33,883 nucleotides of DNA from a virus, in IMG/VR virus record IMGVR_UViG_3300046011_007459, positions 1-33,883 of that record, one strand, 5' to 3'. This document shows positions 1 through 33,883 of this stretch, one piece after another. How positions within the stretch are numbered: position 1 is the first letter of the stretch; the number at the start of each line of letters is the position of its first letter. The notes under the pieces are model-generated. The model was not told the DNA's origin, made no database searches, and was given only the letters and a program-made list of their open reading frames with translations. The position numbers and the translations under genes were made by a program.

Positions 1-126
1 TACGGCATGCGGCTTGTGTCGTGGGACAACGCCAAGCCCGGTGATTTCGTCACCTTCAATTGGGACGGTGGCGTGCCCGACCATATCGGCATGCTCGTGG
101 AGCGGTACCCCGACTCGGCCAAGTGC
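1..126. repeat. Terminal overlap of a circular assembly (copy 1)
   Basis: These 126 bases are identical to 33757-33882; the next base differs (G at 127, T at 33883). The overlap falls inside one open reading frame and restores it, which is what an assembler leaves when it opens a circular or circularly permuted molecule. The length is close to a common assembly k-mer size. It is therefore most likely not a biological direct terminal repeat. Confidence 0.85.
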
Positions 127-243
127 GTGGAGGGCAACACAAGCCCGACCAACGGGCCGGGAATGTCGCAGTCAAACGGCGGCGGCATGTACGTGCGCCA
201 CCGTGACCGCTCGCAAATCCAAGCAATCATTCGTTGGACGTAA
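1..243 (+). CDS. Endolysin, C-terminal part (CHAP domain), continues from the window end
   Basis: This is the 3' end of the endolysin gene that starts at 33208. Positions 1-126 are identical to 33757-33882, so joining the ends gives one 263-residue protein. This segment begins in frame at position 1 and holds the second half of the CHAP amidase/endopeptidase domain: the DHIGML stretch with the probable catalytic His (about residue 211 of the joined protein) and a downstream EGNT, matching the usual Cys-His-polar triad order. The catalytic Cys lies in the 5' part. The stop is at 241-243 and is followed at once by the ribosome-binding site of the holin-like gene. It cuts host peptidoglycan at lysis. 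Confidence 0.9.
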   Translation, partial: YGMRLVSWDNAKPGDFVTFNWDGGVPDHIGMLVERYPDSAKCVEGNTSPTNGPGMSQSNGGGMYVRHRDRSQIQAIIRWT

Positions 244-254
244 GGGGTAGCAAC

Positions 255-518
255 GTGAACACGGTTCCTTTTGGGTGGGCGTCGCGTATCGGCACTATTG
301 GGGCAGTCGCCGCGGTGCTCGTGCCGTTTATCCCCGAGCTTGCCGACCAGGCGGCGTCAATTGGCGTGCCGGGCTCGGTGTGGGTGTGGGTCGGTGGCCT
401 GCTTGCCACCGTCGTGGTCATCGGGCGCATGGCGCAGGCCGCCATTAACACCGTCTACGGGCAGCATGAAGGCGGCGAGCTCTACGCCGACGTGCCCGAG
501 GGCGATACCGAGGCATAA
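255..518 (+). CDS. Holin-like two-TM membrane protein
   Basis: An 87-residue protein. The GTG at 255 was chosen because an AAGGGG ribosome-binding sequence lies 7-8 bases upstream, directly after the endolysin stop; an in-frame ATG at 234 would overlap that stop and lacks such a site. Two hydrophobic segments are visible (about residues 12-28 and 40-57), separated by a short charged turn. The acidic tail ends in GDTEA. Its size, topology and place just after the endolysin fit a holin that permeabilises the inner membrane. No family was recognised, so the call rests on topology and context. A second TM protein lies on the other side of the endolysin at 32957. Confidence 0.65.
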   Translation: MNTVPFGWASRIGTIGAVAAVLVPFIPELADQAASIGVPGSVWVWVGGLLATVVVIGRMAQAAINTVYGQHEGGELYADVPEGDTEA

Positions 519-523
519 GGCGC

Positions 524-754
524 ATGGGGCTGCTTGACGACATACAAGCCGAGTCGACAGCACGGCCCCATGTGTGCAGCGTCGCCAAGGTGCTGGCCGA
601 GCTTGACCCCGCCGAGGCCAAAGAGCTTGAGGCCGCCCTTGGTGACGAGGGCGTGACCCACACCGCCGTTGCGCGAGTGCTTACCCGCCGCGGCTTTGAT
701 ATGCACGCCAAGCGCGTGGCCAACCACCGAAACGGCGCTTGTGCCTGCGCTTAG
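524..754 (+). CDS. Small helix-turn-helix protein
   Basis: A 76-residue protein starting 5 bases after the holin-like gene, with AAGG upstream of the ATG. Residues 44-70 (around GVTHTAVARVLTRRGF) look like a helix-turn-helix with a recognition helix. An acidic helical stretch rich in Glu and Ala precedes it. The C-terminus has Cys residues in its last few positions. It overlaps the following phosphoesterase gene by 14 bp, so the two are probably translationally coupled. In actinobacteriophages small HTH proteins often sit next to such phosphoesterases. The target is unknown; it could be a regulator or a DNA-binding partner of the phosphoesterase. Confidence 0.6.
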   Translation: MGLLDDIQAESTARPHVCSVAKVLAELDPAEAKELEAALGDEGVTHTAVARVLTRRGFDMHAKRVANHRNGACACA

Positions 755-1757
755 TGATGAATTCAACGCCGAGCAGCGCATTGCCGAGCTAGAGCGCACC
801 GCCCGCAACCTTCAACGCCGGCTTGCGCAGGCCAAGGCCAAGACCGCCGACCTGGTTGACGCGGTTTTTGAGGGCGCACGCGAAGCGGCGTTGATTGTCG
901 GGCAGCCCAAGCCCGTCACGCCGCCGAAGCGCGACAAGCGCACCAAGGATGCGGCCGCAGGGCTCTTGCACCTCACCGATTGGCAGCTAGGCAAGGAAAC
1001 GGCCGATTACTCAACCGAGGTGTGCGAGCGCCGCGTTATGCAGGCCGTTGCCAAGACCATTCGGATAACCGAAGTACAGCGGGCCGACCACCCGGTGCCG
1101 GTGTGTCATGTGATGTTCGGCGGCGACCACGTTGAGAACGTCGACACCTACCCGCTGCAAATTGCCGAGACTGACTCAACGATTTTTGAGCAGGTGTTCC
1201 GCGCCGCGTCGCTCATGCAAGCGGTCGTCATTAGCCTGCTCGGGAGCTTTGACCGCGTTGAGGTGTGGGAGGTTGCCGGAAACCACGGGCGCATTGGTCG
1301 ACGCGGGCAGTACCCGGCCGGCGACAATTTCGACCGTATCGCCTGCAAGATTGCCCGCGACCAGCTTGCCGCCCAAGACCGGCTGACCTGGCACGCCCCG
1401 AGCGGGTGGCATGAAATCGTCACCATTGGCGAGTACCGGGCGGCGCTCATCCACGGCCACGAAATCAAATCCTTTGGCGGGGGGGTACCTCACTACGGGA
1501 TACACAAGGCCGCAAACGCATGGGCCTCGGGCGTCATTGAGCCTTTTTCGGACTTGTACCTTGGGCATATGCACCAGGTACTTCAAATGACCTTGAGCAG
1601 CGGGCAGGGCCGCGTATTCATGACCGGCTCAACCGAGTCGTCAAGCGAGTACGCACGACAGTGGGTAAAGGCTGCCGGCACCCCGTCGCAACGATTCCAC
1701 GAGATTGACCCCGAGCGCGGGCGCGTGACGGGTGAATGGGTTTTGTGGCTTGACTGA
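741..1757 (+). CDS. Mre11/SbcD-like calcineurin-type metallophosphoesterase
   Basis: A 338-residue protein. GTG 741 is preferred over earlier in-frame starts because it gives only a 14-bp overlap with the HTH gene. A charged coiled-coil-like region (about residues 5-45) precedes the catalytic domain. The metal-binding motifs are visible in order: LTDWQLGK (DxQ where the family usually has DxH), MFGGDHVEN (GD), VAGNHGRIG (GNH), a HGHE and a terminal LYLGHMHQ (GHxH). This is the calcineurin-like phosphoesterase fold used by Mre11/SbcD nucleases. Phage members are thought to act on DNA ends, but the substrate cannot be read from the sequence. No SbcC-like ATPase partner is present. Confidence 0.8.
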   Translation: MPALSDEFNAEQRIAELERTARNLQRRLAQAKAKTADLVDAVFEGAREAALIVGQPKPVTPPKRDKRTKDAAAGLLHLTDWQLGKETADYSTEVCERRVMQAVAKTIRITEVQRADHPVPVCHVMFGGDHVENVDTYPLQIAETDSTIFEQVFRAASLMQAVVISLLGSFDRVEVWEVAGNHGRIGRRGQYPAGDNFDRIACKIARDQLAAQDRLTWHAPSGWHEIVTIGEYRAALIHGHEIKSFGGGVPHYGIHKAANAWASGVIEPFSDLYLGHMHQVLQMTLSSGQGRVFMTGSTESSSEYARQWVKAAGTPSQRFHEIDPERGRVTGEWVLWLD

Positions 1758-2001
1758 CGGGGGCGGAATCCACGAGGCCATTGCCGCCGAGCTTGGTGAC
1801 GGTGACTTTCTCGTGCAATGGGTGTACGTGGCTGACGTCATGGCACCCGACGGCACCCGGTCGATTGTGACCGAGGGCGGCGGCGGCCCCGACGGTGGGC
1901 CGGCCGCGTGGGTCGTCATGGGCCTGCTGCATGCCGGCGTTGCCATTGCCACTGACCAGCTTATGCACCCCGACGACTACGACCTAGACGAGGATGACTA
2001 G
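1732..2001 (+). CDS. Small acidic protein of unknown function
   Basis: An 89-residue protein from GTG 1732, overlapping the phosphoesterase 3' end by 26 bp; a TTG at 1750 is an alternative start. It has a central WVYVADVMAPDG segment, a Gly-rich turn, a helical AWVVMGLLHAGV segment and a very acidic C-terminus (DDYDLDEDD). The layout resembles a small family of actinophage proteins of about 80-90 residues, but I cannot assign a function. The stop overlaps the stop of the leftward XRE gene: both share the bases CTAG at 1998-2001. Confidence 0.6.
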   Translation: MNGFCGLTDGGGIHEAIAAELGDGDFLVQWVYVADVMAPDGTRSIVTEGGGGPDGGPAAWVVMGLLHAGVAIATDQLMHPDDYDLDEDD

Positions 2002-2258
2002 AGGTAGTCGATAAGCCCTAGCCACCAATCCGCGCTAATCCCGCTGGCAACCACGAGCTTGCGCAGGGCGTCGTATGACGGCAGCGACCGCCCTTGCTCC
2101 CAATTGAAAACGGTTTGCTCGGTCAGCCCCGTCATATCGCTGACCTGGCGTTGGCTAAGGCCGCGCCTATCGCGCCACTCCCGCAATCTCGTGGCAAAGA
2201 CTTGTTGAGTGCGGCCCCCTCCCCGGTCCCCGTTGTCCGGTGGAGGAATGGCGCTCAT
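1998..2258 (-). CDS. XRE-family helix-turn-helix regulator
   Basis: An 86-residue leftward protein. After a disordered Pro/Gly-rich N-terminus (residues 1-17), residues 22-80 form a Cro/C1-type HTH: LREWRDRRGLSQRQVSDMTGL is helices 1-2, TEQTVFNWEQGRSLPS is the recognition helix and turn, and YDALRKLVVASG follows. The C-terminal SADWWLGL motif is common in small phage repressors. An AAGGA lies about 10 bases before the ATG. It may be a Cro-like antagonist or a second repressor to the leftward gene at 2414-2902. It diverges from the small gene at 2350 and shares the CTAG stop overlap with the gene ending at 2001. Confidence 0.8.
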   Translation of the reverse strand: MSAIPPPDNGDRGGGRTQQVFATRLREWRDRRGLSQRQVSDMTGLTEQTVFNWEQGRSLPSYDALRKLVVASGISADWWLGLIDYL

Positions 2259-2349
2259 GCCGGTTCAGTCCTTCAAAGCCCTTGCCGTGCTTACCACAGC
2301 GTTGTTAGGGTTTCCGACCCGGCTACTCCCCAAATGGCTAGGTATTGCC

Positions 2350-2550
2350 ATGGCAAACGTCACCGATAATCTCACCGACAACCAGCGTGAGGCCGTACTT
2401 GAGGTCGCACGGGCTATGTGCGTGGCCGCTGCGAGGCTGCACGCGACCGACCACGTTGCTTTGGCGCTAGGGGAATCGGCCCGCCGATATCGGGAGATTG
2501 CAACGCCCCGTCAAGAGGCTCAACCGCCGCGTCAACAAGGCGCTGGTTGA
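2350..2550 (+). CDS. Small helical protein, divergent from the XRE gene (tentative)
   Basis: A possible 66-residue protein. Residues 1-50 are helical and use codons like neighbouring genes (GAC, GAG, CTTGAG), while the last 16 residues are Pro/Gln-rich and look like an unselected tail. It overlaps the 3' end of the repressor gene at 2414-2902 by 137 bp on the other strand. There the repressor's own C-terminus also looks low-complexity, so both could be real with junk tails. The ribosome-binding site is weak. No family was recognised. An alternative is that this is only a shadow of the repressor region. Confidence 0.35.
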   Translation: MANVTDNLTDNQREAVLEVARAMCVAAARLHATDHVALALGESARRYREIATPRQEAQPPRQQGAG

Positions 2551-2902
2551 CGTCAGCGGCTTGGCCTTCGGGCTCAAGCACAATGTCGGCACCGACACGC
2601 CGGCCGAGCATTACGTCCATGCTCATGCCGAGAACATCGGCCAGGGCAACGGCGGCGTCAAGCAGCATTGAGCCCTTTTCGCGCTCAATTTGCGCGAGCC
2701 AGCTTTCCCCGTAGTCACGGTCGCACTTGGCGGCAACGGCTTGGGCAACCCGCTTTTGCGTAAGCCCGAGCTCTTTGCGCCTGGCCTTGATGCGGGCACC
2801 CGTGCCATACGGGATTCGGGACGGTGGCGGCATACCGGGGCATGGTCCCCCTTTGGCGCGTAATCCGCAACCGCACTTTCGTACAGGGGTACGCTTTCCC
2901 AC
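2414..2902 (-). CDS. XRE-family repressor, probable immunity repressor
   Basis: A 162-residue leftward protein from GTG 2902; a later ATG at about 2833 would remove a Cys-containing N-terminus (CGCGL...GGPCPG). The HTH is clear: RIKARRKELGLTQKRVAQAVA, then SWLAQIEREKGSM as the recognition helix region, then LLDAAVALADVLGMSMDVMLG, typical of Cro/C1-type regulators. No LexA-like Ser/Lys protease domain is visible, so induction would not be by RecA-stimulated self-cleavage. It lies upstream of and divergent from the early rightward operon (3016 onward), the expected place of a lysogeny repressor. The C-terminal 40 residues are low-complexity. Confidence 0.75.
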   Translation of the reverse strand: MGKRTPVRKCGCGLRAKGGPCPGMPPPSRIPYGTGARIKARRKELGLTQKRVAQAVAAKCDRDYGESWLAQIEREKGSMLLDAAVALADVLGMSMDVMLGRRVGADIVLEPEGQAADVNQRLVDAAVEPLDGALQSPDIGGPIPLAPKQRGRSRAASQRPRT

Positions 2903-2942
2903 GTTTTCCCGCTACGTGCATGGTATTGCGTGGCGCATGACC

Positions 2943-2972
2943 TTGAGCCGGTCGGAAGTCATGCGGTACGGT
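2943..2972 (+). promoter_or_regulatory. Putative early rightward promoter
   Basis: A TTGAGC -35-like box (2943-2948) is separated by 18 bp from a TACGGT -10-like box (2967-2972). It lies between the divergent repressor gene and the first rightward early gene at 3016, where an early promoter is expected. The match is partial and rests on sequence inspection only. Confidence 0.4.
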
Positions 2973-3015
2973 GGGCACATCTACTACCCCACGCCAACCA
3001 ACGTGAGGCAATGCC

Positions 3016-3141
3016 ATGAATCCCACAAAGACACACCGAGGCCGGCCCGCTCCCGATTGGGACGACCGCCTTTACGCCATTTCGGTGTTCATCATCATTG
3101 TGTCGTCGCCATGGGTCATTCAGTGGGCGCTTGCGTTGTAG
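3016..3141 (+). CDS. Tiny single-pass membrane protein
   Basis: A 41-residue ORF. The N-terminal 18 residues are hydrophilic (NPTKTHRGRP then DWDD) and residues 20-41 form one hydrophobic segment (AISVFIIIVSSPWVIQWALAL). A GAGG lies 8-9 bases before the ATG. It is the first gene downstream of the putative early promoter and 25 bases ahead of recT. The position and topology would suit a superinfection-exclusion or host-takeover peptide, but nothing in the sequence proves this. Confidence 0.5.
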   Translation: MNPTKTHRGRPAPDWDDRLYAISVFIIIVSSPWVIQWALAL

Positions 3142-3166
3142 GCGTGACGACCCAACGAGGGCACAC

Positions 3167-3952
3167 ATGAGTACGTCACTTGTCAAAGCTGACCAGCGCG
3201 ACCCGGTCGCACTTGGTCAGGTGCTTAGTCAGTCGGGCTATTTCGCTGACGCCAAGCAGGCCGCCCAAGCCGCGGTCAAGGTCATGGCCGGTGAGGAAGT
3301 CGGGCTTGGGCCTGTCGCATCCATGACCGGCATTCACATTGTGCAAGGCAAGGTCACGCTCGGGGCCAACATCATTGCCGCGCTTGTGCGCAGGCACCCC
3401 GACTACGACTACGACGTGACCGAGCACACCGACCAGGCGTGCGAAATCCGCTTCACATACAAGGGCAAGCCCGCGGGCACCTCGCGCTTCACCATGGACG
3501 ACGCGAGCAAGGCGGGGCTTCTCAAGTCACCGACGTGGAAGGCGCACCCGCGCAACATGCTCTTTGCCCGTGCCATGAGCAACGGCGCAAAGTGGTACGC
3601 GCCCGACGTGAGCGCAGGCGCACCGCTCTACACACCCGATGAGCTCGGGGCCGAGGTTGACGGCGAAACGCTTGAGGTTGTGGCGCTGCCGCCGCAGGAC
3701 GTAAGCCACGTCGCCGAGCCGGTTGAGACAACGCCGGAATACGTTGAGCCGATGCTTGAGGAATTGGCCCCGGCCACCGACGACTTTGACGGCAAGGGCG
3801 CGTTTATTGACCTTTGCGACGAGTACGGCGACGGCGCGACCAAGGACGCCTTTCGGGCGCTTGGCATCACATCCACCAAGGACGTCACGGCCGAGGCGGT
3901 GGCCAAGGTCAAGGCGACGCTTGCGCTCGGCGGCGAGGACGTGGCCGCATGA
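3167..3952 (+). CDS. recT: RecT-family single-strand annealing protein
   Basis: A 261-residue protein; ATG 3167 follows a GAGGG by about 7 bases. The N-terminal two thirds match the RecT family as seen in many actinophages: a helical segment with VMAGEEVGLGPVASMTGIHI, KVTLGANIIAALVRR, the DQACEIRFTYKG strand, FTMDDASKAGLL and PRNMLFARAMSNGAKWYAPD, then YTPDELG. The C-terminal 70 residues are acidic and end in a small helical domain. It pairs complementary single strands during phage recombination or replication. Its probable partner nuclease is encoded three genes downstream at 4444. It overlaps the next gene by ATGA. Confidence 0.87.
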   Translation: MSTSLVKADQRDPVALGQVLSQSGYFADAKQAAQAAVKVMAGEEVGLGPVASMTGIHIVQGKVTLGANIIAALVRRHPDYDYDVTEHTDQACEIRFTYKGKPAGTSRFTMDDASKAGLLKSPTWKAHPRNMLFARAMSNGAKWYAPDVSAGAPLYTPDELGAEVDGETLEVVALPPQDVSHVAEPVETTPEYVEPMLEELAPATDDFDGKGAFIDLCDEYGDGATKDAFRALGITSTKDVTAEAVAKVKATLALGGEDVAA

Positions 3953-4203
3953 GCACCACCGTGCAGGACATACGTGAGCGCGAGCGCACCCGCGCAAGTC
4001 TCGCTTACCTCATGGCGCTTGACGCGCTTGACGCGGCGCAGGCGCGAGTGGCGGCACTTGCTCACAAGGCAAAGCGTGGCGTCTTTAACGAGCCCATGCA
4101 CCTGGCCGCGCTTGGAAACCTTGAGCGTGCCGTGTCCGAGCTTCGCCGGGCCGAGCAGCACACCCGCGGCATGGTTGAGGAAGGTGGCCCCGATGCCGCG
4201 TGA
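3949..4203 (+). CDS. Hypothetical helical protein in the recombination operon
   Basis: An 84-residue protein, ATGA-overlapping recT. It is almost entirely helical, with alternating charged and Ala/Leu residues (RERERTRASLAYLMALDALDA, then AQARVAALAHKAKRG, and a LERAVSELRRAEQHTR helix), suggesting a helical hairpin or coiled coil. No family was recognised. It lies between recT and its putative nuclease partner, so a role in the same recombination module is possible. It overlaps the next gene by 11 bp. Confidence 0.6.
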   Translation: MSTTVQDIRERERTRASLAYLMALDALDAAQARVAALAHKAKRGVFNEPMHLAALGNLERAVSELRRAEQHTRGMVEEGGPDAA

Positions 4204-4447
4204 CTACGAAACGCCTGAGGACTACGCCGGCATTGACCATGATGCCGAGGACGCCTTTGACGCCTATGCCGACCGTTGCGGCGACGCTGACCGCGAGGAA
4301 GCTGCGCTAAGGCGGTGGGAAGCGGCCCGCGAAATGCCCTTTGAGCACGACGAGCCCGAGCCTGACGACACCATTGCGCACGCCATGTGGTTGCGGCGCG
4401 AGGAATACGGCGACCAAGACCCGCCCGACGTGGAGGTTGCAGCATGA
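4193..4447 (+). CDS. Hypothetical very acidic protein
   Basis: An 84-residue protein with a very high Asp/Glu content (stretches such as DYETPEDYAGIDHDAEDAFD and HDEPEPDD). Phage proteins this small and acidic may mimic DNA or bind basic host proteins, but that is only a guess. The stop overlaps the nuclease start by ATGA. No Cys or obvious catalytic motif is seen. Confidence 0.6.
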   Translation: MPRDYETPEDYAGIDHDAEDAFDAYADRCGDADREEAALRRWEAAREMPFEHDEPEPDDTIAHAMWLRREEYGDQDPPDVEVAA

Positions 4448-5325
4448 GCACGCACGTTGACTTTGGGCTGTCCGACGCCGAGGTTGAGCGCCAAGACGCG
4501 GTCACCGCTGGCATGGCGGCCGTTGGCCTGCATCACGTATCGGCAACGCAAATCAGCATGTACCGCGACTGTGGCAGGCAATGGGCATACCGCTACGTTG
4601 CCGGCCTCAAGTCGCCGCCTGGCGGTGCGCTTGTGGTCGGCTCGGGCGTTCATGCCGCGGCTGAAATCGGCATGCTTGCCAAGCTCAACGGCGGGGGCAA
4701 CCCGAAGCCCGATGATTCCGCCGCGGCTGCCGCTGACTATGTCGGTGGCGAGTGCGCTGACGGTGACATTGTTCTTGACGACGGCGAGACAGCCGGCGCG
4801 CTCAAGGACCGGGCCGCGCTGCTTGCGAGCGCATGGGCAACCGAGGCCGCGCCACACGTTGAGCCCACGGCCGTTGAAGTCGAATTCAATGTGCCCATTG
4901 CCGGCGTGCCCGTCATCGGCCGCATGGACGTTGTGACGCCTACGCATGTGGTCGATTGGAAAACCAAGCGCCGCAACAAGCCAAACCGCAACGACGTGGT
5001 CAAGTCGGTGCAAACCGAGATTTACGCCCGCGCTGCCAACAAGCCCGTCACATACGTCTACATGGTTGACCAGGCCAAGGGCGTGTCGGTCGTTGACGTG
5101 GAGCTTGACGCGGGCGAGTCGGCCGAGGCCAAGAACATGGCCGAATCAACCGTGCGCGGTGTGGCCGAGGGCATGGCGCTTGGCGTGTGGCCGCGCAACC
5201 GCTCAACGTGGCGGTGCTCCAAGAAAGCGTGCGGGTACTTTGACCGCTGTATGTCGGGGCGTGACGACGCCATGTTTGCCGAGCTCGCCGCCGAAGCACG
5301 GGGGGCGGCGGGGGTGATGTGGTGA
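4444..5325 (+). CDS. Cas4/RecB-like PD-(D/E)XK exonuclease with Fe-S cysteines
   Basis: A 293-residue protein of the PD-(D/E)XK superfamily. An N-terminal SATQISMYRDCGRQWAYRY element carries Cys43. His70 follows in the GSGVHAAAE helix. The active site is GRMDVV (Asp162) and VVDWKTK (Asp171, Lys173), followed by the QTEIYA helix (about 190-195). The C-terminus has Cys258, Cys263 and Cys269. One N-terminal and three C-terminal cysteines are the usual arrangement for the 4Fe-4S cluster of Cas4 and AddB-type nucleases. With RecT it forms a typical exonuclease-annealase pair: this enzyme resects a DNA end and RecT anneals the exposed strand. No cas genes or CRISPR array are present, so it is not a CRISPR Cas4. 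Confidence 0.87.
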   Translation: MSTHVDFGLSDAEVERQDAVTAGMAAVGLHHVSATQISMYRDCGRQWAYRYVAGLKSPPGGALVVGSGVHAAAEIGMLAKLNGGGNPKPDDSAAAAADYVGGECADGDIVLDDGETAGALKDRAALLASAWATEAAPHVEPTAVEVEFNVPIAGVPVIGRMDVVTPTHVVDWKTKRRNKPNRNDVVKSVQTEIYARAANKPVTYVYMVDQAKGVSVVDVELDAGESAEAKNMAESTVRGVAEGMALGVWPRNRSTWRCSKKACGYFDRCMSGRDDAMFAELAAEARGAAGVMW

Positions 5326-5329
5326 GGTC

Positions 5330-5548
5330 ATGGCTCTACGAATCAACAAGCGCGATGGGTCCACGCTGCATGTGTCCTCGTGGGCCGCGTGGCGGGCGTT
5401 CTACCCGATGCATGCTCGCCGGCAATGCCCCGCGTGCGGTGGCGAGGGCTGGCAGGAGTGGTTTATTGAGGGTGGCAAGGACGCGCCCGACCGCTGGTTT
5501 GCCGAGCAATGCCGCGGGTGCCGAGGGCGCGGGTGGGTGTTTCCATGA
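5330..5548 (+). CDS. Small DnaJ-type zinc-ribbon protein
   Basis: A 72-residue protein with two CxxCxGxG-like knuckles: CPACGGEGW at about residues 33-41 and CRGCRGRGW at about 61-69, as in the DnaJ zinc-binding domain. The N-terminus has a short basic strand and an aromatic-rich segment (SSWAAWRAFYP). Such single-domain zinc-ribbon proteins are common in actinophage early regions; the role is unknown but nucleic-acid or protein binding is likely. It starts 4 bases after the nuclease gene and overlaps the next gene by ATGA. Confidence 0.7.
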   Translation: MALRINKRDGSTLHVSSWAAWRAFYPMHARRQCPACGGEGWQEWFIEGGKDAPDRWFAEQCRGCRGRGWVFP

Positions 5549-5883
5549 GTGACGCCGGCCAGCTGTCACTTGACCAGGCGCTTGCTGTCGTGAGCGACCA
5601 CGCCGACTACCAATGGGTCAAGCGTGCCCGGCGTGCGGTTGCGCACGTCGCGGAATGCAAGCCCACATTTACCGCCGATGACGTATGGGACGCGCTTGAC
5701 GCCGAGTACGACGTTGCAACCCACGAGCGCCGAGCCCTTGGCGCGGTCATGCGGTGGGCGACACGCCGCGGCATTTGCCACCCAACAGACGACTACACCC
5801 CGAGCCGCCGCCCCGAGTGCCACAAGCGCCCGGTGCGCGTGTGGGCGCGTGGCGAGTCGGGCGAAATCCGGTGGGCTGCCTAG
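5545..5883 (+). CDS. Conserved-style small protein, possible winged helix
   Basis: A 112-residue protein. A helical N-terminus is followed by FTADDVWDALDAEYDVATHERRALGAVMRWATRRGICHP and then a SRRPECHKRPVRVW strand-rich tail. The layout (helix, turn, recognition-like helix, then a beta wing) resembles short winged-helix proteins that are frequent in actinophage early regions, but I cannot name the family. It is inside the tightly overlapped early operon, 20 bp upstream of the Xis-like gene. Confidence 0.6.
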   Translation: MSDAGQLSLDQALAVVSDHADYQWVKRARRAVAHVAECKPTFTADDVWDALDAEYDVATHERRALGAVMRWATRRGICHPTDDYTPSRRPECHKRPVRVWARGESGEIRWAA

Positions 5884-5903
5884 TGACAACCGAAAGGGAA
5901 TCC

Positions 5904-6098
5904 ATGACCTCCCCCATTGTGGCCGCCGTGCCGCGTGTGGCGCTGACTCCCGAGGAAGCGGCGCGGTCGCTTGGCGTATCGCGCACATTCTTTGACGACC
6001 AGGTGCTTCCCGAGCTTGCCCACGTTCGGCGCGGCCGGCGCATCCTCGTGCCGGTCAAGGCGCTTGAGAAGTGGGCCGAAGCGAACATGGGGCGCTAA
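5904..6098 (+). CDS. Excisionase-like MerR/HTH-17 DNA-binding protein
   Basis: A 64-residue protein. ATG 5904 was chosen because a GAAAGGG lies 6-7 bases upstream; a GTG at 5883 is possible. Residues 12-64 form a typical winged HTH of the excisionase/HTH-17 type: LTPEEAARSLGVSRTFFDDQVLPEL, then VRRGRRILVPVKALEKWAE. These proteins recognise DNA next to attachment sites and steer the integrase to excision. The position just upstream of the integrase supports an Xis role. A transcription regulator role is the alternative. Confidence 0.75.
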   Translation: MTSPIVAAVPRVALTPEEAARSLGVSRTFFDDQVLPELAHVRRGRRILVPVKALEKWAEANMGR

Positions 6099-6295
6099 TG
6101 GCCGAGTCAAAGAACATTCACGCCGAGGAACGCACCAAAGAGATTCGCAGCCGCGTCAGTGTGCTCGCGTGGAATAACGCCGAAGGCATGCCGTCGTATG
6201 CCACTGACGAGGTCGTTGACGATATGCGGTGGCTGCTCAACGAAAACGAGCGCTTACGCGGTGCGCTGCTTATCTACACAGCGGTGAAGCATTGA
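6098..6295 (+). CDS. Hypothetical protein between Xis-like and integrase genes
   Basis: A 65-residue protein whose ATG overlaps the stop of the Xis-like gene by one base. It has a basic N-terminal helix, a central AWNNAEGMPSYATDEVVDDMRWLL and a leucine-rich end. No family was recognised. The stop overlaps the integrase TTG start (TTGA), so integrase translation is probably coupled to this gene. Confidence 0.6.
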   Translation: MAESKNIHAEERTKEIRSRVSVLAWNNAEGMPSYATDEVVDDMRWLLNENERLRGALLIYTAVKH

Positions 6296-7464
6296 GCACC
6301 CGACGCCACAAGCTTGAGCAGGGCATTGCGGTACGCCATGAAAAGGGTTGCCGCACCTACGGCGGTGGGCGTTGCAATTGCTCACCGAGCTACCAGGCGC
6401 GGGCGTGGTCTAATGCTGCCGGCAAGGAAGTGCGCCGCAGCTTCAAGACCAAGGCCGAGGCGAAGGCGTGGCGGGCACGCGCCATGGCGGGACACGTCGA
6501 CAAGCTAGCCGGTGCCACGAGCTCCCCGGTGCTTGGCGTGCTGGCCGATTGGGTCTTTGACGAGGCCGAGGCCGGCCGCCTGCTTAACCGCTCAGGCGAC
6601 GCCTTCAAGCCGAGCGTCATTCGGTCGTACCGCTCTACCTACTCGGTGCATATCGGCCCCGCCATTGGCAAGCGCCGCGTGGGCAGCGTGCGCCGCCGTG
6701 ACGTGCAGGCGGTCGTATCGGATATGACCGCGCAGGGACTAAGCCCGAGCACGGTGCGAAACGCGCTGCTGCCACTTCGCCTTATCTACCGCGTGGCAAT
6801 CCGCGACGAGCTCGGGGCCGCCACCTCACCCATTGAGGGCGTTGAGCTTCCCGCCGTGCGCGGAAAGCGCGAGCGCATCGCAAGTCCGGTTGAGGCCGCG
6901 TCGCTCATTGACGTGTGCGACGACTTTGACCGTGCCATATGGGCCACGGCGTTTTACGGCGGGCTCAGGCGCGGTGAGCTCATGGCGCTAGAGGTCGCAA
7001 ACGTCGACTTTGACCAGGGCGTGATTCGGGTCATGCAGTCATACGACCCCGGCAGCCGCAAGATGACCGCGCCAAAGAGCCGCGCCGGGATTCGCACGGT
7101 GCCCATGGTCAAGGTGCTCAGGCGCGAGCTTGCCGCTCACCTGATGCGCCGCGGCCAGCGCGGGGCGCTTATGTTCGCCCGGCCCGACGGCCGCCCCTTC
7201 TCGCCCGAGGCTACGTACAAGCGGTCGCGCAAGCGGTGGGACAACGCCAAGCTCGCGCACATCACAATGCACGAGTGCCGCCATTCTTTCGCAAGCATGA
7301 TGATTGCGGCCGGCGTCAACGCAAAGACACTTCAAGAAATCGGCGGGTGGTCGTCGATCGCCATTGTGTTTGACCGCTACGGCCACCTGATGCCTGGCGC
7401 ACGCGAGGAAGCTGCCGGGTTGCTTGAGGCATACCTAGACCGAGAAACGGCGGGCCGCGTGTAG
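6292..7464 (+). CDS. int: Tyrosine-type site-specific integrase
   Basis: A 390-residue protein from TTG 6292, which overlaps the previous stop as TTGA; a weak start would keep expression low. Residues 10-72 form the arm-type DNA-binding region with an AP2-like YQARAWSNAAGKEVRRSFKTKAEA motif and a small Cys cluster (C20, C28, C30). A SAM-like core-binding domain spans about 80-185. The catalytic domain shows Arg226 (FYGGLRRGEL), Lys262, His327 and Arg330 (MHECRHSFAS), Trp353 (GGWSS) in the His/Trp position and the nucleophile Tyr363 (FDRYGH). It integrates the phage at the tRNA-Ser site whose copy lies just downstream at 7523-7584. Confidence 0.95.
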   Translation: MSTRRHKLEQGIAVRHEKGCRTYGGGRCNCSPSYQARAWSNAAGKEVRRSFKTKAEAKAWRARAMAGHVDKLAGATSSPVLGVLADWVFDEAEAGRLLNRSGDAFKPSVIRSYRSTYSVHIGPAIGKRRVGSVRRRDVQAVVSDMTAQGLSPSTVRNALLPLRLIYRVAIRDELGAATSPIEGVELPAVRGKRERIASPVEAASLIDVCDDFDRAIWATAFYGGLRRGELMALEVANVDFDQGVIRVMQSYDPGSRKMTAPKSRAGIRTVPMVKVLRRELAAHLMRRGQRGALMFARPDGRPFSPEATYKRSRKRWDNAKLAHITMHECRHSFASMMIAAGVNAKTLQEIGGWSSIAIVFDRYGHLMPGAREEAAGLLEAYLDRETAGRV

Positions 7465-7465
7465 C

Positions 7466-7488
7466 ACTCGCGCACCGACCCGCTCACG
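7466..7488 (+). repeat. Putative integrase arm-type sites, left pair
   Basis: Two adjacent copies of one motif: ACTCGCGCACC at 7466-7476 and ACCCGCTCACG at 7478-7488. They match the exact tandem copies ACTCGCTCACG at 7699-7720 with one to three mismatches. The pair lies between the integrase stop and the attP core. Paired repeats on both sides of a core are the usual layout of arm-type integrase sites. Confidence 0.5.
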
Positions 7489-7522
7489 AGAAAGAAAACC
7501 CCTGCAATGAGCCAATACATTC

Positions 7523-7584
7523 GTGGTCTTGAAAACCACTGTGCCGAGCAATCGGCACCGGGGGTTCGAATCCCCCCCCCTCCG
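7523..7584 (+). other. attP: attP core: 3' half of tRNA-Ser(UGA)
   Basis: This is the 3' part of a tRNA gene with no 5' half. Visible are the anticodon arm GTGGT-CTTGAAA-ACCAC (7523-7539, anticodon TGA at 7530-7532), a long variable arm GTGCCGA-GCAA-TCGGCAC (7541-7558) typical of serine tRNAs, a T arm GGGGG-TTCGAAT-CCCCC (7560-7576), and the acceptor 3' strand CCCCTCC plus discriminator G (7577-7584). No D arm or 5' acceptor strand precedes it. Temperate phages commonly carry the 3' end of a tRNA gene so that integration rebuilds it. Its position 58 bases after the integrase stop supports this. The exact crossover point cannot be seen. Confidence 0.87.
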
Positions 7585-7639
7585 CTTAACCATGGGAAAT
7601 CCCGCATAGGCAAAAGGGATGCCGGTCACGGTGTAGAAA

Positions 7640-7690
7640 GTGACCCGGTAATGCCTCATCCGGTACAGTCATGCCAAGTCACGCCAAGTC
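7640..7690 (+). promoter_or_regulatory. Possible promoter and 10-bp tandem repeat upstream of the Rpf-like gene
   Basis: A GTGACC box (7640-7645) lies 18 bp from a TACAGT box (7664-7669), a partial sigma-70-like match pointing at the Rpf-like gene. Just downstream, ATGCCAAGTC and ACGCCAAGTC repeat in tandem (7671-7690). The repeats could be Xis or regulator sites. Support is inspection only. Confidence 0.35.
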
Positions 7691-7698
7691 GGTGCTTC

Positions 7699-7720
7699 AC
7701 TCGCTCACGACTCGCTCACG
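7699..7720 (+). repeat. Putative integrase arm-type sites, right pair
   Basis: ACTCGCTCACG is repeated exactly in tandem (7699-7709 and 7710-7720). Near matches occur on the other side of the attP core at 7466-7488. The four copies, two on each side, suggest P and P' arm sites for the integrase. Confidence 0.55.
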
Positions 7721-7728
7721 CATGCCGT

Positions 7729-8154
7729 GTGACTGTGATTCTTGGTGCGGTTGGTAGTGTTGCGGTTGTGGCGAATCCCGCGATTTCAGCGCCATGCGCA
7801 AAGCATGTGGGCGCAGCCAAGGTGGAGTGCGTAAAGGCCAAGCACGAGCGCGACGCTCGGGCCAAGCTGGCCTGGCCGCCGCGCCCGACCTCCGCCGAAA
7901 TCCGCTCCCGCGTGGGTACGTTCAATTGGGAGAAGGCCCGGCGCGTCGCCATGTGTGAAACGGGCATGCGCCTTGATTGGTACCCGGCTGGCCGCTTTCG
8001 CGGCCCGCTTGGCATGTACGTCACAACACAGGACTACGGCAAGCGCGTGACCGGATATTGGTCGCCAACGACGTGGCCCGAGCACGTTGCGATTGCCGTC
8101 GCTGCGCACCCGATAACGGGCGGGTGGTCGGGGTGGGGCTGCGGTGGTGCGTGA
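7729..8154 (+). CDS. Secreted Rpf/transglycosylase-like protein
   Basis: A 141-residue protein; GTG 7729 gives a hydrophobic N-terminus ending in NPAISA-P, a plausible short signal peptide (about residues 1-21). The C-terminal domain (about 66-138) has FNWEKARRVAMCETGMRLDW, with Glu77 in the place of the catalytic Glu of resuscitation-promoting-factor and lysozyme-like domains, and ends in GGWSGWGC, the C-terminal motif of such domains in actinobacteria. Cys76 and Cys138 may pair. It would act on host peptidoglycan outside the membrane. It lies next to attP, as lysogenic-conversion genes often do, and away from the lysis genes. A late lysis role is possible but less likely. Confidence 0.6.
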   Translation: MTVILGAVGSVAVVANPAISAPCAKHVGAAKVECVKAKHERDARAKLAWPPRPTSAEIRSRVGTFNWEKARRVAMCETGMRLDWYPAGRFRGPLGMYVTTQDYGKRVTGYWSPTTWPEHVAIAVAAHPITGGWSGWGCGGA

Positions 8155-8510
8155 TGCGCGGCATTGAGCGCCCATGTGCGGTGTGCGGTGTGCTTTTTAC
8201 ACACGGCAACCCTGCTTACAAGACGTGTGGAAGCCCGCGGTGCATGAACGCCAACCGTCGCAAGCGGTACGCCGAAAGCTCGCGCCGGCAGACTGAGCGT
8301 GCGCGTGAGGTCGCCAGGTGGACGCGGCCCACTCCCCCGCGCCCCGGCGAATTCATTGCCGACACCCACACCCGCCGCAAGATTGTGACGGCATGGGTTT
8401 CGGGCCACCGGCTTGAGGGGTGGGACCGCTTCACCCACACGGCCGTTCGGGCAGGCGTGAGCGTGGCAACGGTTATCTCGGTGCTGCGCTCAAGCGGGGC
8501 AGCGGCGTGA
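8154..8510 (+). CDS. Zinc-finger/HTH small DNA-binding protein
   Basis: A 118-residue protein whose ATG overlaps the previous stop. The N-terminus has CAVCGVLFTHGN...KTCGSPRC (about residues 8-30), a four-Cys zinc knuckle. A basic linker (RRKRYAESSRRQTERAR) follows. The C-terminal half ends in FTHTAVRAGVSVATVISVLRS, an HTH-like element. It probably binds DNA; the target is unknown. The next micro-ORF starts within its stop (TGATG). Confidence 0.6.
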   Translation: MRGIERPCAVCGVLFTHGNPAYKTCGSPRCMNANRRKRYAESSRRQTERAREVARWTRPTPPRPGEFIADTHTRRKIVTAWVSGHRLEGWDRFTHTAVRAGVSVATVISVLRSSGAAA

Positions 8511-8584
8511 TGTGGGCATGGCTTGTCGCCGCTGCCGTCGTGCTCGTGCTCGTGCTGCGCGAGGTTGGGCGGTCGCGGTGGTGA
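8510..8584 (+). CDS. 24-residue single-pass membrane peptide
   Basis: A 24-residue ORF that starts on the last base of the previous stop and ends overlapping the next start (GTGA). The sequence is a Val/Leu/Ala-rich transmembrane run (WAWLVAAAVVLVLVL) followed by a basic tail (REVGRSRW). Perfect start-stop coupling on both sides argues that it is translated. No homology could be recognised. It is too short for ordinary gene callers. Confidence 0.45.
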   Translation: MWAWLVAAAVVLVLVLREVGRSRW

Positions 8585-8667
8585 GCGCCTACGACCTTGG
8601 CGGAATTCTTTACGGCGTCGCCTTTGCGTGCGTGCTGCTTTGGCTCGTTTGGCGGTCGCTGTCGTGA
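8581..8667 (+). CDS. 28-residue single-pass membrane peptide
   Basis: A 28-residue ORF from GTG 8581, coupled by GTGA overlaps to the 24-residue peptide before it and the nuclease after it. It has a polar N-terminus (SAYDLGG) and one hydrophobic helix (ILYGVAFACVLLWLVW) with a short RSLS tail. Together with the preceding peptide it forms a pair of opposite-flavour membrane peptides. The function is unknown. Confidence 0.45.
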   Translation: MSAYDLGGILYGVAFACVLLWLVWRSLS

Positions 8668-8975
8668 CCGAACGTGAGTGGCAAAGCGAGGTCGTCAAGG
8701 CCGCCCGCCTGCTCGGGTGGACGACCTACCACACCCACGACAGCCGGCGTAGCGAACCAGGGTGGCCCGACCTTGCCCTAGTGCGTGACCGGCTCGTTAT
8801 GGCCGAGCTCAAGACCGACACCGGGCGTCTATCCGAGGCGCAAGAGCGGTGGCTTGACCTTCTCACCGATGCGGGGATTGAAACCCATGTGTGGCGTCCC
8901 CGTGACATTGACGACGTGCTTGCGGTGCTTGGTCGCCGCCGCACGCCGCCCCCACCTAGCGAGGTAGCAGCATGA
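8664..8975 (+). CDS. VRR-NUC domain nuclease
   Basis: A 103-residue single-domain protein from GTG 8664, overlapping the upstream micro-ORF by GTGA. Residues 3-90 match the VRR-NUC (PD-(D/E)XK-type) fold: EREWQSEVVKAARLLGW, PGWPDLALV with Asp36, then VMAELKTDTGRL with Glu48 and Lys50, QERWLDLL and VWRPRD. Phage stand-alone VRR-NUC proteins are thought to cut branched DNA such as Holliday junctions. It lies ahead of the replication genes and would help resolve replicating DNA. It overlaps the next gene by ATGA. Confidence 0.85.
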   Translation: MTEREWQSEVVKAARLLGWTTYHTHDSRRSEPGWPDLALVRDRLVMAELKTDTGRLSEAQERWLDLLTDAGIETHVWRPRDIDDVLAVLGRRRTPPPPSEVAA

Positions 8976-9349
8976 CAACCGAGGAATACGCGGCCCTTGT
9001 GCGCCGCACAGTGAAAGACGCGGCCGACGCCCGTGCCTTTTACGCCGATGACCACCAGCTTGCCGATGCGTACCGCTCACTCGGCGAGGACTCGGCCAAG
9101 CGGTGCCTTGGCGTTGGCAAGACGCTGTATGAAGTCGACGCCGGCACGCAGCTTTTTGAGCAGCGCGACGTGAGCCAGGCAATCATTGAGTGCCGGCAGG
9201 AAGCCCTTGACGTCCCCGCCTACCTCACGCAAATCGGGTGGCACTTCGACGTCGACGCTGACCCCGACATTCGGGAGGGCATTGACCTTGCCGCCCGCAT
9301 GCTCGTGGTGCTTGACCGCATCTCAGCGCGGGTGAAGTCCGATGCCTAA
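8972..9349 (+). CDS. Hypothetical helical protein
   Basis: A 125-residue acidic, mostly helical protein starting within the nuclease stop (ATGA). It has no Cys motif of the Zn type and no recognisable catalytic residues. A C-terminal segment (IREGIDLAARMLVVLDRISARVK) is amphipathic. It lies in the replication operon and overlaps the next gene by 8 bp. I do not recognise the family. Confidence 0.6.
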   Translation: MTTEEYAALVRRTVKDAADARAFYADDHQLADAYRSLGEDSAKRCLGVGKTLYEVDAGTQLFEQRDVSQAIIECRQEALDVPAYLTQIGWHFDVDADPDIREGIDLAARMLVVLDRISARVKSDA

Positions 9350-9542
9350 CACCGACGACGTGCGTGCGCTGGTTAACGAGGCGCAGGCCAACGGGATTCG
9401 GGAGGGCAACCTTCGGGGCGTGGTCGCGGCCCTTTGCCAGGCAACCCTTACGCTTGCCGACGAGGTTGACCGCTTGAGCTCAGGCGGCGTGTTTGTTCCC
9501 GACGACTTCCCGCTTGCCGAGCCCACCGCGGGGGCCGAGTAA
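9342..9542 (+). CDS. Hypothetical small protein
   Basis: A 66-residue protein with a helical N-terminal half (DVRALVNEAQANGIREG, then VVAALCQATLTLADEVDRL) and a Pro-rich acidic tail. The ATG lies 8 bases before the upstream stop, and its own stop overlaps the next ATG by one base. It is part of the coupled replication operon. The function is unknown. Confidence 0.55.
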   Translation: MPNTDDVRALVNEAQANGIREGNLRGVVAALCQATLTLADEVDRLSSGGVFVPDDFPLAEPTAGAE

Positions 9543-9907
9543 TGGCCGAGTGGGCACGCATTGACGTGAATTTCCTACGTCACCCGCAGGTATCGCGGCT
9601 GTCAACGGCCGGCCAGGTCGGCTACCTCGCAATGATTCTTTACGCCCAAGAGCACGAGACTGACGGGCACATTCCGCGCTCATGCCTCAAGTGGTGCGAC
9701 GTGAGCCCCAAGCTCGCGGCAGCGATGGAATCCGCGGGGCTTGTGACCAAGACCGCCGACGGCTGGCACATCACGGGTTTTCTCAATTACCAGCGAAGCC
9801 GCGAGGAAATGTCCGAGGCGCGCAAGGCCGCGTCAGACAAGGCAAGCCGCGCCGCTCGGGCTCGGTGGGATAAACCCGCCCGCCCTTCACTTGAGGCGGT
9901 GAATTAA
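9542..9907 (+). CDS. Replication-initiator-like winged-helix protein
   Basis: A 121-residue protein. It matches the N-terminal winged-helix domain common in actinophage and Gram-positive phage replication proteins: WARIDVNFLRHPQVSRLS, GYLAMILYAQEHETDGHIP, a CDVSPKLAAAMESAGL helix and the ITGFLNYQRSREEM element, then a basic ARKAASDKASRAARARW helix. Such proteins usually carry a longer low-complexity tail; here the frame stops at VN, and a repetitive ATGC-rich tract follows out of frame (9910-10004). It probably binds the origin and recruits the helicase. Confidence 0.7.
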   Translation: MAEWARIDVNFLRHPQVSRLSTAGQVGYLAMILYAQEHETDGHIPRSCLKWCDVSPKLAAAMESAGLVTKTADGWHITGFLNYQRSREEMSEARKAASDKASRAARARWDKPARPSLEAVN

Positions 9908-9909
9908 GC

Positions 9910-10004
9910 ATGCCCCATGCAATGCACCGAGCAATGCTCCAAGCATGCGCCAAGCATGGTGAACACCGATGCTTGAGCTATGCAACAGGACAGTACAGGA
10001 CACT
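9910..10004 (+). repeat. Iteron-like ATGC tract, candidate replication origin
   Basis: ATGC recurs at 9910, 9917, 9922, 9934, 9945, 9969 and 9980, with ATGG at 9956, mostly 11-13 bp apart and so on one face of the helix. Two tandem 10-mers follow, ACAGGACAGT and ACAGGACACT (9985-10004). The tract sits directly after the initiator-like gene, where phage origins often lie. It could also be a decayed repetitive tail of that gene. The rest of the 165-bp gap to 10073 includes a run of seven G and the ribosome-binding site of the next gene. Confidence 0.4.
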
Positions 10005-10072
10005 ACGTATAGGGGGGGAGCGCAAAGCCCTACCTATTCCCGTGGTGTGTGTGAGTGTGGAAAGGGGCTTCG

Positions 10073-10483
10073 TTGAGCGCAATACGTGACGAGGCTGCCG
10101 AGCAATTGGCACGCCTTCGGGTGCTTTGGCCGGTTCTAAATCAGCGCCCCGAGCACACACAAGAGATAGTCAAAGCGGTCATTCGGCACGAGCACAAGCT
10201 TGCCGTTGACGACGTCGTTGCCGGCTTTTCCAATGCAATTGAAAACGCGCCGACAAACGGTTGGCCGCCTGGCCCGCACGAGGTACTTGACTCAATCTTG
10301 AAGGCCGCGCAGACGCGCAAGGCCGCAGGCCACGGCACACACTCACGGCGGGATTTCGGCGGGCTCACCTTCGCAGAGTGGTGGCACACGCTTCCGGCTG
10401 ATGAGAAGCCTAAGCACGACGCCCTGTACCGGCTGATGCACCGCGAGCCCGAGGACGTCATTGAGTGGGAGGACGCCGCCTAA
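10073..10483 (+). CDS. Hypothetical replication-module protein (helicase-loader-like position)
   Basis: A 136-residue protein. TTG 10073 is favoured because an AAAGGGG lies 5 bases upstream; a GTG at 10055 lacks one. The N-terminal two thirds are helical (DEAAEQLARLRVLWPVLNQ, IVKAVIRHEHKLAVDDVVAGF), and a WPPGPHEVLDSIL segment and a GGLTFAEWWHTLP motif follow. Genes of this size after the initiator often encode helicase loaders or accessory proteins, but no AAA+ motif is present. The assignment to the replication module is by position. Confidence 0.55.
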   Translation: MSAIRDEAAEQLARLRVLWPVLNQRPEHTQEIVKAVIRHEHKLAVDDVVAGFSNAIENAPTNGWPPGPHEVLDSILKAAQTRKAAGHGTHSRRDFGGLTFAEWWHTLPADEKPKHDALYRLMHREPEDVIEWEDAA

Positions 10484-10932
10484 TGGCCAAGTCAAAGCTC
10501 ACACCGCAGCTGACAAAGCAATTTGCCGAGGCAATTTCCAAGGGCTACACCTACAACCAGGCGTGCGACCTGTTGCACATCGGGAACGCCACCTTCCACG
10601 AGTGGGTTGCCCGCGGTGAAGGCACCCACGAGCGGCCGCAGACGCAGGCGCATGCCGACTTTGCCGAGGCCGTAAAAGAGGCCAAGGCTAAGCGCGAAAA
10701 CCGCTGGCAGGGCGTCATTGAGGAAGCCGCCATTGGCGGCACTTGGCAGGCAGCGGCGTGGCTGCTTGAGCGCACGAACCGCAAGGACTTCGGCCGGCAT
10801 GAGTCGGTGGAAATGACGGGCAAGGACGGCGGCCCGGTGGAGCAGCGCATTACCGGCGACAAGCAGCGCGAGCAGGTCACCGCGCTCATTGACGAGCTCG
10901 CCGCGAGGCGGGCAGGAAAGGAAGCGGCATGA
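10483..10932 (+). CDS. terS: Terminase small subunit
   Basis: A 149-residue protein with a GGGAGGA about 10 bases upstream. The N-terminus is an HTH (LTPQLTKQFAEAISKGYTYNQACDLLHI, then NATFHEWVARGEG), followed by FAEAVKEAKAKRENRWQGVIEEAAIGGTWQAAAWLLERTNRKDFGRH, which is the oligomerisation core pattern of phage small terminases. A basic and Ala-rich C-terminus ends in KEAA. It recognises the packaging site and loads the large subunit encoded at 11772. It overlaps the next micro-ORF by ATGA. Confidence 0.85.
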   Translation: MAKSKLTPQLTKQFAEAISKGYTYNQACDLLHIGNATFHEWVARGEGTHERPQTQAHADFAEAVKEAKAKRENRWQGVIEEAAIGGTWQAAAWLLERTNRKDFGRHESVEMTGKDGGPVEQRITGDKQREQVTALIDELAARRAGKEAA

Positions 10933-11018
10933 ACCAGCGTGCCTTTGACTTTGCATGGGGGCTGCTCACGGGCGTGAGCCTCATTCTCTTGGGCTTTGCC
11001 TTTGGTGCCGCGTGGTGA
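10929..11018 (+). CDS. 29-residue single-pass membrane peptide
   Basis: A 29-residue ORF overlapping terS by ATGA and the next gene by GTGA, with AGGAAAGGAAG just upstream. After a polar start (NQRAFDFAWG) it is one hydrophobic helix (LLTGVSLILLGFAFGAAW). It is the third micromembrane peptide of this operon after 8510 and 8581. Function unknown. Confidence 0.45.
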   Translation: MNQRAFDFAWGLLTGVSLILLGFAFGAAW

Positions 11019-11140
11019 GCGAACGCGATGTTAAGGACTGCCCGCGCTGCGGCTGGACCGCTCCCACGGGTGACCGCTGCGGGGCGTGTGGGTGGGATGT
11101 AGACGACGAGTGCCACGAGGCCAAGCACGGCCGGGATTAG
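11015..11140 (+). CDS. 41-residue zinc-ribbon protein
   Basis: A 41-residue protein from GTG 11015, coupled by GTGA. CPRCGW and CGACGW knuckles at about residues 9-14 and 22-27 form a rubredoxin-like zinc ribbon, followed by a His/Asp-rich tail (DDECHEAKHGRD). Similar knuckles recur in the genes at 5330 and 17601. It lies directly before ssb. The function is unknown. Confidence 0.65.
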   Translation: MSERDVKDCPRCGWTAPTGDRCGACGWDVDDECHEAKHGRD

Positions 11141-11149
11141 GGGGAACGC

Positions 11150-11536
11150 ATGCAGGACGTAAATACCATTACGCTCGTGGGCCGCATGACCAGGCCACCC
11201 GAGCGCCGGGGCCAGGTGCTTGCTATGCGCCTTGCCTTCACCGCGTCGCGCAAGGTCAATGACGCTTGGGAGGATGTGCCGCAGTACGTTGATGCCGTGT
11301 GCTTTGGCCGCACCGCTGACGCCCTTGAGTCGTTGCTTGACAAGGGCACGCAAGTGGTCGTGCAGGGCCGTCTTGCATGGCGCGAGTGGGAAGCCGGCGA
11401 CGGCTCAAAGCGCCAGGCGCACGAGATTGCATGTGAGCGCGTGCAGCTTGTCGGTGGCCGCAAGGCTGACGGTGCGGCACCTGTCGCACCCTCACCCGCG
11501 CCGGCCGTCGATGACCACTCGGACATTCCCTTTTAA
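11150..11536 (+). CDS. ssb: Single-stranded DNA-binding protein
   Basis: A 128-residue OB-fold SSB. ATG 11150 follows AGGGGGA. Visible motifs are NTITLVGRMTRPPE, LAFTASRK, YVDAVCFGRTADAL, KGTQVVVQGRLAWREWE and HEIACERVQLVG. A Pro/Ala-rich linker ends in DDHSDIPF, the acidic tip that docks partner proteins. It coats single-stranded DNA in phage replication and could support RecT-nuclease recombination. Unusually, it sits between the genes for the two terminase subunits. Its stop overlaps the next ATG by one base. Confidence 0.92.
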   Translation: MQDVNTITLVGRMTRPPERRGQVLAMRLAFTASRKVNDAWEDVPQYVDAVCFGRTADALESLLDKGTQVVVQGRLAWREWEAGDGSKRQAHEIACERVQLVGGRKADGAAPVAPSPAPAVDDHSDIPF

Positions 11537-11775
11537 TGGGCACCATTCCGATTGACACCCCGCCCGAGCCGCCGCTTGTCGCGCTTGGCATCGCGCTTCG
11601 GCAGGCGTTCCAAAGCGGGAGTGACGAGCGCATGCTTGACGTGCTGCTTGACCAGGGGCTTGCGGGCAAGGTGGCCGCGGCGCTCAACGAGGGCAACGAC
11701 CGCACGCTTACCTTTGCCGCGCCCTACATCGCTGACCTTGCGGTGCGCTTGGGGAGGATTGAGCAGCAGCGGTGA
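11536..11775 (+). CDS. Hypothetical small protein upstream of terL
   Basis: A 79-residue protein, start overlapping the ssb stop and stop overlapping the terL GTG (GTGA). After a Pro-rich N-terminus it is helical (LVALGIALRQAFQSGSDERML, LLDQGLAGKVAAALNEG, YIADLAVRLGRIEQQR). The position between ssb and terL would suit a packaging or replication accessory, but no family was recognised. Confidence 0.6.
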   Translation: MGTIPIDTPPEPPLVALGIALRQAFQSGSDERMLDVLLDQGLAGKVAAALNEGNDRTLTFAAPYIADLAVRLGRIEQQR

Positions 11776-13016
11776 CCGTCACCGAGGCACAAGCTCTTGC
11801 GGCCGTAGAGCGCCGGCCATGGCTTGGCTGGCGACGCCGTGAGCAAATGCCGCCCGCGGGCGATTGGCGTACCTGGCTCATTCTCGCCGGCCGTGGGTGG
11901 GGCAAGACACGCACCGGGGCCGAGTGGGTCATTGACCGCATTGAGGACGGGCACGAGCGCATTGCGCTGATTGGACCGACCGCCGCCGACGTGCGTGACG
12001 TCATGGTTGAAGGTGAGTCAGGCATTTTGGCCGTGTGCCCTGCCGACCTTGACGCCAATTACGAGCCGTCAAAGCGCCGCGTCACCTTCTCCACGGGCGC
12101 GATATGCACCACGTATTCGGCTGATGAACCCGACCGCTTGCGTGGGCCGCAGCATGACGCCGCATGGGCTGACGAGCTTGCGGCATGGCGCTACCCCGAG
12201 GCGTGGGACCAGCTGCAATTCGGGCTTCGCCTTGGCGACGACCCGCGCACAATCGTCACCACGACGCCACGCCCCACCAAGGAAATACGCGAGCTCGTGG
12301 GCTCGGCCACCACCGTGGTCACCCGTGGGTCGACATTTGACAACGCCGACAACCTCGCACCCGCGTTCCTTGAGCGCATCCTTGCCAAGTACGAAGGCAC
12401 ACGCCTTGGCCGGCAGGAGCTTTACGCCGAGATACTTGACGACGTGCCAGGTGCGCTTTGGTCACGCGCCATGCTTGAGCACGCCGTTACCGCCTGCCCC
12501 TGCCCTGTCCCCGACACCGAGCGGCTTGTTGTCGCCATTGACCCCGCGGTGACCTCGGGCGAGGATTCGGACTCAACGGGCATTGTCGTCGCGGGCAGGT
12601 TTGACAAGTCAGCGGTGGTGCTTGCCGACCTTACGTGCCGGCTGTCACCGGACGGGTGGGCCAAGCGGGCGGTTGAGGCGTACCACGAGTATCAGGCCGA
12701 CCGGATTGTGGCCGAGGCCAACCAGGGCGGCGACCTCGTCAAGACCGTGCTTCGCACCGTCGACCCCACCGTTCCGGTCAAGCTCGTGCATGCGACGAGG
12801 GGCAAGCGCGTGCGTGCCGAGCCCGTGGCGGCGCTGTATGAACAGCTGCGCGTGTTTCACACGGCGGTATTTCCCGAGCTTGAGGACGAGCTTGTGACGT
12901 GGACGCCCGATAGCCCGCACTCCCCCGACCGCCTTGACGCGCTTGTGTGGGCGCTCACCGACCTTGACCTAAGCCGGCCGGCGCGGGTGCGCGGGATTAC
13001 TGCGCCGAGGTTTTGA
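11772..13016 (+). CDS. terL: Terminase large subunit
   Basis: A 414-residue protein from GTG 11772. The packaging ATPase has Walker A AGRGWGKT (residues 39-46) and Walker B AAWADE (130-135, catalytic Glu135), and a TTTPRP coupling motif (about 163-168). The RNase-H-like nuclease begins with VVAIDPAVTSG (Asp257) and SDSTGIVV, has VAEANQGGD, and ends with SPDRLDALVWAL, giving the acidic triad. It pumps DNA into the prohead and cuts it. The length is standard for the compact type. The 3' end overlaps the leftward gene 12997-13281 by 20 bp. Confidence 0.95.
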   Translation: MTVTEAQALAAVERRPWLGWRRREQMPPAGDWRTWLILAGRGWGKTRTGAEWVIDRIEDGHERIALIGPTAADVRDVMVEGESGILAVCPADLDANYEPSKRRVTFSTGAICTTYSADEPDRLRGPQHDAAWADELAAWRYPEAWDQLQFGLRLGDDPRTIVTTTPRPTKEIRELVGSATTVVTRGSTFDNADNLAPAFLERILAKYEGTRLGRQELYAEILDDVPGALWSRAMLEHAVTACPCPVPDTERLVVAIDPAVTSGEDSDSTGIVVAGRFDKSAVVLADLTCRLSPDGWAKRAVEAYHEYQADRIVAEANQGGDLVKTVLRTVDPTVPVKLVHATRGKRVRAEPVAALYEQLRVFHTAVFPELEDELVTWTPDSPHSPDRLDALVWALTDLDLSRPARVRGITAPRF

Positions 13017-13281
13017 CGCCGGCTACAAGCCGCTCAAGCTGCGCAAGCGGGCAGTAGCGCCAATGGTCTTGCCCGGCGTTGCGGCGGTAGCTTGCCCACC
13101 CCACGCCGCCACCAATTGACTCAACGCGGATTGACTGACCGCTTGGCAGCGTTGCGGTAAATCGCTGCTCACCGTCGGGCATCACCCCACCACTTACGGC
13201 AAGGTCATTCTCAACCGCCAGGGCGGAAGCACGGCCAATGACCGCGGCCACCCTGGCGTCGTTGCGTGCGTTGCGCTTCAC
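12997..13281 (-). CDS. Leftward cassette A, gene 3: hypothetical
   Basis: A 94-residue protein. The N-terminus is basic (KRNARNDARVAAVIGRASA), followed by a strand-rich middle (RFTATLPSGQSIRVESIGGGVGW) and CPLAQLERLV near the C-terminus. It overlaps the upstream leftward gene by ATGA-type 4 bp and terL tail-to-tail by 20 bp. No family was recognised. It is the last gene of the leftward operon that starts at 13786. Confidence 0.65.
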   Translation of the reverse strand: MKRNARNDARVAAVIGRASALAVENDLAVSGGVMPDGEQRFTATLPSGQSIRVESIGGGVGWASYRRNAGQDHWRYCPLAQLERLVAGVKTSAQ

Positions 13282-13520
13282 GCTGCGACCAGGGTGCCGT
13301 GGTCAAAGTCAAACGTGAGGTCTACGCGCTTGATGACGTCAGCCGGCGTCCACACAACGGTTTCACGCTGCACGGCCGTGGCTGTCTCGCGCTCCCACGT
13401 ATCGCCGTGCTTGGTCACTCGGGTGCCAACGCAAATGTCGCCGTCGCGCTCAACCTTGACGTACTTGACCGAGCGCGTGCCGTCGCCGTTGGCAAGCGTG
13501 AGCTTGGCGTAAGTGCTCAC
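13278..13520 (-). CDS. Leftward cassette A, gene 2: hypothetical
   Basis: An 80-residue protein rich in beta strand and Thr/Val/Asp (SVKYVKVERDGDICVGTRVT, ETVVWTPADVIKRVDLTFDF). It is translationally coupled to both neighbours by 4-bp overlaps. It has no signal peptide, TM segment or recognisable catalytic motif. The function is unknown. Confidence 0.65.
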   Translation of the reverse strand: MSTYAKLTLANGDGTRSVKYVKVERDGDICVGTRVTKHGDTWERETATAVQRETVVWTPADVIKRVDLTFDFDHGTLVAA

Positions 13521-13786
13521 GCGCCCACCCCCTCAACACCCTGCCAGTACGCGCCGAGCTCGTCGCCGGGGCTCATGCCGTAGGACGTCAGCACCACCCA
13601 ACAGTCGTCGACGTCGCCGCCGTGGTTGATGACCTCAAGGACGATGAGCCGCCCCTTGTAGGCGTAGTCGTAGCGGCCCGTAGCCTCAAAGCCCTCGGGC
13701 AGCCACTTGCAAAGGTGAGCAAGCGCCTTGTCGGGCGTCTTGGTCATCATGGAAACGGTGAAGGTGTGGGTGGCGGCGGTGCTCAT
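13517..13786 (-). CDS. Leftward cassette A, gene 1: hypothetical
   Basis: An 89-residue protein; the ATG at 13786 was chosen over an upstream start because an AAAGGGGA lies 6 bases upstream. It has a TPDKALAHLCKWLPEGFEA helix, a YDYAYKGRLIVLEVINHGG strand pair and a WVVLTSYGMSPGDELGAYW tail. No family was recognised. It is the first gene after the strong leftward promoter-operator at 13815-13862. Confidence 0.7.
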   Translation of the reverse strand: MSTAATHTFTVSMMTKTPDKALAHLCKWLPEGFEATGRYDYAYKGRLIVLEVINHGGDVDDCWVVLTSYGMSPGDELGAYWQGVEGVGA

Positions 13787-13814
13787 TGCAAGTCCCCTTT
13801 CGGGTGGTTGGTTG

Positions 13815-13862
13815 GTAAAGCGCACTTTACGCTACCCACCACCAATGTCAAGCACGCTTGAC
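13815..13862 (-). promoter_or_regulatory. Leftward promoter with palindromic operators, cassette A
   Basis: On the minus strand a perfect TTGACA -35 box (13851-13846) is 16 bp from a TAAAGT -10 box (13829-13824). The -10 lies inside the palindrome GTAAAGCGCACTTTAC (plus-strand 13815-13830). A second perfect inverted repeat, GTCAAGC-AC-GCTTGAC (13847-13862), overlaps the -35. The same -10 palindrome with one change is found at 18277-18292 before the other leftward cassette. The rest of the 269-bp gap to the portal start holds no clear gene; it is GC-rich with a CCCTCGGGGG and CCCGAGGGGG inverted element near 13900-13950. Confidence 0.75.
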
Positions 13863-14055
13863 CAACCTTTACAATTGGCCTGGCGCGGGATTCGCCGGCC
13901 CCCTCGGGGGTATCGGGTGGCACGTCCAACCACACCGCACCGCGCCCGAGGGGGCCACCGCGGGGGGAATCCCTGCCCGCCACGGTGCGAGTACTCTACC
14001 GCATCGCAATGTGCCGGTGCGCTTTCCCCCGTAGCGAGGTCTAAAGTCCTACCTC

Positions 14056-15393
14056 GTGGATATTTCCGCCTACCTCGCGGCGACTATCGACGCCGACCGC
14101 GAGCGCCACCGTCGTATTCACCGCGCTTGGGAGCTCTACCGGGGCAACATGCCCAAGCCCCTGCGCGTGTTGCCAGGCGAGCCCGACGACAACATTCGGC
14201 TGAACATGGCCGGCCTTGTGGTTGACACAGGCGTTGACGCGCTCTTTGGGCAGGACATTCGCGTGCAGGTCGAAACCGACGACACCGTTGACGAGCTTGC
14301 CACGGCGTACTTGTACGACGTGTTTGAAGTCAACCGGGAAATGCTGCTTTGGCAGGCGGCCGCCACTAACGGCGCAGTCGCCGGCCACGCGGCCATTCGC
14401 ATTGTGCCCGCCCCCGAGGGCTCACCCGTCGGTACCCCTCCCCGCCTGCTTGTCGTTGACCCCGAAATGCTGCGCGTGGTGTGGGAACCCGATGACGTCG
14501 GCACCGTCCTTGCCTACGTCCTGCAATGGCTTGCGATGGACGACCGCGGCAAGGAAGTCGCCAAGCGCCAGGTGATACAGCGCGACGGCAGCCAATGGAT
14601 GATTGTCGATCAAATATCGGCCGACACACAGGGCACTCGTTGGACGACGCTTAAGGAAACGCCCTGGCGCTTCGGGTGGGCACCGATTGTCGATTGCCAA
14701 AACCTCCCCGAGCCCAACGCCTACTTCGGCCGTCCGGATATCACCGACGACGTGCTTGAGACACAGCTTGCGCTCAACCGCGTCATGAGCAACGCGGCCC
14801 GTGTGCAGCGAATCCACGGCCACCCCAAGGTCGTTGCCAAGGGCGTGGGTGACGGCGACCTTGACGTTGGGCCAGACGAAGCCATTGTGCTGCCCGACAC
14901 TGACAGTGAGATTTCGCTGCTTGAGCCGCGGGCAACGGTCGCTGACCACATTCAGCTTTTCAACACCGTGAAGGCGGCCCTTCACGAGATTTCCCGCGTG
15001 CCCGAGATTACGGCCGGGAACCTTGAGGGCATCGGCAACCTTTCGGGGCTTGCGCTCAAGATTCTCTATGGCCCGCTTGTGCGAAAGACCGAGGTAAAGC
15101 GCCGGCTGTACGGCAGCCTCATCACCGAGCTTTCCTCACGGGTGTGTGAGCTCGGCGGGCTTGGGCCCGGCCTGTACTGCGAAGTGAAGTGGCCCGAGAT
15201 AATCCCGAGCGACCCGCTCATTGAGGCGACCGCCGCCGAGGCGTTGCAGCGTGCCGGCGTGAGTCAGTCGACCACGCTTGCCGAAATGGGCTACGACCCC
15301 ATGAGCGAGTCCGAGCAGCGGGCGACCGAGCAGACTGACCTTGGCTCGGCGCTTCTCACCGCGTTTGACCGGGGGGCCGGCGCGACCGGCTGA
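14056..15393 (+). CDS. Portal protein (SPP1 gp6-like)
   Basis: A 445-residue protein from GTG 14056; the ribosome-binding site is weak. Features of SPP1-type portals are seen: an N-terminal helical ERHRRIHRAWELYRGNMP, a NMAGLVVDTGVDALFG clip/wing region, LLVVDPEMLRVVWEPDDVG, a central VDCQNLPEPNAYFGRPDI, the NRVMSNAARVQRI helix, and the crown/stem LKILYGPLVRKTEVKRRLYG. It forms the ring through which DNA enters and leaves the head. It is followed by the MuF gene, the canonical order. It lies downstream of leftward cassette A. Confidence 0.9.
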   Translation: MDISAYLAATIDADRERHRRIHRAWELYRGNMPKPLRVLPGEPDDNIRLNMAGLVVDTGVDALFGQDIRVQVETDDTVDELATAYLYDVFEVNREMLLWQAAATNGAVAGHAAIRIVPAPEGSPVGTPPRLLVVDPEMLRVVWEPDDVGTVLAYVLQWLAMDDRGKEVAKRQVIQRDGSQWMIVDQISADTQGTRWTTLKETPWRFGWAPIVDCQNLPEPNAYFGRPDITDDVLETQLALNRVMSNAARVQRIHGHPKVVAKGVGDGDLDVGPDEAIVLPDTDSEISLLEPRATVADHIQLFNTVKAALHEISRVPEITAGNLEGIGNLSGLALKILYGPLVRKTEVKRRLYGSLITELSSRVCELGGLGPGLYCEVKWPEIIPSDPLIEATAAEALQRAGVSQSTTLAEMGYDPMSESEQRATEQTDLGSALLTAFDRGAGATG

Positions 15394-15404
15394 CCTAGCG
15401 GCCG

Positions 15405-17240
15405 GTGGCAAATCTCTACGACCAGGCGCAGGAATTTCGCGCCGCCCTTTTGCGCGACGAGCGCCGCGCCGCCCGTCAAATGTTCGACGTCTACGGCGCA
15501 GCCTTTCGCCGCATCGTGCGTGAGCGGGAAAGCGTCCTTGCTGCAATCGCGCAAAGCCGCAATGCAGGCGTCCCCGACACCGACATTCCCGCGCTGCTCT
15601 ACCGCGAAGGCCGCTTGCAAGTGCTCCAAAGCAAGGTGGTCACCGAGCTCACCCGCTTTGCCGAGCAGGCTGACGTCATTGTGGGCGGTGCCATTGACCT
15701 TGCGCGTGTGGCCGGCGACGAGCACGCCGCCGCGCTCATGCAGCTGGCATTGCCTGAAGGCATCACCGTTGCCCCATCGGGGGACGTCGACCCCGCCACG
15801 GGTGCGCCGCGCATCACGCCCGTGGTGCCCGAGGAAGTGGGCCTAGCCCGCGGCGCAGCGCAGCAAATCGGTGCGTTCACCCAAACCAACGCGCCCGTGG
15901 GTCAGCTATTCGCGCAATTCGGACCCGAGGCCGCCAAGACCTTGACCGATGCGATTACCTCGGGCGTGATCGCCGGCAAGAACCCGCGTGTCATTGCCCG
16001 CGACATGCGCCAGGCGCTTGGCGGCAGCCTCACCCGTGCGCTCACCATCGCCCGCACCGAAACCTTGCGTGCCTACCGCGAGGCGTCCCGCGCCGCCTAC
16101 CAAGCCAACGCCGATGTGCTGCAAGGGTGGGTGTGGACCGCTGACCTAAGCAACCGCACTTGCCCGTCATGTTGGGCGCAACATGGGTCGGTGCATCCTC
16201 TTGACGAGGTCATGGCAACGCACCCGCGCTGCCGGTGCTCAATGGTCCCCAAAACGAAGTCGTGGCGTGAGCTCGGGTTTGGTGAGCAGCCGGGCGGGCT
16301 TGACATTGAGCCGGGGCCGGCCGCCTTCCGCAAGCTTCCCGAAGCCGACCAACGCCGCATACTCGGGCCGTCGAAATACGACGCCTACAAGCGCCGGGAA
16401 ATCACGCTGCCCGACCTCGTTGCCAAGCGCGAGTCACCGACGTGGGGGCCGTCGACGGGTGAGGCAAGCCTTCGGGTTGCCAAGGACAACGCGGCGCTTC
16501 GCAAGGCCGGTGGGGGCACGCCGCCGCCTGCGTTGCCCGACGTTGTGCTTCCCCCGCCGCCGCCAAGCCCGGTCGTCAACCAGCTTGCCGAGGGATTGCT
16601 TTCACCGGCCGACACCGTTGACCTATTTACCGCCACCCGTGGCGTCAAGAAAGAAACCCTTGACGACATTAAGCGTGCACTTGACGCCATTGGCGAGGTC
16701 GTCCGAGTGCCACCAGGCCAGGCGGCTGACCGCATTTCGGTCAAGTACGTGGGACGCGCCAATTACGCGGGGCAGTACGGCGCACGAGTCAACATCCTCA
16801 CCCGCGAAGTATTTGACAGCGAGCTTCGCATGGCTGGCAATTTTGACGGGCGTGCCGGCACGTTTGTGCACGAGTACGGGCATTACCTTGATATGGAAAT
16901 GATGGGCGATGCAACCCGCGGGATTGACGAGGCAAGCGAGCTTTGGGAGTGGTGGCAGGTTGTCAAGGGCTCACGCAATTACGGTGAGATTCGGGCGTCA
17001 TCTACCCTTGGCGCTCGGCGCAAGGCGTACTTCCTCGGGGCCGACGAGTGCTTTGCCAGGTCGTTTGCGCAGTACATCGCACGAAAGAGCGGGTCGGGGG
17101 AAATCCTTGACGATGTATTCAGCGCGTGGCAGGGAACCGAGCGCCGGCACGGCTTCGTGCCACAATGGGACGAAGCAGACTTTGCGCCAATTGAGGCGGC
17201 GCTTGACGCTCTATTCCGCAAGCGGGGGTGGCTTCGCTGA
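15405..17240 (+). CDS. MuF head-morphogenesis protein fused to a zincin metallopeptidase domain
   Basis: A 611-residue protein from GTG 15405. Residues 1-200 are helical. Residues 205-282 are the MuF domain: TIARTETLRAYREASRAAYQ, then CPSCWAQHG (Cys253, Cys256), HPLD and THPRCRCSMVP (His273, Cys276, Cys278). A Pro-rich linker (about 370-390, with PPPPPSP) leads to a separate C-terminal domain. There HEYGHYLD (His489, Glu490, His493) is a HExxH zinc-binding motif, and DECFARSFAQYIAR (547-560) supplies a likely third ligand and the ExFARxF signature of zincins of mobile elements. MuF proteins enter the prohead; C-terminal toxin fusions are known in temperate phages. The cargo here would be a protease delivered with DNA or acting in assembly. 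Confidence 0.85.
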   Translation: MANLYDQAQEFRAALLRDERRAARQMFDVYGAAFRRIVRERESVLAAIAQSRNAGVPDTDIPALLYREGRLQVLQSKVVTELTRFAEQADVIVGGAIDLARVAGDEHAAALMQLALPEGITVAPSGDVDPATGAPRITPVVPEEVGLARGAAQQIGAFTQTNAPVGQLFAQFGPEAAKTLTDAITSGVIAGKNPRVIARDMRQALGGSLTRALTIARTETLRAYREASRAAYQANADVLQGWVWTADLSNRTCPSCWAQHGSVHPLDEVMATHPRCRCSMVPKTKSWRELGFGEQPGGLDIEPGPAAFRKLPEADQRRILGPSKYDAYKRREITLPDLVAKRESPTWGPSTGEASLRVAKDNAALRKAGGGTPPPALPDVVLPPPPPSPVVNQLAEGLLSPADTVDLFTATRGVKKETLDDIKRALDAIGEVVRVPPGQAADRISVKYVGRANYAGQYGARVNILTREVFDSELRMAGNFDGRAGTFVHEYGHYLDMEMMGDATRGIDEASELWEWWQVVKGSRNYGEIRASSTLGARRKAYFLGADECFARSFAQYIARKSGSGEILDDVFSAWQGTERRHGFVPQWDEADFAPIEAALDALFRKRGWLR

Positions 17241-17377
17241 TGGGCACCGATAGGCTCGGCCCCGGTGACTTCGACGTGCGCGACGAGAACGGCAACCCGC
17301 GGCCGTTGCTTTCCGCTGACCGCCTGCAGCCCGACGTGCTTGAGCAATTGCTAGCCGAGGCCAGCGCCGAGGACTAG
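17240..17377 (+). CDS. 45-residue acidic protein after MuF
   Basis: A 45-residue ORF whose ATG uses the last base of the MuF stop. It is acidic (MGTDRLGPGDFDVRDENGN, then a VLEQLLAEASAED helix). Its place right after a MuF-toxin-like gene is where an immunity or chaperone gene could be, but it is too short to judge. Its TAG and that of the leftward gene 17374-17604 share CTAG. Confidence 0.5.
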   Translation: MGTDRLGPGDFDVRDENGNPRPLLSADRLQPDVLEQLLAEASAED

Positions 17378-17604
17378 CTGCGCTCGGCTGCCGGTGCACG
17401 GTGGCCCGCGATGATTTGCCCGACGCGCTGCTTGGTGAGGCCGGCCGCGTCACCGATTGCCTCAAGTGTCTCCCCCGCTTCGCGTGCAGCCATGACCGCA
17501 TCCACAAGCGCGGCGTCAGCGTCATGCTTGCGCTCGGCGGCGCGTGCCTTGGTCGCCGCAGCGCGGGCAACCAGGTCAAGGTGGGCGGTGTGTGTGTTGG
17601 TCAT
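17374..17604 (-). CDS. Leftward cassette B, gene 4: HTH protein
   Basis: A 76-residue protein. Residues 30-68 look like a sigma-70 region 4-type or ParB-like HTH: ALVDAVMAAREAGETLEAIGDAAGLTKQRVGQIIAG, with a recognition helix LTKQRVGQII. The N-terminal part is a basic helix. It could regulate the cassette's own operator, or the paired cassette. It is coupled to the gene upstream by a 4-bp overlap. Confidence 0.7.
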   Translation of the reverse strand: MTNTHTAHLDLVARAAATKARAAERKHDADAALVDAVMAAREAGETLEAIGDAAGLTKQRVGQIIAGHRAPAAERS

Positions 17605-17753
17605 GCGGCGTCCTTGCGGTTGGCGTCAGTAAGCATGCGTTCCTCCCACGGCTCGGGTAGTGCGGGCGTGTCCCCCATGCGCCACCCGCAGCGCGGGCAT
17701 CCGGCACCCGCGTCGGGCGCATCGCAGCATGGGCATGTGCGGTCGTCGGTCAT
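17601..17753 (-). CDS. Leftward cassette B, gene 3: zinc-ribbon protein
   Basis: A 50-residue protein; the ATG at 17753 is chosen because it overlaps the upstream gene by 4 bp. It has CPCCDAP and CPRCGW knuckles (about residues 8-25), a compact zinc ribbon, and an acidic Pro-rich tail. It is similar in style to the zinc-ribbon genes at 5330 and 11015. The function is unknown. Confidence 0.65.
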   Translation of the reverse strand: MTDDRTCPCCDAPDAGAGCPRCGWRMGDTPALPEPWEERMLTDANRKDAA

Positions 17754-17944
17754 GCGCTGTCCTCGTGGGTGTGCTGCTTGGGCGGTGAGGCGAGCTCCAT
17801 CATGTGCGCGGCGACGGCATAGCGCAACATCCACACGGGCTTGGGCTGGCCACGCACATGCTCAAGGTTGCATGCGTGCATCAGCCTGAGCACACCGTAT
17901 GCCTCAATGCGCACCTCGTCGGCTTTTGCATAGTCGTCGGTCAT
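17750..17944 (-). CDS. Leftward cassette B, gene 2: hypothetical
   Basis: A 64-residue protein, helical (ADEVRIEAYGVLRLMHACNL, then VWMLRYAVAAHMMELA) with a His/Asp-rich C-terminus. It overlaps both neighbours by 4 bp. No family was recognised. Confidence 0.65.
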   Translation of the reverse strand: MTDDYAKADEVRIEAYGVLRLMHACNLEHVRGQPKPVWMLRYAVAAHMMELASPPKQHTHEDSA

Positions 17945-18249
17945 GCGGCTTCGCGCATCTTGGCGCGGTAGTCGCTGGCCTGCTGCCAGCTGTACCCCTG
18001 CGCCGCCATGCGCTTTAGCGTGGCGCGCGCCGAGCTAACAAGCCCGCCGCAGCCGTTGGCAATGAATTCGCCGGCCATTTCCCCGGCGTAGTGGTCGGCT
18101 CGGCTGTGAAGCTCAAAGGCGTCGGCTTCGCTAAGTGTCACGATGACTTCGCGCTTGGTGCGCTTGAGCTCAACGGGGCTGTCGTCGAAGCAATACGAAT
18201 GGCGCGTGTCGTCGTAGAACGTGGGCGAAAGCTTAAACGTGTAGGTCAT
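17941..18249 (-). CDS. Leftward cassette B, gene 1: hypothetical
   Basis: A 102-residue protein with an AAAAGGAA just upstream of the ATG. It starts with a strand-rich part (TYTFKLSPTFYDDTRHSYCF), has REVIVTLSEADAFELHSRADHYAGEM, and ends with a helical AAQGYSWQQASDYRAKMREA. No family was recognised. It is the first gene after the promoter-operator at 18277-18314. Confidence 0.7.
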   Translation of the reverse strand: MTYTFKLSPTFYDDTRHSYCFDDSPVELKRTKREVIVTLSEADAFELHSRADHYAGEMAGEFIANGCGGLVSSARATLKRMAAQGYSWQQASDYRAKMREAA

Positions 18250-18276
18250 TGGGATTCCTTTTGCTTTGTTGACCTT

Positions 18277-18314
18277 GTAAAGCGCAGTTTACTACATCGC
18301 TCACCGTGTGTCAA
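18277..18314 (-). promoter_or_regulatory. Leftward promoter with palindromic operator, cassette B
   Basis: On the minus strand a perfect TTGACA -35 (18314-18309) is 17 bp from TAAACT (18291-18286). The -10 sits in the near-palindrome GTAAAGCGCAGTTTAC (18277-18292), which differs by one base from the one at 13815-13830. The palindrome is 28 bp from the start codon at 18249; in cassette A it is 29 bp. The rest of the gap to 18414 shows nothing clear. Confidence 0.75.
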
Positions 18315-18413
18315 GTTCCGTTTACCATGCCGGCCAAAGAATACGCCGGTTTCCCCCGCGCCGCGTGATTGCATACCGCTGCAAGGTTCACCGCATCGGG
18401 GGTTACCGCTAAC

Positions 18414-19058
18414 ATGACCGACGAAACGGTTGACGAGGGCCAGGCGCCCGACGTCACCGAGCCCATGACGGGCAATGATGTGGCGCAGGACGCCACCCCG
18501 CAGGCGCAGGACGCCGCAGGGACCGAGGACCGGGCTTTCTCCGACAAGGCGCTTAAGGAAGCGCGGGCGGAAGCTGCCAAGTACCGCAAGCGCCTTCGGG
18601 AGCTTGAGGCGGTGCAGCAGCGACGCGAGGAAGCCGAGCTTACCGAGTCCGAAAGGCAGGCCAAGCGTTTGGCCGAGCTTGAGCAGGCAGTTTTGGAGCG
18701 CGACGAGCAGACCCGTCGGCTGGCGCTTGAAAGCGCCGTCGCCATGCGCAGCAACGCGCTTGGCATTGTCGACGCCGAGGTTGCCGTAAAGCTCTTGGAC
18801 CCCGGCTCGCTTGACTTTGACGAGGCCGGCCGGCCCGACTCGGAAAGCCTTGACCAGGCACTTAGGTCGCTTATCAAGTCCAAGCCGTACCTCAAGACTC
18901 AGCCCCCCGCAGCTAGTCCTGCCAATCCGGCCCGAGCCGAGCCGTTGGGTGAAACCGACGAGCAGCGGCGTTCGCGTCTTTTTGGCGGCGGCGGCGGAAT
19001 GTTTGACCCGAGCACGGCAAGCAGGCTTGGCGGCGGCGTAATTAACCCACAGGAGTAA
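18414..19058 (+). CDS. Capsid scaffolding protein
   Basis: A 214-residue protein with ATG 18414. It has an acidic disordered N-terminus, a long charged coiled coil (about 40-120: ALKEARAEAAKYRKRLREL ... ERQAKRLAELEQAVLERDEQ), an IVDAEVAVKLLDPGSLDFDE segment and a Gly-rich basic tail ending FDPSTASRLGGGVINPQE. This is the typical scaffold layout and it lies immediately before the major capsid gene. It organises capsid subunits in the prohead and is then removed; the MuF metallopeptidase could be a protease involved, but no evidence shows that. Confidence 0.87.
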   Translation: MTDETVDEGQAPDVTEPMTGNDVAQDATPQAQDAAGTEDRAFSDKALKEARAEAAKYRKRLRELEAVQQRREEAELTESERQAKRLAELEQAVLERDEQTRRLALESAVAMRSNALGIVDAEVAVKLLDPGSLDFDEAGRPDSESLDQALRSLIKSKPYLKTQPPAASPANPARAEPLGETDEQRRSRLFGGGGGMFDPSTASRLGGGVINPQE

Positions 19059-19064
19059 AGCCGC

Positions 19065-19916
19065 ATGGCATTCACTCAGGTTTCGGACATTCAGAGTCCG
19101 ACCGACTTTATTCAGAAGGTCTACGAGGACGCGCTTTTTGTTGCGCGTGAGTCCAACCTTATGTCGGGCCTCGTGACCAATTACACCGGGCAGGGCGTGG
19201 CCCCCCGCGTGTCGTCCGAGTATTCATCGGCCACCATTTCGGCCGTCAACGACGACGACGACCTTAGCTCGCAGTCCTTCAAGCCCACGGTGCTGTCGAC
19301 GCTGACGCCCGCCGAGGTGGGTGCTCAGTACCTTATTACCGACCAGCGCCTTGAGTCGGACCCCATGGGCGTGCAGCAGGCCGCCGCCCTTGAGCTTGGC
19401 TCGGCCATGGCCACCAAGATTGAGACTGACCTTGTTGGTGGGTTTGCCGGCTTTACGGGCGGCACGGCCGGCACGTCGGGTTCGGTGCTGACGTGGGGCC
19501 GTTTCTTTGCCGCCGTCGCGCAGCTGCGGGCGCAGAACGCCCCCGGCCCGTACTACGCGGTGCTGCACCCCTACCAGATTCACGACCTGGCCAAGGAAGC
19601 GGCACCGGCTGGCACCAACATGAACGCGCCGAGCTTCGGTGACGAGGTCATGCGTAACCGTTACTTCGGCATGGCTGCGGGCTGCATGATTTTCGAAAGC
19701 AGCAACATCGCCGCCGGCACCGCGTCGGTCGCGGGCATTTTCTCGCCCATGGCCCTTGCGCTGGACATTCGCCGCGCACCGCGCCTTGAGCCCGAGCGTG
19801 ACGCTTCCCGCCGTGCCACCGAGCTCAACCTTTCGGCCGTCTACGCCCACGGCGTGTGGCGTCCGAAGTTCGGTGTGAAGCTGATTTCGACCACCAACAC
19901 CGCGCCCACTTCGTAG
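19065..19916 (+). CDS. Major capsid protein (HK97 fold)
   Basis: A 283-residue protein with a strong AGGAG before ATG 19065. It has the N-terminal arm and P-domain look of compact HK97-fold capsid proteins of actinophages: SPTDFIQKVYEDALFVARE, AEVGAQYLITDQRLESDP, AAALELGSAMATKIETDLVGGF, then YYAVLHPYQIHDLAKEA and a LNLSAVYAHGVWRPKFGVKLIS end. There is no obvious delta domain, so a separate scaffold is needed, as provided upstream. It is followed by a putative decoration protein. Confidence 0.92.
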   Translation: MAFTQVSDIQSPTDFIQKVYEDALFVARESNLMSGLVTNYTGQGVAPRVSSEYSSATISAVNDDDDLSSQSFKPTVLSTLTPAEVGAQYLITDQRLESDPMGVQQAAALELGSAMATKIETDLVGGFAGFTGGTAGTSGSVLTWGRFFAAVAQLRAQNAPGPYYAVLHPYQIHDLAKEAAPAGTNMNAPSFGDEVMRNRYFGMAAGCMIFESSNIAAGTASVAGIFSPMALALDIRRAPRLEPERDASRRATELNLSAVYAHGVWRPKFGVKLISTTNTAPTS

Positions 19917-19925
19917 GTAGCGGCT

Positions 19926-20312
19926 ATGGCAAACGAAGTTCAGACACTTGTGCTTGCGGTGGATGCCACCGCCGATGACGTCGTGAGCTTTAAGTGCTCA
20001 GACGCGGGCGGTGCAATCACGGTGCTTGAGGCGTATGCGGTTAACCACGCTACGACCTCGGGCACCGCGACCTTCACCCTCGCGCTGCACAAGCGCACCA
20101 CGGCCGGCACGGTTATCGCCGGCACGGTGGCTGCCGCCATTGGTGGCACCGCTGACCATTGGACCGACACGCTGCCCAAGGCGTTCACCATCGACAGCAC
20201 CTACCAGGTGGTTGACGACGGCGAGTGCCTTTCGGTGGCGCAGGCTGCCGTTGACGGTGGCAGCCCGACGCGGGCCAAGGTCGTCATTCACTACGTGCAG
20301 GGCAAGGCGTAG
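19926..20312 (+). CDS. Putative head decoration or minor capsid protein
   Basis: A 128-residue beta-rich protein, with many Thr/Ala/Gly residues and alternating strands (ITVLEAYAVNHATTSGTATFTLALHK, VIAGTVAAAIGGTADHW, AKVVIHYVQGKA). Its place directly after the major capsid gene fits a decoration protein. No specific fold was recognised. It is the last gene before the strong terminator at 20325. It is also a candidate target for the glycosyltransferases encoded downstream. Confidence 0.6.
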   Translation: MANEVQTLVLAVDATADDVVSFKCSDAGGAITVLEAYAVNHATTSGTATFTLALHKRTTAGTVIAGTVAAAIGGTADHWTDTLPKAFTIDSTYQVVDDGECLSVAQAAVDGGSPTRAKVVIHYVQGKA

Positions 20313-20324
20313 CGAATGAGCATG

Positions 20325-20392
20325 GGCGGCAGGGATAGCCGACGGGCGACAAGCGTGAGCCCCCGCACGCTTCCCTGCCGCCTTCTCTTTTT
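20325..20392 (+). terminator. Strong nested-hairpin Rho-independent terminator
   Basis: GGCGGCAGGGA (20325-20335) pairs perfectly with TCCCTGCCGCC (20372-20382), an 11-bp stem. Inside it AAGCGTG (20351-20357) pairs with CACGCTT (20366-20372) around an 8-base loop. TTCTCTTTTT follows (20383-20392). It lies after the capsid genes and 12 bases before the first glycosyltransferase start. It would end or attenuate rightward transcription so that the sugar cassette and tail genes get less RNA than the capsid genes, unless they have their own promoter. Confidence 0.85.
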
Positions 20393-20404
20393 CGGGGCGA
20401 CCGC

Positions 20405-21598
20405 ATGGGGGCGTGCGTGAGGATTTTGTGGCACTCCAATGCGCCGTGGGCCAGCACCGGCTACGGCGTGCAGACTCAGCTTTTTGCGCCGCGCCTGCGC
20501 GACCTCGGGCACGAGGTTGCCATTTCGGCGTTCTACGGCCTTGAGGGCGGAAGCATTGAGTGGGCCGGCATGCCGGTCTACCCCAAGTGCTTTCACCCCT
20601 ACGGGCTTGACGTCATCGCCAACCACGCCGATGACCACAAGGCCGACATTGTCATCACCCTTGTTGATGCGTGGGTGCTTGATGACCAGGCGATTACCAA
20701 GAGCGGTGCCAAGTGGGTGCCCTGGTTCCCGGTCGACCATGACCCGATTCCCGACCCGGTCATTGCCAAGGTGCGCAAGGCGTGGCAGCCGCTTACCTAC
20801 TCCAAGCATGCGCAAAAGCTTGCCGAGGACGCCGGGCTTGGCGCGATGTACGTGCCCCATGGGGTCGACACCACGACCTATGCCCCCCGCGACAAGGGCA
20901 AGGCCAAGCAGGCGTTTGGCATTGACCCCGACACCTTTGTGGTGGGGATTGTGGCGGCCAACAAGGGCACGCCCTCGCGCAAGGCGCTGCCCACGCAATT
21001 TGAGGCGTTTGCCCGCTTCCACGAGAAGCACCCCAATTCGGTGCTTTACCTGCACTCGCACACCGGCCCCCAAATGGAAGGGTTAGACCTCGTTTCGGTG
21101 CTGCACAAGGTCGGCGTTCCCGAGTCGGCCGTAAAGGTGTGCAACGAGTACATGAACCTCATGGGGTACGACCCCATGCTTATGGCCGCGCTCTACAACG
21201 CAATGGACGTGCTTTGTAGCGCGACCATGGGTGAGGGCTTTGGCGTCCCCATCATTGAGGCGCAGGCGTGCGGCACCCCCGTGATTGTGACCGGGGCGAC
21301 CGCCATGCCCGAGCTTGTAGGCGGCGGGTGGGTCGTTGACGACTTTGAGCGCGTGTTTACGCCCATGAACGCCTATCAGTACATGCCGAGCGTGGCCGGC
21401 GTCACCGACGCCCTTGAGAAGGCGTACCAGGCACGCGGCGACAAGAACATTGCCCTTGCCTGCCGCGCCATGGCCGAGCCGTACGACGCCGACGCCGTCA
21501 CCGCAAAGTATTGGAAGCCCGCCCTTGAGGTGATGCACGCTCGGCTTTTTGCCGACAAGAGTGACGACGCGCCGGCCGTGGAGGTCATCGCGGCGTGA
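20405..21598 (+). CDS. GT4-type glycosyltransferase
   Basis: A 397-residue protein; ATG 20405, with GTG 20420 as an alternative. It is a GT-B fold, GT4-like: the N-terminal acceptor domain has an RILWHSNAPWASTGYGVQT loop, and the C-terminal donor domain has VGIVAANKGTPSRKALPTQFEAFARF and the EX7E motif Glu277...Glu285 in GEGFGVPIIEAQACGTPVIV. It transfers a sugar from an activated donor to an unknown acceptor. It overlaps the GT2 gene by GTGA, so the three sugar genes form one unit. Its site between capsid and connector genes suggests glycosylation of the virion. Confidence 0.85.
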   Translation: MGACVRILWHSNAPWASTGYGVQTQLFAPRLRDLGHEVAISAFYGLEGGSIEWAGMPVYPKCFHPYGLDVIANHADDHKADIVITLVDAWVLDDQAITKSGAKWVPWFPVDHDPIPDPVIAKVRKAWQPLTYSKHAQKLAEDAGLGAMYVPHGVDTTTYAPRDKGKAKQAFGIDPDTFVVGIVAANKGTPSRKALPTQFEAFARFHEKHPNSVLYLHSHTGPQMEGLDLVSVLHKVGVPESAVKVCNEYMNLMGYDPMLMAALYNAMDVLCSATMGEGFGVPIIEAQACGTPVIVTGATAMPELVGGGWVVDDFERVFTPMNAYQYMPSVAGVTDALEKAYQARGDKNIALACRAMAEPYDADAVTAKYWKPALEVMHARLFADKSDDAPAVEVIAA

Positions 21599-22209
21599 CG
21601 GTGTCGGTTGTCATTCCCACTATCAAGGGGCGCGAAGGGCTTTGCGACCGCACGGTTGCGGCCTTCCGCGCATCGACTGACGCCGATTTGCAGCTAATCG
21701 TTGTGCGCGAGCGCATGACCATCGGCAAGGCGTGGAATGACGGTGCTGAGGCCGCCACGGGTGACTACCTCATGCTTGCCGCTGATGACGTGATGCCGCA
21801 CCCCGGTTGGCTTGAGGCCGCAACCGAGGCCGCTGACGCCGGCTACTACCCCGCCCCGCGCATCGACACCGATGACGGCCAGGTGCTTGCGACCGGCTCA
21901 ATGGGCGGCGGCTGGTTGCTGACCGGCTGCGCCGATTACGCGCCGGTTGCCTCGTCGCAATTCCCGTTCATGCGCAGCTACGTGTGGCGCGAGCTCGGGC
22001 CGAGCCTTGAAATTCATTACTTCGCTGACGACTACCTTGCCGCCCGGGCTCGTGCGCTTGGGCTTACGGTGGTGTACCGCGAGGGCTACCGGCTCACCCA
22101 CCTTGAGGGCACCCACGGCCGTGACGAAATGGTGCGACGGTCCATGACCGACCGCTTGGCCTTTGAACAGTCAATGACGACCGGCGAGTGGGCAAAGGTG
22201 GCCGCATGA
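21595..22209 (+). CDS. GT2-type glycosyltransferase
   Basis: A 204-residue GT-A fold protein, shorter than many. VSVVIPTIKGREGLCDRT is the nucleotide-binding N-terminal strand and loop, AADDV (Asp64, Asp65) is the DxD metal-binding motif, and a GWLEAATEAADAGYYPAPRI and an IHYFADDYLAARARALGL segment follow. It is GTGA-coupled to the GT4 gene and ATGA-coupled to the epimerase. Without a TM segment it is a soluble enzyme, consistent with protein glycosylation in the cytoplasm. Confidence 0.82.
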   Translation: MTVSVVIPTIKGREGLCDRTVAAFRASTDADLQLIVVRERMTIGKAWNDGAEAATGDYLMLAADDVMPHPGWLEAATEAADAGYYPAPRIDTDDGQVLATGSMGGGWLLTGCADYAPVASSQFPFMRSYVWRELGPSLEIHYFADDYLAARARALGLTVVYREGYRLTHLEGTHGRDEMVRRSMTDRLAFEQSMTTGEWAKVAA

Positions 22210-23174
22210 GCCCGCGGGTGCTGATTACCGGCGCGGCGGGGTTCATGGGCAGCCACCTTGCCGACCGCTACGCATCGCTTGGGTGGGACGTGGTCGCGCT
22301 GGACAACCTCACCGGCCATGTGGTGTCGGTCACCCATCCGAGCTTTCACACCTTTCTTGTGGGCGACGCCCGTGCCCTTGAGGCCAAGCATGTGGCAAGC
22401 GTGGATTTGGTCATTCACGCGGCAAGCCCGGTGGGTGCGGCGGGCATCCTGCCCATGCAGGGCACCGTTGCCGGCCAAATCGTTTCCGCCGCGCAGCGTG
22501 TGGCCGATGCGTGCGTGATTGCCGGTGTGCCGGTGGTGCATATCTCCACGAGTGAGGTCTACGGCATCACGGGCCGCGCAAGCGAGGTTGACCCCTGCAC
22601 CGTGCCTGCCCGCTACTCGGCCCGGCTTGAGTACCAGGCGGGAAAGATTGCCGCCGAGCAGGTCTTTGGCGCGTCGATTGCCCGCGGCCTTCGCGCCGTG
22701 CAAATCCGCCCGTGGAACATGGCCGGCCCGCGTGAGGCGCGTGAGAAGGGGTTTGTCATGCCGCGCATGGTCAGCCAGGCGCTTGCCGGCGAGCCAATCA
22801 CCGTCTTTGAGGGCGGCAGCCAGGAACGCGCATTTACCTCGGTATGGGACGTGTGCCGGTTCATCACCGACTACCTGCCCGAGGACTTTGACGAGTGGCG
22901 CGGGCAGCCCTACAACGTGGGTGCCGAGCACAACCGCACCACTATCAACCAGCTTGCCGCGCTCGTGCGCGAGGTCACCGAATCAGACTCGCCCATTGTC
23001 CACACCTCGGGCAAGCGCGTCTTTGGCGAGCGATATGAGGAAGCCTCAGCCGGCACCAAGCTTCCCGATTCCGGCCGCGCCCGCGACCTTGGTTGGACCC
23101 CCGAGGACGACCTCACCGCAATCGTCGCCCGCACCGCTGCTGAACACCTTGCCCCCGAGGAAGTGGCCGCATGA
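22206..23174 (+). CDS. NAD-dependent NDP-sugar epimerase/dehydratase (extended SDR)
   Basis: A 322-residue protein. The Rossmann motif ITGAAGFMGS (Gly9, Gly12, Gly15) binds NAD. The catalytic residues are ISTSEVYG (Ser114-Ser116 region) and Tyr143-Gln-Ala-Gly-Lys147 (YxxxK). It resembles UDP-glucose 4-epimerase, GDP-mannose dehydratase and UDP-glucuronate decarboxylase; the substrate is not deducible. RPWNMAGPR and PYNVGAEHN are typical of the extended family. It would prepare the donor sugar for the two upstream glycosyltransferases. It overlaps the connector gene by ATGA. Confidence 0.87.
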   Translation: MSPRVLITGAAGFMGSHLADRYASLGWDVVALDNLTGHVVSVTHPSFHTFLVGDARALEAKHVASVDLVIHAASPVGAAGILPMQGTVAGQIVSAAQRVADACVIAGVPVVHISTSEVYGITGRASEVDPCTVPARYSARLEYQAGKIAAEQVFGASIARGLRAVQIRPWNMAGPREAREKGFVMPRMVSQALAGEPITVFEGGSQERAFTSVWDVCRFITDYLPEDFDEWRGQPYNVGAEHNRTTINQLAALVREVTESDSPIVHTSGKRVFGERYEEASAGTKLPDSGRARDLGWTPEDDLTAIVARTAAEHLAPEEVAA

Positions 23175-23731
23175 GTCGTGCAGGAATGGCAACCCTTATC
23201 AATCGCGTGCGCACGCTGACCTATGCCGGCACCGCCGAATACACCCGCGGCACGGTGTCCTATTGGTCAGACGACCACATTGAGGAAATCCTTGACCGCC
23301 ACCGCATCGACCTGGTGCGGCACAAGCTCATGAGCGAGCCGACCTATACGGGTGGCGGCTCGGTCGTCTACACCCGCCAGCGGTCGGCATACGGCAACCT
23401 TGAGCAGGGCACCGCGCTTTATGTGGAGGATTCAGTAGGCGACGACCGCGGCACCGCGCTTTGGTCGGCCGACTACCAGCTTGGAATTTTTGAATTCACG
23501 AGCGACCAGCGCGGCACGGCGCTCTACCTCACCGCCAGGTCATACGACCCCTACGGCGCGGCCGGCGAATTGCTTGAGGAATGGGCCGCGTCCGAGGCGA
23601 GGTCGTTTGACTTCTCCACCGACGGCCAAAACTTCGCCCGCAGCCAAAAGGCGGAAGGCTTGCGCGAGCAGGCGCGCATTATGCGAAAGCGCGCCAGGCT
23701 CAAGGTCAAGAGCTTGAGGACAAACAGCTAA
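23171..23731 (+). CDS. Head-tail connector, adaptor-like
   Basis: A 186-residue protein. Its N-terminal helices (MATLINRVRTL, IEEILDRHRIDLV) and the beta-rich middle, with a helical C-terminal end (REQARIMRKRARLKVK), match the head-tail adaptor type (HK97 gp6/SPP1 gp15) in size and place. It attaches below the portal ring. It starts inside the epimerase stop. Confidence 0.75.
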   Translation: MSRAGMATLINRVRTLTYAGTAEYTRGTVSYWSDDHIEEILDRHRIDLVRHKLMSEPTYTGGGSVVYTRQRSAYGNLEQGTALYVEDSVGDDRGTALWSADYQLGIFEFTSDQRGTALYLTARSYDPYGAAGELLEEWAASEARSFDFSTDGQNFARSQKAEGLREQARIMRKRARLKVKSLRTNS

Positions 23732-24088
23732 GTGCTTTCGGCCGCTGAGCTCACGTCGCTTCGCTCCACGCTCACGGCGTCGCTGCCGGGCACGGTCAGC
23801 GTGACCCGCGCCACGCTTGCAAGCGACGGCATGGGCGGCTCAACCGAAACGTGGGCGGCTGTCGTGGGGGCAGCCGCCCGCGTGTCCCCGTCGATTTCCG
23901 GCGAGGACCGCATTGTTGGTGGCAAGGACGTGAGCGAAGCGCCGTGGACGGTGACTTTGCCGCAGGGCACCAACGTGACGGTGCGCGACCGCATTACCAC
24001 CCCCACAATGACGCTTGAGGTGGTTGCCACCTCGGGCGCACGCTCGTTTGACACATGCGTGCGCTGCGCATGCGTGGAGGTGCGCTAA
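23732..24088 (+). CDS. Head-closure protein
   Basis: A 118-residue protein from GTG 23732, directly after the adaptor stop. The middle is beta-rich (GTVSVTRATLASDGMGGSTE, APWTVTLPQGTNVTVRDRI), as in SPP1 gp16-like stopper proteins. The C-terminus ends in the odd Cys-rich CVRCACVEVR. It plugs the filled head. The role is by size and position. Confidence 0.65.
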   Translation: MLSAAELTSLRSTLTASLPGTVSVTRATLASDGMGGSTETWAAVVGAAARVSPSISGEDRIVGGKDVSEAPWTVTLPQGTNVTVRDRITTPTMTLEVVATSGARSFDTCVRCACVEVR

Positions 24089-24147
24089 TGGGTTACGGCA
24101 AGGGCAAGGGCGGTCGCAAGGGCGGCCGAGGCGGCCGGGGCAAGTAG
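24088..24147 (+). CDS. 19-residue Gly/Lys/Arg micropeptide
   Basis: An ORF encoding MGYGKGKGGRKGGRGGRGK, starting on the last base of the head-closure stop. It is made almost only of Gly, Lys and Arg, with a charge of about +8. Start-stop coupling and the absence of space for any other gene in this 63-bp gap argue that it is translated. It may bind nucleic acid or an acidic partner. The alternative is a translational spacer. Confidence 0.4.
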   Translation: MGYGKGKGGRKGGRGGRGK

Positions 24148-24151
24148 CTCG

Positions 24152-24484
24152 GTGCCCATCATCTACAACAGGCTTCCAAAGGTCGCTGCCGCGGTGCGCC
24201 CGTCGGTGTCGGCGGCGCTTGCCAAGACCGCATATGACACCGAAACGCTGGCGAAATTCAATGCGCCCGTGGACACCGGCAACCTCAAGAACAGCATTAT
24301 GGCCGAGCAGGAACGCCATGACACCTGGCGCGTCTATGCCAACGCCGATTACGCCATATACGTGGAGCTCGGGCACCAGCGGCGGGGCGGCGGGCATCAG
24401 CCGGGGCGCTTTTACCTGAACAACGCCCTTGCGCAGACGTGGGGCGACTTCACCCGCGTGCTATCGGGAGCACTTGGCCTGTGA
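24152..24484 (+). CDS. HK97 gp10-like tail/neck protein
   Basis: A 110-residue protein. Its signature is KFNAPVDTGNLKNSIMAEQ and VYANADYAIYVELGH, the conserved core of the gp10 family of neck or tail-completion proteins; it ends with RFYLNNALAQTWGDFTRVL. It follows the connector genes, in canonical order. GTG 24152 starts 4 bases after the micropeptide stop. Confidence 0.85.
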   Translation: MPIIYNRLPKVAAAVRPSVSAALAKTAYDTETLAKFNAPVDTGNLKNSIMAEQERHDTWRVYANADYAIYVELGHQRRGGGHQPGRFYLNNALAQTWGDFTRVLSGALGL

Positions 24485-24888
24485 GCGCCGCGACCGCTAC
24501 GGCCCTGTACGGCCGGCTGACCGCAGGCACCACGCTCACCGCGCTTGGCTGCACGGGCGTGCACTACGGCGTTGCGCCCGAAGGCAGCGCCTACCCCTAC
24601 GTGACCATTGCGCTGGTAAGCGCGGCTGACTCGCGGGTGTTCGGTGCCAAGGCCACGACCCGCGAGCAATGGGCGGTGCAGGCGTGGGACCAGGGGGCAA
24701 GCCACAAGCGGTGCAAGCAGCTTGTCGACGCGGTCGACACCTTGCTTGACGAGTACGACCTTACCGTGGGGGCAGGTACGGCGATGTGCTGCCGGCGCAT
24801 TGGGGAGCTTCCCGATTTGTCCGAGGAATCAAAGGGCGTGGTCTACCGGCAGGCCGGCGCACGTTACGAATTAGAGGTACGCGCATGA
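24481..24888 (+). CDS. Tail terminator protein (DUF3168-like)
   Basis: A 135-residue protein. ATALYGRLTAGTTLTALG, VHYGVAPEGSAYPYVTIAL and the later KRCKQLVDAVDTLLDEYDL match the tail-terminator family (lambda gpU/DUF3168). It caps the tail tube and joins it to the head. It is GTGA-coupled to the upstream gene. Confidence 0.82.
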   Translation: MSAATATALYGRLTAGTTLTALGCTGVHYGVAPEGSAYPYVTIALVSAADSRVFGAKATTREQWAVQAWDQGASHKRCKQLVDAVDTLLDEYDLTVGAGTAMCCRRIGELPDLSEESKGVVYRQAGARYELEVRA

Positions 24889-25061
24889 GCGAGAAGTTTA
24901 GGGCGCTCGTTGGCCTTGATTACCCGCCCGGCAAGCGTGCCGAGCCGGGTGACGTGGTTGGCGACCTGCCCGATTCATCGGTGAAGTGGCTTCGCAAGCA
25001 GGGGCTTATTGAGCCCGCGGGCGCGGCCCCCTCCCCCACCCCCAAGGACGGTGACAAGTGA
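24885..25061 (+). CDS. Hypothetical 58-residue protein
   Basis: A small protein, ATGA-coupled upstream and GTGA-coupled downstream. It reads EKFRALVGLDYPPGKRAEPGDVVGDLP, then SVKWLRKQGLIEPAGA, and a Pro-rich tail. The layout (a short SH3-like beta part and a helix) recurs between tail terminator and tail tube genes in many actinophages; its role is unknown. Confidence 0.65.
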   Translation: MSEKFRALVGLDYPPGKRAEPGDVVGDLPDSSVKWLRKQGLIEPAGAAPSPTPKDGDK

Positions 25062-25759
25062 GCCCGAGCTTTATTCACGGCAAGGACGCGGTCGTTTATC
25101 AGGACGGCAACGACCTCACCGGCTACCTGCGGTCGCTGTCGAATTCCGCCGAGGTCGAAACGGCCGAGTCGACGACCTTTGCCGACGACGACAAGACCTA
25201 CGTGCCCGGCCTGGCTGACGCCACGCTTTCGGCCGAGGGCCTTTTTGACGCCACCTTTGACGGCGAGCTTTCGACCATTACCGGCTCGGGCACCAAGAGC
25301 GTGTGGAGCGTGTATCCGGCCGGCGACGCGGTCGGGACGCCTGGCCGCGGATACTCGCTGGACGTCACTTCGGCCGAGCGCACCGCGGAAATCGGTGACG
25401 TGGTCATGGTGAGCATTGAGGGGCAGTCCTCAGTGGGCACCGAGCCAATCCTTTCCCACCACGCGCTTGCGCAGCGCACCGCGTCGGGCACCGCAACCGT
25501 CGTGGACGGCGCGGCGAGCTCAAGCAATGGCGGGGTGGGCTACCTGCATGCGACGGCCGCAAGCGGCACCGTCGTGGTCAAGGTGCAGCACTCAAGCGAT
25601 AACAGCACCTACGCCGACCTCGTCACCCTCGGGACCATTACGGCTTCGGCCAGGTCTTTTCGCACGACGGCTGCGGGCGCAGTCAACCGCTACACGCGGC
25701 TTGTTTACACAATCACGAGCGGCACGGCGACTTTCGTTGCCGGCTTTGGCCGCGGTTAG
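25058..25759 (+). CDS. Major tail tube protein A, with C-terminal extra domain
   Basis: A 233-residue protein from GTG 25058. Residues 1-130 have the tail-tube pattern: HGKDAVVYQDGNDLTGYLRSL, EVETAESTTFADDDKTYVPGL, LFDATFDG, VYPAGDAVG and AERTAEIGDVVMVS. A Ser/Thr/Ala-rich beta domain (about 140-233) follows, which may be surface-exposed as in other phages. It is paralogous to the 136-residue protein at 25770, which lacks this extra domain. It is a good candidate for the glycan acceptor. Confidence 0.8.
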   Translation: MSPSFIHGKDAVVYQDGNDLTGYLRSLSNSAEVETAESTTFADDDKTYVPGLADATLSAEGLFDATFDGELSTITGSGTKSVWSVYPAGDAVGTPGRGYSLDVTSAERTAEIGDVVMVSIEGQSSVGTEPILSHHALAQRTASGTATVVDGAASSSNGGVGYLHATAASGTVVVKVQHSSDNSTYADLVTLGTITASARSFRTTAAGAVNRYTRLVYTITSGTATFVAGFGRG

Positions 25760-25769
25760 GAGATAGCTA

Positions 25770-26180
25770 GTGCCGACGTTTTTTCATGGTAAGGACGCCG
25801 CCGTTTACGTCACTGACAGTGGCGGGAGCGAGCGCAACCTCACCGAGTACGCCACTTCGGTGGGCCTTCCGGTTGAGGTGGAAACCGCCGAGGTGTCCAC
25901 GCTTGGCGACGACGACAAGGTGTACGTCACCGGCCTGCGCGACCGCACCATTTCCATTGAAGGCAAGTGGGACGCCACCGTTGACGGCTACCTGTCGGGG
26001 CTGCTTGGCGGCACCGCTCGCGGGTGGAAGGTGTTTCCGGCTGGCTCGGCTGCCGGCCGCCCGTTTTACTCGGGCTCGGCCATTCTCACCAGCTACGAGG
26101 TGACGGCCGAGATTGGTGACGCGGTCATGTGGTCGGCCGAGTGGCAGAACAGCGGTGCCGTGACCAGGGGCACCGTGTAA
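25770..26180 (+). CDS. Tail tube protein B, paralogue without extra domain
   Basis: A 136-residue protein from GTG 25770, AGGAGA upstream. It is collinear with residues 1-130 of the preceding protein: FFHGKDAAVYVTDSG, VEVETAEVSTLGDDDKVYVTGL, GKWDATVDG, VFPAGSAAG, ILTSYEVTAEIGDAVMWSAEW. Same fold and same motifs, but the sequences have diverged and there is no C-terminal domain. The two could form a mixed tube or one could be a specialised end piece. Confidence 0.8.
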   Translation: MPTFFHGKDAAVYVTDSGGSERNLTEYATSVGLPVEVETAEVSTLGDDDKVYVTGLRDRTISIEGKWDATVDGYLSGLLGGTARGWKVFPAGSAAGRPFYSGSAILTSYEVTAEIGDAVMWSAEWQNSGAVTRGTV

Positions 26181-26605
26181 TGGCGGCCTCGGGGGCGAAG
26201 GGCAAGGGCTCGGGGGCACCCTTGCCGGTGCTGGATGCCGGCGACCTTCTCGCAAAGCAGACGTTGCGAGAGGAATACGTCGACGTGCCCGAATGGGGTT
26301 GCCGCGTGAAGGTGCGCGAGCTTTCCATGGGGGCGTACCAGCAGGTGCAGGAAAAGGCATCCAACAACCGCGGCGAGATTGACCAGGGCCGCCTTTCGGC
26401 GTACTTGGTCATTGCCGGGATTGTTGAGCCCGACCTTGGCGACGACGCCTACGAATGGGTGCGCGGTCAGTCCATGCGGGCAATTAACCGCATCCTTGAC
26501 CGCATCCTTGAGCTGTCGGGCCTTGGGGCCGGCGCACTTGAGGATGCTGAGGCCATGTTTCTTGAAACAGCCGGGGAGAACGTGGAGGTTCCGGCTAGCG
26601 CGTGA
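26180..26605 (+). CDS. Tail assembly chaperone (gpG-like)
   Basis: A 141-residue protein; the ATG overlaps the tail tube stop. Its middle, KVRELSMGAYQQVQEKASNN, then YLVIAGIVEPDL and SMRAINRILDRILELSGLG, are typical of short tail-chaperone N-terminal products. It precedes the tape-measure gene. A second frame extends beyond its stop (see 26613-26741), the usual gpG/gpGT arrangement. Confidence 0.82.
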   Translation: MAASGAKGKGSGAPLPVLDAGDLLAKQTLREEYVDVPEWGCRVKVRELSMGAYQQVQEKASNNRGEIDQGRLSAYLVIAGIVEPDLGDDAYEWVRGQSMRAINRILDRILELSGLGAGALEDAEAMFLETAGENVEVPASA

Positions 26606-26612
26606 CCTTGGC

Positions 26613-26741
26613 ATGACCGTTGCCGAGCTTGACCAGCGCATGAGCCGCCGCGAAATGACCGAATGGCAGGCGTTCTACGCATGGGAAGCCGAAATGAAAC
26701 GGCAGGCCGAGCGTGAGGCAGCACGACAGCGAAAGGGCTAA
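26613..26741 (+). CDS. Tail chaperone second frame (gpT-like), probably made by frameshift
   Basis: Reading frame downstream of the chaperone. From ATG 26613 it gives 42 residues with TVAELDQRMSRREMTEWQAFYAWEAEMKRQAEREAA. The conserved-looking part begins earlier, RFRLARDLGM (from about 26588), before that ATG and before the first frame's stop, so a frameshift fusion is more likely than independent initiation. The frame lies +1 (or -2) relative to the first. GGTTCCGG around 26587-26594 is a possible shift site, but no classic slippery heptamer is obvious. Confidence 0.65.
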   Translation: MTVAELDQRMSRREMTEWQAFYAWEAEMKRQAEREAARQRKG

Positions 26742-29700
26742 GTGGCTACCGAGGTAGGCGCGGCATATGTTGAGCTAAGCGCACGCACACAGGCGCTTGA
26801 GGCGGGCCTTGCGCGGGCCAACGCCAAGCTTGTGGCCTTCTCCAAGCAGGCTGACGGCACATCAGCCCGTGGCTCGGCTGCCCTGTCGGCAATGGGACGC
26901 GGGGCGAAGCTCGCGGGCCTTGCGGTTGCGGGTGGCCTTGCCCTTGCGGTCAAGTCGGCGGCGAGCTTTGACAGCCAAATGAGCCAGGTCAAGGCCGTGA
27001 CCAACGCCACGGCCAAGCAAATGGACGCGCTCAGGTCGTCGGCGCTTAAGGTGAGCGCATCGGCGCAGGGCTTTGGCTACACCGCCAAGGAAGTGGCGCA
27101 GGCGCAGACCGAGCTTGGTAAGGCCGGCCTTTCGGTCGCGCAAATCATGGGCGGGGGCATGCGCTCGGCGCTCACGCTTGCCAAGGCCGGCAATTTGCAG
27201 CTGGCCGATGCCGCGGCCTACACGGCCAACGCCATGGCGCAATTCAACATGGCGGGAAGCCAGGCCGGGCAGGTTGCCGACGCCATGGCAACGGCCGCCA
27301 ACGCAACCACGGCCGACGTCGGTGACTTCGGCATGGCGCTTGTGCAGACGGGTGCGGCTGCCCGCTCGGCCGGCATGAGCTTCAACGCGACCATGACGGC
27401 GCTGACGGCCCTTGCCAAGTCGGGCGTCAAGGGCTCGGACGCCGGTACGTCGCTCAAGACGTCGCTTATTCAGCTGATTAAGCCGACGACCAAGCAGCAG
27501 GAAGCGGCGAAGGCTGCCGGGATTTCGTTCCTTGACCAAAACAAGGAAATGCGCTCGCTGTCCGATATCTCGGCGCAGCTGATTACCAAGACCGCAAAGA
27601 TGACCCAAGCGCAGCGCACCGCGCTTTTTGCGACTCTTGCGGGCACCGACGGCGTGCGCACCCTGCTCGCGCTCTACAACGCCGGCCCGGCGACGCTTGA
27701 CAAGTATTCGGCGCAGCTTGGCAAGGCAGGCACCGCCACCAGCATGGCCGCCACCATGAATGACAACGCCGCGGGCCGCTTCAAGCAGCTTATGGCCACG
27801 TTGCAGGCGGCCGGCATCCAAATAGGCCAGGCACTACTTCCGCCGCTGGTTGCCATGGCGCAGGCATTTGCCGCAGTCATCGGCAAGGTGACGGCGTTCA
27901 AGCCCATTGCCTACGCTGCCGCCGCCGCGATTGGGGTACTGCTTGCGGCCATGGCCGTCAACAAGGTCATTGCCTTTGGCGGCGCGATTGCCGAGGCCGC
28001 AAGCCATGTGGCAAAGCTTGGTGCGGCAAAGGCCGCCGTTGGCGCGTTTGGCACCGCCATGGAAGCCGGCGCGACCAAGGGCGGGGCGCTCAAGGCGGCC
28101 CTCAGCGCCTTCGGCACCGCGCTTCCCTTCGGCCCCCTTGGCGTGCTTGCGGGTGCTGCCGCTGCCGGTGCGGCCGGGCTCTTGCTCTTTGGCCGCAACA
28201 CCGATTCGGCTGCCGCCCGCCAGGCGTTCTTTGCGCAGTCGTCAAACACCGCCACCGCAGCAATCAACGGCGTCACCGCGGCGCTCAATGGGCAAATCAG
28301 CGCCATGATGGGGCTCAATCAATCGAACATGAGCGCCGCGCAGTCGCGCACCGCCGCGACCGCTGCCGAGAGGGCGTACAACAGCGCCCTTAGCGCCGGC
28401 AAGGGGCCGGGCGAGTCGGCGGCTCAGTACGTGCAGCGCCTTGACGGGCTCAGGCGAAACATGGTGCGCACTTCGCAGCAAGCGACCATGGCAGAGCAGG
28501 CCAACGTCAACCAGGTCAACAAAAGCCGCATGAGCGTTGACCAAATGGTTGCGTCAACGTCCAAGGCCACCAACGAGCAGCAAAAGCACATCAACAACCT
28601 GCGCCAAGGGCTTATGGCACAGAATCAATGGACGATGTCAAGCCGCGAGCGCGAAAAGCTTGCGCTGGATATCACCGCGGCCGAGGGCAAGCTTGGGCAA
28701 ATGGAAGCCAAGCGGCCCGGCGTCATTCGCAACACCATTGCCGCGTTGCAGCAATACAAGAAAGACGTCAGGGCGTCGGCAGCCTCAGACGGTGAGAAGG
28801 CCGCAGCGGTCAAGGCGGCTGACGACGGGATTGCCAAGCTCAAGACACAGCTGCAAAACGTCGGCAAGGTCAAGGTTGACCCCAAGGTAAAGGTGGCAAC
28901 CGACGAGCCGCAGCGGCGCATTAACGAGCTTCGTCAGTCCATGGGGCTTATCAAAGACAAGAGCGCCACCGTCACCGTCACGGTGATTGAAAACAAGCGC
29001 GTTGGCAAGTACGCGGGCGGATATGTCACGGGCTTTGCCTCGGGCGGAACGGTGCGCGGCCCGGCCGGGCGCGACAAGGTGCCCGCAATGCTGACCGCGG
29101 GTGAGGTGGTGCTTAACGACCGCCAGCAGCGCCTTGTCAACGGCGGCATGAGCATCGACGACGCGCTCAGGCGCACGGGCGCGGCCTTTGCCAAGGGCAA
29201 GGGGCGCAAGGGCGGAAGCGGCAAGCCCAAGCGCAAGCCCAAGGAATCCGACGCGGCCTACCAGGCGCGTGTTTCCAAGTGGGAGCAGGCCAACGACAAG
29301 GTCAAGACCGCAGCGGGTGGGGTCGGGCAGGCGCTAAGCACCGTGGCCCTCAAGCAATTTGACGACAAGAGCGCAAAGGGCCTGGCCGACCTTCAGCGGC
29401 AATCGCAAGGCCGCATGGACACCATTTCGCGCACCTACCAGGGCGGCGTGGTCAAGGTCGGTGACTCGTGGCAGCGCATCACCGGGAGCATTGAGCAGGC
29501 CGATAAGGACCAGGCTTCGGCGCTTAAGGACATTGAGGATAGGTACTCGGGCCTGTTCACCGCGCTTGACAAGCAGTTTGCGACCAAGGGTGCCGAGCTC
29601 AAGGCCAAGTTTGACGCGCTCACGCCGGCCGAGCAGGCGCTTAAGGACTTGCAGGACGCGGCCTCGCAGACTGACCTTGCCGGTGCGCTCTCAGACGCCC

Positions 29701-30572
29701 AAGGCAAGCTGACCGAGGCGCGTGACTTCGGTGACCCGGCCGCGATTGCCGCCGCTGAGAAGGCCGTTCGTGACGCTGAACGCAACATGCGTATTGCCGA
29801 GCTCACCAAGACAGCCGAGGCCGAGCGGGCGCAGCGTGAAACCGACCGCGCTGCCGAGGAAGCCGCAATGCAGGCCGACTACGACACCAAAAAGGCGGCG
29901 CTCCAAACGGCGCTTGACGGTGAGCTTGAGGCCAAGCGGGTGGCCGGCGAAACGGCCCGCATGATTCTTGAAGCGCAAATGGCCGAGCAGCAGGCCATTG
30001 AGGCCAATCGCCTTGCCGAGGATTCCGCCGCCTACGACACCGCCCGCGCCAACGAGCGCGTCAAGCTTGAGGCCAGGCTTGCCGCCATGACCGCGCACTT
30101 TGAGGCGGTGCGCACTATGAGCATTGGCAAGACCAAGGGCACGGTCAAGCGGCTCAACCAGCTTGCAACGGATTTCCTTTCCTCGGGCCGGAACCTCGGT
30201 GACAATTTCGCCACCGGACTTACCGAGGTGTTGCCGCGCATCGGTGCCGCAGGCAAGGCTATTGCCGACATTCTCAAGGACTACCTCAAGACCGGAAGCC
30301 CGACCAAGCGCGGGCCAATGTCCGACCTTGACCATTGGTGGGACGGCTTTGTTCCCGCCCTTGAGGACGGGCTTGACACCCCGGCGCTCGCGTCGACTAT
30401 TGCCGGCGCAAGCTCTCCCGGTGCCATGGGCTCGGGCGGCGGCGGGCGTACTCAGGTCATCAACCTCACCGTCAACGACAGCACATTTGCCGGCATGAGC
30501 CGCGAGCAGGCCGACCGCGTTGCGCGTGAGATTCAGTCGGCGCTTGACCGCCAGGTGAGGGCGTCGCTCTAG
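26742..30572 (+). CDS. Tail tape measure protein
   Basis: A 1276-residue protein from GTG 26742 with GAAAGGG upstream. Residues 1-400 hold the TP901-type core (SARTQALEAGLARANAKL, SQMSQVKAVTNATAKQMDALRSSALKVSA, AQTELGKAGLS). Hydrophobic stretches near 385-410 (YAAAAAIGVLLAAMAVN) and 465-485 may insert into the membrane. A coiled-coil C-terminal part rich in Glu, Gln and Ala follows (about 860-1170). By the rule of about 0.15 nm per residue it predicts a tail of about 190 nm. It fixes tail length and may help DNA entry. It is the longest gene in the window. Confidence 0.95.
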   Translation: MATEVGAAYVELSARTQALEAGLARANAKLVAFSKQADGTSARGSAALSAMGRGAKLAGLAVAGGLALAVKSAASFDSQMSQVKAVTNATAKQMDALRSSALKVSASAQGFGYTAKEVAQAQTELGKAGLSVAQIMGGGMRSALTLAKAGNLQLADAAAYTANAMAQFNMAGSQAGQVADAMATAANATTADVGDFGMALVQTGAAARSAGMSFNATMTALTALAKSGVKGSDAGTSLKTSLIQLIKPTTKQQEAAKAAGISFLDQNKEMRSLSDISAQLITKTAKMTQAQRTALFATLAGTDGVRTLLALYNAGPATLDKYSAQLGKAGTATSMAATMNDNAAGRFKQLMATLQAAGIQIGQALLPPLVAMAQAFAAVIGKVTAFKPIAYAAAAAIGVLLAAMAVNKVIAFGGAIAEAASHVAKLGAAKAAVGAFGTAMEAGATKGGALKAALSAFGTALPFGPLGVLAGAAAAGAAGLLLFGRNTDSAAARQAFFAQSSNTATAAINGVTAALNGQISAMMGLNQSNMSAAQSRTAATAAERAYNSALSAGKGPGESAAQYVQRLDGLRRNMVRTSQQATMAEQANVNQVNKSRMSVDQMVASTSKATNEQQKHINNLRQGLMAQNQWTMSSREREKLALDITAAEGKLGQMEAKRPGVIRNTIAALQQYKKDVRASAASDGEKAAAVKAADDGIAKLKTQLQNVGKVKVDPKVKVATDEPQRRINELRQSMGLIKDKSATVTVTVIENKRVGKYAGGYVTGFASGGTVRGPAGRDKVPAMLTAGEVVLNDRQQRLVNGGMSIDDALRRTGAAFAKGKGRKGGSGKPKRKPKESDAAYQARVSKWEQANDKVKTAAGGVGQALSTVALKQFDDKSAKGLADLQRQSQGRMDTISRTYQGGVVKVGDSWQRITGSIEQADKDQASALKDIEDRYSGLFTALDKQFATKGAELKAKFDALTPAEQALKDLQDAASQTDLAGALSDAQGKLTEARDFGDPAAIAAAEKAVRDAERNMRIAELTKTAEAERAQRETDRAAEEAAMQADYDTKKAALQTALDGELEAKRVAGETARMILEAQMAEQQAIEANRLAEDSAAYDTARANERVKLEARLAAMTAHFEAVRTMSIGKTKGTVKRLNQLATDFLSSGRNLGDNFATGLTEVLPRIGAAGKAIADILKDYLKTGSPTKRGPMSDLDHWWDGFVPALEDGLDTPALASTIAGASSPGAMGSGGGGRTQVINLTVNDSTFAGMSREQADRVAREIQSALDRQVRASL

Positions 30573-31892
30573 GTGGCCGAGGCGACTTACACCGTGCGGG
30601 TGGCGTGGGAACCCACGCCGAGCAACGCCTTTTTCCTTGACGGCTCGGCGCTTAACGGCACCGACCAGCTGACCAACAAGTATTCGGACTCGCTGGACGT
30701 GCTCACGTTTGACGTGTCGCGCTTTGCCGAGCCGGGGCCGGTTGGCACAAACCCCGCGGGCACCGACACCTTCGGCAGCAGCTTTGACGCCCTTTACTCA
30801 GACGTCAGCGCCGACGTGCAAGCCGTGACGGTGAGAAGGGGCAGGGATAGCAACCTAAGTGCTTTCCAAGCCGGCGAGGCGGTCATTCGGCTCAAGGACT
30901 TGGCCGGGGAGTATTCGCCGCTCAACACCTCGTCACCGCTTTACCCGAACGTTGTGCCTGGCCGCAACATTTTCGTCGAAGCCACCTTTGGCACCGTGAC
31001 GTATGGGGTATTCCGCGGCTTTGTGCGGTCCATTGAGTACGACCCCGCGCCAGGTGCCCGCCACACCACCATTCACGCGCAAGACCTTTTTCTTTACCTG
31101 TCGCGCTCGCGGCCGACGATTACCAACACCGGCACGGTCACGACCGGCCAGGCAATCGGCACGGTGCTCACCGCGATTGATTGGACCGAAACCGCGTACC
31201 GCTCGCTTGGGACGGGCGACACCATAAACGCTGGCTTTGCCAACAACGCGGAGTCAACGGCGCTTGAGCTCATTGAGGGGTTTGTCGAAACCGAGAGGGG
31301 TGAGGCGTTTCACTCCAAGGACGGCGTATTTGTGTACCGAGACAGGTACGCCAGGTACAAGCGCCAAAGCGCCGGCACGCTCACCAACGTCGCCGCCGAA
31401 GCTACCGCCGCCACCGACCTCACCAACATTCGAAACCGCGCCAAGGTCGTCAAGACCGGAAGCGGGACGGCGACGTGGACCGATTACGCATCGGCCACCA
31501 ATTACGGGTTCAGCGACTACCCGACGATTGACTCGCCGTATATCAACACCGCTGCGCAGGGCACCGCACTCGCGCAATGGCTTGTGGCGCAGACTAAAGA
31601 CCCGAGCCCCCCGGTGAGGTCGCTGCGCTTTGTCGCCAACAAGACCGACGCGCTTATGGTGCAGGCACTAAGCCGCGACCTTGGCGACCGCATCACCGTT
31701 GCTGACACGTCAATTGGCGGCACCGCCGATTTCTACATTGAGGGCATTGACCATCAAATTAAGAACGGCGGCAAGCTGCATGAGGTTGCCTATTCACTTA
31801 GCAAGGTGCCGACCGCAGCGCCGATTATCTTTGGTACATCCACGATTTACCCCGGCAGCCGTTTTGACAGCGCCGACGTTTTCGCCTTCTAG
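30573..31892 (+). CDS. Minor tail protein (distal tail/hub-like)
   Basis: A 439-residue protein from GTG 30573, immediately after the tape measure stop. It has a beta-rich N-terminus (YTVRVAWEPTPSNAFFLDG), VTVRRGRDSNLSAFQAGEAVIRLKDLAG, YGVFRGFVRSIEYDP and IHAQDLFLYLSRSRP, and the C-terminal DLGDRITVADTSIGG and EVAYSLSKVP. These are typical of actinophage minor tail proteins forming the tail tip. It is the only large tip protein in the window, so the tip appears simple. Confidence 0.75.
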   Translation: MAEATYTVRVAWEPTPSNAFFLDGSALNGTDQLTNKYSDSLDVLTFDVSRFAEPGPVGTNPAGTDTFGSSFDALYSDVSADVQAVTVRRGRDSNLSAFQAGEAVIRLKDLAGEYSPLNTSSPLYPNVVPGRNIFVEATFGTVTYGVFRGFVRSIEYDPAPGARHTTIHAQDLFLYLSRSRPTITNTGTVTTGQAIGTVLTAIDWTETAYRSLGTGDTINAGFANNAESTALELIEGFVETERGEAFHSKDGVFVYRDRYARYKRQSAGTLTNVAAEATAATDLTNIRNRAKVVKTGSGTATWTDYASATNYGFSDYPTIDSPYINTAAQGTALAQWLVAQTKDPSPPVRSLRFVANKTDALMVQALSRDLGDRITVADTSIGGTADFYIEGIDHQIKNGGKLHEVAYSLSKVPTAAPIIFGTSTIYPGSRFDSADVFAF

Positions 31893-31905
31893 GAGGGGGC
31901 GCTAA

Positions 31906-32463
31906 ATGCCTAAGACCTACAACAGCATTCCCTCAGTGAATACCGGCGATGTGCTGACCGCAACGGCGTGGAACAACCAAGCCACCAACGTGAACAACTA
32001 CCGCGTGCCGCCGTCCGTGCGTGCGGTTCGTACAAGTGACCTAACTGGATACACTTCGGGCGCTCCGATCACATGGCAGAGCGATTCGGCGTCTGGGGGC
32101 TATGACGAAGACGCAATGTGGGACGCTGGCGATGCCACCAAAATCTTCTTTCCCACGGCGGGCATCTACACCGTATCTTTAAAGGTGTACCTGACATGCA
32201 CCGCGACCCTCACTTCCATGAATCTCGGTGCCGCCACTAACGCCCTTACAAGTGCTACGACCACTTACGTCTCGGGGCACGCGGTAGATAGCACGGTGGC
32301 CGCGTTCGGCGTGATGACCTTCACCGCGAAAGTCGCCGCTGACGACTACATGACGTTCGGCGTTTTCCCGAAGGGTGGCAGCGCGTACATCATCAACGGG
32401 GCAGCGTCTGATGCGTTCGACCAAACGAGTGTGTCGGCAACGTGGATCGGGCAGGCGTCGTAA
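31906..32463 (+). CDS. Tail fibre/receptor-binding-like beta protein, atypical composition
   Basis: A 185-residue protein with the strongest ribosome-binding site of the region (AGGAGGGGG). The N-terminal NTGDVLTATAWNNQATNVNN is an attachment-like motif seen in phage tip proteins. The rest is beta-rich (FPTAGIYTVSLKVYLTC, VMTFTAKVAADDYMTFGVFP, YIINGAASDAF) and could be a C1q-like jelly roll. Codon use is less biased than in neighbours and it has two of the roughly five GATC sites of the genome (32067, 32445), suggesting recent acquisition. It probably contacts the host surface. Confidence 0.65.
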   Translation: MPKTYNSIPSVNTGDVLTATAWNNQATNVNNYRVPPSVRAVRTSDLTGYTSGAPITWQSDSASGGYDEDAMWDAGDATKIFFPTAGIYTVSLKVYLTCTATLTSMNLGAATNALTSATTTYVSGHAVDSTVAAFGVMTFTAKVAADDYMTFGVFPKGGSAYIINGAASDAFDQTSVSATWIGQAS

Positions 32464-32960
32464 TGCCGTGGACGACCCCCGAAACCTTTACGGCAGGGCA
32501 GACGCTTACCGCTGCCAGCATGAACATCGTGAGCGGCAACCTCACGGAACTTGCGGGCATCGGTTCCGGCGCGTGGACGACGTACACGCCGACCATTGGC
32601 AACGTGACGCAGGGCAACGGGACGCGGGTTGCCAAGTACGCGCAGGCCGGTAAGTGGGTTGCGTTCTATGTTTCGTTCACCCTAGGTTCAACGTCCTCCG
32701 TTGGGGCCGCGGCAATCACCGTGTCACTCCCCGTTACCGCCGCCGCCATTGGCTCAGGTGCGTTGTGGGGGCAGGTAGTGGACACCGGGACGCAGAACTA
32801 CCCGATGTTTCCCATTTGGGCCAGCACCACAAGCCTCACGCTTGCCGCCATCAACGCCGCAGGCACCTACGCGGTTGCCGCAGGGTTGGCAACGACGGTG
32901 CCATTTACATGGGGCAACACCGACGTGTTTTACGTCGGCGGACTGTACGAGGCGGCATGA
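32463..32960 (+). CDS. Second tail fibre-like beta protein
   Basis: A 165-residue protein, ATG overlapping the stop of the previous gene. The N-terminus FTAGQTLTAASMNIVSGNLTEL is like that of the preceding protein (G-x-x-LTA...N...N), and then a beta-rich body (WTTYTPTIGNVTQGNGTRVAKYAQAG, WVAFYVSFTLGSTSS, VPFTWGNTDVFYVGGLYEA) follows. The first motif and WTTYTP-type openings are seen in phage tail-fibre domains. It may share an attachment point with the protein at 31906. Confidence 0.65.
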   Translation: MPWTTPETFTAGQTLTAASMNIVSGNLTELAGIGSGAWTTYTPTIGNVTQGNGTRVAKYAQAGKWVAFYVSFTLGSTSSVGAAAITVSLPVTAAAIGSGALWGQVVDTGTQNYPMFPIWASTTSLTLAAINAAGTYAVAAGLATTVPFTWGNTDVFYVGGLYEAA

Positions 32961-33211
32961 CCACCAGCGATGTTGACCGCTTGTATGCGGGGCTTGCTGA
33001 AGTGGCATCCGAGGTGCGCGGGTATCGCCGCGAGCTTAACGGCAAGCTCAATGACGCCAACGAGCGCATTACCGAGCTTGAGAAGGCCAACGCCAAGCGC
33101 GAGGGGCAGGACATTGGCAAGGGCACCATTGGCAAGTGGGTGCTCGGTGTCGCTGCCGTGAGCGCGTCCATTGGCTCGGTGTTCGGCGTCATCATGGCGG
33201 TGAGCCAATGA
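32957..33211 (+). CDS. Small coiled-coil/TM protein, XhlA-like lysis accessory
   Basis: An 84-residue protein. A charged coiled coil (residues 5-48: DRLYAGLAEVASEVRGYRREL, NDANERITELEKANAKREG) precedes one C-terminal TM segment (WVLGVAAVSASIGSVFGVIMAV). This layout matches haemolysin XhlA/holin-like accessory proteins that lie next to endolysins. It is coupled to the fibre and endolysin genes by 4-bp overlaps. It may aid membrane permeabilisation with the holin-like protein at 255. Confidence 0.7.
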   Translation: MTTSDVDRLYAGLAEVASEVRGYRRELNGKLNDANERITELEKANAKREGQDIGKGTIGKWVLGVAAVSASIGSVFGVIMAVSQ

Positions 33212-33883
33212 GGACGCTGCGCCTTACCTCCCCCGCCATGCGCGGCCAGGACGTGCGCGAGGTGCAGCGCCGCCTTGGCATCAAGATTGACGGCGTCTAC
33301 GGCCCGGCGACGGCCGGCGCGGTCAAGGCGTGGAAATGGCGCTTTGGCTTCCACAAGAAATTTGTCAACGGCCAGGTCACCGCATCCGACTTCGCCTACC
33401 TCACCGGCAAGCGCGGCAAGACCATGCTGCAAAAGGTACGGGCCAAGCGCCGGGCAGCTGCCGCACGCAAGCGGGAGGGCAAGCAGCTTCGCGCCATGCG
33501 CGTCATGGTCGGGTGGGCCAACAAGCGCCTTGTTGAGCAGCCCGCCCATTCCAATGTCGTGCCCTACCTCGTGGCCCGCGGGCGCAAGCTCGGCGTTGCG
33601 CCTGGCTACTACCGCATGGGGTGGCCGTGGTGTGCGTATGCCGTCATGCTCGCCGCCCTTGAGGAAGGTTCCGCGACCGCCCGTGACGGGCTCGTGCGGG
33701 GCCGGTTTAACCCGCTCTACGTGCCCGAGATTGAGGCGCAGGCACGCGCCGGCCGCTACGGCATGCGGCTTGTGTCGTGGGACAACGCCAAGCCCGGTGA
33801 TTTCGTCACCTTCAATTGGGACGGTGGCGTGCCCGACCATATCGGCATGCTCGTGGAGCGGTACCCCGACTCGGCCAAGTGCT
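33208..33883 (+). CDS. Endolysin, N-terminal part (PG-binding and CHAP domains), runs off the window
   Basis: The gene continues at position 1 (1-243), total 263 residues. Residues 5-48 form a peptidoglycan-binding domain 1 (MRGQDVREVQRRLGIKIDGVYGPATAGAVKAWKWRFG). A basic linker (KRRAAAARKREGKQL) follows. The CHAP domain begins around 112 with WPWCAYAVMLA, in which Cys142 is the probable nucleophile, and FNPLYVPEIEAQA precedes the break. The catalytic His is at residue 211, on the other side of the joined ends. It is coupled to the XhlA-like gene (ATGA). Confidence 0.9.
   Translation, partial: MRTLRLTSPAMRGQDVREVQRRLGIKIDGVYGPATAGAVKAWKWRFGFHKKFVNGQVTASDFAYLTGKRGKTMLQKVRAKRRAAAARKREGKQLRAMRVMVGWANKRLVEQPAHSNVVPYLVARGRKLGVAPGYYRMGWPWCAYAVMLAALEEGSATARDGLVRGRFNPLYVPEIEAQARAGRYGMRLVSWDNAKPGDFVTFNWDGGVPDHIGMLVERYPDSAKC
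33757..33882. repeat. Terminal overlap of a circular assembly (copy 2)
   Basis: This stretch repeats positions 1-126 exactly; base 33883 (T) differs from base 127 (G). It joins the endolysin reading frame, as expected for a circular map of about 33756 bp. Confidence 0.85.

Follow-up and report, generated by a model that had tools for sequence, protein, structure and literature searches.

Why do two groups of small genes run backwards through the late head operon of this phage, and what controls them? In the window (W), by which we mean the whole analysed stretch of DNA of 33,883 nt, cassette A (13786-12997) and cassette B (18249-17374) are encoded leftward inside rightward late head genes (Table 1). 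The gaps that hold them are called slot A (terL-portal) and slot B (MuF-scaffold). The sequence-only reading had noticed one promoter-operator design at both cassettes, and this core observation was confirmed and turned out stronger than first stated. On balance, we favour the view that the cassettes are early-type units that point backwards among the late head genes and are switched off by a single HTH repressor.

Two leftward cassettes and their borders

Both cassettes run into opposing stop codons at their ends, where a moron would have a terminator of its own. A3 and terL share 20 bp at their 3' ends, and the stop codon of B4 overlaps a convergent rightward stop by 4 bp. In a simple terminator scan of 10-22 kb, the sole minus-strand terminator-like site was weak and lay inside terL, and terminator-like sites were fewer than in shuffles of the region. 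The downstream border of slot B is probably a scaffold gene, judging by its position ahead of the capsid gene, and a scaffolding protein is annotated at the matching place in Typher and Benry. At the upstream border, the C-terminus of MuF contains an HEYGH stretch, which we take to be a metallopeptidase-like region.

Few of the cassette proteins could be characterised. A1 had no Pfam family and matched in PHROGs merely a family of unknown function (E 0.16), and its structure model was poor (pLDDT 57) and left out of the analysis. B3 is zinc-ribbon-like, judged by eye.

Table 1. Positions of the cassette genes, their neighbours, the putative promoter and operator-like elements and the candidate regulators in the window.
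Feature	Position	Strand	Basis or remark
A1, cassette A gene 1, 89 aa	13517..13786	-	ORF list
A2, cassette A gene 2, 80 aa	13278..13520	-	ORF list
A3, cassette A gene 3, 94 aa	12997..13281	-	ORF list
B1, cassette B gene 1, 102 aa	17941..18249	-	ORF list
B2, cassette B gene 2, 64 aa	17750..17944	-	homologue in L094
B3, cassette B gene 3, 50 aa	17601..17753	-	Cys-rich, two CxxC pairs; least certain ORF
B4, cassette B gene 4, 76 aa, HTH	17374..17604	-	PHROG 686 profile match
terL, terminase large subunit; slot A upstream border	11772..13016	+	Pfam Terminase_6N/6C
Portal protein, SPP1 gp6-like; between both slots	14056..15393	+	Pfam SPP1_portal
MuF minor head protein; slot B upstream border	15405..17240	+	Pfam Phage_Mu_F
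Scaffold-like gene (putative); slot B downstream border	18414..19058	+	conserved in relatives
Putative -35 TTGACA, cassette A	13846..13851	-	perfect hexamer
Putative -10 TAAAGT, cassette A	13824..13829	-	16-bp spacer
Putative -35 TTGACA, cassette B	18309..18314	-	perfect hexamer
Putative -10 TAAACT, cassette B	18286..18291	-	17-bp spacer
Operator-like 16-bp palindrome over -10 of A, GTAAAGCGCACTTTAC	13815-13830		
Operator-like 16-bp palindrome over -10 of B, GTAAAGCGCAGTTTAC	18277-18292		
Second operator-like palindrome over -35 of A, GTCAAGCACGCTTGAC	13847-13862		7-bp perfect arms
Second operator-like site over -35 of B, GTCAAGTTCCGTTTAC	18310-18325		
XRE-type repressor candidate, rival regulator	2414..2902	-	HTH_31/HTH_3 over cut-off
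Second XRE-type regulator	1998..2258	-	HTH_3 2.1e-13

Paired operator-like sites at the cassette promoters

A perfect TTGACA and a -10 within near-identical 16-bp palindromes had been described before each cassette, and both were located as described; in each, the -10 overlaps the left arm of its palindrome. The distance from the palindrome to the start codon, given as 28-29 bp, holds for A (28 bp) and not for B (27 bp). When TTGACA-N15..19-TANNNT was searched on either strand of the window, it turned out that the two sites found are the two putative cassette promoters; like a moron, each cassette thus appears to have its own promoter, TTGACA plus -10.

The window has 1,425 pairs of 16-bp palindromes (5-bp arms), and of these the -10 palindromes of A and B are the most alike (15/16 bp identical); the runner-up pair (14/16) is rich in GC and falls within two genes that point rightward. 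Allowing up to three mismatches, the -10 palindromes occur at two places in the window (4 strand matches), compared with a mean of 0.31 and a largest value of 3 in 100 shuffles. The sequence-only reading had counted one palindrome per promoter; these exist, but a second copy over each -35 had been overlooked. The joint pattern GT[AC]AA-N6-TT[GT]AC, which was defined post hoc, has four occurrences in the window, all at the -10 and -35 of A and B (200 shuffles: mean 0.04, maximum 1). A matrix derived from the -10 palindromes alone, which makes for a less post-hoc test, ranks the -35 sites 3 and 4 of 33,868, with scores of 15.0 and 13.9 against 13.6 for the next position; this margin is narrow, and the scores of the -35 sites are inflated, since half of each falls on the TTGACA hexamer. 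When the matrix was derived from the two sites of A, those of B came third and fourth of 33,868 positions, after A's own. None of the rightward genes of the window has the operator; in this the window differs from the Microbacterium phages described below.

The promoters, the paired sites and their exclusivity are read from the DNA sequence, so they are best taken as predicted elements. Given the paired sites and the matrix ranks, one regulator for both cassettes, as had been suggested, is the simplest reading, and the confinement of the paired sites to the two promoters supports a common promoter-operator design.

Leftward cassettes and promoter elements in other phages

In L094, a related phage contig, slots A and B are both filled by leftward cassettes, with three units altogether. 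Their three promoters, whose -10s are weak by eye, have in common another palindrome, GTCYA-N6-TRGAC, which occurs 3 times in 14 kb of L094, only at the three leftward units, and at most once in 300 shuffles; in a held-out test the sites rank 3, 1 and 3 of 13,986. Its slot-B cassette encodes a homologue of B2 (67% over 58 aa). Besides, its slot-A protein resembles Eleri gp30 (31.8% over 47% of the query, E 5e-12), which is encoded in a leftward block with RecA and DNA polymerase.

The content of the slots varies among relatives. For example, among nine phages including the window, the terL-portal gap holds leftward genes in two (W and L094) and a rightward glycosyltransferase gene in two (L006 and L007), and is too short for a cassette in five (L003, L004, L005, L085 and L110). 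As with morons, the genes on either side of slot A are direct neighbours in relatives, and the earlier impression that the cassettes do not look like head genes is supported. Two further contigs, G001 and G002, whose ends overlap, have a leftward cassette with its HTH gene in slot B; searches with PF00589 and PF00239 returned nothing for them, and the single HTH_3 match is the HTH gene of the cassette itself. Near the slot-B start we also found the palindromes CTTGCCAACAYGAGCAAG in L003-L005 and CTTGTTGCCACAAG in L006 (less complete in L007), which were not counted as operators because one palindrome per ~130 bp is expected by chance. Between L003 and L005, five cassette genes have dN/dS of 0.08-0.24, pointing to purifying selection, and the values are higher in more distant pairs (0.30-0.64).

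Homologues of the cassette genes of the window are scarce. In tblastn against 50,697 phage records, which covered every cassette protein of the window except B3, A1, B1 and B4 had no relatives at E 0.01 and A2, A3 and B2 none at E 0.05; the first slot-B gene of L003 had no match at E 0.001. In IMG/VR, B1 was found only in a contig identical to the window, and B2 additionally in L094; B1 also has a weak 30% match in L035. The IMG/VR pattern scan gave nothing for A1, though L036, fetched by a terL scan, encodes a homologue as a lone leftward gene (10394-10675, minus strand; 46.7% identity in the tblastn segment and 54% in pairwise alignment). No prophage of this kind was seen in the genome contigs scanned with portal and capsid alignments. 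In a strict-pattern scan of IMG/VR, the window -10 element was found only in the contig 100% identical to the window. Missing conservation of the palindromes in relatives, named beforehand as an outcome against a common design, is thus literally the case, but the design recurs with other site sequences.

A third common promoter element precedes the leftward units (15 of 15) of six isolated Microbacterium phages, which were analysed out of 17 records matching the Goodman region. All six have a leftward cassette in slot B and no annotated integrase or repressor, and Goodman's cluster is called lytic by its source paper. The promoter regex, which was composed after the promoters were seen and had 0 matches in 100 shuffles of Benry, also finds one rightward replication-region site per phage. 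In five of the six, the core of the element lies 36-37 bp upstream of an annotated HTH gene (gp32 and equivalents) of the replication region. An early regulon would have its promoter element in common with early genes of the same phage: in the six Microbacterium phages the element also precedes replication-region genes, which are presumably early, and the element of the window was found at the two cassettes alone. The last slot-B gene of Goodman, gp6, does not qualify as a homologue of B4 (16% identity and no hit in PHROGs), and the HTH gene of this phage is located elsewhere and belongs to a different PHROG from B4. At the sequence level, the arrangement recurs in two further phage groups, each having its own site sequence, and in one of them replication-region genes share the element.

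Regulation and role of the cassettes

B4 matches PHROG 686 (E 8e-11, residues 7-68 of 76), by which it is predicted to be an HTH DNA-binding protein; its HTH_3 match (0.0035) is below the Pfam cut-off. The AF2 model (pLDDT 78) has helices at 47-54 and 58-69, and Foldseek found nothing better than E 2.1 with it. A profile search of PDB sequences gave the repeat protein 8vd6 (2.3e-5) and WhiG (4.6e-5), both via the HTH. It turned out that a B4-type HTH gene is contained in the slot-B cassette of all eight contigs with a readable distal end, being the last gene in W, L003-L007 and L086 and the last but one in L094. B4 is the most likely candidate for the repressor of both cassettes. The XRE proteins were rejected as operator readers, because neither has a site at its own or divergent promoter; the best operator scores upstream rank 47th for the larger gene and 393rd for the second.

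We propose that the two cassettes are early-type transcription units, placed backwards in two fixed gaps. Host RNA polymerase would start each of them from a strong sigma-70-type promoter, by which the small proteins would be made soon after DNA entry. A dimeric HTH repressor would then bind two 16-bp operators per promoter, over the -35 and over the -10, and shut both cassettes off together; with B4, the last gene of cassette B, as the repressor, this would give a self-limiting pulse. The shut-off would matter because the cassettes point head-on into terL and MuF and no convincing intrinsic terminator was found, so that leftward transcription should stop before late transcription. We infer the timing from gene content, and we likewise infer that the cassettes are repressed, which protein does so and why they would be shut off.

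The cassettes had been suggested to be prophage-expressed accessory or defence modules, that is, lysogenic morons transcribed in the silent prophage under an XRE immunity repressor. The window phage, with its integrase and two XRE genes, looks temperate, the variable content is located in the cassettes, and the available text of PMC7067206 describes an antisense leftward locus with its own promoter as characteristic of prophage accessory loci. However, both XRE promoter regions are without the operator, the Microbacterium element is common to replication-region genes, and slot B also holds a cassette in G001, in G002 and in phages of a cluster said to be lytic. A search for resemblance to known defence proteins was negative too, as none of 10 cassette proteins (six from the window, all but B3) had a PADLOC hit at E 0.1. 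Since there is no such hit and the cassettes occur where no integrase or XRE was detected or annotated, the evidence does not support a role in lysogeny or defence, and we regard such a role as rather unlikely in general; for the window phage, its integrase and two XRE genes mean that the cassettes may have a lysogenic role.

It is improbable that cassette B is an immunity operon against a toxin-like C-terminal domain of MuF, with its own promoter protecting lysogens and cassette A under the same control. Slot B does begin directly after MuF or one small ORF later, and the C-terminal regions are, judging by motifs, presumably metallopeptidase-like in W, L003 and L005 and ADP-ribosyltransferase-like in L006-L007. 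A VIP2-like toxin is named under the match in 7 of the 17 Microbacterium records and reported for Goodman and Johann in their source paper, and a small ORF follows 89.4% of 191 MuF toxin genes in the available text of PMC5576092. However, cassette and toxin domain do not go together, and L094, Benry and L092 contradict the idea: L094 has the slot-B cassette with a MuF of 361 aa without a toxin-like domain, Benry has a cassette and a MuF of 420 aa, and L092 has a long MuF and no leftward cassette. Moreover, cassette A does not adjoin MuF, and a rightward small ORF directly follows MuF in W and L003-L005. We also give little credence to a host transcription factor that reads the operator and ties the cassettes to the host state, or to a promoter class without a dedicated repressor. 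In favour of these readings, the site sequence varies between phage groups, whose hosts may differ; the Microbacterium inverted repeat, TTGAC-N5-GTCA, includes the -35, so that this element might simply define a class of promoters that has no repressor. Against this, the window sites have 16-bp dyad symmetry with two copies per promoter, and an HTH gene stands under the common element in both cases, as B4 in the window and as gp32 and its equivalents in the Microbacterium phages.

Going further with early-type units under one HTH repressor, we suggest tentatively that in actinophages of the SPP1-like head type the two fixed head-operon gaps may serve as landing places for early cassettes that point backwards, each marked by the operator of the phage in question. 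Some lineages would carry the repressor in one cassette, and convergent early transcription would block terL and MuF until it accumulates. Small genes in structural operons usually get dismissed as morons or assigned to lysogeny; here three phage groups tag such genes with a group-specific common promoter element, which in one group also precedes replication-region genes. This might offer a sequence rule for spotting early host-takeover genes hidden within head operons, and a head-on switch between early and late transcription becomes testable in laboratory phages of Microbacterium foliorum.

Among known systems, SPP1 has comparable intervals, gp2-gp6 and gp7-gp11, which we take to be terL-portal and MuF-scaffold. 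In the module list of PMC6316719, these hold the moron ORFs 3-5 and 8-10, so the intervals are like slots A and B; ORFs 3-5 are dispensable and the function of ORFs 8-10 is unestablished. The available text mentions neither a common operator nor a reversed orientation for them, and the 8-10 segment also holds a replication origin. The stoperators of cluster A are similar in that one phage regulator has several short-site copies per genome, but according to the part of PMC9283540 consulted they are 13-bp, asymmetric, read by a monomer and spread genome-wide, whereas the window sites are symmetric, paired 16-mers at two promoters. Repeated intergenic motifs of Microbacterium clusters EC, EG and EI are likewise short motifs upstream of genes. 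In the available text of PMC7302621, an 18-bp motif occurs 12 times in EC, four of these copies falling among the genes that separate terminase from portal, and EG has 18-bp inverted repeats. The EC motif differs from the window sites in being asymmetric, with 7 of 12 copies among non-structural genes; in that text none of these motifs is presented as a promoter that leftward cassettes share, and no such motif is given for cluster EJ. The source paper of Goodman notes four leftward genes, and its main text contains neither the word "promoter" nor the word "operator". Goodman and Johann (cluster EJ) and relatives such as Benry have another promoter element and other gene families than the window, but they are alike in carrying small leftward genes in the MuF-scaffold gap; those of Goodman meet MuF with the same 4-bp stop overlap, and Benry has a leftward gene also between terL and portal, like slot A.

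Promoters and operator-like sites of the leftward cassettes

The two leftward cassettes of the rightward head operon, A in the terL-portal gap (slot A) and B in the MuF-scaffold gap (slot B), each have a promoter made of TTGACA, a spacer of 16 or 17 bp, and TAAAGT or TAAACT, and TTGACA-N15..19-TANNNT occurs nowhere else in the window. The 16-bp palindromes over the two -10s, from which the sequence-only reading had proposed a single regulator, are identical at 15/16 positions. A second operator-like site lies over each -35, 32 or 33 bp from the -10 site (centre to centre), and is partly the TTGACA hexamer itself. The joint pattern GT[AC]AA-N6-TT[GT]AC has four occurrences in the window, two per cassette promoter; it was post hoc, so matrix-training tests were added. 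When trained on nothing but the two -10 sites, a matrix gave the -35 sites ranks 3 and 4 among 33,868 positions, only narrowly ahead of rank 5. Training on cassette A's two sites placed those of cassette B 3rd and 4th, and training on cassette B's sites placed those of cassette A 1st and 4th. The closest contig is 100% identical to the window over 13,651 bp and therefore gives no evolutionary evidence for the operator.

No operator-like site was found upstream of either XRE gene (candidate immunity regulators); other palindromes noted by eye in the XRE regions may be immunity operators. Since the phage sequence (33,883 bp, GC 64%) carries a direct terminal repeat of 126 bp, it is probably the complete genome. 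Among its products are a tyrosine integrase, two XRE regulators, an SPP1-like portal and a MuF protein. Nearly all genes run rightward; those that do not are the XRE pair and the genes of the two cassettes (in a gene call that lacks B3). Besides, the 123-bp direct repeat is probably a gene duplication.

Features with coordinates in the window and related phages
Record	Position	Feature
Window	13786-12997	Cassette A (A1-A3), leftward
Window	18249-17374	Cassette B (B1-B4), leftward
Window	13897-13962	Strong GC-rich inverted repeat (GGCCCCCTCGGG...CCCGAGGGGGCC), between cassette A promoter and portal gene
Window	2834-2902 and 2345-2365	Palindromes by eye in XRE gene regions (CGTACCCCTGTACG, TTGCCATGGCAA)
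Window	25151-25273 and 25875-25997	123-bp direct repeat, 72% identity, in two adjoining genes
Window	20405-23174	Glycosyltransferase-like and epimerase-like genes (by eye) within head-tail operon; RfaG glycosyltransferase annotated at matching place in Mae-JY09
Window	15405-17240	MuF gene; its C-terminus is swapped between relatives and absent in L094
L006	11223-12062	Slot A: rightward TET-associated glycosyltransferase (Pfam TAGT, E 2e-33)
L007	8056-8886	Slot A: rightward gene, homologous by eye to that of L006
L036	10394-10675	A1 homologue: lone leftward gene in unrelated neighbourhood, adjoining rightward gene ParB-like by eye
Goodman (L153)	8264-8279	CGACACGCGCGTGTCG, a perfect 16-bp palindrome a short way upstream of slot-B promoter; the genome contains only one other of this kind
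Goodman (L153)	22971	Core match 37 bp before HTH gene gp32 (23008)

Leftward genes in the same slots of other phages

Close relatives were collected by IMG/VR scans with terL, capsid and portal. A leftward cassette occupies the MuF-scaffold gap in 10 of the 14 contigs read (the window, L003, L004, L005, L006, L007, L086, L087, L094 and L138; the cassette's distal end is missing from L087, and L138 shows just one cassette gene) and is absent from it in L085, L091, L092 and L093. Independent cases number fewer than 14, since several contigs form close pairs: L006/L086 and L007/L087 have identical DNA upstream of the cassette, and G001 and G002 (contigs of L004 and L005) are 91-96% alike. Most of the more distant contigs (L100-L106, L140-L143, L145-L149) have rightward genes in this gap, the exceptions being L140 and L141, where a single leftward gene was called between MuF and capsid. 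The terL-portal gap holds leftward genes in the window and L094 and a rightward gene in L006 and L007, pointing to DNA base modification in these relatives given its TAGT likeness; L003, L004, L005, L085 and L110 have no room for a cassette. To judge from low dN/dS, the leftward frames are real genes (0.08-0.24 for five cassette genes between L003 and L005; 0.30-0.64 in four comparisons of more distant pairs).

In L094, a contig of 14 kb, both slots are filled by leftward cassettes; these have three promoters, whose -10s are weak. GTCYA-N6-TRGAC occurs three times there, once per promoter, and at most once in 300 shuffles, though with one arm mismatch allowed other 15/16 palindrome pairs appear elsewhere in the contig. 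In leave-one-out tests the other two sites placed the held-out site at rank 3, 1 and 3 of 13,986, well clear of the next non-site position. These palindromes differ from the window's in sequence but are alike in geometry: each is 16 bp long, ends in GT....AC and overlies its promoter. GC-rich repeats were noted by eye adjoining the slot-A units. The slot-A protein (322 aa) has matches in 197 phage records, 164 of them Microbacterium phages; for example, Eleri gp30 (31.8% over 47% of the query) lies within a leftward block holding RecA and DNA polymerase, and Ottawa gp27 in a rightward block with nucleotide-metabolism genes.

We examined six of 17 matching Microbacterium phage records: Goodman, PermaG, Typher, Rasovi and TurboVicky (Goodmanvirus per the records) and Benry (not placed). 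In no case is an integrase or repressor annotated. All six carry leftward genes exactly in slot B, and Benry (MuF of 420 aa) has an additional one in slot A, together making 15 leftward units. TTGACA-N3..5-GTCA-N4..8-TG[AG]TTNA[AC][AT], written post hoc from promoters already seen, matches 15/15 units and one further site per genome, which points rightward next to the helicase gene at about 23-25 kb; 100 shuffles of Benry gave no match. A matrix trained on Benry's four units placed 10 of the 11 units of the other five phages within the top five of their own genome, the miss being Rasovi slot B, which the regular expression matches; it also ranks rightward sites highly. Upstream of the annotated HTH gene, a core match lies at a distance of 37 bp in PermaG, Typher and Rasovi as in Goodman, and of 36 bp in Benry, while TurboVicky has it 13 bp from the annotated start; the few others are near 31.4-31.8 kb and near 35 kb. 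In these phages, then, the leftward head-operon units share their promoter class with the replication region, which is presumed early. In L153-L159 (Microbacterium phage records), several promoters of this class have the -10 only about 6-9 bases before ATG, so their transcripts may be leaderless.

Candidate regulator and proposed shut-off

We favour B4, the HTH protein ending cassette B, as a candidate self-limiting repressor, because its gene is the only HTH gene under the shared operator in the window and its type is the only HTH_3 match in G001, G002 and fragment L003. This type occurs in all eight slot-B cassettes with a readable distal end, last in the window, L003-L007 and L086, and last but one in L094. 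In the Microbacterium phages the HTH gene that lies under the shared element is gp32 or its equivalent; B4 belongs to PHROG 686 and the gp32 type to PHROG 5414, so the parallel is one of arrangement only.

Cassette B ends in a 4-bp overlap with the opposing stop codon, cassette A in a 20-bp overlap with terL, and a simple scan found no convincing intrinsic terminator after the cassettes. From the map, leftward transcripts would continue into terL and MuF as antisense RNA, which would be a reason for shut-off; alternatively, the transcripts may end by factor-dependent termination.

Comparison with known systems

By motif, the MuF C-terminus is metallopeptidase-like (HExxH) in the window, L003 and L005, and ADP-ribosyltransferase-like in L006, L007 and L092. 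In the literature searched, mostly outside subscription journals, no account was found of reversed cassettes in a head operon that have a promoter-operator in common. MuF fused to toxin domains is known (PMC5576092), and in SPP1 the two intervals that hold the window cassettes are likewise occupied by moron ORFs (PMC6316719).

Follow-up and report, generated by a model that had tools for sequence, protein, structure and literature searches.

We describe a phage gene module that, as read from its sequence and at slightly better than even chances in our estimation, glycosylates a head protein from within the late operon and is preceded by a structured RNA in the 3′-UTR of the capsid genes. The window, by which we mean the whole stretch of DNA analysed, is a single virus record of 33,883 bases with integrase, RecT and exonuclease genes on its left and terminase, portal, scaffold, capsid, tail and tape-measure genes on its right, a gene content that identifies the source virus as a temperate siphophage. 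All parts from the scaffold gene to the connector candidate lie on the plus strand. The head genes run from a scaffolding protein (18369–19058; PHROG head scaffolding, with a Pfam Phage_scaffold match of E 1.3e-6 that falls under the curated cut-off) through the major capsid protein, MCP (19065–19916; Pfam Phage_capsid_4, E 8.7e-8; PHROG major head protein), to a probable capsid cement, or decoration, protein of 128 amino acids (19926–20312). The RNA and then genes for a GT4-type glycosyltransferase, a GT2-type glycosyltransferase and an extended SDR sugar-nucleotide enzyme follow.

The three enzyme genes overlap by 4 nt at each junction (GTGA/ATGA), and their Pfam matches lie in one run, which bears out the original prediction of a tightly coupled unit of GT4, GT2 and NDP-sugar enzyme. 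The prediction had also drawn the cassette as insulated, and this does not hold at the 3′ end, where the stop codon of the SDR gene runs into the next head-tail gene, which begins at 23171. That gene (23171–23731) has no Pfam or PHROG match and is a candidate head-tail connector by position, as it precedes the adaptor gene in relatives. At the 5′ end, the hairpin said to separate the cassette from the major capsid gene is real, but the gene directly upstream of it is the probable cement gene, so that the hairpin stands behind MCP and cement together. The observation as first made is thus partly confirmed. Overall and third-position G+C content of the cassette are like those of its flanks, so composition gives no sign of recent acquisition.

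The product of 19926–20312 falls in no Pfam or PHROG family at confidence, and a sequence search against the PDB returned no significant match. Its gene, however, lies directly 3′ of the MCP gene in 55 of 58 dereplicated MCP loci, and its AlphaFold (AF2) model (pLDDT 90.7) is all-beta and jelly-roll-like. The two top structural matches of the model are the capsid of Helicobacter phage KHP30 (Z 9.0) and the trimeric cement protein of KHP40 (Z 8.6), followed further down by the jelly-roll cement protein of a Bordetella phage (3j4u, Z 7.8) and by capsid chains of Pam1 and GP4 (7.4); such Z values are middling and are nearly matched by unrelated folds. Predicted fold and gene position together make this a probable capsid cement protein and, beside MCP, a candidate acceptor for the glycosyltransferases. 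A P-T/S motif at the MCP C-terminus was considered as a glycosylation site linked to GT4 and set aside, as it also occurs in a locus where no GT4 was seen. Three loci (L009, L016 and L018) carry the cement-like gene twice in tandem behind MCP.

The first enzyme is the constant part of the module, as seen in relatives from IMG/VR. GT4 (20417–21598), of the GT-B type, matches Pfam Glyco_trans_1_4 (E 1e-11, 45.7 bits against a cut-off of 27) and phrog_2170 (E 9e-33), and a four-sequence alignment shows the E-x7-E motif in the form of an EGFGVPIIE-type sequence. Its start is most likely GTG 20417 rather than the alternative ATG 20405, since the start of a relative aligns there and GGGGG precedes it. 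In a census seeded with MCPs, GT4 was present in 49 of 50 informative dereplicated loci, directly after the MCP-cement pair in 43, behind a connector or adaptor gene in 4 and farther away in 2; because the seed MCPs were taken from GT4-bearing phages, these counts overstate the linkage. Two distant MCP relatives lack both the cement gene and GT4, and one close MCP relative has no GT4 within 5.5 kb. Distances among MCPs and among GT4s correlate (rho 0.41, against a permutation maximum of 0.24), indicating moderate codivergence, and GT4 homologues are also found behind MCPs of at least three other PHROG families (phrog_10, phrog_283 and phrog_1357). GT4 was fused to methyltransferase domains in all three long cases tested. 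A search of genome contigs with GT4 returned fragments from several bacterial phyla, a spread that leads us to assign no host to the virus of the window. The GT4 gene of one relative, L199, appears to be split at its start, just past the codons of the conserved N-terminus, by a group I intron (3347–3524; RF00028, 62.2 bits).

Between GT4 and the connector, gene content varies from phage to phage. The interval ranges from nothing, as in L203, which has GT4 alone, to 6 kb in L052. Among 85 variable ORFs from this interval, Pfam assigned, among others, 13 to GT2, 8 to radical SAM, 7 to GT34, 6 to Methyltransf_24, 4 to UDP-galactopyranose mutase, 4 to GT4 and 2 to epimerase; the ORFs were picked mechanically, so that a few may not be genes, and the sample left out most loci with a trio like that of the window. 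Several methyltransferase families are present, while the radical SAM, possible hydrolase and lectin-like genes are not glycosyltransferases. In L029, a UDP-galactopyranose mutase gene (5505–6512) sits inside a phage head operon. Such variety, together with the solitary GT4 of L203, would also be expected if the site behind the capsid genes were an insertion-tolerant, mixed moron region whose enzymes have unrelated roles and are held together by position. We regard this as improbable, given that GT4 is nearly constant and codiverges with MCP and that the cargo is rich in glycan enzymes. Relatives keep GT4 and swap the genes that follow it, and under head-protein glycosylation, the reading we prefer, surface glycans would probably differ from phage to phage.

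The second enzyme (21595–22209) is a GT2-type glycosyltransferase with a GT-A fold, matching Pfam Glycos_transf_2 (E 2.5e-7, 31.2 bits against a cut-off of 23.3). The 13 best structural matches of its AF2 model (pLDDT 91.7) are polypeptide GalNAc-transferases, at Z 16.6–18.0, which is compatible with a protein acceptor as far as a predicted fold can tell. Polysaccharide enzymes follow from Z 16.5 downwards, and the wall and polysaccharide glycosyltransferases K4CP, WrtF, TarS and RmlT are close too. In the alignment, the place of the DXD motif reads ADD (or SDD), so that the canonical first Asp is absent. A search of genome contigs with GT2 found no relatives.

The proximity of the GT2 model to wall and polysaccharide enzymes, and the presence of an integrase in a temperate phage, would suit an alternative in which the enzymes alter cell-wall glycans of the host during infection or lysogeny, blocking superinfection or aiding release. 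We consider this unlikely, though the strongest of the other explanations for the enzymes. None of the three has a transmembrane segment, which counts against it and also sets the module apart from serotype conversion of the Gtr type, with its membrane flippase and membrane-bound glycosyltransferase. Moreover, the genes lie in the head operon, where 4-nt overlaps link them to a structural gene, and more than one capsid family is followed by a GT4.

The third enzyme (22206–23174; Pfam Epimerase, E 6.5e-34) more likely starts at ATG 22206 than at the alternative GTG 22188. The original prediction had called it an NDP-sugar epimerase. Its membership in the extended SDR class is sound, with a conserved Rossmann motif and Y-x3-K and the sequence STSEVYG, but this names only a class: the nearest solved enzymes in the PDB are UDP-glucuronate decarboxylases (E ~4e-21) and UDP-sugar epimerases, all at low identity, and we describe it as decarboxylase/epimerase-like. 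UDP-glucuronate decarboxylases (UXS) combine the SDR catalytic residues with an active-site Arg in an RKP motif. This position reads KLP both in the window and in the homologue from Microcystis phage Mae-JY09, in a part that the UXS alignment stopped short of.

Sugar-nucleotide enzymes also occur in phages that modify their DNA, such as Thanatos and RB69 (PMC12838424), which brings up the alternative that the transferases add sugars to bases of the phage DNA, as happens in T4 or Thanatos. This we hold to be very improbable, as a scan of window ORFs, in a record that may be incomplete, found no hydroxymethylase or nucleotide-modification gene and the cassette is positioned in the late head operon.

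Virion glycosylation thus gives the best reading of the enzymes, as the earlier observation had proposed: GT4 is tied to MCP and cement in dozens of phages and is found again after MCPs of other families, the cargo includes many glycan-tailoring genes, and the GT2 model lies nearest to polypeptide GalNAc-transferases. In the model that we favor, the capsid and cement proteins are made first. GT4 would then glycosylate a protein of the head, with the cement protein or MCP as the likeliest acceptor, while GT2 might add a further sugar or modify a second site (the order of action is a guess) and the SDR enzyme would supply a sugar nucleotide absent from the host pool. The earlier suggestion of a disaccharide on a virion protein is only a guess, for in relatives GT4 stands by itself or has many more genes beside it.

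The hairpin between the cement gene and GT4 proved to be more than the strong nested terminator for which it had been taken. The region 20324–20398 matches the int-alpA RNA family of Rfam (RF02996) at 43.8 bits, against a gathering cut-off of 35.8, while other Rfam families gave sub-threshold matches only. It folds at -46.4 kcal/mol (z -3.5 relative to shuffles) into an 11-bp GC stem, P1 (20325–20335/20372–20382), which encloses two short helices, P2 (20338–20340/20345–20347) and P3 (20353–20357/20366–20370). P1 is followed directly by TTCTCTTTTT, and the hairpin in the window does have the stem and U-tract of an intrinsic terminator. The terminator-like, U-rich tract (20383–20392) lies between P1 and a purine strand (20394–20398, GGGGC) that can pair with the loop of P3 (20359–20363, GCCCC). 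A simple terminator scan, which takes loops of 3–8 nt only, did not list the hairpin.

One layout often recurs in the spacer past the cement gene of relatives: P1 encloses, in this order, the joint [AC]UAG, hairpin P2, the joint GA[AC]AA and hairpin P3, and its closing strand is followed by a purine run. Across 39 distinct sequences, in an alignment that was fitted to the model and hence leans towards it, 92% of cells pair and 169 cells show double changes, compared with 53 in shuffles; sliding the pairing partners by 1 to 3 columns abolishes the signal. The loop of P3 and the purine run that comes after P1 are complementary (mean score 17.7 versus 13.9 for permuted sequences, sd 0.45, a level reached in 0 of 500 permutations), and we take this as evidence for a pseudoknot between the two.

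The classical reading, by which the hairpin is an ordinary intrinsic terminator and its likeness to int-alpA RNA incidental, draws on the GC stem and the tract behind it, on a U-rich tract after P1 in the close relative L013 and on Pontimonas phage phiPsal1, where the corresponding position has a terminator-like hairpin and a T-run. In our judgement this is improbable: the Rfam score is above cut-off, P1, P2 and P3 covary together with the pseudoknot, and the U-tract is rare in relatives. At least five T in the 8 nt after P1 occur in only 2 of 34 relatives, so the tract is not a conserved feature, and the spacer hairpins of relatives were for this reason rejected as U-tract terminators. Our preferred assignment of the window hairpin as an int-alpA RNA leaves room for a second role, as this RNA may additionally terminate transcription in the window. 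As to the original picture of a terminator-insulated cassette, its hairpin and U-tract stand, whereas insulation was its weak part: the RNA is conserved and pseudoknotted, its U-tract is mostly absent in relatives, and at its 3′ end the cassette overlaps with the structural gene that follows.

The RNA mostly follows the capsid genes rather than GT4. A model of the capsid-linked RNA built from 11 copies matched 47 loci, a few of them weakly and all on the coding strand. These copies come right after a capsid gene or another head gene near it, or else in the spacer that precedes GT4; the model gave no match in 886 kb of control loci. With a broader model, a copy was found in 46 of 91 loci, and several loci that have no recognisable copy show a plain strong hairpin in its stead. 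The start of the RNA mostly falls 2–48 nt past the stop codon of the cement or MCP gene, while its distance to GT4 ranges from an overlap to 824 nt. The idea that the RNA belongs to GT4 was rejected for L190, L199, L029, L219 and L037, where GT4 is displaced by 198–824 nt and the RNA keeps its place 3′ of the cement gene. Departures from the usual arrangement include L023 and L024, where the gene before the RNA matched a connector profile instead, L073, where the preceding gene is 87 nt upstream, and L070, where a weak match lies between the MCP and cement genes. The long spacers between RNA or hairpin and GT4 in L029 and L044 hold small ORFs with paired cysteines, resembling zinc ribbons.

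In our sample of Gammaproteobacteria, int-alpA RNA scored above cut-off in 34 of 274 genomes. Like the window RNA, the classical copies have three helices and the UAG and GA[AC]AA joints and lie just 3′ of a mobile-element gene; in several, judged by eye from the alignment, the P3 loop and the tail appear to be complementary. They differ in that they follow integrase genes (8 of 19 sampled upstream neighbours) or others such as HTH, Ogr/Delta and RadC genes, whereas the window copy follows capsid and cement genes. The consensus structure from cmscan shows no pseudoknot, in contrast to the candidate one described here. A position 3′ of a gene looks general for this RNA. The window copy lies between capsid-cement genes and GT4, not between integrase and alpA as the family name implies; by the model, which does not require the name context, it is a member of the family in another context, and the capsid position is a new one as far as we have found in the literature, where our searches met the name of this RNA only as a list entry.

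Placed just behind the capsid and cement genes, the pseudoknotted int-alpA-class RNA would most likely act as a capsid 3′-UTR element, blocking 3′–5′ decay or favoring termination or processing, so that structural mRNA would exceed enzyme mRNA. A wider and more tentative proposal, which we find possible but rather doubtful, is that the window belongs to a widespread uncultivated siphophage lineage with a swappable glycan island directly after the capsid genes, in which GT4 is constant, head glycans are varied and an int-alpA pseudoknot RNA sets the ratio of capsid to enzyme; int-alpA RNA would then be a general 3′-UTR regulator of mobile-element genes. If true, head glycans would be common and fast-changing in environmental phages, made by a cassette that is tied to the capsid gene and whose parts can be swapped; this would be relevant to phage surface chemistry and particle recognition. 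The orphan int-alpA RNA would likewise gain a clear place, at the capsid 3′ end, along with a pseudoknot absent from the cmscan consensus.

Virion glycosylation has precedents in phages. For the mycobacteriophages Che8, Corndog and Myrna, glycosylation of virion proteins, capsid and tail ones among them, is reported, and clusters of phage-encoded glycosyltransferases are present (PMC12363180); glycosylation of mycobacteriophage virions has also been reported elsewhere (PMC11256854). Corndog gp38 is named among the genes concerned and serves as a precedent. The N-terminus of Che8 gp108 and the GT2 of the window both match phrog_14775. The cluster gp108–110 of Che8, unlike that of the window, is found near the right end of the genome, in a stretch whose annotation includes no SDR, and neither BLASTP nor hhalign detected homology of GT4 to gp108 or of GT2 to gp109 or gp110. 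The module is therefore of an already known virion-glycosylation kind that differs in its genes and setting, and the RNA is of a known family in a new setting.

Two other phages resemble the window in gene order. Pontimonas phage phiPsal1 has MCP, the hairpin with a T-run, GT4, GT2 and neck genes in succession, but its MCP is outside the MCP family of the window, a methyltransferase replaces the SDR enzyme, and no int-alpA match is present. Mae-JY09 shares the gene order of the window and has each of the three enzymes (53% identity for GT4, 55% for GT2 and 32% for SDR) as well as the RNA, and the block from portal to tape measure is syntenic at ~32–63% identity. Our literature search found no functional study of either phage. 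The listed host of Mae-JY09 (L001, PP395641) is Microcystis, yet the phage shows close synteny to the present group of phages, which is high in G+C, and the host assignment may deserve a check. Farther along the operon, the window holds two homologous major-tail-protein-like genes in tandem (25058–25759 and 25770–26180), each of which matches both of the copies in Mae-JY09.
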